This document shows positions 1 through 64,000 of a stretch of DNA of 64,000 nt, piece by piece. The first letter of the stretch is position 1, and every line of letters begins with the position of its first letter. The stretch is from Flectonema sp. DT1601 (taxonomy: Eukaryota; Euglenozoa; Diplonemea; Diplonemida; Diplonemidae), in the NCBI GenBank assembly GCA_964019425.1, contig OZ025804.1, forward strand, positions 1,054,001 to 1,118,000. Reading direction: 5' to 3'. Position numbers and translations under genes: made by a program. The notes below the pieces were generated by a model. That model ran no database searches, was not told the origin of the DNA, and worked only from the letters and a program-made list of their open reading frames with translations.

Positions 1-1
1 T

Positions 2-181
2 GTTGGATATAAAATAGTCAAATCTCACCCGCCAAGTAGTACCTCCGAGGGGTCAGATAGCACTACTGAGGAGTCAGACAGCACTTCTTCCGAGTATGAG
101 AAGTCTTCCATCAGCACTAGCTATGATGATGATGATGATGATGATGATGATATCACTTCATGTGGCTCAGATAGCTCATAA
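2..181 (+). CDS. C-terminal end of an acidic Ser/Asp-rich protein (5' end outside window)
   Basis: An open frame enters from the left edge and stops at a TAA at 179-181, giving 59 residues without an internal start. The sequence is rich in Ser, Thr, Glu and Asp, has a run of nine Asp encoded by a (GAT)n microsatellite (about 124-150) and ends in GSDSS. The composition is typical of a disordered acidic, CK2-type phospho-tail. No domain is recognisable, so no function is assigned. It would be the only clear plus-strand gene here. It could instead be chance open frame in a Ser-rich microsatellite region. Confidence 0.45.
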   Translation, partial: VGYKIVKSHPPSSTSEGSDSTTEESDSTSSEYEKSSISTSYDDDDDDDDDITSCGSDSS

Positions 182-872
182 TTCATCATAAGTTGTGACT
201 TCATATAAAGAAAGTGTTGTACAAGTGTTTTCATTAAGTATCAAAGTAGGTCCAAAAAGACAGTTAGTAGCAATCTGCCTCACCGGCACATGCTTAGTAC
301 TCTTTAATATATTTTTGCTCGATTGTTTTTTCTCTGGATCCCGCTGGGCCAGCAGTACCCTTCGATTAATTTTTAGTTTTGGTACTTGTCCACGGCTGAG
401 CTGATTTAGTAAACCACAAAATCTCTTTTCTCAATTCGGGAGACAAGTATGTGATGCCAACCTCCCGATTTCGGACGGAAATGAATCCAACGATGCAGCG
501 CATTAAAATGCCGCTTCGATCAAAAATTTTACAATTTTTTTTTGAAAGTTTTTTTCAGTGTCCAGAATTTGTTCGCAAAAAAAAGGAATGACTGATATAT
601 CTTTGAACTGAAACAGTTAGATTGCTACCAGCCAACCGTGAGACTCTCACAGACGATAAGAGACGTAGAATAACCTGGAACAAATGACTACTGACCGCAA
701 GCAGACAGTGTTAGAGAAACCTGACAACGCTAATTTTCTTCAAAAAAGCGAGAAAACACCACATTAAATCAGAAAATAAAGTAATGACAAGAAAGCAAAA
801 AAGAAATAATTACACTTGATGAAAGAATTATATTAATATCCAGCCAGTAGTGAGAAACTTGTCCTCCTTACA
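182..872. other. Intergenic stretch, no gene seen
   Basis: About 690 bases between the plus-strand acidic tail and the 3' end of the first LRR gene. The short open frames here have no recognisable composition or domain. I see only A/T runs and no RNA gene. Confidence 0.5.
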
Positions 873-2258
873 TTAATTAAAACAACAACACAAGTATTTA
901 AGAATGGATTCACTACTTCTCTTTTTATAACACTGCTCGAAGACAGCCCTATTATTACTAGGCAGCTGAACAGACTCATGGGCGATAGTTTTGGTCAGGA
1001 ATCCATCTCCTACTTCAGTCACACTACTAAGACTTGAAAGGTCAAGAGTAGCCAGTTGTGAACATTCATGCAAGAAATTATTTCCCATGGTGGTGACACT
1101 ACGAAGACCTGAAAGGTCAAGAGTTGTAAGTTGTAGACAGAAATACAAGAAGGAATCTCCAATAGTTGTGACACTACTAAGACTTGAAAGGTCAACAGTA
1201 GTGAGTCGTGAACAGGAATACAAAAAACCTCCTCCAATAGTGGTGAGACTACTAAGACCTGAAAGGTCAACAGCAGTGAGTTGTGAACAGGAAGACAAGA
1301 AACCTTCTTCAATAGTGATGACACTACTAAGACCAGAAAGGTCAAGAGAAGTGAGTTTGTGAGAGCAAGACAAGAAGAAATGTCCAATAATGATGAGATT
1401 ACTAAGACCTGAAAGGTCAAGAGAAGTGAGTTGCGAACAGGAATACAAGGAGTAATTTCCAGTAGTTGTGAGACTACTAAGACCTGAAAGGTCAAGAGCA
1501 GTGAGGTGTGAATGAAACAAGAAGTTATCCCCAATAGTTGTGAGACTACTAAGACTAGAAAGGTCAAGAGAAGTGAGTTGTGAACAGGAAGACATGAAAT
1601 AACTTCCAACTATGGTGAGACTACTGAAACCTGAAAGGTCAACAGAAGTGAGGTGCGAATGAAACAAGAAATAATATCCAATAGTGGTGACACTATTAAG
1701 ACCTGAAAGGTCAACAGCAGTGAGTTGTGAACAGGAAGACATGAAATAATTTCCAATAGCTGTGACACTACTAAGACCAGAAAGGTCAAGAGAAGTAATT
1801 GAAGAATCCCGCATGAAATTTCGTGAGATGATTGTGATGTCGGAATTTGAATTGCGGAAAGAAATCCGTTCGACGACAGAAGGCAGCAAATGTTTACTAA
1901 CACTGAGGCAACCATCTTCTGAGAATGTAGGGGTGTCTAGGTTTAAGTATTCCTCATTGTGGTTTCCAAGCCATTGAAGCAGCTTCTCCCGCTTCGATTC
2001 ATCAACAAACCAGCATTTACCAAATAACTGAAACAACTTCTTCCGCATTTCCATCTCGCTGTCTGCACCCAATCCATGATCTGCCAGACGCTCAGTTTCG
2101 TCAAGGGTGTCACCAGCGAACGAGAGTTCAACTTCCTCCGGATCGACATCCCACTCAAAAGCCGCCCCCTTCAACACGTCGCTCACAAGGGAATCAACAC
2201 CAACTGTGACTGACACAGCAGCGAGTTCCAATTCCGGGAATGTCACAAAAACCTGCAT
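873..2258 (-). CDS. Ubiquitin-like + BspA-type LRR protein, copy 1
   Basis: A 461-residue intact single-exon frame. Residues 1-70 are a beta-grasp ubiquitin-like domain: it starts MQVFVTF, has ELSFAGDTLDE where ubiquitin has RLIFAGKQLED, then RLADHGL for TLSDYNI. A linker (about 70-130) follows, then about 12 LRRs of 23-24 residues of the type LTSLDLSGLSSVTTIG (BspA/TpLRR, LRR_5). The tail KYLCCCFN carries a Cys cluster suited to S-acylation. I chose the MQVF start, not the Met 44 codons upstream, because it is the ubiquitin-like start and is shared by all copies. A pyrimidine tract plus CAG lies just 5' of it (about 2277-2290), consistent with a 5'-UTR intron. A role in protein recognition tied to ubiquitin-like signalling is inference. 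Confidence 0.8.
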   Translation of the reverse strand: MQVFVTFPELELAAVSVTVGVDSLVSDVLKGAAFEWDVDPEEVELSFAGDTLDETERLADHGLGADSEMEMRKKLFQLFGKCWFVDESKREKLLQWLGNHNEEYLNLDTPTFSEDGCLSVSKHLLPSVVERISFRNSNSDITIISRNFMRDSSITSLDLSGLSSVTAIGNYFMSSCSQLTAVDLSGLNSVTTIGYYFLFHSHLTSVDLSGFSSLTIVGSYFMSSCSQLTSLDLSSLSSLTTIGDNFLFHSHLTALDLSGLSSLTTTGNYSLYSCSQLTSLDLSGLSNLIIIGHFFLSCSHKLTSLDLSGLSSVITIEEGFLSSCSQLTAVDLSGLSSLTTIGGGFLYSCSRLTTVDLSSLSSVTTIGDSFLYFCLQLTTLDLSGLRSVTTMGNNFLHECSQLATLDLSSLSSVTEVGDGFLTKTIAHESVQLPSNNRAVFEQCYKKRSSESILKYLCCCFN

Positions 2259-2880
2259 TGTTTTGAGTGATCTTCTGAAAGAAAAGAAAGGAACGTTAAA
2301 TGCCATGCAGTAACAACAGTTCACACACTTTATCAAGAGAGTGCCCAAACACAATGCGTAGCAATCAACTGTGAATGAAATAAGGTTCATAATTAGTCTT
2401 AGCAGTCACTATCACTATATTTGTAAAATACAACTGTTTTGTATCGTATTAATATAATTTAGGTTTCGAGAGTAATCCATGTGCCTCTTTACCTCCATAC
2501 TCTCATCATCAGTTATGGTGTAGCAGTAAGTCACTTAATTATTTAGATCGAATCACCCACTAGTTAATAATTGATTAGTTAAGCAACAACGTCTTGAAAA
2601 ACTCAACCACATAGCCATGGAGGGTTTGAATAATTTAACATCTGTTAAAGTGAAGTATAGTTATACATAACTTCGACTTGTTACGATACGTCTCCCAAGT
2701 TAATCAACTCATACAACATCAGTATCCACATCAATGTTGGTTCAAAGAAAAGAACTGTTTTCCGATTTTTACATCCCCAAAACTATTATTCCCTTCTAAC
2801 ACCTCACTACCTGTGGGTAATTAGCATTCTATCACTGTATGCACCTGACAAACAAGAATGAAAGGAAAGTAAGAAAAATT
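2259..2880. repeat. Duplicated 5' flank of the LRR genes
   Basis: This upstream region of LRR copy 1 is almost identical to 27362-27960 upstream of the split LRR gene. The copies part near 2795, where 27900 continues with a different CT-rich run. A shorter segment of the same family (about 2505-2570, a hyphenated AT-rich block ending in CGAATCACCCACTA) also occurs alone at 10859-10925. The LRR genes therefore spread as segments including their upstream DNA. Confidence 0.75.
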
Positions 2881-3159
2881 AACACGCATAATAACACTAT
2901 CCAGGTCACTATAAAGAAGTATCTACACTGCGAATGGGTGTAGATTACTTCTGCGAAGGGGTTGTGCCAGGCCCAATTCGATTCGACGGGACACCGACGG
3001 GGAAGGGAGGTTGGGCTTAAGAATTATTGAGGAAAGCAGGAAAATCTGATAAAAGAGTGAATACTTGAATCTTATTTTCAATAATATATCTTGCGGACTT
3101 GCTATGAAAGTTCCTCTTATTTATAATAAAAATTTAAAAAAAAAAAGTTCCGATTCTTT

Positions 3160-3232
3160 ATCAGCGGACCAAGTGGTTAGAACCGTCCGTTACATGTCCA
3201 AGCAACGGAAAACGGTGCTCAGTGTTAGTGGC
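3160..3232 (+). repeat. tRNA-like (SINE-like) fragment
   Basis: The segment GACCAAGTGGTTAGAACC resembles the 5' D-arm/A-box of serine-type tRNAs. It is followed by CCGTT...AACGG, which could form an anticodon-type stem. No convincing B box or acceptor stem follows. It is best read as a decayed SINE head, not a working tRNA. Confidence 0.3.
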
Positions 3233-3327
3233 AAATGGAATTTTGAGTGGCACTAAAATGAATAGATTGAGGGAATCATATTTTTATACAATCAACTTCA
3301 TAGTATTACACTTTTAACAAAAAAACA

Positions 3328-4563
3328 TTAATTAAAACAACAACACAAATATTTAAGAATCGATTCACTACTTCTCTTTTTATAACACTGCTCGAAGACA
3401 GCCCTATTATTACTAGGCAGCTGAACAGACTCATGGGCGATGGTTTTGTGCAGGAATCCATCTCCTACTTCAGTCACACTACTAAGACTTGAAAGGTCAA
3501 GAGTAGCCAGTTGTGAACATTCATACAAGAAATTACTTCCAATAGTAGTGACACTACTGAAACCTGAAAGGTCAAGAGCAGTGAGTTGTGAACAGGAAAA
3601 CAAGAAATAATCTCCAACTGTGGTGACACTACTAAGACCTGAAAGGTCAATAGCATTGAGTTGTGAACAGGAATACAAGAAATAATTTCCAATAGTGGTG
3701 ACACTACTGAAACCTGAAAGGTCAAGAGAAGTGAGTTGTGAACAGGAATTCAAGAAGCCATATCCAGTAGTTGTGACACTACTAAGACCTGAAAGGTCAA
3801 GAGAAGTGAGTTGCTGGCAGGAATGCAAGAAGTTATCTGCAATAATGGTGAGACTACTAAGACCTGAAAGGTCAAGAGAAGTGAGTTGTGAAGAAAACAA
3901 GAAGTGATTTCCAATAGTTGTGAGACTACTAAGACTTGAAAGGTCAAGAGAAGTGAGTTGTAAAGAAAACAAAAAGTGATTTCCAATAGTGGTGACACTA
4001 CTAAGACCTGAAAGGTCAATAGCATTGAGTTGTGAACAGGAATGCAAGAAGTTATCTGCAATAGAGGTGAGACTACTAAGACCTGAAAGGTCAAGAGAAG
4101 TGACAGAACATCTCCGCATGAAATTTCGTGAGATGATTGTGATGTCGGAATTTGAATTGCGGAAAGAAATCCGTTCGACGACAGAAGGCAGCATATCATT
4201 ACTAACACTGAGGCAACCATCTTCTGAGAATGTAGGGGTGTCTAGGTTTAAGTATTCCTCATTGTGGTTTCCAAGCCATTGAAGCAGCTTCTCCCGCTTC
4301 GATTCATCAACAAACCAGCATTTACCAAATAACTGAAACAACTTCTTCCGCATTTCCATCTCGCTGTCTGCACCCAATCCATGATCTGCCAGACGCTCAG
4401 TTTCGTCAAGGGTGTCACCAGCGAACGAGAGTTCAACTTCCTCCGGATCGACATCCCACTCAAAAGCCGCCCCCTTCAACACGTCGCTCACAAGGGAATC
4501 AACACCAACTGTGACTGACACAGCAGCGAGTTCCAATTCAGGGAATGTCACAAAAACCTGCAT
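3328..4563 (-). CDS. Ubiquitin-like + BspA-type LRR protein, copy 2
   Basis: 411 residues. The ubiquitin-like domain and linker are nearly identical to copy 1. The repeat block has about 10 LRRs, including two short units in which the loop reads HFLFS in place of the longer YFLYSCSQ form. The C-terminus KYLCCCFN is preserved. The start is the shared MQVF Met; upstream lies TTGTCATTCAG, a plausible acceptor for a leader intron. The upstream flank (4632-5575) matches the zinc-ribbon blocks near 28-30 kb. Copies differ chiefly in repeat number, as expected for unequal crossing-over among LRRs. Confidence 0.8.
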   Translation of the reverse strand: MQVFVTFPELELAAVSVTVGVDSLVSDVLKGAAFEWDVDPEEVELSFAGDTLDETERLADHGLGADSEMEMRKKLFQLFGKCWFVDESKREKLLQWLGNHNEEYLNLDTPTFSEDGCLSVSNDMLPSVVERISFRNSNSDITIISRNFMRRCSVTSLDLSGLSSLTSIADNFLHSCSQLNAIDLSGLSSVTTIGNHFLFSLQLTSLDLSSLSSLTTIGNHFLFSSQLTSLDLSGLSSLTIIADNFLHSCQQLTSLDLSGLSSVTTTGYGFLNSCSQLTSLDLSGFSSVTTIGNYFLYSCSQLNAIDLSGLSSVTTVGDYFLFSCSQLTALDLSGFSSVTTIGSNFLYECSQLATLDLSSLSSVTEVGDGFLHKTIAHESVQLPSNNRAVFEQCYKKRSSESILKYLCCCFN

Positions 4564-4631
4564 TGTTTTGATTGATCTGCTGAATGACAAGAAAGGATGT
4601 TAAATGCTATGCGGTAACAACAGTTCACACA

Positions 4632-4637
4632 CTTTAT

Positions 4638-4678
<41 letters not shown>

Positions 4679-5575
4679 AACACGGTCGGAGAGTTTCCGC
4701 ATCAGGTGCTTGAGAAGATAAGAGAGAGAGGGAGGGAAACGAGCGATAGTTGTTCGAGTGAACACTCACAAGTATTGTGAGCAGCAGAAGATCAAAGAAA
4801 ACAGTCGGTGTGTTTGACAGAGAGGACAACGGACTAAATACAAAAACAGTGGTGCTCACCGCACCTCACCGAGGAATCAATCAATGATCCCCTCGTCTCA
4901 CCAACCGACTGCAAATAGTGGAAGCTGTCAACATCACTCAATTTGAACTAATATCTCAATTTCAGAATAAAAAGAAATGCGATTTTTGGAAGCAAATCCG
5001 AATAAATAAACTCAAAATAAAGAGAAAAAAAACAAGAAATCTTTTTTATTACCCGAAAAGCAGGCAATCGATTGCACTGCACAGGCTGTTACGGGAAACT
5101 CAACATTCTGAGTCCGTTAGTTGAATAGAATTAATTTTGAACAACAATGAAATCAGACGGATGTCTGTACTGTTATTGAATGCTGGTAGTGGGTGTCAGC
5201 AGGCACATCTGTTCGGTGTTTCCTCGATTGATTTTGGTGCTTAAATGAAAAATAAAAAACCTGTTTTCCCAGAATCGATGGTTAAAAGAAGAGGTCAGCT
5301 TACTTCATCATTCGAAATCCCCTTCTCATTTCACATTTTAACGGTAGTTCTTGCCGCACTCTCCGCAGTTCGCGGCGTTGCCAGACGGGGTCGGGTTCCC
5401 GCTTCCCACGTTTCTCTTACACCCCGAACACATCGCCGTGCCACAGTTCTTGCAGCTGATGGTCGAGCTGGTTCCACATCCTGATGCCCACTTGCACATT
5501 TTGTTTTCTCGGGGGTGGTACTGGGTCTTGGGATGCTGTTGAGGGAGGTGAACGAGAGATGAAAAACGTTTGAAT
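4632..5575. repeat. Zinc-ribbon module, dispersed copy (third copy of the 937-bp tandem unit)
   Basis: This block carries a (GA)n microsatellite (4641-4675), unique sequence and the zinc-ribbon minigene. It matches about 28125-29040 and 29062-29977 almost base for base. The three copies sit upstream of LRR genes or LRR remnants on the same strand, so LRR gene and minigene appear to move or duplicate together. Confidence 0.75.
5338..5499 (-). CDS. 53-residue zinc-ribbon miniprotein, copy A
   Basis: ATG to TAA, 53 residues. Eight cysteines lie in four groups: MCKWASGC, ISCKNCG, MCSGCKR and ANCGECGKNY. The paired CxxC spacing is that of a double zinc-ribbon or treble-clef fold binding up to two zincs. 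The frame is conserved in three copies in this window (also 28807-28968 and 29744-29905), which supports real coding despite the small size. The partner is unknown. The gene is upstream of LRR copy 2 on the same strand. It could be an intact small gene or a terminal exon of a longer spliced gene whose other exons I cannot see. Confidence 0.55.
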   Translation of the reverse strand: MCKWASGCGTSSTISCKNCGTAMCSGCKRNVGSGNPTPSGNAANCGECGKNYR

Positions 5576-5720
5576 CGTCTTAGCTGATCTCCACAGTGTA
5601 AATTTGAGAGGAGAAAAGAGAAAAAAACAGATTACGAAAATGAATGAATGCGTTAGTTCAGAAAAGAAATTTGAACCGCCTTCACTAACTTCATAGTATT
5701 ACACTTTTAACAAAAAACCA

Positions 5721-6731
5721 TTAATTAAAACAACAACACAAATATTTAAGAACCAATTCGCTACATCTCTTTTTATAACACTGCTCGAAGACAGCCCTAT
5801 TATTACTAGGCAGCTGAACAGACTCGAGGGCGATGGTTTTCTTCAAGAATCCATCTCCTATTTTAGTCACACTACTAAGACTTGAAAGGTCAAGAGTAGT
5901 GAGGTGTGGACAGGAAGACACAAAATGTTTTCCAATAGTTGTGAGACTACTAAGACCTGAAAGGTCAAGAGAAGTGAGTTTTGAAAAAGACAAGAAGTTA
6001 TCTCCAATAGTGGTGACACTATTTAGATTTGAAAGGTCGGTAGTGAGTTGTGAACAAAAATACAAGAAAAAATGTCCAATAGTGGTGAGACTACTGAAAC
6101 CTGAAAGGTCAACAGAAGTGAGTTGTTCACACCCAAACAAGAAATAATCTCCAATAGTGGTGACACTATTAAGACCTGAAAGGTCAACAGCAGTGAGTTG
6201 TGAACAGAAATACAAGAAATAATTTCCAACTATGGTGAGACTACTAAGACCAGAAAGGTCAAGAGAAGTGATTGAAGAATCCTGCATGAAATCTTCTGAG
6301 ATGATTGTGATGTCGGAATTTGAATTGCGGAAAGAAATCCGTTCGGCGACAGAAGGCAGCATATCATTACTAACACTGAGGCAACCATCTTCTGAGAATG
6401 TAGGGGTGTCTAGGTTTAAGTATTCCTCATTGTGGTTTCCAAGCCATTGAAGCAGCTTCTCCCGCTTCGATTCATCAACAAACCAGCATTTACCAAATAA
6501 CTGAAACAACTTCTTCCGCATTTCCATCTCGCTGTCTGCACTCAATCCATAATCTGCCAGACGCTCAGTTTCGTCAAGGGTGTCACCAGCGAACGAGAGT
6601 TCAACTTCCTCCGGATCGACATCCCACTCAAAAGCCGCCCCCTTCAACACGTCGCTCACAAGGGAATCAACACCAACTGTGACTGACACAGCAGCGAGTT
6701 CCAATTCAGGGAATGTCACAAAAACCTGCAT
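5721..6731 (-). CDS. Ubiquitin-like + BspA-type LRR protein, copy 3
   Basis: 336 residues, the shortest intact family member, with about seven LRRs. The ubiquitin-like domain differs from copies 1-2 by a few residues (RLADYGLSAD for RLADHGLGAD). The last repeat leads into KKTIALESVQLP and the tail reads KYLCCCFN. The 5' similarity to the other copies breaks off about 40 bases upstream of the start, at the edge of a SINE-like insertion (6774-6915), so its promoter region is not the one used by copies 1 and 4. Confidence 0.8.
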   Translation of the reverse strand: MQVFVTFPELELAAVSVTVGVDSLVSDVLKGAAFEWDVDPEEVELSFAGDTLDETERLADYGLSADSEMEMRKKLFQLFGKCWFVDESKREKLLQWLGNHNEEYLNLDTPTFSEDGCLSVSNDMLPSVAERISFRNSNSDITIISEDFMQDSSITSLDLSGLSSLTIVGNYFLYFCSQLTAVDLSGLNSVTTIGDYFLFGCEQLTSVDLSGFSSLTTIGHFFLYFCSQLTTDLSNLNSVTTIGDNFLSFSKLTSLDLSGLSSLTTIGKHFVSSCPHLTTLDLSSLSSVTKIGDGFLKKTIALESVQLPSNNRAVFEQCYKKRCSELVLKYLCCCFN

Positions 6732-6773
6732 TGTTTTGAGTGATCTGCTGAAAGACAAGAAGGGATGTTAAAA

Positions 6774-6915
6774 TGAGAGAGCGCTTGACCTGTGGCTTAC
6801 GTTTGATTCCCGATCTCCCACCCCGTGGTAGATGTTCTTGTAATCCCAAGTGCTTAAATAGTCACCTGGGAATCCCTGATAGACTGATTAGGTATCATCA
6901 TAATAATAATAATAG
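6774..6915 (+). mobile_element. tRNA-derived SINE-like element
   Basis: GAGAGCGCTTGACCTGTGG resembles an A-box/D-arm and is followed by CGTTTGATTCCCGA, close to the pol III B box GGTTCGANTCC. The element ends in a short tandem ATA/ATC tail (about 6890-6912). A tRNA-like head plus simple-repeat tail is a SINE layout. The A-B spacing is short, so the copy may be partly deleted. It starts exactly where homology of the LRR 5' flanks ends. Confidence 0.4.
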
Positions 6916-8466
6916 TTCACAAGTACTGATGAAATGAATATAATTATTAAGGAAACAGAACCAGACAGACATCAGGGAAACTTTTCCAAAGATGAGGATT
7001 CTTGTTTTTGGTTTTTTTTTTTTTTTTTTTTTTTCTTTGCGCTCTTGTCGGAGGTCCCTCGCAGAACGCATAGTTCAATTACTCAAAGCAATTGGAAAGG
7101 CAAAATTTTATTATAAAAAAAATATATAAAAAAACTCCACCACAAAGCATTGCACGAAGGGATAAAAACCAAAAAAAAAGAAGCGTTGCTACGACAGAGG
7201 CTTTATTCGTACACAAGCTATTGAACATTTCCCTTTTTCTTTTGTTTTTTTTTTTTTTAGTTTTTTTGTAGCATAGAAGGATATAAGAGTTTTCCAAAAA
7301 AAGAAAAAAAAAACTGCCTCGACTTGGCAGTCTTGATTTCCATTAACAAGGAAACATCATGAAGCCAACCAAGATACGGCCGTATTGACTTATTGACCTA
7401 AAAGCAGATTTAAAAAAAAAAAAAAAAAAAAACAACTAACAGGCAAAAAAAAGATAACATCACTACACGCGAGGAAAAAAAAAAACAATATAAAAATATT
7501 AAACATTCTTCAAAACACCGCGCAAAAAAATTGTTGCACCCGAAATTTTCTTAGGGTTTTTCTTAATGAAAATATAAAACTTACCCGCAATACACAAGAA
7601 AAGAATAATAACCCGATCCATGGCACTCGTGCGTCTTAAAGCGAAGGAGGGTTGCTTATGTCTAAACTAAATTAAATGTGACAAGAAGGTCAATTGAAAA
7701 ATTTTAAAGGCTCATTGTAAACCAGCCACCTGGAAAACTCTTTGTATTTTATTGCCTTTGTCGACACGAAGCAAATAGAAACAAAAACGGGAAAAAAAAA
7801 TTTTTAAAAAAATAATAAAAACCTTTCTCGCGAGAATGGTACTACGCACGTAGATTGATGAGCGAAGCCAACGAGAAGAAGAGTGACTTCGCCCGCGGCT
7901 CAACCAAAGGGAGAAAAAAAAAAAAAAAAAGGGGGGGAAAAATAGCTGAAAAAAAAAGAAAGAATGCAGGATTGCAGACTCTCGTTTTCAACATTTTTAT
8001 TTTGCTTTTTTTTTAAAAAAAAGCCCTGTTTTATTATCCATTGCAATCCATAAGCACCCGGGGAGATATTACTTTTTTAAAATAAAAAAAAAAAGAAATG
8101 AGAAAACACACAAAAAAGTCATGAAAAGACTTGTTAAGGTGATTCCAACCAATTTCGTTTTTTTTTTTTATTGATTTTTTTTGTAACACAAAAAAAAAAA
8201 AAAAAAAAGTCACCTGCACCAAACAACAAATATATTTTATAACAAAAATCATATTTTTTTATTTTTTTTAAAATAAAATGGGAAAACACTTCTTTTTTTT
8301 TGCTTTTACAATCAGATCGGTAAGAACATAACCAGTTGATGTACTGTACTTACATAAAGTGAAGTTCGATTGTTCCTTCTACAAAAAAATAGCAACAGGA
8401 ATAGACCCGTTGAATTATAGATTTTATGATTTTTTATTTTTTTTTTTTTTGCACCCATAGATGCAG

Positions 8467-8505
<39 letters not shown>

Positions 8506-8819
8506 AATAGTACACATGGGGAAGAGGAGGAGAAAGTTGAAAAGTATTTTTGAATATTAATATGAAGAAATAAAATATTCATTAACAATAGCACACAGAG
8601 TTTTTTTTTTTTTTTTTTTTTTTTGAAACAGAGTAAAGGGGAATGATTAAAGGCGTATTTTATAACAGGAAAAAAAAAAAACTACTGAAACATGCCAACA
8701 AGGGAGTTCTTATGGTTTGCAGTGGAAGTTCTCTTGTCAACGATGTCGTTTCGCTGGTTGCTCTACCCGAGCATACTGCCAAAGATGTCGAGCTACTAAT
8801 GTTGAGTAGTCTAATGCAG
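6916..8819. other. A/T homopolymer-rich intergenic region
   Basis: Long A and T runs (for example 7012-7034, 8470-8504, 8601-8624) separate short mixed segments. Apart from the signal-peptide-like exon at 7585-7621 I see no gene, RNA or mobile element. Open frames rich in Phe and Lys here are homopolymer artefacts. Confidence 0.5.
7585..7621 (-). CDS. Possible first coding exon of a secreted or membrane protein
   Basis: ATG followed by twelve hydrophobic codons (MDRVIILFLCIA) and a consensus GTAAGT donor at phase 1. This looks like a signal-peptide first exon. Later exons should lie below 7585, in very A/T-rich sequence where I could not fix acceptors with confidence. No function is assigned. 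Confidence 0.3.
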
Positions 8820-10125
8820 TCATTGATCACTTTTCGAAACCATTCTCTTCGACATACACTCGTCGCACGCACGTTCTTTGTTTAGGTATCCAAGATCAAC
8901 CATTTCAATCCGATTCGAGGTACATTTGTCACAAAAGAGTCCTCCACATGACCGACAGTGGTGTTTTCTAGTGAACAATCCGAATTTCGTTGTACACTTA
9001 ACACAGTTAGTAACAGTGGCATCGGCCTTCCAGTCTTTCTCTTTTTCAGTACGACGTCTGAGATATTCAGTATCCCAAACTTGCTTAGCGTGTTTTAAAA
9101 ACTCCTGCCATCCATTAGACTCTTCTTTATCTTCGTTTTTACGAGCGTTGGTCTCATCGTTCTCCTTCTGTTTGCGTTCTTTCGATTCAGTTTCCCGAAG
9201 TTTGCCAAGCCAGTCTACTTCGGATATACACTCTTTTTCAACCTTGTTGCGCTCTGAAGTCTCAGTGTCTTCCATTTGCTTTCTTTCTTTCGCTTCAGAT
9301 TCAAGATGTTTACGAATAGCTTGGTAACCTGCTTGCTCTTCCTTATCTAACTTCCTACGAGCATCGTTCTCATCGCTGGAAAGTCTTTTTTGTCCTTTTT
9401 CTAAGTCTCTGTTCTGCTGCTTCCAGAAAGACATAATTGCGTCCCAGGAGTTAGATTCTTCTTTATTCAGCTTCTTACGCTCAGTTGTTTCACTTTCTTC
9501 TTCTACTTTGCGTTCTTTTGTCTGCGCATCTCTGAATTTCTTTACGGTTATGAAAGCGACGTCTTCTTCTTTTTTAATCTCAACTCGGTGACCTTCTTCT
9601 GCATTAAAAAGAGTTTTACGCATTTGCTGAAGGTTAGCTTCTGTTGCAAAGAACGCAGGCGATGCGGATTCTTCTTCCTTTGATTCTTCTTTTTGCTCTT
9701 CCGGTTGTTTGTCGTCTTCCTTTTTTTCTTCGACGGTGGCTGTTGGTGATGCTGCTGGTTGATCAACTGATTCCGTTGATAAGTTGCTGGTCATCCCTTG
9801 AGAAGAAGCTTTTGGAGAGTCGTCGGCTTCTTCAGGAGTTTGAGTGATAGAAGTCGGTTCCTTCTTTTTTAACATCTCAATTATTTCTTTCCACGCTGCT
9901 AAAACATCATCGTCATTGGTCGCGATAGCTTCTGAACACCTGTTTTTTTTTTTTTTTTTTTTTTAAATTTTCTTATTCTTCCCTCACAACATAAAGGTCT
10001 ATTATACTAAAAAAAATAAACATAACACACTAAACATACTTTGCCTTCAGGACAACACCACAACTATCTTCTGAAAGGTATTTTATGCACAGGTCCTGCT
10101 CTTCTTGAGGAGGTTTGTCACCAAG
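8820..10125 (-). CDS. Coiled-coil FYVE zinc-finger protein (5' end unresolved)
   Basis: Two exons are visible. The 3' exon (8820-9939) begins after a poly-A/CAG acceptor. The upstream exon (10040-10125) ends in a GTATGT donor; they join at phase 2 to read VVLKAKCSEA. The exon at 10125 starts after TTACATCAG, so a further 5' exon is missing. The middle of the protein is Lys/Glu-rich with repeated blocks of the form ERK(L/Q)..E(E/D)...W, predicted long helices. The C-terminal 70 residues are a FYVE finger: WKAD (WxxD), RKHHCRSCGG (R+HHCRxCG) and RACDEC (RVC), with four Cys pairs. FYVE fingers bind PtdIns3P on endosomes, so an endosomal tether or trafficking role is likely. Confidence 0.8.
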
Positions 10126-10251
10126 CTGATGTAATTTTTTTTATTTTTTTTGGATGACAAGGAAATATAATAAATTTAAAACTAATTATCAATAACGAAA
10201 TTAAAAAGAAAAAACGTGACTTGGATAACTACATTCACTAATAAGGCTTTG

Positions 10252-10476
10252 CAGTTTTCCTTTGAACCTTATTCAGCATATCGAATCAAAACGTCAGAAA
10301 TAAGAGTATTTCAGCAAGACCCAGAATACAAGCAGTTCAAGTTTACGATGCAGTATGATGATAACCCGTCGTCTCGAAGAGTTGACAACGATAAGTTGTT
10401 GTGCCTCGACACGTTTGGAGTTCGCAAAGTCGTTGTCAACACGGATCGTATTCGTGATGTTGTCGAGGCTGTCTGA
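10252..10476 (+). CDS. Possible orphan terminal exon, unknown protein
   Basis: After an acceptor-like CTTTGCAG at 10244-10251 an open frame of 74 codons runs to a TGA. Its composition is unlike the homopolymer surroundings (it contains KTSEIRVFQQDPEYKQFKF and DKLLCLDTFGVRKV). No ATG opens it and no upstream exon is visible, so it may be a gene remnant. It is bordered by dispersed repeats. I do not recognise the family. Confidence 0.25.
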   Translation, partial: QFSFEPYSAYRIKTSEIRVFQQDPEYKQFKFTMQYDDNPSSRRVDNDKLLCLDTFGVRKVVVNTDRIRDVVEAV

Positions 10477-11538
10477 GATCAGCGCAGAAGTGAATCATTA
10501 TAACTGGATTCCGTCCCCACACAAAATCGTTGCTTCAAATAAATCACCAGAGAAAGAAATACTGTCGGAGACCACGCACTAAAGGCTAAGCATCCCATGC
10601 CCTGCAGGTCGTTACAGATTGATATCGGGATGATACGAAAGGATATATGTGTACTTGGATAAATAAATCAATATAAGAGGGTTGGTTCATACCTTTCCTG
10701 CAAGCTGTACTACTGAAGGTATCAACGAATCCATGAGCGGAATATAAAAGTAATAAAACTGGAAATATAAGTAAGTTAAGAATTTCTGTACTACCAACAA
10801 CATAACGTAAACGATAAAGGATAGACAGGTGAACTGTGGAGATCATTAACCTTATCCTGTAGAAGTCTCATCCTCAGTTATAGTGAAGCAGTAAGTCACT
10901 CAATTATTTAGACCGAATCACCCACTAATAACCAATCCTGGTACTGGAATTACTTTGTTGTTTATATCCGAAATAAAACAAACTTTGAGAGGGGGGAGAC
11001 TTGGATAAATAAATCAAGTGTTAATTAGACACGAATCATTATAACTGGATTCCGCCCAAACAAAATCGCATATAAAATAAACCTTGAGAAGGGGGTTGAA
11101 AAAATCTAATTATTTAACAGGCGGATTAAAAAAAAAAAAAACATAACAAAACAATTTAATAATTAAAGTCGAAGGAAGCTCAGATGATTCCTCCATCCTG
11201 ATAAGCAATCCCATAAAGTATATTTCGTTGAAACGAATCCTCTGAATGAGTTCTTTGACTCTCGAGATTCTGTTTCCAGATGAAATAATAAAATATTGGT
11301 CATCTTATCGTCCTCTTAGCCAACCTTGGTCGGTACAACAAAACCCAGTGTTCGGTACAGAGATAATGTTTCCTTTAAACAAAACAAAAACCGTTGAGTA
11401 TAAAAAAAAAAAAAAAGAACTTAATTCCGAGAAGGCTGAGGATCTTTCTTGTCTATTTTCCTGATGCTGTCTCTGCATGAGGTCTGGTGGTGTTTGTTTA
11501 AAACAGATTCAAGTCTGACGAAAATCTAGTTTTTTTAT

Positions 11539-11934
11539 TTATTCCGGCATATGATCTCTAATCTGATGAGTTGCTGGTACTCTTTCTTTCACATCAAAAC
11601 AAGTCCACCCGTGGACTGGAGAACCTTTTCCGGCACCTTGTTTTGCGATATTTTTATCCATACACATTTTGTATATGTGACCTCCAATACACCACGAACA
11701 GTGTTTGTCGTCATTACGAGAAAAGCATTCGTCAACATCTTTACTTGCGTAACATGGATCAGTGCATCGGGGATCACCACATGGCTGATCACAGCATACA
11801 TTGCTGTCAGGACAGCATTGCAAATGAAAACAGCATTTTGAATCTTCTCCGCAAGTCGCTCCCAACGCTGCACACTTTCCGTCATCAGCAGCTGAAACAA
11901 CCAAAAGAGTAGCTGCCAGGAATAGTCTTAGCAT
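11539..11934 (-). CDS. Secreted cysteine-rich protein (knottin/granulin-like spacing)
   Basis: 131 residues, single exon. Residues 1-16 form a signal peptide (MLRLFLAATLLVVSAA). The mature part has many cysteines in the first two thirds, with CC pairs (CGEDSKCCFHLQCC, NVCCD) of the kind seen in knottins and granulin-like modules, then a Cys-poorer tail. There is no membrane anchor or catalytic motif. An A-rich run lies just upstream of the ATG. Extracellular effector, toxin-like or matrix roles are all possible; no family can be named. Confidence 0.65.
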   Translation of the reverse strand: MLRLFLAATLLVVSAADDGKCAALGATCGEDSKCCFHLQCCPDSNVCCDQPCGDPRCTDPCYASKDVDECFSRNDDKHCSWCIGGHIYKMCMDKNIAKQGAGKGSPVHGWTCFDVKERVPATHQIRDHMPE

Positions 11935-12250
11935 TGTTTTTTATTTTATTTTTTTTTTTTAAATGATCTTTTTCTTTAATTAATTAAAACTTACTGATCG
12001 CGCATATTTAAAAAAAAAAAATTAAAAAAAAAGAACAAACGCTTCGGGGATTCCTGTTATCCCGCTATGAGGCTACTCATATGTTGTTAAACCCTGAGAG
12101 AGAGAATATATAAATCAAAAAAAAAAAAAGAAGAAAAAGAGAAAAAAAGAGTAGAACGATTGGAATTCCGATTACACGCACAGGCTCAGGATTTACTTTG
12201 TTGTTATGTTTACCTCTCGTATCTTGTATTTGTTCGTGTAGTGTTTTCTG

Positions 12251-12466
12251 TTAACCTTCCTCATCCCCAGCAGCATGTGTATAATTTTCCCAATCGAGGT
12301 GGGGTACATCATCGTAGTTCTTTCCTCTCGGGATGAGTAGCTTATCTGTATTACGAAGCAACATTCCCACAACTGATGTTGCGAACATTCGATCTGAGGA
12401 AGCCGAAGGAAATTCCCATCCTCGTTTACCTTCCTCTGTCTTCATCACAAGGAGAACATGTTTTGC
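12251..12466 (-). CDS. Probable 3'-terminal exon of an unassigned gene
   Basis: An AACAACAG acceptor is followed by 71 open codons and a stop. The sequence (KHVLLVMKTEEGKRGWEFP near the start, ending HAAGDEEG) has normal amino-acid mix and faintly resembles the start of a Nudix fold, but the Nudix box is absent. Upstream exons would be in 12.47-12.76 kb, which is occupied by a dispersed repeat. I could not find a phase-compatible partner. It could be a decayed gene. Confidence 0.35.
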   Translation of the reverse strand, partial: AKHVLLVMKTEEGKRGWEFPSASSDRMFATSVVGMLLRNTDKLLIPRGKNYDDVPHLDWENYTHAAGDEEG

Positions 12467-12875
12467 CTGTTGTTTTTTTTTTTTTTTTTTCTTCCCCTTC
12501 CAAACTAAAAATCTCAGAATAACGCGCCTACCAAAAATGATAGTTTGAGAAAATGAGTGGTAACTTGATACTGTGATCAAATATAAAGCAACTTGAAACT
12601 GGCTAAAACGAATATAGGGTTCGGTCAAACCTGGTTGCAATGAAAAGAGAACAACAGTTGGTATCGATAAAACATCACATGTGTGAATATGGGGATTCGG
12701 GGGGTCACGTACTACAGGTTGAGCACCCATGCCCTGTAGTCGGTGAGGTTCCTAACGAAATACGGGGGAAAAAAAAAAGGGAAAACACCTAATTCCACAA
12801 AAAAGAGAGCGTGACATCGGCAATTCAAAATAAGACCAGACGTGGCAGAAGTGTCAAAACACATGCATATGGCAA

Positions 12876-14207
12876 TCAGAGTTTTCTTTTTAGAGAGGGA
12901 TAAACATTGTTGAACAAGTCAGTGGCCAGTAAGTCAGTCAGAATCTGTCGTTGAAGTTGAGTAAGATGTGCACTTAAAGAGTGTTTCCCATTGTCCTTCA
13001 CCCAGTGGTGTGACAGCATGGTTGCTTGCTGCGTTAGCACTCCCCCGAACGAACAACTCCACTGCCGGAACAGGATAGTTCGCAGGAACTTCGGGATGCA
13101 ACTCGCGTCGGCTGGCGTAGGTAACAACGGGTGTTCTTTATCACCGATAAAAGACTCCCTTGCCGAGTCTCCTTGAACACCGCGTTGGGACACCCGAAGG
13201 TCAGTAAGCGTCTGACCACCTTTCAAGGTTTGAGTTAAGCAGATAATGATGGGCACGATTTCCGTACTTGTCCTTTATCCCTTGAAGCACGTCTCGGCCT
13301 CTGTTTTGATGCTTAGCTTGCTAATCTTCCATTCTAGCAAGGTCGCATCAACCTTCGGTATCTTGGTCTGGCCGGCCACGTTGCCAACCAAGTGCTGCAC
13401 GCACAAAGCATGGTGCAACACGACTCCGTGCAGGGAGGTGTCGGACTCCAACCCCTTCTGCCTGTCGGAAATCAAGACGAACCTTTTTAGTCGGTCGCCA
13501 AAATGGTTCTTCAGGTGGGTGTGGTGGTATGCCCATCCCTCGTGGTTTTCGACCACTCCAACCGAGTAGGCTAAAGGCATAACATGCCTTTCGGCGTCGA
13601 TCCCCACGGTGATGAACAAGCACCCACCAAACGGACCCGTCAGACTACATGCATCGCTGCAGGTGCTCAGCTGTTTCTGGCCTCACAAAGGACCAAAACA
13701 CCCTCTCGAAGGCACCATCATCTCTCTTCTCGATGTTCCAGTACATCTGGCTGTTGCGCTGTTGGAGGTCGGTGAGGTACGGTGCTATCAGGCCGTACTG
13801 CTCGCCCATCAACCCGTGGACCTTCTCCTTGGCTTTCTCCAGACTCCACCGTCTTTTTGGGGACCGCAACGTCGCGGAATGACTTTAAGTCAATTGCCGC
13901 TTGTTTCGGTCCGTAGTCAAATTGACTGGCTACCTTCTCTTCCAAAATACTGGAAATCCAGTCCGACGTGCCGTCGCAGCCCCGCCTCGCTTCCCCAGGT
14001 GCGCAAGTGTGACCCACCTTCGTCACGCGGCACCAACTTTGTCTTCACCGTCCATTTGCATTCGTCGTTTGGACAGGCGAGGGTGAGGTACGTGACCTTC
14101 TCTGGACCCTACAGCTGTGTCCTAGCAGTGTTCACCCGAAATACAGTCTGAATCAGCTCTTCCTGTGTGCGGAAGTAGTCTCCAACAGCATAAGTAGTAG
14201 CAGGCAT
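12876..14207 (-). pseudogene. Broken MULE (Mutator-like) DNA transposase
   Basis: Reading on the minus strand from an ATG at 14207: a zinc-binding N-terminus (ACPNDECKWTVKTK), then the helical region before the catalytic domain (QYGLIAPYLTDLQQRN). The RNase-H-like MULE core follows: GIDAERHVMPLAYSVGVVEN, RFVLISDRQKGLES and HALCVQHLVGNV, matching the family's D...SDr.kgl...C.rHl pattern. The parts lie in three frames, with an in-frame TAG about 32 codons from the start, so it is inactive. It is clearly GC-richer than its surroundings. I see no terminal inverted repeats or target duplication. It sits directly 3' of the Cbl-like exon on the same strand. Confidence 0.75.
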
Positions 14208-14274
14208 CTTTTAATTTTTTTTGTGGAAAGCTGCGACAAAAAGAAATTTGTAATATAAGAATTTTTTTTAAAAA

Positions 14275-14350
14275 AAAATCGGTCAAGTTCGAGTCCCGGT
14301 GGGGTAACATTTTTCCCTTAGGCCGATGGTCAATTTTTCGGGTCAAGTTA
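14275..14350 (+). repeat. Pol III B-box-like fragment (SINE-like)
   Basis: AAGTTCGAGTCCCGG matches the tRNA/SINE B box plus its flank. A near-direct repeat (TCGGTCAAGTT at 14279 and TCGGGTCAAGTT at 14338) brackets about 50 bases. No A box or full cloverleaf is present. It lies inside the sequence that follows the donor of the Cbl-like exon. Confidence 0.3.
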
Positions 14351-14385
14351 GAGGTTTTCCCAAAAAAAAAAAAAAAAATACACAC

Positions 14386-15174
14386 CTTCATGTAGGCATC
14401 TAAATAACTGAGACACCAACCCCCACCCTGATTTACAGTATTTCTTACAAAATAATCACCCGGAGCTTTCAATAAGAGATTATAATTTTTTCGATCAGCA
14501 AGAGGTTGGAAGCATCCCTGTCTCAACAAGAGACTCAACGATTTTGGGGATTGATGACTATATGGATACCAACAAAGAAGAAAGTACGAGTACTCATGAA
14601 TGGTTACTTTATCACTTTGGATGTAGGTCATCGTGTCATAGAGAGCTTGTCGCCATAAGTTATGTTGAGATGTTTCTAAATCACAGAAATAATGAACACA
14701 ATAAATATTAAATATCTCATTGAATGGAATGACTGTTCTATTTCCAAAGTTAGTTTCCCACCAGTGAATGTTTTTTTGCATCTCATCGGGTTGGTTTGTT
14801 TTTGATAAGATATGTGACATCACTTCCGCTGGAGTTATTTTCTTTTTGAGATAAAGTTCTAAGATACTCTCCAACAGATCGAAGTGTCTCGCTAATATTG
14901 ATCGGCATTTACATTGGACTTCAAAAGCATCGTGGTCAACAGTCTCATTCAACCATTTTATCGATTTCCTACAACAACAACCGATGCTTTCAAGAGTCGA
15001 AGCCAACGGTTCGAATTGAGTTACTTCATCACAGCGACCTCCTAATTTCTTCATCAGCCGTTGCATTCTATCTATGAATTCAATGACGTGTTTTACGACG
15101 TCATCAGTAATAGATAATTCTGACATCACGTCGTGTAGTTCTTGCATTCCAGTGGTAGCGGATGTGAAAGACAT
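14386..15174 (-). CDS. CBL: Cbl-like TKB domain protein, first exon (rest not found)
   Basis: 263 codons from an ATG preceded by an A/T run, ending at a GTGTGT donor (phase 0). The layout follows the Cbl tyrosine-kinase-binding region. There is an N-terminal helical bundle (about 1-130). WWETNFGNRTVIPF corresponds to Cbl FWRKAFGEKTIVPW. An EF-hand-like stretch ending EYSYFLLCWYPYS corresponds to Cbl DIFTRLFQPWS. An SH2-like core PGDYFVRNT...GGGWCLSYLD corresponds to PGSYIFRLS...GQWAIGYV, with the phosphotyrosine-binding Arg kept. In Cbl this region binds phosphotyrosine targets and a following RING recruits E2. Here the SH2 end and any RING are missing: downstream sequence is a SINE-like fragment and a broken MULE transposase. 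Either the remaining exons lie beyond these, or the gene was truncated. Confidence 0.6.
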
Positions 15175-15875
15175 ATTTTTTTTTATTTTTTTTTTTTTTA
15201 TACTTTCCCCTCTCTCATTCCCTTCGCAGTGCTGTGAAAATTATAAATTTGAGAAAATAAGAAATTTCAAGTCCCCTTTTGGTTTCTATCTGCAAAAAAT
15301 ATGTTTAGTTTTTTTTTTTTTTTTTTTTTTTTGAAAAAACAAAAACTGGAAAAAACAAAAAAACCTTTTTGTGCGGGTTAAATATATTCTGCCACTGTGT
15401 CGGAGCGTTGTTGACTACTAGGCGATAAAAAGAAAAATAGGCAAGAAAGTAATTAGTTTTTTTTTTTTTTTTTCGAAAGAAAATAATGGGAAACCCCCCT
15501 CGGACAACAGGCCTCTTCTGGAAGTTGCTTCCCGACTGCAGAAGGAAAAAAAAAAAAAAAAAAAAAAAAAAATCTCGCAATTGAGAACGTTGCCTAATGA
15601 TGTACAAATTACCACTGCCATCCGTATTGTGCTGCTTCTCGCAAATATTTTAGTTTTTAAAAAAAACATTATAAAGAATTAGACACTACGTATTAGCACC
15701 AGTAATCACGTCAACCTTACGATCTCACATATATAAAATAAAAAAGGTTGTTTAGTATATAAAATAAAGCAGGCGTTGAGTTACAGCGGCAGTACTATTT
15801 TGGCTTTTTTTTTTTTTCAGGATAGCGATAAAGGGGGTTGGGGTGGGTGGGGAACTATATAGTGATCACCAAGCC
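15175..15875. other. Intergenic with homopolymers; possible small exons unresolved
   Basis: Two A runs of over 20 bases and several T runs. Three short minus-strand segments (about 15363-15420, 15482-15540, 15580-15660) have normal composition and share one frame, with acceptor-like ends such as CTTCTGCAG, but I found no matching donors. No family is recognised. Confidence 0.3.
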
Positions 15876-16262
15876 CTATTCTTTCTTGATGATCAGAGGA
15901 CCGACATTGTCACCAGTCTCTTTGTTGTGCTTGGTGTGAGATCCATCACAGTATGGGAAATTCTTTGATTTCCAACAACGGCACAACACAAGCTTATCTC
16001 CCTTGGCCATTCCCTCTGGGATTGGGATCGCGTTTACAACCTGTTTTTATTTTATTTTTTTTTCTGCGTGTGCAAATAAGTCATTATAAAAATAGAGGGG
16101 AAAATATACCTTCTCACTGTCCATATCGATCTTGTTGTTAACTCTATTGTTGCCGAAAAACAACAAACTAGTGATCACACCTATAACAATTCCGGTTACC
16201 AAAATAGCAACATTGCACTCAGTAAATTCTGGAACCTTTGAGTAATTGGTCAGAAAATCCAT
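15876..16262 (-). CDS. CISD1: CDGSH iron-sulfur domain protein (mitoNEET/NAF-1 type)
   Basis: Two exons, 16110-16262 and 15876-16040, joined across a 69-bp GTATAT...CAG intron; 105 residues. An N-terminal single membrane helix (about 17-36) precedes a soluble CDGSH domain containing [20 protein letters not shown]. Cys71, Cys73, Cys82 and His86 are the 3Cys-1His ligands of the [2Fe-2S] cluster. The tail [11 protein letters not shown] is the family's conserved ending. CISD1 sits on the outer mitochondrial membrane and CISD2 on the ER; both dimerise and transfer or sense redox Fe-S. I cannot say which paralogue this is. The length matches animal CISD1 (about 108). A long A run precedes the ATG. 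Confidence 0.93.
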
Positions 16263-16868
16263 TTCTTTTTTTTTTTTTTTTTTTTTTTTGTATAAAGAGG
16301 AACTGCAGAGAGAGAGTGGGAAACTAATTTATTTTGAAAAAATAATAATTAAAAAAAAAAACTGAAACTAAAAACCTAAAAATCTGTTAAGGGGGGGCAC
16401 ACAGTCAACTATAATGATGTTTAATTTAGCCTTTTTTTGAAGCAACCAAAAAATCAGGTCGAGATTCTTTACCTCTATACCTCCTATCACTGGTGATGAT
16501 GTAGAAGGCAGTAGGGGTAAAGGTTTATGAGTGATTTAACTAAACTTTTTTATGAGTCTAGTCGACTGAAGTTTTAAAAAAAAGAGGGGAAAAAAAAAAA
16601 CTAAAATCTAAAAAAACTAACAAAAGGGGAGAGAAGTACAATAACAGCAGGCAACCCACCAAAAAAGTTTTTTTTTTAAAATTGCACATTTTGAGGAAAA
16701 AAAATTGATTCTGTCAGTTGCGTACAAAGAGGATAGAGAGATAGGAATAGCGTACATAAGCAACAAGTTAAAGAGAGCATCAGGTTAACAATTTAATTTT
16801 TAAACAAATACGAAAGGGAACTACAATCCATTTCGTGTCCACATCAACAACAACATCTGCTGCGTAGT
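16263..16868. other. Intergenic, no gene seen
   Basis: About 600 bases with A/T runs. A stretch near 16470-16510 weakly resembles the LRR upstream repeat (2490-2530). Nothing else is supported. Confidence 0.45.
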
Positions 16869-17999
16869 TTAAACAGCTCCAGATCTCGAACGGGCGATAC
16901 TATTCCAACCAGGACTAGTAATCATCCTCGATGATGGTAATGGTGGTGGTCTACGTGAAGTGACGTTCGTTGGATTATTTCTACGAATACCGGGAGGTGA
17001 AATGTAACTTTCCAAAGGCCTCGGTCTACGCAAACCCAACGCGGCATGATCTCGAGTAAACCTCGCAGGAGGAGCACGTCTTCTTGGCAGAGACGCCATC
17101 TCATCATTTGTCATCTTTAATATAGAATTCACATCATCATTACCATCATTGTTACTTCGAATAGTTTCCCAATTAAATTGTTTGAAACTTGGAGGTGGCG
17201 GTGGTTCTGAGACTGAAGCAACAAACGGTTTTCCGACAAAAACAAATGAAGTACTCTCTTCATCTCTGCCTTGATCTTCTTCCCAAGACCGTCTAAGAAG
17301 CTCTTCTACTTCATTGTCAACGAAATGTTCTTTTTTTGGGGGGATGGGAATCACTTGATCCTCGATTTTAACTTGCCTCATCCCGGGTGAATCAACGGTG
17401 TCGACATCGACAACACAAACATACTGAGATGATGGCTTCTGGAATGCTTCTACGGCTTCTGCTGGAGTGTATATTTTTAAATTATTAACTGAGATAACCC
17501 TCATTCCAGATTTAAGGCCTTGCTGTTCCGCAGGACTGTCAGGTTCGAGGAGACCGATTACAGGGCGGTGTTCCTCGAAGTATAATCCAAATGATGTGCC
17601 CGGTGGTTTTGTGAGAACTAATTCACGGAAATTACCTGGCCCGAGATTATAGCGTTCTGCGAGACGATTCGAATATAACTTCCATTCAGCCGTGTCTTTT
17701 CTATCATTTGCCTCATCATATGATATAAATCCCAACTTATGCTCACCAGTACTATCCTTAGCCTTATCCGTTACAGCTAGTCTGGGGTCATCTTCAACCT
17801 TCATTGCAGCAGGAAGGACTGTTGGTATCGGTTTTTCATTTATTTTTGCTATCATGCCTTGCCTAACCCACTCTTGCATTATCATTTTTTTGGTATTTCT
17901 CTCACCCACTAATTTGCAACCGATGCATATAAATATTGCGCAAAGCACCACAGCAGCTGAGACAATCACATAGTGATACCACTCGACTGTGAACGCCAT
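16869..17999 (-). CDS. Single-pass membrane protein with cytosolic PDZ domain
   Basis: 376 residues, one exon. The start is the ATG at 17999. A membrane helix spans residues 10-30 and is followed by basic residues (GERNTKK), so the bulk is probably cytosolic. A PDZ domain lies at about 124-200: SFGL as the carboxylate-binding loop, then VIGLLEPDSPAEQQGLKSG and MRVISVNN, the core of the fold. The C-terminal 170 residues are Pro/Arg-rich and disordered (SEPPPPPSFK, RRPPPLPSSR) with SH3/WW-type motifs. PDZ domains bind C-terminal tails, so this could anchor membrane partners to cytoskeleton. No orthologue is recognised. Confidence 0.75.
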   Translation of the reverse strand: MAFTVEWYHYVIVSAAVVLCAIFICIGCKLVGERNTKKMIMQEWVRQGMIAKINEKPIPTVLPAAMKVEDDPRLAVTDKAKDSTGEHKLGFISYDEANDRKDTAEWKLYSNRLAERYNLGPGNFRELVLTKPPGTSFGLYFEEHRPVIGLLEPDSPAEQQGLKSGMRVISVNNLKIYTPAEAVEAFQKPSSQYVCVVDVDTVDSPGMRQVKIEDQVIPIPPKKEHFVDNEVEELLRRSWEEDQGRDEESTSFVFVGKPFVASVSEPPPPPSFKQFNWETIRSNNDGNDDVNSILKMTNDEMASLPRRRAPPARFTRDHAALGLRRPRPLESYISPPGIRRNNPTNVTSRRPPPLPSSRMITSPGWNSIARSRSGAV

Positions 18000-18047
18000 C
18001 ACATCTTTTTTGTTAAATTTATTTCACTTTCTGAAGTAAATGTATAA

Positions 18048-18084
<37 letters not shown>

Positions 18085-18921
18085 CTTCCTTGCTATCCTT
18101 AATATGTGGGATCATGTCCATGGTCTAATTCTGAAGAATTTAAAAAAAAAAAAAAACACACAAACTGACGAAAACCCAACCAACACGAAGACATGTACTC
18201 ACAAACCAGGGTAACAGGTATCGCCATCACATCACATTTTTTTTTTTAAACCTTTGTATAATTCTCAACTCTCACGCCCAGCCCATTATGCAGGTGCTTC
18301 AATATGCCCATGGCGAATTCTGCAGGGAAAAAAAAGAGAAGAAAGGAAAAAAAACACGCATACAGCCAACACATAAGCAACCAATACAAAGATGATACCC
18401 GCACATAGGAGCTGGGGGGAAACCGGGATGGAGGAATGTGTGGGGGTGGAAAAAAAAAAAAAAAAGAAGACGAAGAAGGGATTGAAAATTTTTTTTATTT
18501 TATTTTTTTCTTTTCTTCTTTTCTATTTAGTTGATATTTGTTTAACCGACTGAAGATGAAAAACTATCTTCAGCCCACATTAGTCTTGTTCAAATCACTA
18601 AGAACAGTTGTGTGTTTGATAGTGTTTTCTTTTTTGGTATTTATTTTTCACTTTTATCCAGTTTCTTTTTTTTGTTCTCTTTCTTTTTTAAATTTTTTTT
18701 CAAAACTTATCATTTCTTGTACAACGTTGCAAAAGGGGATTTTAAATTTTTTTTTCGTTTTTTTTTTTTTTTAAAGTGCAGTCAAAGAACTGCGTTGATA
18801 GTAAAAGAAGAAGAGAAAAAAAAAAGTCAAGCAAAAAGGTGATACAGGGGGGAGAGAAGAAGAGAACGAAAATAACAAAAAAAAAAGGAAGTGAGAACAA
18901 TAGTTTTTTTAATTGGGAATT

Positions 18922-18957
<36 letters not shown>

Positions 18958-18981
18958 CTTTCATAACAAAAACAGTTTCCT
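18000..18981. other. Intergenic with a possible membrane-protein exon pair
   Basis: On the minus strand, after a CCCCCCAG acceptor at about 18412, an open segment encodes a hydrophobic helix (LLCAGIIFVLVAYVLAVC). A GTGTTT...CTGCAG intron then leads at phase 1 to EFAMGILKHLHNGLGVRVEN and a GTTTAA donor (about 18250). A second, weakly similar block lies at 18086-18220. They may be exons of an unassigned membrane protein. The rest is T-rich low complexity (18049-18082, 18927-18957). Confidence 0.3.
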
Positions 18982-20032
18982 TCAAGAAGTTTTACCGCCT
19001 GCTACAGTCGCTACCGGTTGACAATTCTGAATGGAGAAAAAAAAAAAAAAAGAAAACAGGAGAAGAACTAACCTGGAATTTTTTGTTTTTTTTTCTGCCG
19101 TGTTCCATCCATATAATGTAACCACCACTACAACAACATACCTGAGAATATGGGTGGTGGTTGCAATTTTCTCCGTCGTGCTTATGTCTGTATCCAGACT
19201 ACTTTAAGTGTCCCTCATTTTTTTTTTTTTTTTTTTTTTTTTTCTTTCTTCTCTCCCCGATCTCTCTAGTGCTTGCACAAAGAGTTAACGGATGTACCTG
19301 TGGCAAGCAACCACAAAACTGTGAATAAATTGATCACTGCAAGAGAAGGTAACAGCGACAAAGGGGGGGAAATGAGAGAGAGAGAGAGGAAGGTCAAAAA
19401 AAAAAAAAAAATGGCAATAAATAAAGTTAGATGGTTTTAAGAAAAAAAAGGGGGGAAAACTTCTCTTGCTCAACTAAGTCAGTCAACAAAGCCAGAGACA
19501 AGATAAAAGTAAATTTTTTAAAAAAAATTGTTTTGGGAAGTTGATATGGGGGGAGGAAAGGAGGGAGAAAAAAAAAAAAATCCCCTACGCAACAACAAAG
19601 ATGTAAGGCTGGATTGGGCAGAAAAATAAGAACCATTGATAAAGTAAACCAGGCGACCGATACCCATGCAAGCATGCAACCACTCGTGAAGTATCCTTGG
19701 AAAAGCAAAAAAAAAAAACTTTTTTGATTTTTCTTTTTTTTTTTTTCTTCTTTTTTTTTTTTCCCCCCTCCCACGATCCATCGCTGATGCTTCCAACAAG
19801 ATGCCGTTTTTTAAGTCTTTTATTCTTCAAAGAAAAAGAGGGAAAAAAAAAACAGCACATATCTGTTTTCATGTAAAAAACCTCATTGCTGATATGCTTC
19901 GAAGGAAAAAAACAGAAGAAGGGGAATAGAGAGAAACTTTTTTTTTTTTTTTTCATTCTGTTAAGGACGGAACTGAAGACAAACTAAGAGAGGAACACTG
20001 TTGACCACTCCCAAACAACCGCAAACTGACAT
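18982..20032 (-). CDS. Probable multi-spanning membrane protein in several tiny exons (model incomplete)
   Basis: Between homopolymer-filled introns several hydrophobic, splice-bordered segments occur in order. An ATG at 20032 opens MSVCGCLGVVNSVPLL. A helix CMLAWVSVAWFTLSMVLIFL lies at about 19605-19690, after a CTTTTCCAAG acceptor and before a GTAGGG donor. A segment VINLFTVLWLLAT lies between TCTTGCAG and GTACAT at about 19297-19336. Another exon ends at a GTATGT donor near 19140. A last segment after CCATTCAG at about 19030 ends in a stop by 18982. The pattern suggests a four-helix protein of MARVEL or tetraspanin size. Exact splice phases are not resolved and the family is a guess. Confidence 0.35.
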
Positions 20033-20192
20033 TTTTTGCTTAGATGAATGGAGAGGGGTACAGGGTAGGTTATATTTCCTTTCATTTATTTTATTTAATT
20101 TTTTTTTTTCTTTTTTCTTTTATAACTTTAAAAGATCGTCCATTTTTCTATTTCTAGCGGAGTCCTCACCGGTGATCATATGCCGGGGCTTC

Positions 20193-22272
<2,080 letters not shown>

Positions 22273-22617
22273 GTTTCCGATGGGGTTTTTTTTTTTTTTT
22301 TATTCTAGAAAAGGTTTTTCAAAAAAAAGATTATTTAAAAAAAAGAAAACAAAAAACAACAGCAGTAAAAAAAATTTTCATCTGGCATTTCTAACAATAA
22401 TATTGATTTTTCATCGTTGGGTATAAAGTTTTTTTTTTTTTTTTTTTTTTTAATTAATAATTATGGAAAAAAAAGATTTAGGATCAGAAAAAATTAACTT
22501 CATTTTTTCAGAAACCTTACCTTTTTTAAAATCAAGAGGGATACAGTATCAAAAATGAACAAAAGGATGACAACCGTTAAAGGAAGAGATGTGTATGGCA
22601 AACATCTCTGATGCCTA
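22273..22617. other. Intergenic, no gene seen
   Basis: About 345 bases with two T runs of 16-27 bases. It holds the promoter side of the helicase gene and the 3' flank of the esterase gene. Confidence 0.45.
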
Positions 22618-23805
22618 CTAGTAAACCAACTCACCTGTTATTAATATTCTCGGCATCACACCATCAACTGCCATGGTAATCACTAACAACACAAGAGCGT
22701 ATTGGATATCCATGTAGTTGGCTACAATAATACAAACAATAGGCATTGTAAGCCTCAGTATGTGTGAGGGGGATATGGCGAATTTAATTTTTGTCTCATG
22801 AGATGTAGGAATGATGTTAGGATCAGATGTAGAAGTAGTTTCATATTGGAAGCCATCAATCAGTTTTACAGAAAGCAACAGATGAGCTATAACAATTTGA
22901 TTGCAATATTGAGGAAGGTGAATACCATCGCCAGGATAACAATATTTCCACGTTGACAGGTGTCTGGTAGGAACTACCACAACGTTGTCTGATTCTTTCA
23001 GTCTCGGTACTAAAACCGATCTTAAGTAACCATGAATTCTATGAAACATATAACAAGCTAATTTACTTCGTTTTTTACTATACCATCGAAGCCCGTCACA
23101 TCCGGGAGCTATCGTTTCCATCCAAACTACTCTCGGATTTGTTTTATTCGTTACAGTTGATATAAATTGAGGTACCCATTTGTTCAACGTACTAAAAACC
23201 ATTTCAGAACTACTCAACACATCTTTCGCATATTTTCTTTTATAAACAATGTGTGGGTCATGAAGTCCACTTGATACGAATATCGACGACGGGTTGTAAG
23301 AAACTATATTGTCCCACCCTAAGGTAATCGATTCAAACGTGAAATAACCAAACCAATAAACATCAATGGAATACGACAAAGAAGGATGTTTAAAAACATA
23401 ATGCTCAGTACCTGTTCTTTGTGATGTCTTCACCGTACTAAATATCGGACCTATATGTGGACCAGAGCTGTTAGTTAAAAAAGAACGCAGAGCATAACCC
23501 AACGTGCTGTCACCTACAAACGCTAGTGGACCTTTTCCAAATGCTTTCCAAGGACTAGAGTCAATAAGGTTAACTGTACAATTATCTTGCCTCATGAGTT
23601 CTTCTTTCCAAGGATTCACGTCCCAAAAACTCGCACCAAAATTATACCATTTTGGTATATTTGAAATGCAGGTCTGTCCCTTATTTTGATGTTCAGGTTC
23701 AATATTCTTATCTAATTCATTCATCCATTCTTCCGACCACAATTCGACATTTTTTGTGTTTGTGTTTGTGACTATCAATCCAGTTATTATAACCAGTATT
23801 AACAT
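22618..23805 (-). CDS. SGNH/GDSL-like membrane-bound acyl-esterase (PC-esterase/TBL type)
   Basis: 395 residues from the Met at 23805. An N-terminal hydrophobic anchor (MLILVIITGLIVT) and a C-terminal helix (about 345-385) put the enzyme in the secretory pathway. Block I reads FVGDS with Ser100 as nucleophile. The C-terminal block GDGIHLP supplies Asp293 and His296 (DxxH). This Ser...DxxH arrangement is that of PC-esterase/TBL/Cas1p-type proteins that add or remove acetyl groups on glycans. Several NxS/T sites are present. The open frame runs 67 codons further upstream into duplicated zinc-ribbon DNA, but an AAAACAG acceptor directly before the Met suggests the upstream part is leader or intron. 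The substrate is unknown. Confidence 0.65.
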   Translation of the reverse strand: MLILVIITGLIVTNTNTKNVELWSEEWMNELDKNIEPEHQNKGQTCISNIPKWYNFGASFWDVNPWKEELMRQDNCTVNLIDSSPWKAFGKGPLAFVGDSTLGYALRSFLTNSSGPHIGPIFSTVKTSQRTGTEHYVFKHPSLSYSIDVYWFGYFTFESITLGWDNIVSYNPSSIFVSSGLHDPHIVYKRKYAKDVLSSSEMVFSTLNKWVPQFISTVTNKTNPRVVWMETIAPGCDGLRWYSKKRSKLACYMFHRIHGYLRSVLVPRLKESDNVVVVPTRHLSTWKYCYPGDGIHLPQYCNQIVIAHLLLSVKLIDGFQYETTSTSDPNIIPTSHETKIKFAISPSHILRLTMPIVCIIVANYMDIQYALVLLVITMAVDGVMPRILITGELVY

Positions 23806-23865
23806 TTCCCTGTTTTTTTTAAAATAATAATTCCACAGCCACAATAAGTATTCCAGGAAGAGCTT

Positions 23866-24006
23866 GGTTCCACATCCTGATGCCCACTTGCACATTTTGT
23901 TTTCTCGGAGGTGGTACTGGGTCTTGGGATGCTGTTGAGGGAGGTGAACGAGAGATGAAAAAGGTTTGAATGCCTTCACCACACACATTATCAAATGTTT
24001 AAACAA
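23866..24006 (-). pseudogene. 5' fragment of the zinc-ribbon module
   Basis: This stretch matches the upstream flank and first ten codons (MCKWASGCGT) of the zinc-ribbon minigene at 28807-28968. It then switches to unrelated sequence leading into the esterase gene. The two are in one open frame. It is a truncated duplicate that now forms the upstream region of the esterase. Confidence 0.6.
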
Positions 24007-24215
24007 TTTGTTTTTTACACGCCGTTAATATAAAAATGCGTTAGTTTCCTTTCGCAAAAAATAAACGTACCGATCTTCACTTCCCCAAAACTATTATTCC
24101 CTTCCCTTTCCTTCAAACACCTCATTACCTGTGGGGTGGCACTAAAATGAATAGATTGAGGGAATCATATTTTTATACAATCAACTTCATAGTATTACAC
24201 TTTTAACAAAAAACA

Positions 24216-24636
24216 TTAATTAAAACAACAACACAAATATTTAAGAATCGATTCACTACTTCTCTTTTTATAACACTGCTCGAAGACAGCCCTATTATTA
24301 CTAGGCAGCTGAACAGACTCGAGGGCGATGGTTTTGGTCAGGAATCCATCTCCTACTTCAGTCACACTACTAAGGCCTGAAAGGTCAAGAGCAGTGAGTT
24401 GTGAACAGGAACATAAGAAATTATTTCCAATAGTTGTGACACTACTGAAACCTGAAAGGTCAATAGTAGTGAGGCCTGAACAGGTAGACAAGAAACGTTC
24501 TTCAATAGCTGTGAGACTACTAAGACCTGAAAGGTCAACAGCAGTGAGTTGTGAACAGGAATATAAGAAATCCTTTCCAATAGTTGTGACACTACTAAGA
24601 CCAGAAAGGTCAATAGTAGTGAGGCGTGAACTTTTA
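24216..24636 (-). pseudogene. 3' part of the split ubiquitin-like/LRR gene (copy 4)
   Basis: About five LRRs and the family tail KYLCCCFN, with no ubiquitin-like domain or start. Its upstream edge is the left copy of a 20-bp target duplication (24617-24636). The other part of the gene resumes at 25333. The two parts are open in the same frame on either side of the insertion and their break points fall within the same KSSRLT repeat, so this was one gene until recently. Confidence 0.8.
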
Positions 24637-25332
24637 AAAAATTAACCAGTGTTTAGGGGTTTGAATCCCATGGATCCCGTCGCTCAGGCGGTCCGGTGGA
24701 GAACCGGGTAGGGCACTGTGAACGAGTTGCGGTCCAGGTGGCGTCGGAAGGCCACCGCACCAACAGATTTGTTTCTTCGCACAACAGTAGCTTGGAGACC
24801 GTAAGAGACCCAAGGTGGTTCACAACCGCTCGAACAACCGCGTGTGAAGGAACAAGATTGAAAAGAAAAGAATATAAGAAAAGAAATGCCACACACAAAA
24901 AACGACGTAGTAAAACAGAGAGGTAGGGGGAGGGATGGCCTCTTTCTCCACACATTGCATGGGAGCTCCCCGAGTAACTCGCGGGGCTGATACTGTTAAT
25001 ACATTTCAGGCGACCTGAACTTATAATCCCCCCATGCGTGAAAAGACTAAACGGGGGAAGTTTGAAGGAAATGGGGGTAAAGGGAAATCATGCCACTAAG
25101 GAAAAAATAAAAACCCGGTGGCCCCTGTGAGCTCTGGGTGCCTGAGTATCCCGGGCCGGATCACCTGACCTTCTGCTATGTTGTCCTTTTTTTTTAAAGG
25201 TTAGGCTACCGGAAAATAAAACGGGGGTAAAATAATACACAGCAACAACAACAATACGTCAGCACTCTAGTTACACACAAGGTGCATCCAGGTAACACCA
25301 CGAGGAGGCGCGCTGTCCGAGTTTCGTTACCC
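24637..25332 (-). mobile_element. 696-bp non-LTR retrotransposon derivative with 5' ribozyme
   Basis: The segment is flanked by a perfect 20-bp direct repeat (24617-24636 and 25333-25352) and interrupts an LRR repeat. Long target duplications of this size are typical of target-primed reverse transcription (LINE/SINE). The minus-strand 5' end (from 25332) folds as an HDV-like ribozyme, a known feature of R2, L1Tc and other LINE-type elements. The 3' end is A/T-rich (TTAATTTTT). No reverse transcriptase is present, so it is non-autonomous, like SIDER/NARTc-type short derivatives, or internally deleted. A B-box-like GGGGTTTGAATCCC lies near the other end. The exact repeat match implies a young insertion. 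Confidence 0.75.
25260..25332 (-). ncRNA. HDV-like self-cleaving ribozyme
   Basis: Minus-strand pairings read directly from the sequence. P1: GGGTAAC (25326-25332) with GTTACCT (25290-25296), seven pairs including a terminal G-U as in HDV. P2: CAGCGC (25310-25315) with GTGCTG (25260-25265). P3: GCC (25307-25309) with GGT (25297-25299), closing the seven-base loop TCCTCGT; HDV antigenome has TCCTCGC. P1.1 can form between CC in that loop and GG at 25288-25289. P4: ATGCAC with GTGTGT (25276-25287 region, loop CTT). J4/2 reads AACTAGA, with the candidate catalytic C at 25270. J1/2 is 10 nt, longer than in HDV. Predicted cleavage falls exactly at the element/target-duplication junction. Confidence 0.75.
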
Positions 25333-27361
25333 TAGTGAGGCGTGAACTTTTATACAAGAAATAACTTTCAATAGTGGTGAGACTACTAAGACCTGAAAGG
25401 TCGAGAGAAGTGAGTTGTGAATAAAACAAGAAATCCTCTCCAATAGTTGTGACACTACTGAAACCTGAAAGGTCAATAGTAGTGAGGCCTGAACAGGTAG
25501 ACAAGAAACGTTCTTCAATAGCTGTGACACTATTAAGACCCGAAAGGTCAACAGCAGTGAGTTGTGAACAGGAATATAAGAAATCCTTTCCAATAGTTGT
25601 GACACTACTAAGACCTGAAAGGTCAAGAGAAGTGAGTATTGAATAAGACAAGAAATCCTCTCCAATAGTTGTGACACTACTAAGACCTGAAAGGTCAACA
25701 GCAGTGAGTTGTGAACAGGAATATAAGAAATCCTTTCCAATAGTTGTGACACTACTAAGACCTGAAAGGTCAACAGCAGTGAGTTGTGAACAGGAATATA
25801 AGAAATCCTTTCCAATAGTTGTGACACTACTAAGACCTGAAAGGTCAATAGTAGTGAGGCGTGAACTTTTATACAAGAAATAATTTTCAATAGTTGTGAC
25901 ACTACTAAGACCTGAAAGGTCAAGAGAAGTGAGTTGTGAACAGGAATATAAGAAATCCTTTCCAATAGTTGTGACACTACTAAGACCTGAAAGGTCAACA
26001 GCAGTGAGTTGTGAACAGGAATATAAGAAATCCTTTCCAATAGTTGTGACACTACTAAGACCTGAAAGGTCAATAGTAGTGAGGCGTGAACTTTTATACA
26101 AGAAATAACTTTCAATAGTTGTGACACTACTAAGACCTGAAAGGTCAAGAGAAGTGAGTATTGAATAAGACAAGAAATCCTCTCCAATAGTTGTGACACT
26201 ACTAAGACCTGAAAGGTCAACAGCAGTGAGTTGTGAACAGGAATATAAGAAATCCTTTCCAATAGTTGTGACACTACTAAGACCTGAAAGGTCAATAGTA
26301 GTGAGGCGTGAACTTTTATACAAGAAATAATTTTCAATAGTTGTGACACTACTAAGACCTGAAAGGTCAACAGCAGTGAGTTGTGAACAGGAATATAAGA
26401 AATCCTTTCCAATAGTTGTGACACTACTAAGACCTGAAAGGTCAAGAGAAGTGAGTATTGAATAAGACAAGAAATCCTCTCCAATAGTTGTGACACTACT
26501 AAGACCTGAAAGGTCAACAGCAGTGAGTTGTGAACAGGAATATAAGAAATCCTTTCCAATAGTTGTGACACTACTAAGACCTGAAAGGTCAATAGTAGTG
26601 AGGCGTGAACTTTTATACAAGAAATAATTTTCAATAGTTGTGACACTACTAAGACCTGAAAGGTCAACAGCAGTGAGTTGTGAACAGGAATATAAGAAAT
26701 CCTTTCCAATAGTTGTGACACTACTAAGACCTGAAAGGTCAATAGTAGTGAGGCGTGAACTTTTATACAAGAAATAATTTTCAATAGTTGTGACACTACT
26801 AAGACCTGAAAGGTCAAGAGAAGTGAGTTGTGAACAGGAAAGCAAGAAGCTATCTCCAATAGTTGTGCGACTACTAAGACCAGAAAGGTCAAGAGAAGTG
26901 ACAGAACATCTCCGCATGAAGTTTTGTGAGATGATTGTGATGTCGGAATTTGAATTGCGGAAAGAAATCCGTTCGGCGACAGAAGGCAGCATATCATTAC
27001 TAACACTGAGGCAACCATCTTCTGAGAATGTAGGGGTGTCTAGGTTTAAGTATTCCTCATTGTGGTTTCCAAGCCATTGAAGCAGCTTCTCCCGCTTCGA
27101 TTCATCAACAAACCAGCATTTACCAAATAACTGAAACAACTTCTTCCGCATTTCCATCTCGCTGTCTGCACCCAATCCATGATCTGCCAGACGCTCAGTT
27201 TCGTCAAGGGTGTCACCAGCGAACGAGAGTTCAACTTCCTCCGGATCGACATCCCACTCAACAGCCGCCCCCTTCAACACGTCGCTCACAAGGGAATCAA
27301 CACCAACTGTGACTGACACAGCAGCGAGTTCCAATTCAGGGAATGTCACAAAAACCTGCAT
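25333..27361 (-). pseudogene. 5' part of the split ubiquitin-like/LRR gene (copy 4)
   Basis: The ubiquitin-like domain, linker and about 21 LRRs are intact from the shared MQVF start at 27361. The frame then runs into the inserted element and stops there at 25271. The LRRs are far more uniform than in copies 1-3: a two-repeat unit (FLYKSSRLTTIDLSG / FLYSCSQLTAVDLSG) recurs nearly base for base about six times, a recent tandem expansion. A truncated protein lacking the Cys tail could still be made. Listed as pseudogene because the family's C-terminal anchor is cut off. Confidence 0.75.
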
Positions 27362-27985
27362 TGTTTTGAGTGATCTGCTGAAACAAAAGAAAGGAACGTT
27401 AAATGCCATGCAGTAACAACAGTTCACACACTTTATCAAGAGAGTGCCCAGACTCAATGCGTAGCAATCAACTGTGAATGAAATAAGGTTCATAATTAGT
27501 CTTAGCAGTCACTATCACTATATTTGTAAAATACAACTGTTTTGTATCGTATTAATATAATTTAGGTTTCGAGAGTAATCCATGTGCCTCTTTACCTCCA
27601 TACTCTCATCATCAGTTATGGTGTAGCAGTAAGTCACTTAATTATTTAGATCGAATCACCCACTAATTAATAATTGATTAGTTAAGCAACAACGTCTTGA
27701 AAAACCCAACCACATAGCCATGGAGGGTTTGAATAATTTAACATCTGTTAAAGTGAAGTATAGTTATACATAACTTCGACTTGTTACGATACGTCTCCCA
27801 AGTTAATCAACTCATACAACATCAGTATCCACATCAATGTTGGTTCAAAGAAAAGAACTGTTTTCCGATTTTTACATCCCCAAAACTATTATTCCCTTCC
27901 CTTTCCTTCAAACACCTCATTACCTGTGGGGTGGCACTAAAATGAATAGATTGAGGGAATCATATTTTTATACAATCAACTTCAT
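27362..27985. repeat. Duplicated LRR 5' flank joined to LRR 3' flank sequence
   Basis: 27362-27900 repeats the upstream region of LRR copy 1. From about 27882 it passes into the block that elsewhere lies 3' of LRR genes (compare 24083-24215 and 3248-3327). It therefore marks the boundary between two former adjacent family members. Confidence 0.65.
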
Positions 27986-28011
27986 AGTATTACACTTTTA
28001 ACAAAAAAACA

Positions 28012-28076
28012 TTAATTAAAACAACAACACAAATATTTAAGAATCGATTCACCACTTCTCTTTTTATAACACTGAC
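28012..28076 (-). pseudogene. Collapsed LRR gene: only the last codons remain
   Basis: The final 20 or so codons of an LRR gene, with the stop and the tail KYLCCCFN, are directly joined at about 28076 to sequence normally found just upstream of the LRR start (compare 4580-4625). The whole coding body has been deleted, with only a TG/TGA-sized microhomology at the junction. The longer chimeric frame across this joint is an accident. Confidence 0.7.
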
Positions 28077-28806
28077 AAGAAGGAAAGTTAAATGCCGTGC
28101 AGTAACAACAGTTCACACACTTTATCAAGAGAGAGAGAGAGAGAGACAAACACGGTCGGAGAGTTTCCGCATCAGGTGCTTGAGAAAATAAGAGAGAGAG
28201 GGAGGGAAACGAGCGATAGTTGTTCGAGTGAACACTCACAAGTATTGTGAGCAGCAGAAGATCAAAGAAAACAGTCGGTGTGTTTGACAGAGAGGACAAC
28301 GGACTAAATACAAAAACAGTGGTGCTCACCGCACCTCACCGAGGAATCAATCAATGATCCCCTCGTCTCACCAACCGACTGCAAATAGTGGAAGCTGTCA
28401 ACATCACTCAATTTGAACAAATATCTCAATTTCAGAATAAAAAGAAATGCGATTTTTGGAAGCAAATCCGAATAAATAAATTCAAAATAAAGAGAAAAAA
28501 AAAAGAAATCTTTTTTATTACCCGAAAAGCAGGCAATCGATTGCACTGCACAGGCTGTTACGGGAAACTCAACATTCTGAGTCCGTTAGTTGAATAGAAT
28601 TAATTTTGAACAACAATGAAATCAGACGGATGTCTGTACTGTTGTTGAATGCTGGTAGTGGGTGTCAGCAGGCAGATCTGTTCGGTGTTTCCTCGATTGA
28701 TTTTGGTGCTTAAATGAAAAATAAAAAACCTGTTTTCCCAGAATCGATGGTTAAAAGAAGAGGTCAGCTCACTTCATCATTCGAAATCCCCTTCTCATTT
28801 CACATT

Positions 28807-28968
28807 TTAACGGTAGTTCTTGCCGCACTCTCCGCAGTTCGCGGCGTTGCCAGACGGGGTCGGGTTCCCGCTTCCCACGTTTCTCTTACACCCAGAACAC
28901 ATCGCCGTGCCACAGTTCTTGCAGCTGATGGTCGAGCTGGTTCCACATCCTGATGCCCACTTGCACAT
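28807..28968 (-). CDS. 53-residue zinc-ribbon miniprotein, copy B
   Basis: Identical in protein sequence to the copy at 5338-5499, with silent or flanking differences only. It lies in the first of two tandem 937-bp units, upstream of the collapsed LRR remnant on the same strand. All eight Cys are kept. See copy A for the fold. Preservation among recent duplicates is weaker evidence for selection than divergence would be. Confidence 0.5.
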   Translation of the reverse strand: MCKWASGCGTSSTISCKNCGTAMCSGCKRNVGSGNPTPSGNAANCGECGKNYR

Positions 28969-29743
28969 TTTGTTTTCTCGGGGGTGGTACTGGGTCTTGG
29001 GATGCTGTTGAGGGAAGTGAACGAGAGATGAAAAAGGTTTGAACAGCGCTTCACCACACACATTATCAAGAGAGAGAGAGAGACAAACACGGTCGGAGAG
29101 TTTCCGCATCAGGTGCTTGAGAAGATAAGAGAGAGAGGGAGGGAAACGAGCGATAGTTGTTCGAGTGAACACTCACAAGTATTGTGAGCAGCAGAAGATC
29201 AAAGAAAACAGTCGGTGTGTTTGACAGAGAGGACAACGGACTAAATACAAAAACAGTGGTGCTCACCGCACCTCACCGAGGAATCAATCAATGATCCCCT
29301 CGTCTCACCAACCGACTGCAAATAGTGGAAGCTGTCAACATCACTCAATTTGAACAAATATCTCAATTTCAGAATAAAAAGAAATGCGATTTTTGGAAGC
29401 AAATCCGAATAAATAAATTCAAAATAAAGAGAAAAAAAAAAGAAATCTTTTTTATTACCCGAAAAGCAGGCAATCGATTGCACTGCACAGGCTGTTACGG
29501 GAAACTCAACATTCTGAGTCCGTTAGTTGAATAGAATTAATTTTGAACAACAATGAAATCAGACGGATGTCTGTACTGTTGTTGAATGCTGGTAGTGGGT
29601 GTCAGCAGGCAGATCTGTTCAGTGTTTCCTCGATTGATTTTGGTGCTTAAATGAAAAATAAAAAATCTGTTTTTCCAGAATCGATGGTTAAAAGAAGAGG
29701 TCAGCTCACTTCATCATTCGAAATCCCCTTCTCATTTCACATT

Positions 29744-29905
29744 TTAACGGTAGTTCTTGCCGCACTCTCCGCAGTTCGCGGCGTTGCCAGACGGGGTCGG
29801 GTTCCCGCTTCCCACGTTTCTCTTACACCCCGAACACATCGCCGTGCCACAGTTCTTGCAGCTGATGGTCGAGCTGGTTCCACATCCTGATGCCCACTTG
29901 CACAT
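29744..29905 (-). CDS. 53-residue zinc-ribbon miniprotein, copy C
   Basis: Third intact copy, in the second tandem unit. The Cys pattern and length match copies A and B. Its downstream flank extends (to about 30060) into sequence also found after copy A, which ends where LRR copy 3 begins; here no LRR gene follows on the distal side. Confidence 0.5.
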   Translation of the reverse strand: MCKWASGCGTSSTISCKNCGTAMCSGCKRNVGSGNPTPSGNAANCGECGKNYR

Positions 29906-30059
29906 TTTGTTTTCTCGGGGGTGGTACTGAGTCTTGGGATGCTGTTGAGGGAGGTGAACGAGAGATGAAAAACGTTTGAATCGTCTTAACTGATCTCCAC
30001 AGTGTAAATTTGAGAAGAGAAAAGAGAAAAAAAACAGATTACGAAAATGAATGAATGCG

Positions 30060-30810
30060 TTAGTTCAGTAAAGGTAATTGAAAATAAGTAAGGCAAAGAA
30101 ACAATTAAATTAAATAATAATAAAGGTAAACAGGGGGAAGATGAAGTGAAATGATTGGTTGTGTATGGGATGACGCGGGCGATAGCAGGCAAATAAATAA
30201 AAAAATTAAATGAAAAGCTTGAAATAATTTCATACTACTTTGAGTATCCAAGGATTCCAATAGTTATTTCATTTTTTTAGTTTTGTAGTCACACCGATAA
30301 TTTATAATAGCGATGAGTTTTAAAAAAAAAAAAAAAAAAAAAAAAATCGAGGGTGAGCAGGAAGACTGCACATCGACAAGAAGTGTAAATAAGGCGGCAA
30401 AATACAACTACTAAAAATTAAAAATATAAAGCAACCAAGACCACCTAGAAATTGAAACAAAATAAAGTTATTTTACTTTTCGATATTAGGCGGTGACTAA
30501 TAAAAATAAAAGCACACCGTATAAAAAGTTCTAATTAAGAATAGATTGCCCAAAGTAAACGTATTTCTTACCTCCGATAAATTTCATACTTCTTTTGAAT
30601 AAAGAAGACCTTCACGTGTCAACAGGAAGGTAAGTGTAAGAAGTTACGAGGAGGGGGGAGGGTTGGTTTTGTTTTTTTTAAAAAAAAAAAAAGAAATAAA
30701 GAACCATACAAATAAAGAACATTACCTGAAATTATGAAAAACAGAATTCACAGAAATGTAACTTGTCGTTGTTGTTTTTTTTTATATACCAACAAACGTC
30801 TTCTTGAATA
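30060..30810. other. Intergenic, no gene seen
   Basis: About 750 bases between the zinc-ribbon tandem and the 3' end of the giant gene. A-run at 30320-30346; no open frame or RNA of note. Confidence 0.5.
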
Positions 30811-33800
30811 TTAATAATATTTCACCACAGCTTCTTTCCATTGCTGATCAAAGGCATCTCCTGCTAAGCCTCGTCCCAACTTACAAAAGATGCGACATTG
30901 TCTTGCGCCCCACTGGATGTTATCAATGTTGTCCTGGGCATCTTTGTCAGAAATTCCTGCAGTTGTAGTTATTCCCTCAGGTTTAAGATGACAGAACATG
31001 TAGGCTGCCTTCACCATGTCTCCCTCAATTGATTCAGTTTTTGCTTCTTTGCGAGTAAACCTATGATTATCACCAATTCCCATGTCTGCCTTAAGATTTT
31101 CAATAACATATTCATTCAGTTCTCCGATTACAGTTTCTTCTTTCGGCGCGTGTTTGCGAAGGATTTCACGAAGAACTTCTGAACCTGGTTCGTGTTGAGT
31201 GTTGTCACCTGCGATGATGCCTTGCCATTTGAATGGTCGATGGAAAGAAGCAGCTCTCTCAGGTGGTTGTTCCATTGGACCTGGTGGTTCATCTTCGACA
31301 GTACCATCTTCCCATTCGAACTCATCTTCACGTGATAACCCGCCTCTCAACACAAACAGTTTTGATAATAAAGTTAATCGATCGAAATTTGGTAAAGTTG
31401 ATGCGTGTGTCACCATTCTAGTGATAGCCAATTTCGCTTCTTCAGCTTCCACGGGAACTTCTCCCGAGACATTCGATTTTCTAAAACGCTGAACCGCACT
31501 AGCGACTCTCTTCCTCGTTTCTTTTGCTTTGCTGCTAATCGTTTGACGTATCTTTTGAATTACTTCACCTGCTTTCTTTAAACCTTCCACAGCTAAGAAA
31601 TATCCAAATAAAAGCATAACCGACAACGTTGCTATCGCCAACAAGAGTGTCAAAGCCATTTCATACAAGGGTTCCAAGTCCTCGTACAGTAATGAAAGGT
31701 TTAGTGTTGCGATGATTATTGATAAAGAGAAGGCTTCTAAGTTGATGAGTAGATCAGAATCGTACGGCCGACACCAAAGATGAACGATTAGAGCTAGGGT
31801 AACAACCCACATTCCTACATAAGTTTGAACTTTTGCATTTTGAATAAAGACTACTATAAAAACAACAGCTAGTTTTCTAACCATGACGACTGCTTCCCAA
31901 TACCATCGTTCTTGTCTGTATCCCATTAGTAAGAATCCAAATGCACGAGATGCGCTTTCAAAGTTTTTCCTCATGATCGCAACTCTTACTATCGCTGCTG
32001 CCAATAGGGGGATTCCGAAACCGTATCCAAGAGCAAATATAATAGCCAACATTCGGTAGTACTGGTATTCTTTTTCTCCACAATTAATTCCCTTGTCAAT
32101 TGCAAGAAACCTTTCAGTTCTTCCTGTACCAGGTTTTCTTGCTGCTACACCTGGCCTAGCTGAGTCAGGCCATCTGTGAGGCACATCACTCTCGTAATGA
32201 ATTTCTTCACATCGAAGCATCTGCGAAGATTCCTGTTGTGTTATGAGAGTTGTCTTTAAGTAGTTTAGATAAGGTTTGAAGGTAGCTGTGGGGGGGTTCT
32301 TTTATATTATTTTATTTTTATTTTTATTTTATTAAAAAAAGTATTCGTGACGAGTGTATCTCGGACGTACTTTTTATACACTAACAAATCATGTGTTGTT
32401 GTGTACACTTGCGCATTCCTTTTTCGTTTTTTTTTTTTTTTTCTTGTACCGACGTAGACGGAGAAGAAACTATCTACGTTCAACGAAATACAAGGCTAAT
32501 GTGAATGGTTTTGTTGTGTATTTCCCCTCCACCTTCAGAGTATTCCCTGCGGGGTATTATAACACAAAACGATAATCTGACATCCCAACGGGGGGTAATT
32601 TGATAGGTGTGGTTGTCGTTTCTGCGCGTCACACAATTCTCGAGTGTATCTCGGACGTACTTTTTATACACTAACAAATCATTTGTTGTTGTGTACACTT
32701 GCGCATTCCTTTTTCGCTTTTGTTTTTTTTTGTTGTTGTTGTTGTTGTTGTTGTGTATTTCCCCTCCACCCTCAGAGTATTCTCTGCGGGGTATTATAAC
32801 ACAACAACGATAATCTGACATCCCCCAATGGATATATAATGAACTTTGTGATGATTTTACTTACCGAGGACGTGGTTGTCGTTTTGTTATTTCCATTCTG
32901 TGCGTCACCTTAGCCACACAATTCTCGAGTGTATCTCGGACGTACTTTTTATACACTAACAAATCATGTGTTGTTGTGTACACTTGCGCATTCCTTTTTC
33001 GTTTTTTTTTTTTTTTTCTTGTACCGACGTAGACGGAGAAGAAACTATCTACGTTCAACGAAATACAAGGCTAATGTGTGTATTTCCCCTCCACCTTCAG
33101 AGTATTCCCTGCGGGGTATTATAACACAAAACGATAATCTGACATCCCAACGGGGGGTAATTCGATAGGTGTGGTTGTCGTTTCTGCGCGTCACACAATT
33201 CTCGAGTGTATCTCGGACGTACTTTTTATACACTAACAAATCATGTGTTGTTGTGTACACTTGCGCATTCCTTTTTCGTTTTTTTTTTTTTTTTCTTGTA
33301 CCGACGTAGACGGAGAAGAAACTATCTACGTTCAACGAAATACAAGGCTAATGTGTGTATTTCCCCTCCACCTTCAGAGTATTCCCTGCGGGGTATTATA
33401 ACACAACAACGATAATCTGACATCCCAACGGGGGGTAATTCGATAGGTGTGGTTGTCGTTTCTGCGCGTCACACAATTCTCGAGTGTATCTCGGACGTAC
33501 TTTTTATACACTAACAAATCATTTGTTGTTGTGTACACTTGCGCATTCCTTCAACCCAAGTTTGATAAAACAAAAGTTCCAACAAAAACATACCTGAATT
33601 AGATTAGGATACACGAAATAGAGAACAATAATGAAGGCGAGAAGCCAAGTTTGAAGCATTCCTCGACCTCTTTCCAGTCTCCGTCTTTGAACTTCAGTAA
33701 GAGAACCCCTGCGAGCAGCAATATCATCGAGAGATTCACCTCTAGACACGAGTGAGCTGTGAGGTTGTTATTATAACTGAATTACTGAAGTCTGATAGAT

Positions 33801-36112
33801 ATAAATAAAAGGCAACTCGTCACAAGGAGGTTTCTTATCGCAGATGACGGAAGAACAAGAATATGATCAGTGGTACCTACTTTTAATAAAAGCGAGATCA
33901 GCTCAGACAGATCTCGCTGATTGTTGGTCCTAGTCAAGACCTTAAACTGATTATACACTCTAAAAAAAGAATAAGAGTGAATGTAAAAAGAAGTAATTGT
34001 TTGTTTTTTTTTTTCTTGTTTTTTTTTTCAACCAGGACAGCAGGGGGAAAGTTTGTTTCGTACCACTCCATTTTGTCCGATTGAAGCCCTCAAATCATCA
34101 GGCAACAACGAGTGATATAAACAAATAAAAATTATCATCCTGTCAGCGAAAAACTTTTTAGGCAATCAACAGACAGCAAAAACAGATATCATGAGGCTGT
34201 CATTTCCTCTCCACTTACGAAAACTGCCTGACAGAAGTTGTTCGGTGGAAAGGGCGGACATGGAAGTTGGCATGCTGGATTTATCCTCCAACGCCAGAGG
34301 CTGTTGAAGACCGACGAGGCTGAACAGCAGAAGAACAAGAATATGATCAGTGGTAACTCCATTTTGTCCGATTGAAGCCCTCAAATCATCAGGCAACAAC
34401 GAGTGATATAAACAAATAAAAATTATCATCCTGTCAACGAAAGACTTTTTAGGCAACCAACAGACAGCAAAAACAGATATCATGAGGCTGCCATTTCCTC
34501 TACGAAAACTGCCTGACCTGAAGTTGTTCGGTGGAAAGGGCGGACATGGAAGTTGGCATGCTGGATTTATCCTCCAACGCCAGAGGCTGTTGAAGACCGA
34601 CGAGGCTGAACAGAAGAAGAACAAGAATATGATCAGTGGTAACTCCATTTTGTCCGATTGAAGCCCTCAAATCATCAGGCAACAACGAGTGATATAAACA
34701 AATAAAAATTATCATCCTGTCAACGAAAAACTTTTTAGGCAATCAACAGACAGCAAAAACAGATATCATGAGGCTGTCATTTCCTCTCCACTTACGAAAA
34801 CTGCCTGACAGAAGTTGTTCGGTGGAAAGGGCGGACATGGAAGTTGGCATGCTGGATTTATCCTCCAACGCCAGAGGCTGTTGAAGACCGACGAGGCTGA
34901 ACAGCAGAAGAACAAGAATGTGATCAGTGGTAACTCCATTTTGTCCGATTGAAGCCCTCAAATCATCAGGCAACAACGAGTGATATAAACAAATAAAAAT
35001 TATCATCCTGTCAACGAAAAACTTTTTAGGCAATCAACAGACAGCAAAAACAGATATCATGAGGCTGTCATTTCCTCTCCACTTACGAAAACTGCCTGAC
35101 AGAAGTTGTTCGGTGGAAAGGGCGGACATGGAAGTTGGCATGCTGGATTTATCCTCCAACGCCAGAGGCTGTTGAAGACCGACGAGGCTGAACAGCAGAA
35201 GAACAAGAATATGATCAGTGGTAACTCCATTTTGTCCGATTGAAGCCCTCAAATCATCAGGCAACAACGAGTGATATAAACAAATAAAAATTATCATCCC
35301 GTCAACGAAAAACTTTTCAGGCAACGAACAGACAGCAAAAACAGACATCATGAGGCTGCTATTTCCTCTGCGAAAACTGGCGATGGAGTTGACCGAAGGT
35401 GGCGGACATGGAACTGGATTTACCCTCCAACGCCAGAGGCTGTTGAAGACCGACGAGGCTGAACAGCAGAAGAACAAGAATGTGATCAGTGGTAACTCCA
35501 TTTTGTCCGATTGAAGCCCTCAAATCATCAGGCAACAACGAGTGATATAAACAAATAAAAATTATCATCCTGTCAACGAGGAGTCAACAAAACTGGTTCT
35601 GCGTAACAAATAAAATAAAAGTACACACTCAAATGGATCTTCAAGGGTCCTCTTTTTAACTTTCTTTGGTTCAGCTTCCCAAGGTTTGTTAATCTTTGAT
35701 TTGAATGCGGGTTTTGCTACTTTCGGTTTTTTAATTTCGATGCCTTCGTTGGGTTTGACTTCCTCGACTGGCAAGTCTTCAGCTTCTTCTTCTGAAGACG
35801 AGGACACATTGTCAGGACGAACTTGAGCAAGTGCTCTTGGTTGCATATCATCGTCACTCGACTCAGAATCACTATCTTCTTCATCATCAATCGCCTTAGC
35901 AATTCCATAATAGTTTCTCTTTAGTCCTTTGTTAGCAAGTCTGATCTTTCTTTTTCGCTCTGCTTCTGCTTCTTTTCTCTTTAATTCCATAGCGTCTTCA
36001 ACCATTCGGATATGAACGATTCCGAAAGCAACTAATAAACTGAACCCGATAATACCGAGAGGGACAAACATGTATCCGAGAAACTTTGGGTATTGCGACA
36101 TACCTCCTCCAC
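30811..36112 (-). CDS. Giant gene exons 8-10: helix bundle and cytoplasmic tail
   Basis: Exon 8 (35629-36112) has a helix (PLGIIGFSLLVAFGIVHI) and an acidic Ser-rich, Lys-rich cytosolic loop (EEDSDSESSDDD). Exon 9 (33594-33756) adds a helix (WLLAFIIVLYFVYPNLIQ). Exon 10 (30811-32232) has about five more helices, including the family-typical YRQERWYWEAVVMVRKL and LWCRPYDSDLLINLEAF motifs. About 250 soluble residues follow, with a Glu/Pro-rich stretch and no recognisable kinase or adaptor domain, ending VVKYY. The frame ends at a stop at 30811-30813. Confidence 0.85.
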
Positions 36113-39100
36113 CTTTATTGTTGGTTGTGTATATTTTATTATTATAAAACATCCAAGAAAGGAGGGGGGGGAAAGGGGGAAAACATACTCGCGCAATCCA
36201 GTGAAACCGTATTAATCGAGGCCGACGACGCACTATCCTGCACTGAGTATATACTCTTAAGTAATGCAGGAAATTGAGTACCGAAGTCACCGACACGCGA
36301 TGATATTTGAAGATGGGTAATTAACATTTTTATCAAAATAGGCATGTTCTTTTCTTTTCTACCCTTGATCTTTAAATTACTTCTAACGACTGCTACGAGA
36401 CCGATGCAAACAGCGAGTATGACCACTGTGATAAGGAGACTCGTCTGTTGTTGTTGTTGTCGTTTTTTTCTTGTCATCTTCAAAGAAAAAAAGGGGAAAA
36501 ACAAGAAGAAAAAATAATCTACAAACCTCTTCAGATTTTGGACACAAGATGCACTTTCCACCGCTATTTCCGTAACCTTCTTTGCAAACAGAACATTCAA
36601 CCCCCTTGTGTCCCTCAGCACAAGGATTGTCACACGCTGTGACATTGCAGACCGTATCAGAGAGACAAGGTGAATTCGCAGGAGCACACGGATAAAAAGT
36701 AGTAGTCAAATTAGTAGCCCTCCAGTGATTAGGAGCACCCTTAATATGAATAGTTCCATTACACAACGCATTAGGAGGGCATGGTTTGCATTGTTCTGAA
36801 AACTCAACAGCATATGTGGTTGAAGCTGGGCTGCATGAACCCACGTGAATAAAATGACTTTCGACTGGCTGGACTGTTTTTCCCATAGCAGCAGGAACTG
36901 TTACTCTGAATCTTAGTTTGTATATAATTCCGTGAAAACCGACTAGTTTAACATTTCTAAATACAACAGCTCCGTGTTTATCAACAAAGACTGGTTCTAA
37001 TCCGCTCGATTTCATTGCGCTCCAACAAACTTCCGCATCAGAAGGAGAATATGAGTAGTTGAACTTCTTCAAATCACTTGGAACACATTCACACAGTCCG
37101 GGTCGTTGGCAACTACTAATTTCACTTTTATTCGTAGAAACGTCTTTCCATACGAACGCTCTCCATTCCGCAACCACACCAATAGTTGCTTCATTCGGTT
37201 TTGTAACAACGTTGTGAGCAGGATCGAAAAATTCCAATTCAGGTTGAACAGTCAGTGGTAACTCAGTCGCATGGTTTGACACATTCGATGGTTGTTTTCT
37301 AATATTTAGCGAAACCGCCTGTCCCGACAAAACTAAAATCGTCACGCTAGTCTTCCACTCCGCTACAATATAAGAGTCAAACGTCGCTGTCGTTTTATTC
37401 AACGTAAACCCTCTAATGATGTGACTGAATTCAGCTTGGACTGATCCAGTGGGAGGTTTCAACAATGTGATGTTCGGAAAGTCGATAACACCGAACTCCA
37501 TAACTCTACTCGAAACGCCTTCCATTATTATTGAAGTGGCTAAGTTTGAGTTGTCGGCAACTTGTAGATTTCTTAAATTCATCGTTATGTCTCGCTTGAA
37601 TGGTCTTCTCAAGTCATTTTGATCATAGTGAAGAAGTTCATGACCTACCTCATCAGTTGTGTATATTGTAATAGTTTCTACTACAGATTGAACGTCAGCT
37701 AACACACTCAGTTGTGGTGTTCTAGTCCCAAGACCAGCAGGTCGACCGTAAACAGCATACGTCACTGCGTTCTCTGAATACAACTGTCCATCTAAAGACA
37801 CTTCAATATAAGCAGGAATGAAAGTAGGTTTTCCATTAATGCTGGGTGGTTGTCTACATAAAACTCTAAAACTATTTAAGTACGTCACATTATGTGAAGG
37901 ATGAGAAGGATCTGATAAGTAGTTTTGATGTTTGCCGGCATAGATTGCATCTCCGTTTGGAGGATCCCACGGAGTCTCTTTAGAAAACCATTTACATTTT
38001 AAAAACCTGCTATCAACAAACCCAATTCCGCTAACTGTAACTATCTCACCTCCTTGAAACACACTAAACTGAGGGATGGTTGATAACACAGTCGCTGTAG
38101 GTACTCGAAGAACTGTCAGTTTGTTTAGACTAAAACTAGGACTTCGAGGTGTGCATGTTGAACCCCCTAATAATGTTACTTCTAATTGTTGTCCACCACA
38201 TCCTCCACCACCACCTGGATCTGATGGTGTTTCGCATATTACTTGAGCTCCAGTATTGGCAATTGCTTTGTTAACAATAACCTGTTTTTGGTTTTGTTTT
38301 GTTTTGTTTTATTTTTATGAAGTGACAAAACAGAATAAGAACATACCTCAGTACCCGAACCAAACTTACAACAAGTAGTTCCAAGATTGAAGAATCCTTC
38401 TCCAGTGACGGTGATGAATGTACCGCCTCTGGTATCCGCAATCCCGGGATTCAGCATCTGCAATGCGAATAAATTCAATTTAATAACTTTTATGTTCGAT
38501 CCAACTGAGGCGAGGCAAAACATCGTACGAGTGCTCCTGTTGTTGGTTTAGGGTTTGAATAATACCAAAATATAAAATAATGATAAAAGGGAATATGCCT
38601 TGACTCAAGTCTACTAACCAATACTTACGGTTCCCAACACTCAGACTGGGAACAGCTTAGAAGGTAATATGAAAGCTACGACTCTTTGTATTACAGTCTG
38701 TTCACGTTTTCCTTTCAGCCGAGATAACGGAAAAGCTTGGATGATATTACTGTTTCAGATCTTAAGCAATGATGTGCAAAACATAATTATCAAAAACAAA
38801 CAAGAATAGGTTAAAGTTTCGCAGTATTAATGTAAATAATTAGTACACAAAAGACAAGGATGAGGAAGGTAGTCATCCTTCCTATTGTTAGCAGAGCGTT
38901 GACAGTCAATGAAGAATATTGAGGAAATGTTAAAAAAAAGTGCTCTCTTTTTTTTTTTTTTTTCCCTTTATACCCGACAATAACCCAATTGTTAGGACAA
39001 TACAAAACAAACACTTCGCAAGTGTACCGACGCAATTAGGAGGAGATAAAAACACGAGGGAAAAAAAAATTTTTTTTTGAAGCCGTGTTCCATGGCCCCG

Positions 39101-42100
39101 ATAATGGTTTTGAAAAAAAAAAAAATGAAAAACTCACATACTCATCCAAAGTCGCAGAAATAATTCTCTCGACTGCAGTTCCAGTTCTAAGAAAACTTGT
39201 CATTCCGTAGATTTGAAGATTCATCATTTGAAATTTATAAACAGTCGTTGGGTTCGCATCGATGTGTGTAAATACAAACCCCGCCCCCGACAAGGGATCT
39301 AACTTTAACACCGACACTGTAATCGCATTTGATATTTGATTTCGGAGAGTGTCGTACTGGATGACTTCTTTTGTTTGTAAGTTTATTCGAGCCATCTTTA
39401 AACCAAAATCTATTTTAATCGATACGAAGATTAGTAACCCCGACTGCTGAACTGCAACAGCTGCTGAACACGTCTCACAGGAAGGAACAGTTATGTCTGT
39501 GGAGAGTGATCTTGGAATTAGTGTCGCTGTTCTGAATAAAACAATTTCCCATTTTCCATTCTTTGAACCGGCAAGGCAAAGCTGTCCGATCGATGCAAAA
39601 AAAACTGCTTCGTGGATTTCATCGATTTGGTTACTGACATCTGCAATTCGGACGATCGACATGGTCGATGATCGCTGGTAGTGAACTTGACGAGCATTCG
39701 CACCAGTCCAAACTAAATACACTAAATCTTGAGCAGTATCAGTCAAACTCCTGACTAATTTCAATCCCAACGACCCCAACGTTATAATTCCTCGATGAGG
39801 TATTCCAACTGGAATGTCAATATTCCTTCCCAAAGGTTGACTCTGCAACACCCTCTTCGCATCATCATCACTAATCGTATTATCAACCTGATCAGTCTGC
39901 CATGTTGGAATAGATGAGTTCTTATAAATATGAAATGGACTCCGACTAAGAGTTGTGAATCTTCTTCGAGCACCAGCCACAATCGAATCGGCTGAAATGG
40001 AATTTCCAGCCGCAACTGGATCACCTGCTCTGGCAGAAGCAAAGGTTTTCTTTCCTCTGAAATACGAGTAGATTAAGTCATCGGAGGTGATTAAAAAAAC
40101 TTTTTCAGTTCCGATCCAAGCGTCTACTACTGCCGCTCCCAAGTCTTCCATGTCAAGGATGTCTTCAGCTGCGTTAAACAATAAAACAGGTCTACCTCCA
40201 ACGTATTGAAGACCATATAAAGTATCCATCATGTTAGTACCAACACCGGTTACTTTCATTTGGAATCTAACAGGTGTTGAAAAGTCAGCTGTTCTTGTAA
40301 TCCGAACGTCTTTGGACATACATTCGAAACCAACGTAGCCGTCAGCGCAGTAGCTGCAACTTTCACCTGCCCAATGACCGTTGGATTGGTCGAGGAAACA
40401 ATTACATGCTCCAGTTCCTCTGTCACATGTTCCATGGAATAGACAGAGGCACTCTTTGAGACAAAGATCACCCCACCAAAAGTCTTTACAACTATCACAC
40501 TTCAGACCAGCATAATGACCATCAACACTGTCTTGACATTCACATGTTCCTGTCAACGGATTACATTGAGCGTGTGCTAAGTGATCACATTCAACATCAG
40601 GATGACAATGAGTTCCACAATCTGTTCCGTAGTAGTCGGCATCACAAACACAAATACCACCATTAGTGTGACCATCTAAACAATAACCATTTCCTGAACA
40701 TGGTAATGCAGCTGTATCGTTACTCTTTGGACAGGGGAGATCACATGCTGGTGTAGCCCAGAACTGATCACAGAAACATGTTCCTCCAATTGAAGCATCT
40801 GGATTCTTACCAGACCTTCCATTATAACACGGAGTCGTACAGTTACTTCCGTAGAATCCTTGTTGGCAGAGATCGCAGTTTGCGCCTTCCCAAAAACCGG
40901 TTTTGACGTTTCCAAAGCAAGTGCAATTCCCGTCGATTTTAGAACAGTCACCGTTACCAGAACAAGGATGAATTGATCCTCCAGTGCATGGAATGTCGCA
41001 GGCTGTACCAGCCCATCCAAACGAACAGGTGCATGTTCCATTTCGTGAAGAACCGTCATCGCATACTCCGTGAGCATTGCAGGGATTATGGTAACCACCC
41101 GGACACTCTATTTGACAGGCTTTACCTGCGTAGCCTGCGAAGCATTTACAAGTACCTTCAATCGTGTTACAAAGACCTTGATTATTACAAGGTGTTCCTG
41201 CTCCTCCTGGACACTCACTACTACAGTCAGCAAACATATAACCAGAGTCACATGCGCAAAGACCGTTTCCTAGTTTTCCATCTGAGCATGCACCTCGTCC
41301 GCTGCATGTGGCGATACCAATTCCACCTGGACATTCATTCTCACAGTTTGGACCCCACTGTCCATTAGTACCACATAAGTGTGCGAGGCATTCCTCTCCA
41401 GACATGTCGCATGCTTTTTTTGTTGGAGAATTACATCTGCCTGCTTCACAAGAATAACAAGCAGCATCTCTGCAAGTTCCAACACCAGAACAAGGGATAC
41501 CCGGCTCTAAGGCTGTTCCGTTGTGTGGACATTCCATATCGCATTGTACTCCAGACCATCCGTAGGCACATTGATCACACATAGAACCACTCCAGTAGCC
41601 TGTTGTTGGTGACTTATCACATTCACAACTTCCATCAGCAGGTTTGCATGTTCCCTTTCCAAAACAGGGTCTGGCTGATCCTCCGTTGCACTCTCGTGAA
41701 CAGTCTGACAGAGACCAACCGAAATAGCATGTGCAAGTCCCTGCACCTGATGTACCTTGACTGCATGTACCGTGATTACTACAAGGAGATAAAGCTCCTC
41801 CTGGACATTCATTTAAACATGATTCACCCCAATAGCCATTCGTACATGAGCTACATGATGATCCAGTCCATCTACCAAGTGTTACATCCGTAGTACATGA
41901 ACACAGTCCAGTACCATCAATGCCGTCTGCACAAAGACCATGACCAGTACAAACCTTAATAGATTCCATATAAGGAAGCTTCGACCGCGGGCAGGCAACA
42001 CCGCAATCAGGACCAGCGTAGCCAGGATCGCAGGTACATATTCCAGTTCCCTTTTCACCATCACTGCAAGACCCTTGACCACTGCATGTAATAGGTTTCC

Positions 42101-45100
42101 CAAACACATTACCGGGACATTGGAGTTTGCAACCTGTGCCGTAGTAGCCAACCCAGCAGTCTTGGCAAGCATCTCTTCCCCAATAGCCAGTGTCGGATGC
42201 GTATTGACATTTGCAGCTGCCGTCTCCGTATTGACCTTCTGAACAAGTTCCTCGTTTTGTACAAACGTTGTCGACCCCTCCAGGGCATACTGCTACACAA
42301 GAACTTGAGTAATATCCCGCTACACAAGCATCACACTTTGTACCTGTCCAGTAGCCGTCTACATCGTTTCGGGTGCAATTGCAAGAACCTCTCCAATTTT
42401 CACAATTTCCTCCTGGACAGAGTCCATCAAAACAGGAGCCGTGTCCAACGCATGGTTTGCAAGCTCCGCCAGCACACTCGTTTTCGCAGCTTGCTCCCCA
42501 ATAGCCTGCAGCGCAATCTCGGCAGTCGGTTCCGTCCCAAAACCCGTGTGTAGAATTAGAGAAGCAGTTACACTGTATTCGAGACGGGTCGCACTCACCA
42601 TGACTTGAACACAGGATGGGATGCGCCATTTGAGAAGGACATGTCCGATCACAGGTACTTGTGAACCAACCAGTAGCACACTTTGAACAATCGACACCTG
42701 CCCAGTGACCCAAAGCAGATGAATCTGAACAAACACATTTCGCAACTCTACTAGAACCAGAACCAGATGGAACACACGTACCTGTTCCCGAGCAGGGTGA
42801 TCCTGACTGTCGACCAGGACAGTCTAAGTCACAGAAAGCACCAACATATCCCATGTCACAAGCACATGATCCATTTCCCTTATTACCTTCAAAGCATTTC
42901 CCATTACCAGCACAAGGTAGTTTGTATCCCTCAGATATAAATCCAGCACATTCCATTGAGCAGTTGGTATTAGCGTATCCCGAATGACAGACACAAATAC
43001 CATTTAATGATTCACCATAAAGACAAGGCATCAGACACTCTTCTCCAGAGAATCCTTGTTGACAAGTACTGCAGTCAATGCCTTCCCAGAATCCTAGAGC
43101 GGAATCGCTGTGGCATCTGCAAGAACCATCATTCTGCATGCAGTCACCATGAAAGTTGCAGGGTGTTTCAGCTCCTCCAGGGCATGTTAGTTCACATGCT
43201 TCTCCTGCGTATCCAAAGTGACATGTGCACTCACCAGTACCTGATGCTGGTGGGGTACCTCTGAGGTACGCACCTTCACTACAGACGCCATGACCAGTAC
43301 AAGGATTTCCAACACCTCCTTTGCACGTTAGTTGGCAGTCAAAACCTGCAAAGCCTGACTTACATGTACACTTTCCAGTATCAGTGTTACAAAAGCCATT
43401 ACTACCACCACATGGATACAATGCACCACCATCACAAACCTTACTACAGGATGCTGTTGCGTATCCATTAAAGCAGGTACAGGCGCCATCTCCTTGTTTG
43501 CCTTCTCGACAGTTTCCGTGTCCTGTACATGGAAGGGAGGCGCCTCCAACGCATTCAAATTCACAGCTTTGGCCCCAATACCCAGCAGGGCAGAAGTATG
43601 CACTGCAGGCAGCTGGTCCCTGAAATTCACAAGTCCCACCGCAGTAACCTGCATCACAGAAACAAATTCCGTCCAGGCATTGACCGTTGCCACCGCATTC
43701 CAGACCCTGCCGCATTGAACACTTTATGTTGCAGTTTTGACCTGACCAACCGAGTAGACAACTTGAGCAGTCAGGGACGTCCCAATATCCTGTAATTGGA
43801 GACTCAAAACAAACACATGATCCAGACACAATTAAAGGAGGTCCTGGATCACCTTGTTGACACTTTCCTCTTCCGTTACAAGGAAGTACAAAACCACCTG
43901 TGCACACAACATCGCATGAGCTACCTGCATAGCCGTAGTCGCAGACGCATTTTCCAGTTCCAGATTTTCCATCTTCACATTTTCCATTTGAAGAACAGAC
44001 TCCGTAAAAACTATTCACACCTGGACAAGTTGTCTTGCAATCAGAACTTGCATATCCACTTATACATTTACCACAAGCGACACCAGCAAGAAACCCGTAT
44101 GAAGCACCTGATGCGGGTGTTGTACCCGGACAGTGACATGCACCTGTACCACCAAGAGCATTGAATTGACCAGGTGCTCCCCATTGACATGCTTCTTGTC
44201 CTCCTGGGCCGTTGAGTGCACCACTGCAGTAGTCTCCGTTTGGTCCTTTGGGACAGGCGAGAGAACAGTCTTCCCCAGCGTATCCTCTGTTGCAAGTGCA
44301 GAGCCCAGAACCGGTCATCATGTCGTCACAGACTCCGTTGCCTTCACATGCGAAGAATTTACCCGGACACTTTGATTGACATGTTGGTCCAAAGTATCCA
44401 GCAGCACAGTCTTGACAAAGTAACCCTGACCACCAACCTGTTTCTATGATATCAAAACAAATACAATCACCACTACCAGTTGGTCCTTGAGAGCAGTCAC
44501 CGTGACCACTACACCAGGTTTCGGGTGTGAGTCCACCAGGACATTCTTGTTTACATTCAGAACCCCAGTATCCTACTGCACAGCTGTCACACTTAGTACC
44601 CTTCCAGTATCCAATACCTGGGGTATCGAAGCAGGCACATATACCAGTTCCTGTTACACCAGAGTCACAGATACCGTGACCACTGCACGGATCACATGCT
44701 CCTCCAGGACAGGGGTTGCGACATTCAAAACCCCAATAACCAGTTTGACACATTTCACATGCGAGTCCTTCCCAGTAACCTCCGTCTGTGTCTGACCGAC
44801 AGTCGCAAACTCCTCGAGTTTTGGGACAGGTACCGTGACCTGAGCAGGGTAATCCATTCGGTCCTTTTGGACATAATTGATCACACATCAATCCGAAGTA
44901 CTCACCCAGACATGATCCGCAGTCTGGTGGAGACCAGAATCCTAATGTTGAGTCTTGATTACAAGTACAGGAACCATCATTACTACATATTCCATTACCA
45001 CTACACTCTTTACCTGTTGCAGCATGACCAGCACATCGAACAGAACAATCGAATCCTCTAAAACCGATATTACAAATACAGGTGCCGTCACCTGCGTTGG

Positions 45101-48100
45101 TCGCATTACAAACTCCGTTGCGATTACAAGGATTTCCTGCACCTCCGATACATTCAATAGAACAGTCTCTCCATGCCCATCCTTCACTGCAGGCACACTC
45201 TCTACCAGATGTTGTTCCGGATACTGACGGGCAGATCTCTGAACAAGAATCTCCGAAGTATCCGTCTTTACAATTATTGCATTCAAGTCCTCCAAAATGA
45301 CCATCCACTTCATTATCAATACAACTACATGCTGCTGTTAGGGTGTCACACGTACCGTGTCCTGAGCATGGGTTTTTATATCCACCAGGACATTCTTTAT
45401 CACACTTTTCTCCTGCATAGCCGCGTTCGCAGACACATTTTCCATCACCAGAAGCACCCATGTTGCACGTACCTCGGGAACTGCAAACACTGCCGGGTTC
45501 ACCATAACCCTTACAAGCAACTGCGCAGGTTGGTGTTGAGAAATAGTGATCGCATGTGCAAGCACCTGTATGAGTTTGGTTGCATGTTCCGTGGAATGAA
45601 CAAGGGGTCGATGCCCCACCGTCACACTCAAGACTGCAAAGCTCACCAGCGTATCCTTCAAAACACAAACATTTACCATCACCAAACTTACCATCTGAAC
45701 ATGATCCGTGACCATTACATGGCTCTGGTGGGTCGACGTTAGTGTTAGTGCCATCACACAATGCGTCGCAACTGAGTCCAAACATTGCTGGAGGACATAG
45801 GAATCCGCTGCACTCAACGCCACTGAGTTCACAAGCGCTTCCACAAAAGTCTTGTCCACAATCATAACATGCGCCTTGGTAACATCGACCCCTGCCAGAG
45901 CAGGCAAGGCTGCTAAGTCCTACAGGACAGCCGAGGTTACAATTAGAACCTGACCATCCAACAAGACACTCATTACAAGTATCTCCTCTCCAATATCCCA
46001 AGTCTGTTGATGCGTAGCATGTGCAAGAGCCATCAGAGTTGCAAACACCTCTTCGGTTGCAAGGATTACCTGCTCCACCTGCACATTCAAATTCGCATGC
46101 TGTTCCTGAATAGCCATCTTGACAAGTACATAAACCAGTACCAGTAATCCCCGTTGAACAGAATCCATTACCAGAACAAGGATTATTAGCTCCACCTGGA
46201 CATTCTACTATGCAAGTCTCGCCTCCGTAACCAGGTCGGCAGTCTTCACAGGTGGGTTCAATCCAGTAACCGATGACAGGATCTCTTGGACAGGTGCACA
46301 GTGCTGTTCCGGCTCGTCCGTCGCTGCATGCACCGGCAAATCCAGAGCAGACTAAATTAGAAAGCGATGACTTGGGACAGTGCTGATCACAGTTCTCACC
46401 AGCGCTACCAGCAAAACAATCACAAAGACCAGTTCCAGTGATACCATAGTCGCAGACACCCTTCCCTCCACATATCTGACCATTAGATGATGGGCATCCA
46501 AGAGAACAGTTTGGTGCATACCAACCGTTGGCACAATTGTCACAAAGAACACCTGACCAGACTCCACCATTATTCGGATCTGAGTAGCACGCACAGGATC
46601 CGCTTCCAAATTGACCAGCGTTACAGACACCGTTACCAGAACAGGGTTCTATCCATCCTCCAGGGCATTCTTTAGTACAGGATCCTCCGTACCATCCTTC
46701 TTTGCAATCAGAGCAGTCAGTTTTTGACCACCAACCGTCAGTGTTGTTTGAAGTACAGTTACACCATCCGTAACCCATTACTCCCTCAGAACATGATCCG
46801 TGTCCTGAGCAGGGATTACATGCACCTCCTGGACACACACCTTGACATCCTGATCCCCAGTAACCTGATTGGCATGTATCGCATACTGTTCCCTCCCAAT
46901 ACCCAGCCTCTGGTGATGCATCGCAGTTACAGAACTCTACTTCTGTTGGACAGGTTCCGTGGTCGCTGCAGTTCTTTCCGTTTGGAGATTTCGGACATGT
47001 TTTCAAACAATTAGTTCCAAACCAATCAGGTAGACATCTGTCACAAGACGTACCAGTCCAGTGTCCGAGTTCTAAACTATCTTCACAAACACAAACACCA
47101 CTAGCAGTACAATTACCGTGACCATTACAAGGTGTTGATGCACTACCTGGACATTCTGATTCGCAACCTTGACCTAGATAGCCGTAGTCACAAGTACAAG
47201 ATCCGTCACCTGTAGATCCAGAGTTGCAGGTACCGTGATTGTTACAAGGGGTTAATGCTCCTCCTTTACATGCAATGCTGCAGTCAGATCCAGCGTATCC
47301 TGAATAACAGGTGCAAAGACCATCAGCTGCTGAGCAGGTTCCTCTTCCAGTACAGGGAGAGGTTGCTCCTCCTGGACATTCAATACAATCAACTGATCCG
47401 TAGCCTGAATCACAATTACATAATCCATTACCTTGTTTTCCATCACTACAAGCACCATGAGTATTACATACGGTTACTGTTCCAACTTGATCTGTTGCGA
47501 AACCAGGACATTGTTGACCACAACTTGGACCGTAGTATCCATCAGGACAAGCATAAATATCACATCCTCTTCCTGTTATGTTACAAGATGTTCCGCAGAC
47601 TTTTTCATTCAAATGGAACTCGGGACACAGACAGACTCCAAGTACACAGCTGCCAATATCAGAGCAGACAGCTCCTGTTTCATTTCTTGGACAGGGAGTT
47701 ATACAACCAGGAGTTGTTGCTGTTGGACTACTGTATCCATATTGACAAGTACTGCATTGAGCATCATCCCAAAACCCTTGAGACTCACTTCGATAGCAAT
47801 CACACTTCCCTGTTAGTGAGATACATTCTCCATGAAAACTACATGGGTTAGTGGGTCCACCATCACATGGGATTTCACATTGAGTGCCTGCATATCCTAA
47901 AGTACACGAACAGGTTCCGTTACCTGTTGGTCCTTCGTCGCATGTTCCTCTGCCTTGGCATGGGATTCCAGCTCCTCCGGCGCATTCAATTCTGCAGCCT
48001 TGAGAATACCCAGACAGACATGTATCACATGCAGAACCACTCCAGTATCCATCTCCAGCATTTGTTGGACACGTACACGTACCTGTTCCAGCAGTACCAT

Positions 48101-51100
48101 TAGAACACGAAGTGATGAATCCTCCACAGATCTCATTATTAAAGTCTCGTGGACAGGCTTTGTCACAAGACAGACCTGCGTATCCGTCATAACAATCACA
48201 TGTTCCAGGTCCAAATAAACCACCAAGGCATAATCCATTACCGTTACAAGGAGAAGCAGATCCTCCAGGACACACGAGAATACACGCTGATCCATAGTAC
48301 CCGTACTTACAATCTTGACAAGCATAGCCATCCCAATATCCTTCAGTAGTGGATGCAGTGCATTGGCAGACTGCAGGGGTTCCAGGGCAACTGTTGTCGC
48401 ACGCTCCTCTTGAGTTACACATGGTTCCATTAAATGAGGGTCCAATAGTTTCTATTCTGAGATTATGATTCCAATACGGACATGCTTCAGTGAATGATAA
48501 GAAGATATTATCCTTACTCTCTTCATCATCTCGTACTGCTGTTACCCTTAAGTCAGAACCTGCATATCTATATCCTACACAGGTTAGTTTGGTATCTGGA
48601 GTGGTTGAGTCGTGAACGACCGTTTCACATTTTTTACTTGCCTGAAGCCTTGAGCCAATATAAACGTCAGCTCCGGTTTCACCGAAATTGAAACCCGTTA
48701 AAGTCAATGTTTCTGTTCCTTTAGTTGGACAGAGGACTGTGTGATTCAGACTATCTTTTGCACAGTCAGTTAACCCCGAGGATATCAGTTCAGCAGAGCA
48801 ACCGCATCCGGTGATGGTTCGAACGACAGGTAGAGGACGGTAGGAAGCCATGATGTTTTCTGTTTCAATGTTTGTTTCCAACCAAGAAGCAGCATCAGCA
48901 ACATCTGTCATTGAGTTCCCCGTATGCGATGTGATGAACCTTTTCACTCCATCGTAACCACTGATTTCTCTGAATTCACCTCCCCATGGCGTTCCAACAA
49001 TCCCCCTTCTCACTTCAATTCTGTGACCAACACCCAATCCAGGGTATTCTAAGCAGCGGAGTAGCACGTCTGAAATGATTTCTATTTTTTTACATTCATA
49101 CGGTCCTACCCAAATCGATGGAACACCAAATCCCTGAGTCCCAATAAAATATTTCCCCCTCACTGTGAGAGTCATCGTTCCATTAGTGAAACATGCCTTG
49201 GTGTGATTCTTATAGAATGATAGCGTACAGCCTTCTACAAATGTTACTTCAGGACGTCTTGAGAATGATATGGTCGCGTGTTGTTGTGTAAAATTTAAAC
49301 CATAAACAGTTCTTATTGTTGGTGTTACCATAGCGACTGCTGGATGAGGAGGATACTCACCTGTAGGATGGTACGATGGTAGTGTAGTTGGAGTCATGTA
49401 CGACATCGAAGAGCAGACTACACGTTCGTCTTCTCCACCAATCAGAGTATTGTTTATGTAGATACCATGTGTTACTGTGCCGCATTCAAACTCTCCAAGC
49501 CAGACTCTTGCTCCAGTGTTTCCGAAACCTTTCCCGTGAAGAGTTATTGAATGAGATCCACTGGAGTGACAGTTCACAGTCGATGGATGGAAATCCATAC
49601 AACCTGTGACTCTCTCAATCATAAGTTCTGAGTAACTTATCGTCGTTTGTTCAATACTTCGTTCTCCATGAAGAACAACACTTAATGAGATATTCTGACC
49701 TGGATGACCCATTGAGGGATCCCATGGGTATCCACTACATCTTAATGTCGTTCCTTGTTTCTTATGAAGAATACCTTGACCAGTTCCACCTTGTTCAGGG
49801 TAGGCATAGACGTATGATCCTTGCCAGTTTTGATCATTTGACGCGTGAACATCAACACAACTGTAACCTCCTATTTGAACATCACCAATTCGTCTTGTTC
49901 CACTGTCGTCAATCCATAAATCATATCCTACGATTGTTATAATATTATTACCAGATTGTGGACAGTGGTGGGTGTAGTCTCCTTCATCAAAACATCCAGA
50001 TACTCTTTCTATTCTCGGAATCGGTCGGAAATTTAAATACGTGTTCGACGGCGATCGATCCCAGAGTCCGTTGGATTTTACCTTTACTAAATTATATGTA
50101 CCGTATCCTGTTGTGGGTTTATATTTATTTATTTTTTCTCCTTACCTATGTTAGAGCTACCGCCGCTCAAAATCGGGGATGACAGATTGCAAAAAAAAAA
50201 AAAAAAAAAAAAACTTTACAAACCTGAATATTTTGTACACAGTATAGACGTGTCGTTGAGAACAGTAACATTAACACATGGGAAATGACCAAACATCACG
50301 TCAACAGCTCCAAAGCCACCATATCCAACAAAGTTCTTTCCCATTATTTCAATCGAAGTAGTCCCACTTGTGGGACATCCCGTCCACGTCGCATTTGTTT
50401 CACCGCAATTATCTATCCCGTAGATGACAGGATGAGATGCGAATGAAACAGTCACCCAGTCCTCAGTTTTATTTCTTTCTCTCCAATTAACCACCGTTAT
50501 CGGAAGATTTATCTCCTCTTTCAGGTATAATTTATTTCCTGAATTTTCTTGATTTCCATATGCGAATGTCGATTCTGGAGATTGGTCACCATGTTGATAT
50601 CCCAGATAATCATCACAAATAAGAACTTGATGATGTTCCCAAAGGGGGTTTTGAGTATAGTCGGTGGCATTGTGCCACACTAGGGATTCGCATTTTCCTC
50701 CTCCGACATATGCTTGGATTCTGCTGTCGGAATCAAGTCCAAATCCTTGACCCCAAATAGTCAGACTCGTTGAACCATCAGGAGGACAGTTAGCAGTGCT
50801 TGGCCAGATATCAAGACACCCAGTAACCTGAACAATCTTAACATCAGTCCAACACTCCGAGTGAACCGGACACATCGCTGCGACTCCGTTATTCGCCAGG
50901 TTTCGATCTTCATTTGTGATCGTTCCTTTAAAGCTCAGCTGAGCTTCAGCAAAAACATCCACACGAAACCAACGAGAAACATAATTCTTTTCCTTCGTAA
51001 GAGCAGGATCGTATGGTACTTCAGCGATAACACATCGAAGGAAGTCACCAGTTTCTGATGCGAAACAGTCTTGGTCTGACGGCTCGTGTTCTGATCCTTC

Positions 51101-54100
51101 ACGTAATCCAAGAGGTAATGAAATAAGACCTGGATCTGGTCCAGTATGACCATGAGGGTTGACAACTTGTGGATCATAAACTCCATAAAGATTACCTCCG
51201 TCAACACTAAAGACAGTTCGAACATCAGTAGCAGTTGTCGGACCATCGTTGTATATACGAAGTTCGTAGGCTGTTTCTGGCCATGTTGGCCAGACGATAA
51301 GCGGTCGTAAGTCTGGAGTGTACACAACTGGGTTTAGAATAAATCTGTTATTGCTAATGTCATGATCGTTCTCAGTGAAGATATCGACTGTAAAATTAAC
51401 CGTACCATTAAAATATTGATCAACAATAAGAGTAATTGGAAGTTCATATTTCCAGGGAAGGATTGGATTATGATGGTTCTCAACGCTATATGGATCTGCC
51501 GCAATGGGTTGGATCGAATCGATGTCGTCGGGATACTTGGACTTAATCCCTTCTATTTCACATATTATTTTTGTTTCGTTCCATTGACATTTATGATAAG
51601 GAGCGATCCAGGGGGTTGCGAATGGTCCAAAATTAACTCCTTCGCTGTTTACCTCCATTATGATTGTTGTTTTTCCTGCCCAACCAGCTCCACTATTCAT
51701 AATAATCACGGTAACGTTGTTCTCACCAACAGTGATATAATCGAAGTCAGTGATGTTAACGTGTGCGTGAACATCAGCTGCGTGAGTAGCAGTTTGAAAG
51801 TTTTGTTTTTCGGTGTACAGTCCATCGTTGTTTTCAATATAAATATTAATTTCCATTGACGGATCAACATCAGGACCAATCACATCAAAAATAAACGGAA
51901 GAACAACATCACTGTCTGGTTTGAGTAAGAATTGAGCAATTGAAGTCTTTCGTTTACTATCAACCCATTCAGAGTGAGGTGTCCAATCAAATTCAAGAGG
52001 ATAAGTTGTATTCAACTGTGATAAGAATGTCCCCGGCCAACTTGAATATCTCGTCTTCTCAAGACCATAGTCCTCAGGGTTAATCGACTTCTTAAATCTG
52101 ATAAATCCATCCCAAAAGAACTTCGGTTTTGGATAAATAGTTTCCGTATTTGTATATGTTGGTAATGATTGACTTTCAGAGATCGTCAGAGATTTCGTTA
52201 ACGTCTTTGTTAAAGATGTTGATTCTGTTGCGATCAGTGTATGAGTAGCGGTAAACGATCTAGTCTTACTCGGTGTCGGTTTTGTTAAATTAGCTAAAGT
52301 CTGACTAGAGACACTATTACTTCCGGTGTATGTTGGCGAATGAAATGTTCCCGTCGTCGTTTCTGTTGGACTTCCGAGTGTGATCGAAGCAGTAATTTCT
52401 GATGATAAACTTTCAGAGATCGTATTCGTCTCCGTCGGTGATGTTTGCGTCACAGAAAACGAATGACTTAAAGACAACGACTCTGATATCGTACTGGTGT
52501 GCTTTGTTACTGTGGTTTTGGTTTTGTTCTTTGTTTTCCCAACAACTATAAAACATAACATATAAATACTTCAAAACATACCCGTAACCAGATCAGTCAA
52601 CGTCTCTGTTGCCGTAAATGAAGAAGAAAACGTCTCCGTTGGAGACGGGCCAGGAAGCCTCGCAATAAGCCACTTCTGTAATGTTTGGTTATACATCGCA
52701 TCCACTTTATTCCATCCTGTTTTTGGTTTATTATTATTTACTTTCTTTAAAAAAAGAAAACGTTCGTAAGAAGAAAGTCTCGTTTATTTAGAGTTTTTGT
52801 TTTTAAAAAAAAAAAAAAAAAACCCACAAATTACTATAATAGCAGACAGGGAGTTCTTACAATAAAGAACGCAGATCCTCCGTTTTGAATTCATTTCTCC
52901 ACTTCCGCTATAAAACAGAATGTTAAATAACATGTTAATAAAAAACAAGTTTGTCAATGTGTTCTTTCTTTCCTCGTATGGTGCGACGACGAAGTTTGTT
53001 TTTTTTGGATTTGAGTGAGTTGGAATAATCTGACAACACTGTATTTAACGCGAGATGCGTTGTGACGAGAGTTCACCTCAACATCCAATAGTTGTCTAAT
53101 TCGGGACTGCTAGAGGGGCGAGTATCGACAACAGAACAAGAATGCGATCAGTGGTAACTCCATTTTGTCCGATTGAAGCCCTCAAATCATCAGGCAACAA
53201 CGAGTGATATAAACAAATAAAAATTATCATCCTGTCAGCGAAAAATTTTTTAGGCAACGAACAGACAGCAAAAGAAACTGACATCATGAGGCTGTCATTT
53301 CCTCTCCACTTACGAAAACTGCCTGACAGAAGTTGTTCGGTGGAAAGGGCGGACATGGAAGTTGGCATGCTGGATTTATCCTCCAACGCCAGAGGCTGTT
53401 GAAGACCGACGAGGCTGAACAGCAGAAGAACAAGAATATGATCAGTGGTAACTCCATTTTGTCCGATTGAAGCCCTCAAATCATCAGGCAACAACGAGTG
53501 ATATAAACAAATAAAAATTATCATCCTGTCAACGAAAGACTTTTTAGGCAACGAACAGACAGCAAAAACAGACATCATGAGGCTGCCATTTCCTCTCCAC
53601 TTACGAAAACTGCCTGACAGAAGTTGTTCGGGGGAAAGGGCGGACATGGAAGTTGGCATGCTGGACTTACCCTCCAACGCCAGAGGCTGTTGAAGACCGA
53701 CGAGGCTGAACAGCAGAAGAACAAGAATGTGATCAGTGGTAACTCCATTTTGTCCGATTGAAGCCCTCAAATCATCAGGCAACAACGAGTGATATAAACA
53801 AATAAAAATTATCATCCTGTCAACGAAAAACTTTTTAGGCAACGAACAGACAGCAAAAGAAACTGACATCATGAGGCTGCCATTTCCTCTCCACTTACGA
53901 AAACTGCCTGACAGAAGTTGTTCGGTGGAAAGGGCGGACATGGAAGTTGACATGCTGGATTTATCCTCCAACGCCAGGCTGAACAGCAGAAGAACAAGAA
54001 TGTGATCAGTGGTAACTCCATTTTGTCCGATTGAAGCCCTCAAATCATCAGGCAACAACGAGTGATATAAACAAATAAAAATTATCATCCTGTCAACGAA

Positions 54101-57100
54101 AGACTTTTCAGGCAACGAACAGACAGCAAAAAAACTGACATCATGAGGCTGCCATTTCCTCTCCACTTACGAAAACTGCCTGACAGAAGTTGTTCGGTGG
54201 AAAGGGCGGACATGGAAGTTGGCATGCTGGATTTATCCTCCAACGCCAGAGGCTGTTGAAGACCGACGAGGCTGAACAGCAGAAGAACAAGAATATGATC
54301 AGTGGTAACTCCATTTTGTCCGATTGAAGCCCTCAAATCATCAGGCAACAACGAGTGATATAAACAAATAAAAATTATCATCCTGTCAACTAAAAACTTT
54401 TTAGGCAACGAACAGACAGCAAAAACAGATATCATGAGGCTGCCATTTCCTCTGCGAAAACTGCCTGACCTGACGTTGTACGGGGGAAAGGGCGGACATG
54501 GAAGTTGGCATGCTGGATTTATCCTCCAACGCCAGAGGCTGTTGAAGACCTACGAGACCGAACAGAAGAAGAACAAGAATGCGATCAGTGGTAACTCCAT
54601 TTTGTCCGATTGAAGCCCTCAAATCATCAGGCAACAACGAGTGATATAAACAAATAAAGATTATCATCCTGTCAACGAAAAACTTTTCAGGCAACGAACA
54701 GACAGCAAAAAAACTGACATCATGAGGCTGCCATTTCCTCTCCACTTACGAAAACTGCCTGACAGAAGTTGTTCGGGGGAAAGGGCGGACATGGAAGTTG
54801 GCATGCTGGATTTACCCTCCAACGCCAGAGGCTGTTGAAGACCGACGAGGCTGAACAGCAGAAGAACAAGAATATGATCAGTGGTAACTCCATTTTGTCC
54901 GATTGAAGCCCTCAAATCATCAGGCAACAACGAGTGATATAAACAAATAAAAATTATCATCCTGTCAACGAAAAACTTTTCAGGCAACGAACAGACAGCA
55001 AAAACAGACATCATGAGGCTGCCATTTCCTCTACGAAAACTGGCGATGGAGTTGACCGAAGGTGGCGGACATGGAACTGGACTTACCCTCCAACGCCAGA
55101 GGCTGTTGAAGACCGACGAGGCTGAACAGCAGAAGAACAAGAATATGATCAGTGGTAACTCCATTTTGTCCGATTGAAGCCCTCAAATCATCAGGCAACA
55201 ACGAGTGATATAAACAAATAAAAATTATCATCCTGTCAACTAAAAACTTTTTAGGCAACGAACGGGGAGACTTCTATTTCCTCTCCACTTCCGAAAAAGT
55301 GCGACATGGAGCTGACCGAAGTTGTTCCGGGGAACTAAAGATATTAAAGATACAAACCTGTCAAATTGAAATCATCAGCGTAGCGCATGTTTCCGATAAG
55401 TTCCCCGACTACAAAGAGTTGAGCAGTTGAAGGTCCGTAATTTGATATATTTAAATAAACAGTACCTCGCCTACCAGGTAAGACAGTCATGTCATCGTAT
55501 TCAACAGCAATACGACAATCAGGAGGGTATGGTTGATATTTCTTTACAACAAATCTCGAGGAGTCGTTTCGATTATTCGAAGTCTCCAATTCAACACCCA
55601 AATGATTAGTTCCCCTCCCCCAAGACTCAACTGTGATTTCTAAGGGTTCACGTAATCCAGTGTATACATCAGATTTAAATAACAAAGTGTAATTTGCTTC
55701 ATTGTTCCATATCTCACAAACAACAATCTCATTAGACGAGTCAGAATACAAACAAACATCAGGTAAATTGTACAACTTATTCGCTTCAAGATGAGGACCT
55801 CCTTTTACAATGTCAGTCGGTCCTATGGTGATGTTAATGCTAATCGTATTGTAACCGTACCTACCCCATGCTGTTGATGTTTTTATCGGTAAGTTAGATA
55901 AGAATACAGCAATGTCGTAGGAATTTCCAGCAGCGACCTTTCTTGTTTCAAACCAACTATCTTCTCTGGTAGTGTTCAGCCATGTATCATGCATCATAGT
56001 AGAGTCAACCAAGATAGCTGGACGTAGTCCTATGGTTATGCTGGGTGAGTAGATTTCATAAGAAACTTCCTCAAGAGTGTCACAGAACGATAATGAATGA
56101 CCTGATGGAGCTTGACTGACACTCCTTGATGAAAAACTAGCACTTGAGACTGTGATATTCATACAAAGGAAATCTGATGTGATGCCGTGGTACAACGGAA
56201 TCGTTACGTTTGTGTGAGTTTTTCCAGAAATATGTCCAAATGAACAATTCAAAATCTGATCATTTATTTTCTCACACGGATTACTCTGATCAAACTCCAA
56301 CAAGTGACGAGAACCTTTAGTCTGACCAACGTCAGTTGATTGCCACACACTTTCACTGTAATTGTCTTTTCCAGGATTGAGAGACAAGATTGCAGTTACA
56401 GTTTGAGCAGAGCTTAATAAATGAGCTGAATTACTAATCAGAAGTGTAAATAACGTTGTTGAATCTTTTGTATGAGCCGATGAGTTGTATGTAATTATTT
56501 CTAAAATCGGAAGGTGAGGCCAGATTTCAATCGACGACTTATCGTCGTACGGTACCAAGTCGTCCTCATCCACAGCAATACTTGTTAACTCCACATCAAT
56601 CACTATCGGTATTTCATTTTCAACAGGTGACGGTGTAGTCATAACGTGACTCCATGAATACGGTAATAACACATCGGGGTATTCACAAATTATTTTATTC
56701 CTCCTTCCCAAATAGATTCCACTGCAATTCTCACTTTGAGAAAAGTCATTAAAATCATGGGTTTCTAAAATAAGATTTCCCGTATTATGCGAATCGATTA
56801 TTATTTTAGTACCGTGGTAGACTCCCTTTCCGTCTATAGAAACGTTTAATTGGAATAACACGTCTTGTCCTGGAATGTGGGGGCTGATTGGAAACAAATC
56901 AATGACCGCATTCGGTCTATTCACCGGAACTGTGAAATAATCAGAAACAAAAATCCCTCTTGAAATCCACGAGCTCGGAGTCGACGTCACATTTGCTTTT
57001 ACATAAAAATCACCTTTAGCTGAAGGCGCTATTAGAAATGTTATGGAACCTGATTTTTCCCATGTCCCTGATTGGGGTGGCATCTTACACGTTAATAACG

Positions 57101-60100
57101 ACAACGAGCAAGACACGTCTTCATTGTCTGATATCAATTGCTCGATTAGATATAAAAAAGATGGATCGTGAGCGACTATTTCAAACGATAAAACAACGTC
57201 ACTAAAATACGCATCCATTTCTTGGTATTGAGTGAGATTCCAGAACACGGTAACGGGTTCCATCACCCATGCTTCCATCGCAGGGAAATAGAGATTTATA
57301 ACCAAGTCAGGTGCCGGGGTTAAGTCTAAAAATAAATTGTGAACTCGACCAGATGGATTCTGAAGAGAGCTAACGACACAAGAAGCGTTGAATTCGGATA
57401 TCTCATCCGACAACAACAATTCAAATAAGAAAAAAGGAGATTCATCCCAACGAATTTCACTTGCCAGAATCCTACTCCCATCCCAGTTGTCCGACACCAT
57501 TATAATAACAGATTCGGTAGTGTTTGATTCAGTCCCAGCAGTAACTGTTTCAGTCGGGACTTCAGTCCTCGTTGCTTGTTCTGGATAGGGGTAAACTGGC
57601 CTAATTAAACCAGAATACACTTCATTCGCTGTGTCCGTTCCAGAAAAACTGTCATCCCTAACAATTTTATAAATTCTGATGAATTGATTGAAAGTACAAT
57701 TCACATTGACGTCAGTCGCAATCGCTTCATTCGGTAATGAAAGATTCATTCTCAGAGTTGATAAATGACCAGGATGGAGTTGAGTAACATTCTCAACAAA
57801 GATTGATATATCAGGGATGACTGAATCGATAGACAGTTCATTAAAGAAGTTTGCTTCTTTCAAAGCATCGAAATTCGTCATCGTTGTTTGAGCAACAATA
57901 CCAGAATGACCATGAGAAGTGTATTGTTTAAATAATGAAATCCAAATACCCCATTCATTCCCAGGTTTCACAACCGATCCTATTAAACACGACAACGTTG
58001 GAAAGCTGTAGTCACTTAGAGAACCGTTTACCATCGTGTAATTACATCCTTCTTGGAGGTCGTTTTCAAACCCACCTGAGATGCTTATTCCGTAAAAATT
58101 TATTTCAACCCGAACATCATCAGCAAATGAACTCTCATGAGTATAATTAACGAAAACTCTCGACACGTATCCAGGCCTCACTATATTAGCAGTGATGTGA
58201 ATGAATCCGGTTGGATTCGCAATGTTTTCAGATAGGAAAATCGAACTTGAATTTAAAAAGTTTGGAAACGAAACATCCGGATACGACGACAACACATCAG
58301 TTTGAATAACTCCACTCGGATGTCTACTTGATATGTAATATGATAAGGTGACATCGAAATGTGATCCTGGTGCGATACCCTGATCAATGTTCCAAGTACA
58401 GACCCATCTATGCTCCATTGGTTGTTTCCATTTCCATGGTGTTAATGAACTTCCATTTGTATTTCCACGATGTGAATATAATGATTGATGATGAACACAC
58501 AACCAAGTAGTCACAACTCCGTCGAAATTACCAACCAACGACCCATCCAATTCAATAGTTTGCTCTGTGTAAGGTTGTGTGATTTCAACTAGAATCGAGA
58601 TTCTTTCTAAATTTGGAATTCCTTGTTGGGACACAAATGTTCCATTTACTACAACATAATGTTGGTATCCAATACGAGGGATGTCTGTAGGACTGATCTG
58701 ATCGTACCTAACGTACGGTTCGATAACAACCATCGTAGCGTTAGAACTGTGTTGGTTATTCGGATGGAGGTGATTATACCAAATTGCTGTTATTCGTAAC
58801 CCGTCTGGTGTTAACCAACCATCGGGTCTGCCAGGCTCAATTCTTTGAAGTTCGATACCAATTTTATTATCCAACCATGTCTCACCTGGACCTAAAGTAA
58901 CATCACAAGTAACAACTCTCGTAGAGTTTGCTTCACATGATGAAGGAATGTTCCAAAATCCTTTTATTGCTAAGAAATCATCCGGGAATGAAATCTCAAC
59001 ATGAATGACTGCCCATCCAGGACCATTGTTCACAATGACGGGTCTAATTGTGTAGTTTTGATCAACTAAACCTGCACCTGTTGACATATTAATATAAAAG
59101 TCTACATCAGGTATCATTGGCATTGATTGATGCATCGCTGAACGTGGTTGATCTTCTGTCGGGTCAGTTGGATACATTTCATAGTTCAAAGTCATGTCAT
59201 CTCCGAAATATATGAAATTATTTTCAGTTGGTTGAACCAACCGAACCCAAGCGATAAACGATCCCCTCATTTTAATTGGAATTACAACTGAAAACAGTCC
59301 ATTCCACTGTTTTGATAAGTTTCCAGGATCACACAGAACAACAGACGAACTGTTAGTAGTCGTATTGTACAAACTGTAATTCATCGTTGAGAACCAACAC
59401 GATGAAGGAATAGTCCACTCGACATTATAATCTGACAATGGAAGCTCAACAAAAATAACAACATCAGATTCTGATAAGTCTTTTCCACCAGTTGGATGTT
59501 CGTTGTTTACATTTATTAAAAATGAATATTCCAATCCATTAAAAATATGATCTTCTGAATGTATGTACACTATCACATACTGGTCTTCTTCAGTACAATT
59601 CCTTCCTTTATAACCAGGTGAGCAGTATTGACAGAGATGACCACTAGTGTGAAAGGGACATTCACATTCTCCAGCGATGCATTTTGAGTCTTCTGCAGGA
59701 CACCATTTCGTAGTTTCGCATTTCGTGTTACACACATCTCCATACCAACCTGAAAGACATTTCGAACAGTTGCTTTGAGGATCCCAATGACCTCGGAGAT
59801 TATCTTCAAAGCATTCACACGGCCATGTTGATGCTTGTTGAGTGCAGTGACCGTTTCCATTACACGTCAACACCTCATCACATTCATTACAAGTTCCTTG
59901 ATAAAGATCACATCCTTTAGAACAGTTATGAGACATTGAATCAGCTGATGGACAAATCTCATACGATGGGACACAATGAACACCCTCATCGTTAATACAC
60001 TTCTTTGGTTTTTGTAATGGACAGCTGCACTCCAACGGATGAGTTGAGTATTCCGCAACACCAGTGTAATGAATGCAGTCAAACAACATCTCTTCTTGAA

Positions 60101-61874
60101 TCGTGTAATTTGATTGCAAGAAAAGATTAATCGGAAGAATGAATCTCTGATAAGCACATCCACATTCATACCCTTCAGGAATACATGTAACAATACCATC
60201 ATCGTGAGTACATGGTTGATGGTTTTCAGGACAATAGAAATCACATTTTTCAGGTGAAATCTCAGTTCCGTTGTGACGGCTACACTCGTATTTTGAGCAC
60301 TTCTCTCCTGGAAAGCAATTTATCCCTCCAAACCCGTGATTACATTCACAGATACCGTTAGATAAATCACACGTACCACGACCACCCAGACATGGGACTT
60401 GATGAGGACAGATTGCTGTACTTCGTTCACAAGTATACCCAAATGGTGATAAACACTTTTTTGGATATAAAACATCAGAACACGAACAGTCCAGGGGATG
60501 AGTTGCTATCGAAGAATCTGGGCAGGTAGTGTTGTCACATTCAGAGTGAGACGTATCTAAAGAAAGGAGAGATGAACATTCACAACTAACTTCTGAAGAG
60601 TAACAATCAATAATTCCATGGCGAACACACCGAACTGGTGTATCATCAGGACAAGGACAGTCAACAAGTCGAGTTACCAATGCTGAGGTTCCCATGCAGT
60701 TATATATTACGGGTACTTCTGATATTGGAAGTACATTCGTGGAATGACTTCTGAAGATACCAACCAGAGCTTCACCTGTTAAGGATTGTCTCAGTGGATT
60801 GTATTCTGTTATTGGAGGGTCGTAGTCTCGATGAGAGGTGAGTACTTCAGTACAATTATGTCCTGTGAAACCATCTCTACAGACGCATTGACCTGATGAG
60901 AAATCACAGACTCGGTCTCCAAAATATCCACATGGTTCTGTTTTACAACTTTCGTCTTCCGAAATACAATAAAATCCATCTCTTGTAAAACACTTCTTTG
61001 AGAGATTCTTAGGACACGGACACGCCATCGGAGAGGAAACTTGTCTGTTTGAGTCTTTGCATAGAAATAAACGACAAGATTGAGATTTAAGCATCATTTG
61101 TGAAGTTCGAATGTCAGTCTGACAGCTGCAGTGACCAACATAACATGAAGGCCCTCCCAGAAGTGATAGTTCCGGACAGTGAACCATACCGACAGGACAC
61201 TCAGTTGTGGGTTTCTTTATAACTGAAATCAATGAGGAGGTGGTGTTTACTTCACACGTTCCTTTTAATAAATTACAATAACCAAATTGACCAATCGGAG
61301 AGGATACAAAACATTCTATCTGTTGACAGTCTGAGATACTCGATCCTACAATACATTCATATCCAGTAGATGAAGGGCATTTAAGAGGATGTGAACTTGG
61401 ACAAGGACACTCAACATAAGAACTGACGTATCGCCCTGTCTTGCATTGGACTTCTGATGATAATTGACGTTGAGGATCTGATGCGAAATACGACAGCAGT
61501 CCCAAACATTTTTTATTAAAGAATTGCTGAGATCCTCCACCTGAAGGAGGGAAGCAGATTTCTGATCCTTCGAAAGCAACTCCAATTTCAGATATCAAAC
61601 ATGATGACTTGCAACTACCGTCAGATAAATCTCCTTTTAAACAACGAGTTGAAGGACAACTTGCGTCACATTGAAGTTTCATGTTGCAGATGCCTTGAAA
61701 CCTGTTCCCTTCTTCATCAATCTCTTCACAAGTACCTCCTGATCCCAGTTGAGTACACTCACATGAAGTGTTCTCGGGATAGCAATCAAATCCTTTTTCA
61801 GTTGAGCATATTATGGGAAGGTCACCCGGACACTTCAGCAATCCGACAGCGAACACAAATAATAAAATGTTCAT
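30811..61874 (-). CDS. Giant multidomain membrane receptor/adhesin, 8,080 residues, 10 exons
   Basis: Exons, 5' to 3': 55358-61874, 52582-52716, 50224-52545, 39142-50107, 38347-38536, 36527-38281, 36189-36477, 35629-36112, 33594-33756, 30811-32232. Donors are GTTTGT, GTATGT or GTGTGT, acceptors AG; phases 1,1,1,2,0,0,1,2,0 all agree, and the total of 24,243 bases divides by three. The protein has a signal peptide, Cys-rich and EGF modules, CARDB-like sandwiches, a Ser/Thr stalk, IPT/TIG domains, a very long EGF array, a propeller-like region, an ephrin-receptor-like Cys-rich module, about eight membrane helices and a 250-residue cytoplasmic tail. This order (ectodomain, GCC2/GCC3-type module, helix bundle) is known from uncharacterised protist surface proteins. 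Adhesion or sensing is inferred. Introns 1, 8 and 9 hold tandem arrays. Confidence 0.85.
32345..33552. repeat. Tandem array in intron 9 of the giant gene (about 280-bp unit)
   Basis: Five copies begin with GAGTGTATCTCGGACGTAC at 32352, 32642, 32927, 33204 and 33482; spacings 290, 285, 277, 278. The last copy is cut short. On the minus strand each unit has AGTGTAT...ATACACT as a 7-bp inverted repeat around a TATAAAAAG. Copies differ mainly by a T-run and small indels. The unit is unrelated to the array in introns 1 and 8. Confidence 0.85.
34065..35579. repeat. Tandem array in intron 8 of the giant gene (about 290-bp unit)
   Basis: Units starting ACTCCATTTTGTCCG recur at 34065, 34356, 34642, 34933, 35224 and 35495 (spacings 291, 286, 291, 291, 271). 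On the minus strand each has an ATG with a short signal-peptide-like frame (MELPLI..FLFF), a GTAAGT donor-like site in most copies and a pyrimidine/GACAG acceptor-like end. The same unit fills intron 1. A fragment of it lies at about 33850-33880, followed by a 9-bp perfect hairpin (33891-33899 with 33910-33918). Confidence 0.85.
36189..38536 (-). CDS. Giant gene exons 5-7: TIG, membrane-proximal Cys-rich module, first helix
   Basis: Exon 5 (38347-38536) completes the propeller-like part (MFCLASVGSNIKVIKLNL) and begins a TIG (GGTFITVTGEGFF). Exon 6 (36527-38281) carries another TIG (GGEIVTVSGIGFVD), beta-rich sequence and an ephrin-receptor-like Cys-rich module (CKPCPPNALCNGT, CSVCKEGYGNSGGKC, CPKSEE). 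Exon 7 (36189-36477) has a basic, Gln-rich lead, one membrane helix (SLLITVVILAVCIGLVAVV) and the conserved HLQISSRVGDFGTQFPALL segment seen before the helix bundle in protist GCC2/GCC3 proteins. Confidence 0.85.
39142..50107 (-). CDS. Giant gene exon 4: TIG domains, huge EGF array, propeller-like end
   Basis: A single 10,966-base exon, residues 2992-6646. It opens with several IPT/TIG domains (IITIVGYDLW, SITLHGKGFG, TMTLTVRGKYF, TLTLTGFNFG). From about residue 3555 to 6250 it is a continuous array of several dozen EGF/laminin-EGF-like units of the form CPGG...PCSGHGTC..G..G.G.C.C..GY.G..C, some with a W-rich insert (GYWEGTKCDSC). After the array comes a Cys-poor region with bladed, propeller-like features (RPVLLFNAAEDI, KVFLITSDDLIY) that continues into exon 5. 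The unbroken frame over 11 kb argues for strong constraint. Confidence 0.9.
50224..52716 (-). CDS. Giant gene exons 2-3: Ser/Thr stalk, sandwich, two IPT/TIG domains
   Basis: Exon 2 (52582-52716) and exon 3 (50224-52545) are separated by an intron of only 36 bp. Residues about 2195-2360 are Ser/Thr-rich with repeated SxTxT and SES motifs, a probable O-glycosylated stalk. A CARDB/DUF11-like region follows (VIIMNSGAGWAGKT, LRIYNDGPTTATDV). Two IPT/TIG domains lie near 2790 and 2940 (SLTIWGQGFG and SIEIMGKNFVG, each after a Cys-Pro). Confidence 0.85.
53130..55262. repeat. Tandem array in intron 1 of the giant gene (about 290-bp unit)
   Basis: Eight units start at 53157, 53451, 53742, 54014, 54308, 54594, 54887 and 55158; spacings 294, 291, 272, 294, 286, 293, 271. 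Sequence is nearly the same as in intron 8, 18 kb away, including the two length classes (about 290 and about 272). Two units (near 53666 and 55081) have GGGTAAGTCC where others have GGATAAATCC, recreating a strong donor after the signal-peptide-like frame. Long open frames here (up to 356 codons) are a by-product of repetition. Confidence 0.85.
55358..61874 (-). CDS. Giant gene exon 1: signal peptide, Cys-rich/EGF region, sandwich repeats
   Basis: Encodes residues 1-2172. A signal peptide (MNILLFVFAVGLLKCPG) is followed to about residue 760 by short Cys modules with recurring CPCP...P.KC, EGF-like units (CVCRDGFTGHNC, CECNHGFGGINC) and one laminin-type EGF (LRGHWDP...CSKCLSGWYG). From about 760 on there are no Cys arrays but repeated beta-rich units with phrases such as VNNGPGWA and ISNYGPSTAQ, typical of CARDB/DUF11-like extracellular sandwiches, and many N-glycosylation sites. 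It ends at AATTTGACAG followed by GTTTGT, phase 1. Confidence 0.85.
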
Positions 61875-61893
61875 TGCATAGTTTTGGTGTGGG

Positions 61894-61924
<31 letters not shown>

Positions 61925-63554
61925 TTTTTTTTAAAAAAAAACTTTTTTTTTTTTTTTTTTCTTTTTCTGAAAAAAAAAAATAAAATTATTATTATTATTA
62001 TTATTATTATAAGCTATATCACTATCGTTGAGAATGAAGAAATTCGATGTCATTTTTTTTTTTTTAAAATTATTTTTCTTCCATTGTTTATATAATGAAA
62101 AGGGGAAAAAAAAAAAGTTATAAGCTACTATATTGTTAAATAATCAATAATAAAAACAAAAACAAGAACAACACTTGACTTTACAAGTTAACACAAACCA
62201 GCAGGTAAGAGAACCAATTTGGACTTTTTTTTTTTTTTTTTTTTTTTACCCCCCCTTCATACAAAAAAAAAAAAGGGTTATCCCCTTTCTTATTATGAAA
62301 TCAATAAAAAGAATTCAACAGGCATTCGATACAAAAATTCGAAAAAAAAAAAGTACATAAAAAGCAAACCATAAAAATACTAACAAAAAAAAAAATTTTT
62401 TTTTAAAAATTCCCCTCATCAAATAAAACAGGGAAGAGTAAACTACTTTCTTTTTTTTTTTTTTTTTTTTTTTTTATTTCCCCAAAAAATCCAACAAAAA
62501 AAAAAACCAATAATTTGGTACTACTAGTTGTAATTAGCTATACCGACAGGAAAGAACCAACGAAGTCAAACAAAGCAAGTAATAGTAACGACACTTAAAG
62601 AGAACCAGAGAGTAACTCTTTTAATGACCACCAGTACTGCGGTAGATGACCGGACCCCCCTCCCCCCAACGAGTAATAGATATCATTTCACAGTGGGATG
62701 CAACTAATTCTTTTTTATCACAAAAAAAACACTAAAATATAAAAAAAAAGAAAATATTACAAGAAAATATTACATAAATGTGAGAAGGAATAGAAGGACA
62801 TCGTGTATTAAGAAAAAGAATTAAGAAGAGAAAAAAAAAAGTTTAAAAATTCTGGGTCCAAATTTCAAAGAGCCAGAGCTATAATAATTAAAAAGAAAAC
62901 ATCAGTAAGAAAGAAAAGGTCAATTTTTTATTTCATTTTTTTTTTATTTTATTTTATGCTTTCTATTCGAAAGCGTGAATCAATTCAGAATACCTGACTA
63001 GTAATCTGAAATGAGAATTACCCTAGAGAGCAGCTAATAACGATGTGTGACGACTCTCCCTTATATAATATGATCCCCAACCCTCCCCTCCCCTGACAGG
63101 ATTAAAAAACACGTCGTTCAAACACATCAGCTACTCTGAATAAAGTAACTTTTTTTGAGATCTACTGAGATTTTTTTTTTTTTAAAAAAAAAAAAATCAA
63201 ACAAATATAAAGAATCCAAAAATAGCAACAACTAAAAAGGGGGGAAGGTCTAAAAAAAAAAAATTGAAAAATTGAAAAACGAGCGCAAATATAAATTCAG
63301 GTTAGCTTAAATGGGATAGGATGCTACCGTTTTTTATGTTTTTTTTTTTTTTTGAAGGAAAAAAAAAAAAAAAAAAATAGTATCACTCAACCCAATTTGG
63401 AACACACAAATTAATTCCTTCAGAATATCCATTACAAGTCAGTGTGTCGAATTAGAGGCCGCATCCCTTATTAAAGGATAGTTCTTGAGTAATTAATATT
63501 TTGTTTGTTTTTTTTTTAAGAATCTTACAGACGCTAATAATAATAATAAATATT
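61875..63554. other. Low-complexity intergenic region upstream of the giant gene
   Basis: Contains a (GTT)n tract (61891-61921), a long T run (61943-61961), a (TTA)n tract (61984-62011) and many A/T homopolymers. It must hold the giant gene's promoter, but I see no reliable element. No gene or RNA is supported. Confidence 0.5.
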
Positions 63555-64000
63555 TCATTTTCTTTTTAAAATAGTAACATTGTCCGCAGTAGAATCTTTC
63601 AATTCGTGAATTCCGTGTGCGTAAACACAACTCGAGCCGTATGGACAGCTTCCCTTGTCTTCGAAAACTCTGCAAAGTTTTGTTCTAAAAAGTTTATTTT
63701 GATCTTTAGATTTCAAAGTCGACGATGCGGGCCCAAGTTCATGTTTTCCATGAGCATATAAACAGCTGGCTCCGTATGGACATCTTCCTTGTTCAGTAAA
63801 CTTAGAACACAGAACAGTCTTAAACTTCGAAGGTACTTTCATCTTTTCATTTTGATAAGAATTCGACTTCCTTTCACGAACAACATCACCAGCAATGGTA
63901 AAAGTACACTTCTCTGGTTCTGACTGACGAGTTGTCGATTTGGTTGTTTTTAAAATATCCACATACGACGTAGTTTCTTTTTTTGGAGTTCCACTCCCTG
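63555..64000 (-). CDS. Tandem CCCH zinc-finger protein (TIS11/TTP-like), 5' end outside window
   Basis: An open frame from the window edge to a stop at 63555, 147 residues visible, no ATG needed inside the window. Two fingers of exact C-x8-C-x5-C-x3-H spacing: CSKFTEQGRCPYGASCLYAH and CRVFEDKGSCPYGSSCVYAH. Each is preceded by a lead-in of the TIS11 type (FKTVLC, FRTKLC) and followed by G.HEL. TIS11/tristetraprolin proteins bind AU-rich elements in mRNA 3' ends and speed decay. The finger linker is near the usual 18 residues. The C-terminus is short, only about 15 residues after the second finger. Confidence 0.85.
   Translation of the reverse strand, partial: GSGTPKKETTSYVDILKTTKSTTRQSEPEKCTFTIAGDVVRERKSNSYQNEKMKVPSKFKTVLCSKFTEQGRCPYGASCLYAHGKHELGPASSTLKSKDQNKLFRTKLCRVFEDKGSCPYGSSCVYAHGIHELKDSTADNVTILKRK

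Follow-up and report, generated by a model that had tools for sequence, protein, structure and literature searches.

A putative HDV-like ribozyme at the exact 5' end of a SINE in LRR repeats, and a likely LINE helper with its own such motif

Introduction

What sets the 5' end of a non-autonomous retroelement that interrupts an LRR gene in the diplonemid Flectonema sp. DT1601, and which enzyme would have placed the element there? An earlier note on this locus had drawn an HDV-like self-cleaving ribozyme on the minus strand, with its cut at the very edge of the insertion, and had likened it to the ribozymes of known LINE-type elements. Here, we follow this up in the window, that is, the whole 64-kb stretch of DNA that was analysed (C25:1054001-1118000), and in the genome that contains it (89.5 Mb, 92 contigs).

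Results

An HDV-like fold at the first base of the element

Every HDV-like helix, including P4 and P1.1, can be drawn at 25332-25260 on the minus strand (pairs in Table 1), and P1, P2, P3, P1.1, P4 and J4/2 are all present in the sequence as the earlier note had claimed. The predicted cut falls directly at the base adjoining the target duplication, and the duplication is 20 bp long (25333-25352 and 24617-24636). On the minus strand, 25298-25308 reads CCTCCTCGTGG, an exact match to the conserved 11-mer of R2, and CCUCCUCGUGG has been described as the most conserved sequence of R2 5' regions (PMC5035012). J1/2 of the window ribozyme is 10 nt long, which is unremarkable because loops of 216-498 nt have been reported for silkmoth R2 (PMC3774820).

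The fold descriptor used for searching was composed after the candidate was known, and its hit rates are therefore guides rather than p-values. Applied to both strands of the 64 kb, it gave a single match, at 25332. A relaxed descriptor matched 5 times in 3,000,000 random positions of the window's composition and 0 times in 1,500,000 of LINE composition, while a looser one matched 6, 0 and 2 times per 2,000,000 random positions of three compositions and still found only 25332 in the window. The random rate of the fold is about 2-3 per million positions, in keeping with the earlier judgement that chance is unlikely.

The covariance-model match that had been proposed as a check, and whose absence was to speak against the earlier note's reading, did not materialise at threshold: Rfam gave 0 matches on the window at gathering score and nothing above threshold under permissive settings, and a genome search with RF00094 gave no match above threshold. 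Below threshold, an RF02682 alignment starts exactly at 25332 (14 bits, E 2.1). Rfam models represent particular subfamilies, and a missing threshold match limits the naming of the motif more than its working. As far as the letters go, the observed fold is confirmed and its reading as an HDV-like ribozyme is supported.

Table 1. Features of the SINE locus in the window and ribozyme motifs of two LINE families
Feature	Position in window	Strand	Details
HDV-like ribozyme (predicted)	25260..25332	-	predicted cut 25333/25332; only descriptor match in window
P1 5' strand GGGTAAC	25326..25332	-	
P1 3' strand GTTACCT	25290..25296	-	P1 of 7 bp, first pair G-U
P2 5' strand CAGCGC	25310..25315	-	
P2 3' strand GTGCTG	25260..25265	-	P2 of 6 bp, one G-U
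P3 GCC/GGT with loop L3 TCCTCGT	25297..25309	-	
P1.1 GG	25288..25289	-	partner is CC in L3
P4 hairpin ATGCAC-CTT-GTGTGT	25273..25287	-	helix ATGCAC/GTGTGT
J4/2 AACTAGA	25266..25272	-	proposed catalytic C is 25270
Non-autonomous retroelement core, 692 nt	24641..25332	-	at least 43 near-complete copies
Oligo-T tail, window copy	24637..24640	-	
5' target duplication TAAAAGTTCACGCCTCACTA	25333..25352	-	20 bp
3' target duplication	24617..24636	-	identical 20 bp
Interrupted BspA-type LRR frame	25271..27493	-	PF13306 E 1.2e-99; enters ribozyme, stop at 25271-25273
75-bp LRR repeat continuing behind element	24364..24631	-	
LRR-LINE ribozyme (predicted)			P1 GGGATC/GGTCCC, P2 GACACC/GGTGTC, P3 GCC/GGC, L3 TCCTCGC
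LRR-LINE ribozyme, remaining parts			P1.1 CC/GG, P4 CGACTTC/GGGGTCG, J4/2 ACAAGAC
Dispersed LINE ribozyme (predicted)			P1 GGGACC/GGTCTC; P2 ACAAA/TTTGT or CAAAAT/ATTTTG; C and A in J4/2
Dispersed LINE P4			CGGC/GCCG, CGG/CCG or AGGC/GTCT

A SINE family with exact 5' ends in one phase of an LRR repeat

The SINE core has 43 near-complete copies among the 44 matches listed (91-100% identity), a lower bound for the genome, and the family is young because most copies are 97-100% identical. We assembled a set of 39 distinct full-length copies with both flanks, which omits copies that fall short of the query by more than 3 nt (5' end) or 4 nt (3' end) and copies with short flanks. In this set, 38 of the 39 copies start with GGG and one with CGG. 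Perfect 20-bp target duplications ending at the base before the element flank 24 of the 39 copies, two further copies have one mismatch and 13 have two or more; the longest exact flank repeat is 20 bp in 22 copies and 22 bp in two. Read in the orientation of the ribozyme, the tail is an oligo-T tract whose length varies, and T is the first base of the duplications. The earlier note had held that copies starting elsewhere would speak against its reading; full-length starts proved consistent, and only 5'-truncated copies, which account for five of six additional 3'-end matches examined, begin further in. One truncated copy of 98 nt (L064) has a 20-bp duplication as judged by eye. Such 5' truncation is normal for LINE-mobilised elements, and the family also has the other marks of a LINE-mobilised SINE or SIDE, being non-coding, tailed and flanked by target duplications. 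The copy pattern is what target-primed reverse transcription would leave if its RNA template started at the predicted cut.

One phase of the LRR gene repeat accounts for 37 of the 39 targets by eye (30 by a strict pattern), and the insertions in LRR targets have the orientation of the LRR frame. Of the two off-phase copies, one lies directly behind a LINE 3' end (L015). The genome holds 1161 sites within two mismatches of the LRR target; if every one stood for a 75-bp unit, they would make up roughly 0.1% of the genome. Another locus (L062, at about 1480-1530) has the last 22 nt of the SINE plus a T run between the end of an LRR gene and another LRR unit, a junction that may reflect a template switch during insertion. 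Of the 50 GCCTCCTCGTGG sites, five that lie outside the SINE list (L088, L089, two in L090, L091) were inspected by eye and rejected as ribozymes. Elsewhere in the window, two arrays of closely related 291-293-bp units lie about 19 kb apart (34065-35579 and 53133-55263), and a 3558-aa frame with EGF/teneurin-type and TIG domains (Pfam) occupies 39036-49712 on the minus strand.

Within the SINE family, common variants of the fold are merely swaps between standard and wobble pairs: element position 18 in the P2 5' strand is C or T, and position 40, the fourth base of the P1 3' strand, is A or G, the pair being kept either way. G1C, T4G (facing G40), C7G and T43A each break a P1 pair and occur in one copy each. 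The proposed catalytic C is T in two of the 37 copies that have a base there (L036 and the C16:1244290 copy in L048). Because both of these copies have perfect duplications and no other private variant in common, the change would either have arisen after insertion or not have prevented mobility. In a silkmoth R2 ribozyme, changing the catalytic C to U abolished cleavage (PMC3774820), and the natural C-to-T copies are therefore ready controls.

An LRR-targeting LINE as the likely helper

The LRR target with GG directly behind it was matched 38 times, and we inspected the 15 matches not on the SINE list. Eleven start with GGGATCACGACACCTGCCTCCTCGCGGCGGTCCCGG, one is a degenerate relative, one is a 5'-truncated copy coding for reverse transcriptase (RT) and two are unrelated. 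The core of this family, which we call LRR-LINE, has 19 exact matches in the genome and one more with three mismatches. All 20 of its 5' junctions read GGGATC, with an extra G in front in two, and the preceding base is T, A, C or G. Perfect 20-bp duplications flank four of the eight copies with a full right flank (11 copies have paired ends), and the other four differ at 2-5 of the 20 positions. In one of the latter four (C2:539832 and C2:555959; L099, L116, L100, L117), the left flank equals the right flank of a neighbouring LRR-LINE over 18 visible bases, which suggests recombination between copies.

A 7.75-kb copy on C64 contains ORF1 (976 codons counted from the element start), a TGA and then, in the same frame, ORF2 (1578 codons), with the 2A-like sequence GDVERNPGP, an APE endonuclease (PF03372, E 3.2e-6) and an RT domain (PF00078, E 1.3e-23). 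No RNase H domain, a feature of the L1Tc/ingi clade, was found in ORF2 residues 1-1234, and none is precomputed for the 1542-aa homologue P0003. The 3' end, CAAAATGGTACATATA, is shared by six loci.

The 5' end of LRR-LINE can be drawn as an HDV-like ribozyme that differs from that of the SINE in P1, P2 and P4 (Table 1). Its P1 has 6 bp, and a P1 of 6-7 bp has been reported (PMC4908430). The end pair of P2 is lost in one subfamily (L098, L100, L101, L109). Below threshold, RF00094 alignments start at the 5' ends of L098 (20.6 bits, E 2) and L108 (18 bits, E 6.3), and none at that of L097. Among nine distinct 238-nt 5' ends, 2 of 68 ungapped columns vary in the ribozyme and 38 of 158 downstream (Fisher p 4e-5).

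SINE and LRR-LINE have nothing convincing in common except GCCTCCTCG(C/T)GG, the best blast match having E 0.73. Their first 80 nt reach a score, through this common core, that 17 of 1000 shuffles also reach, and their 3' ends share no sequence, the local score being matched by 515 of 1000 shuffles. Because LRR-LINE shares target, strand, phase and duplication length with the SINE, it is likely to be the helper of the latter.

The same fold in a dispersed LINE family

A third family came to light through an ORF1-start pattern taken from homologues, MPPRGGLGR, which had 51 matches: 28 with one mismatch (ATGCCTCCACG..), 19 LRR-LINEs and 4 others. Several of the 28 have an RT match 4.6-4.7 kb downstream (C39, C41, C67), which places them with the A-rich-tailed LINEs. 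The 5' ends of this dispersed LINE read GGGACC in all nine examined (seven of the 28 plus L094 and L083), in unrelated flanks, and they were not selected by the search because the pattern begins 13 nt further in. Seven of the nine ends satisfy the descriptor; L136 fails on P2 and L137 is chimeric. The ORF1 AUG overlaps the foot of P3. Relative to LRR-LINE, pair 5 of P1 is C-G instead of T-G, P2 is re-paired and P4 is altered on both sides. These compensatory differences among SINE, LRR-LINE and dispersed LINE support the predicted fold; a MAFFT alignment of the ribozymes misplaced P2 and was excluded from the pair counts. With many exact 5' ends and two more families showing the same fold in other helix letters, the likeness to LINE ribozymes seen in the earlier note has been borne out.

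LINE 5' ends with a spliced leader

The genome has tandem arrays of the leader AACCAACGATTCTAAAGCTACAGTTTCTGTACTTTATTG followed by GT, and there are 637 exact matches to the 3' part of the leader with a G added. Compared with the leader tabulated for 'Euglenozoa 14' (PMC3795323), 2 of the 39 positions are different. Four LINE 5' ends (L069 on C2, L070 and L071 on C11 and C24, L077 on C22) carry part or all of the 39-nt leader, as if a trans-spliced RNA had been reverse-transcribed, and the HDV-like fold is absent within 60 nt of all four. At one dispersed ribozyme LINE (L094, C2:1241917), the leader lies directly before GGGACC, its last G overlapping. A comparison of match lists shows that two of nine 5' ends of the dispersed type on C2-C15 carry the leader, which at this LINE is an occasional addition by template jump or trans-splicing.

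Among 14 other LINE loci, drawn from an RT list of the best 150 of 759 candidates, none of the 10 recognisable 3' ends has a T tail: nine are A-rich and one is (TAAC)n. The 3' end was not recognisable in L084, L086 and L087, and in L085 a T run and foreign sequence cut the 3' region short, which we read as another insertion. We rejected as helper the LINE with a (TAAC)n tail that lies next to one SINE copy (L069), on account of its other tail and the spliced leader at its 5' end. A search for T8 followed by the LRR target gave 22 matches, all of them, by position and letters, SINE ends or ordinary repeat units. In L086 (C69:703150-704950), an array of GCAAACCC follows the RT match near the contig end and is probably a telomere next to a LINE. 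Four LINE families (L113, L069, L070, L072) have a single in-frame stop between ORF1 and ORF2 (TGA, TAG, TGA and TAG, respectively), and in several of these ORF2 starts with a 2A-like NPGP.

The host reading frame continues through the predicted LRR-LINE ribozyme

In all 10 LRR-LINE loci tested, as well as in L012, no stop interrupts the LRR frame on its way through the ribozyme (..IT|WDHDTCLLAAVPDDFDRGR..) towards ORF1. In L012, the first in-frame AUG is codon 118. Codons 24-76, before any AUG, have pN/pS of 0.11-0.43 in six non-independent pairs, and these pre-AUG ORF1 codons look as though they were under selection. The 23 codons of the ribozyme show no silent change in six pairwise comparisons, and two gaps downstream of it are 9 and 6 nt long. 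P0013, matching the L012 copy, is a predicted LRR-ORF1 fusion protein (PF13306). P0018, from the transcript assembly of another species, has 38% identity in the searched region and by eye opens with a hydrophobic stretch, followed by LRR units that lead into WDRVTRLHAAVSDDFDRGR and ORF1, although an assembly chimera is possible. Translation of the frame likely begins either at a host start or at a non-AUG codon close to the ribozyme; in a passage citing earlier work, the latter has been suggested for other LINE ribozymes (PMC5035012). In the window SINE, the host frame stops inside the ribozyme, at 25271-25273.

Discussion

Altogether, our analysis makes it probable that the SINE at 25332-24641 is a non-autonomous element whose first 73 nt form an HDV-like ribozyme that would cut an LRR co-transcript at the first base of the element, and that the SINE is then likely copied into another LRR repeat by an APE-type LINE with the same target and its own ribozyme motif. 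The fold, the exact 5' ends, the 20-bp duplications, the single sense phase of insertion, the endonuclease and RT of the LINE and the compensatory differences can be read directly from the DNA. According to this model, the co-transcript of an LRR gene would be the source of the SINE RNA, which would cleave itself at the first base of the element in an R2-like release, and LRR-LINE would supply the enzyme that copies it into another LRR repeat. Because the duplications begin with T, the T tail may reflect annealing of an oligo-U 3' end of the RNA at the nicked target.

How firmly the fold itself stands can be judged from the three families together. It is true that the descriptor was made post hoc and that random sequence also yields matches, yet a fold expected about 2-3 times per million random positions lies at the 5' ends of all three, while four spliced-leader LINE 5' ends lack it within 60 nt; that P1 to P4 are drawable by accident and meaningless is therefore hardly credible. 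The 5' stretch might instead be an internal promoter or protein-binding signal that sets the 5' end, its fold being a relic or non-catalytic. Pr77 of L1Tc has been described as promoter and ribozyme at once (PMC4035085), and a mere signal would accommodate the perfect duplications of the two C-to-T copies and the 0 Rfam matches at threshold. However, a promoter or binding site would conserve letters, whereas the three families keep the pairing while letters of P1, P2 and P4 change, each with its fold directly at the 5' end, and we regard this explanation as improbable.

A ribozyme that is real could still belong to a SINE mobilised by a LINE other than the LRR-targeting one. This is unlikely in our view, although it deserves more weight than the two preceding explanations: SINE and LRR-LINE have no common 3' sequence (515/1000 shuffles), and their tails differ, being oligo-T and CATATA, respectively. 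The identical repeat phase, strand and 20-bp duplication argue against another helper, as do the lack of a T tail at the 10 recognisable ends of 14 other LINE loci, within an RT list of the best 150 of 759 candidates that leaves room for further LINEs, and the T8-plus-target search, whose 22 matches were only SINE ends and ordinary repeat units.

The uninterrupted frame of LRR-LINE permits a further idea, which we put forward tentatively and rate at somewhat less than even. The LRR-LINE ribozyme may lie within one shared host-transposon frame, such that the uncut transcript would be a host-started LRR-ORF1 fusion message and the cut one a template with a precise end; target specificity would keep the frame, and the SINE would use this site too, its own ribozyme closing the frame. 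If true, a retrotransposon borrows its start codon from the gene family that it interrupts, and a ribozyme acts as the switch between message and template. The ORF1 frame of LRR-LINE is apparently fed by the host gene. Moreover, three natural ribozyme sequences and the natural C-to-T copies are open to direct tests, and ribozyme-made and spliced-leader-bearing LINE 5' ends can be compared within one genome.

Among known systems, the closest in working is R2 with its SIDEs, and the closest in host and enzyme type is L1Tc/ingi. In R2 and the Drosophila R2 and R2-R1 SIDEs, too, a target-specific LINE and its riders both begin exactly with a ribozyme (PMC3414825, PMC3774820, PMC5035012), and these systems share the release from a host co-transcript and the CCUCCUCGUGG core. 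In contrast, R2 targets 28S rDNA and the elements described here a protein-coding LRR repeat; LRR-LINE has an N-terminal APE endonuclease (PF03372) and not the C-terminal restriction-like one of the R2 clade, and its ribozyme differs in sequence from that of the SINE. The R2 strategy of sitting in a repeated gene, riding its transcript and cutting itself out would thus be extended to a protein-coding family in a spliced-leader protist.

A 2A-like peptide is also found in L1Tc, whose target and duplication differ from the LRR target and the 20-bp duplication here. L1Tc/ingi with NARTc, RIME and SIDER resembles the present system in combining an APE-type LINE that encodes an RT with short riders in a spliced-leader host, and in carrying an HDV-like ribozyme within the first ~80 nt (PMC4035085). 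The trypanosomatid riders are described as truncated relatives that share Pr77 with their LINE (PMC4035085), whereas SINE and LINE here share only the core. In the open-access literature searched, we found no paper on LRR-targeted LINEs and none combining 'HDV-like ribozyme' and 'Euglenozoa'. SLACS, CZAR and CRE are target-specific LINEs in the repeated spliced-leader genes of euglenozoans, and they differ from LRR-LINE in target and endonuclease type. LINEs and riders that end in a ribozyme are already known, while the protein-coding target, the differing ribozymes of rider and helper, and the frame shared by host and transposon are new with respect to the literature searched.
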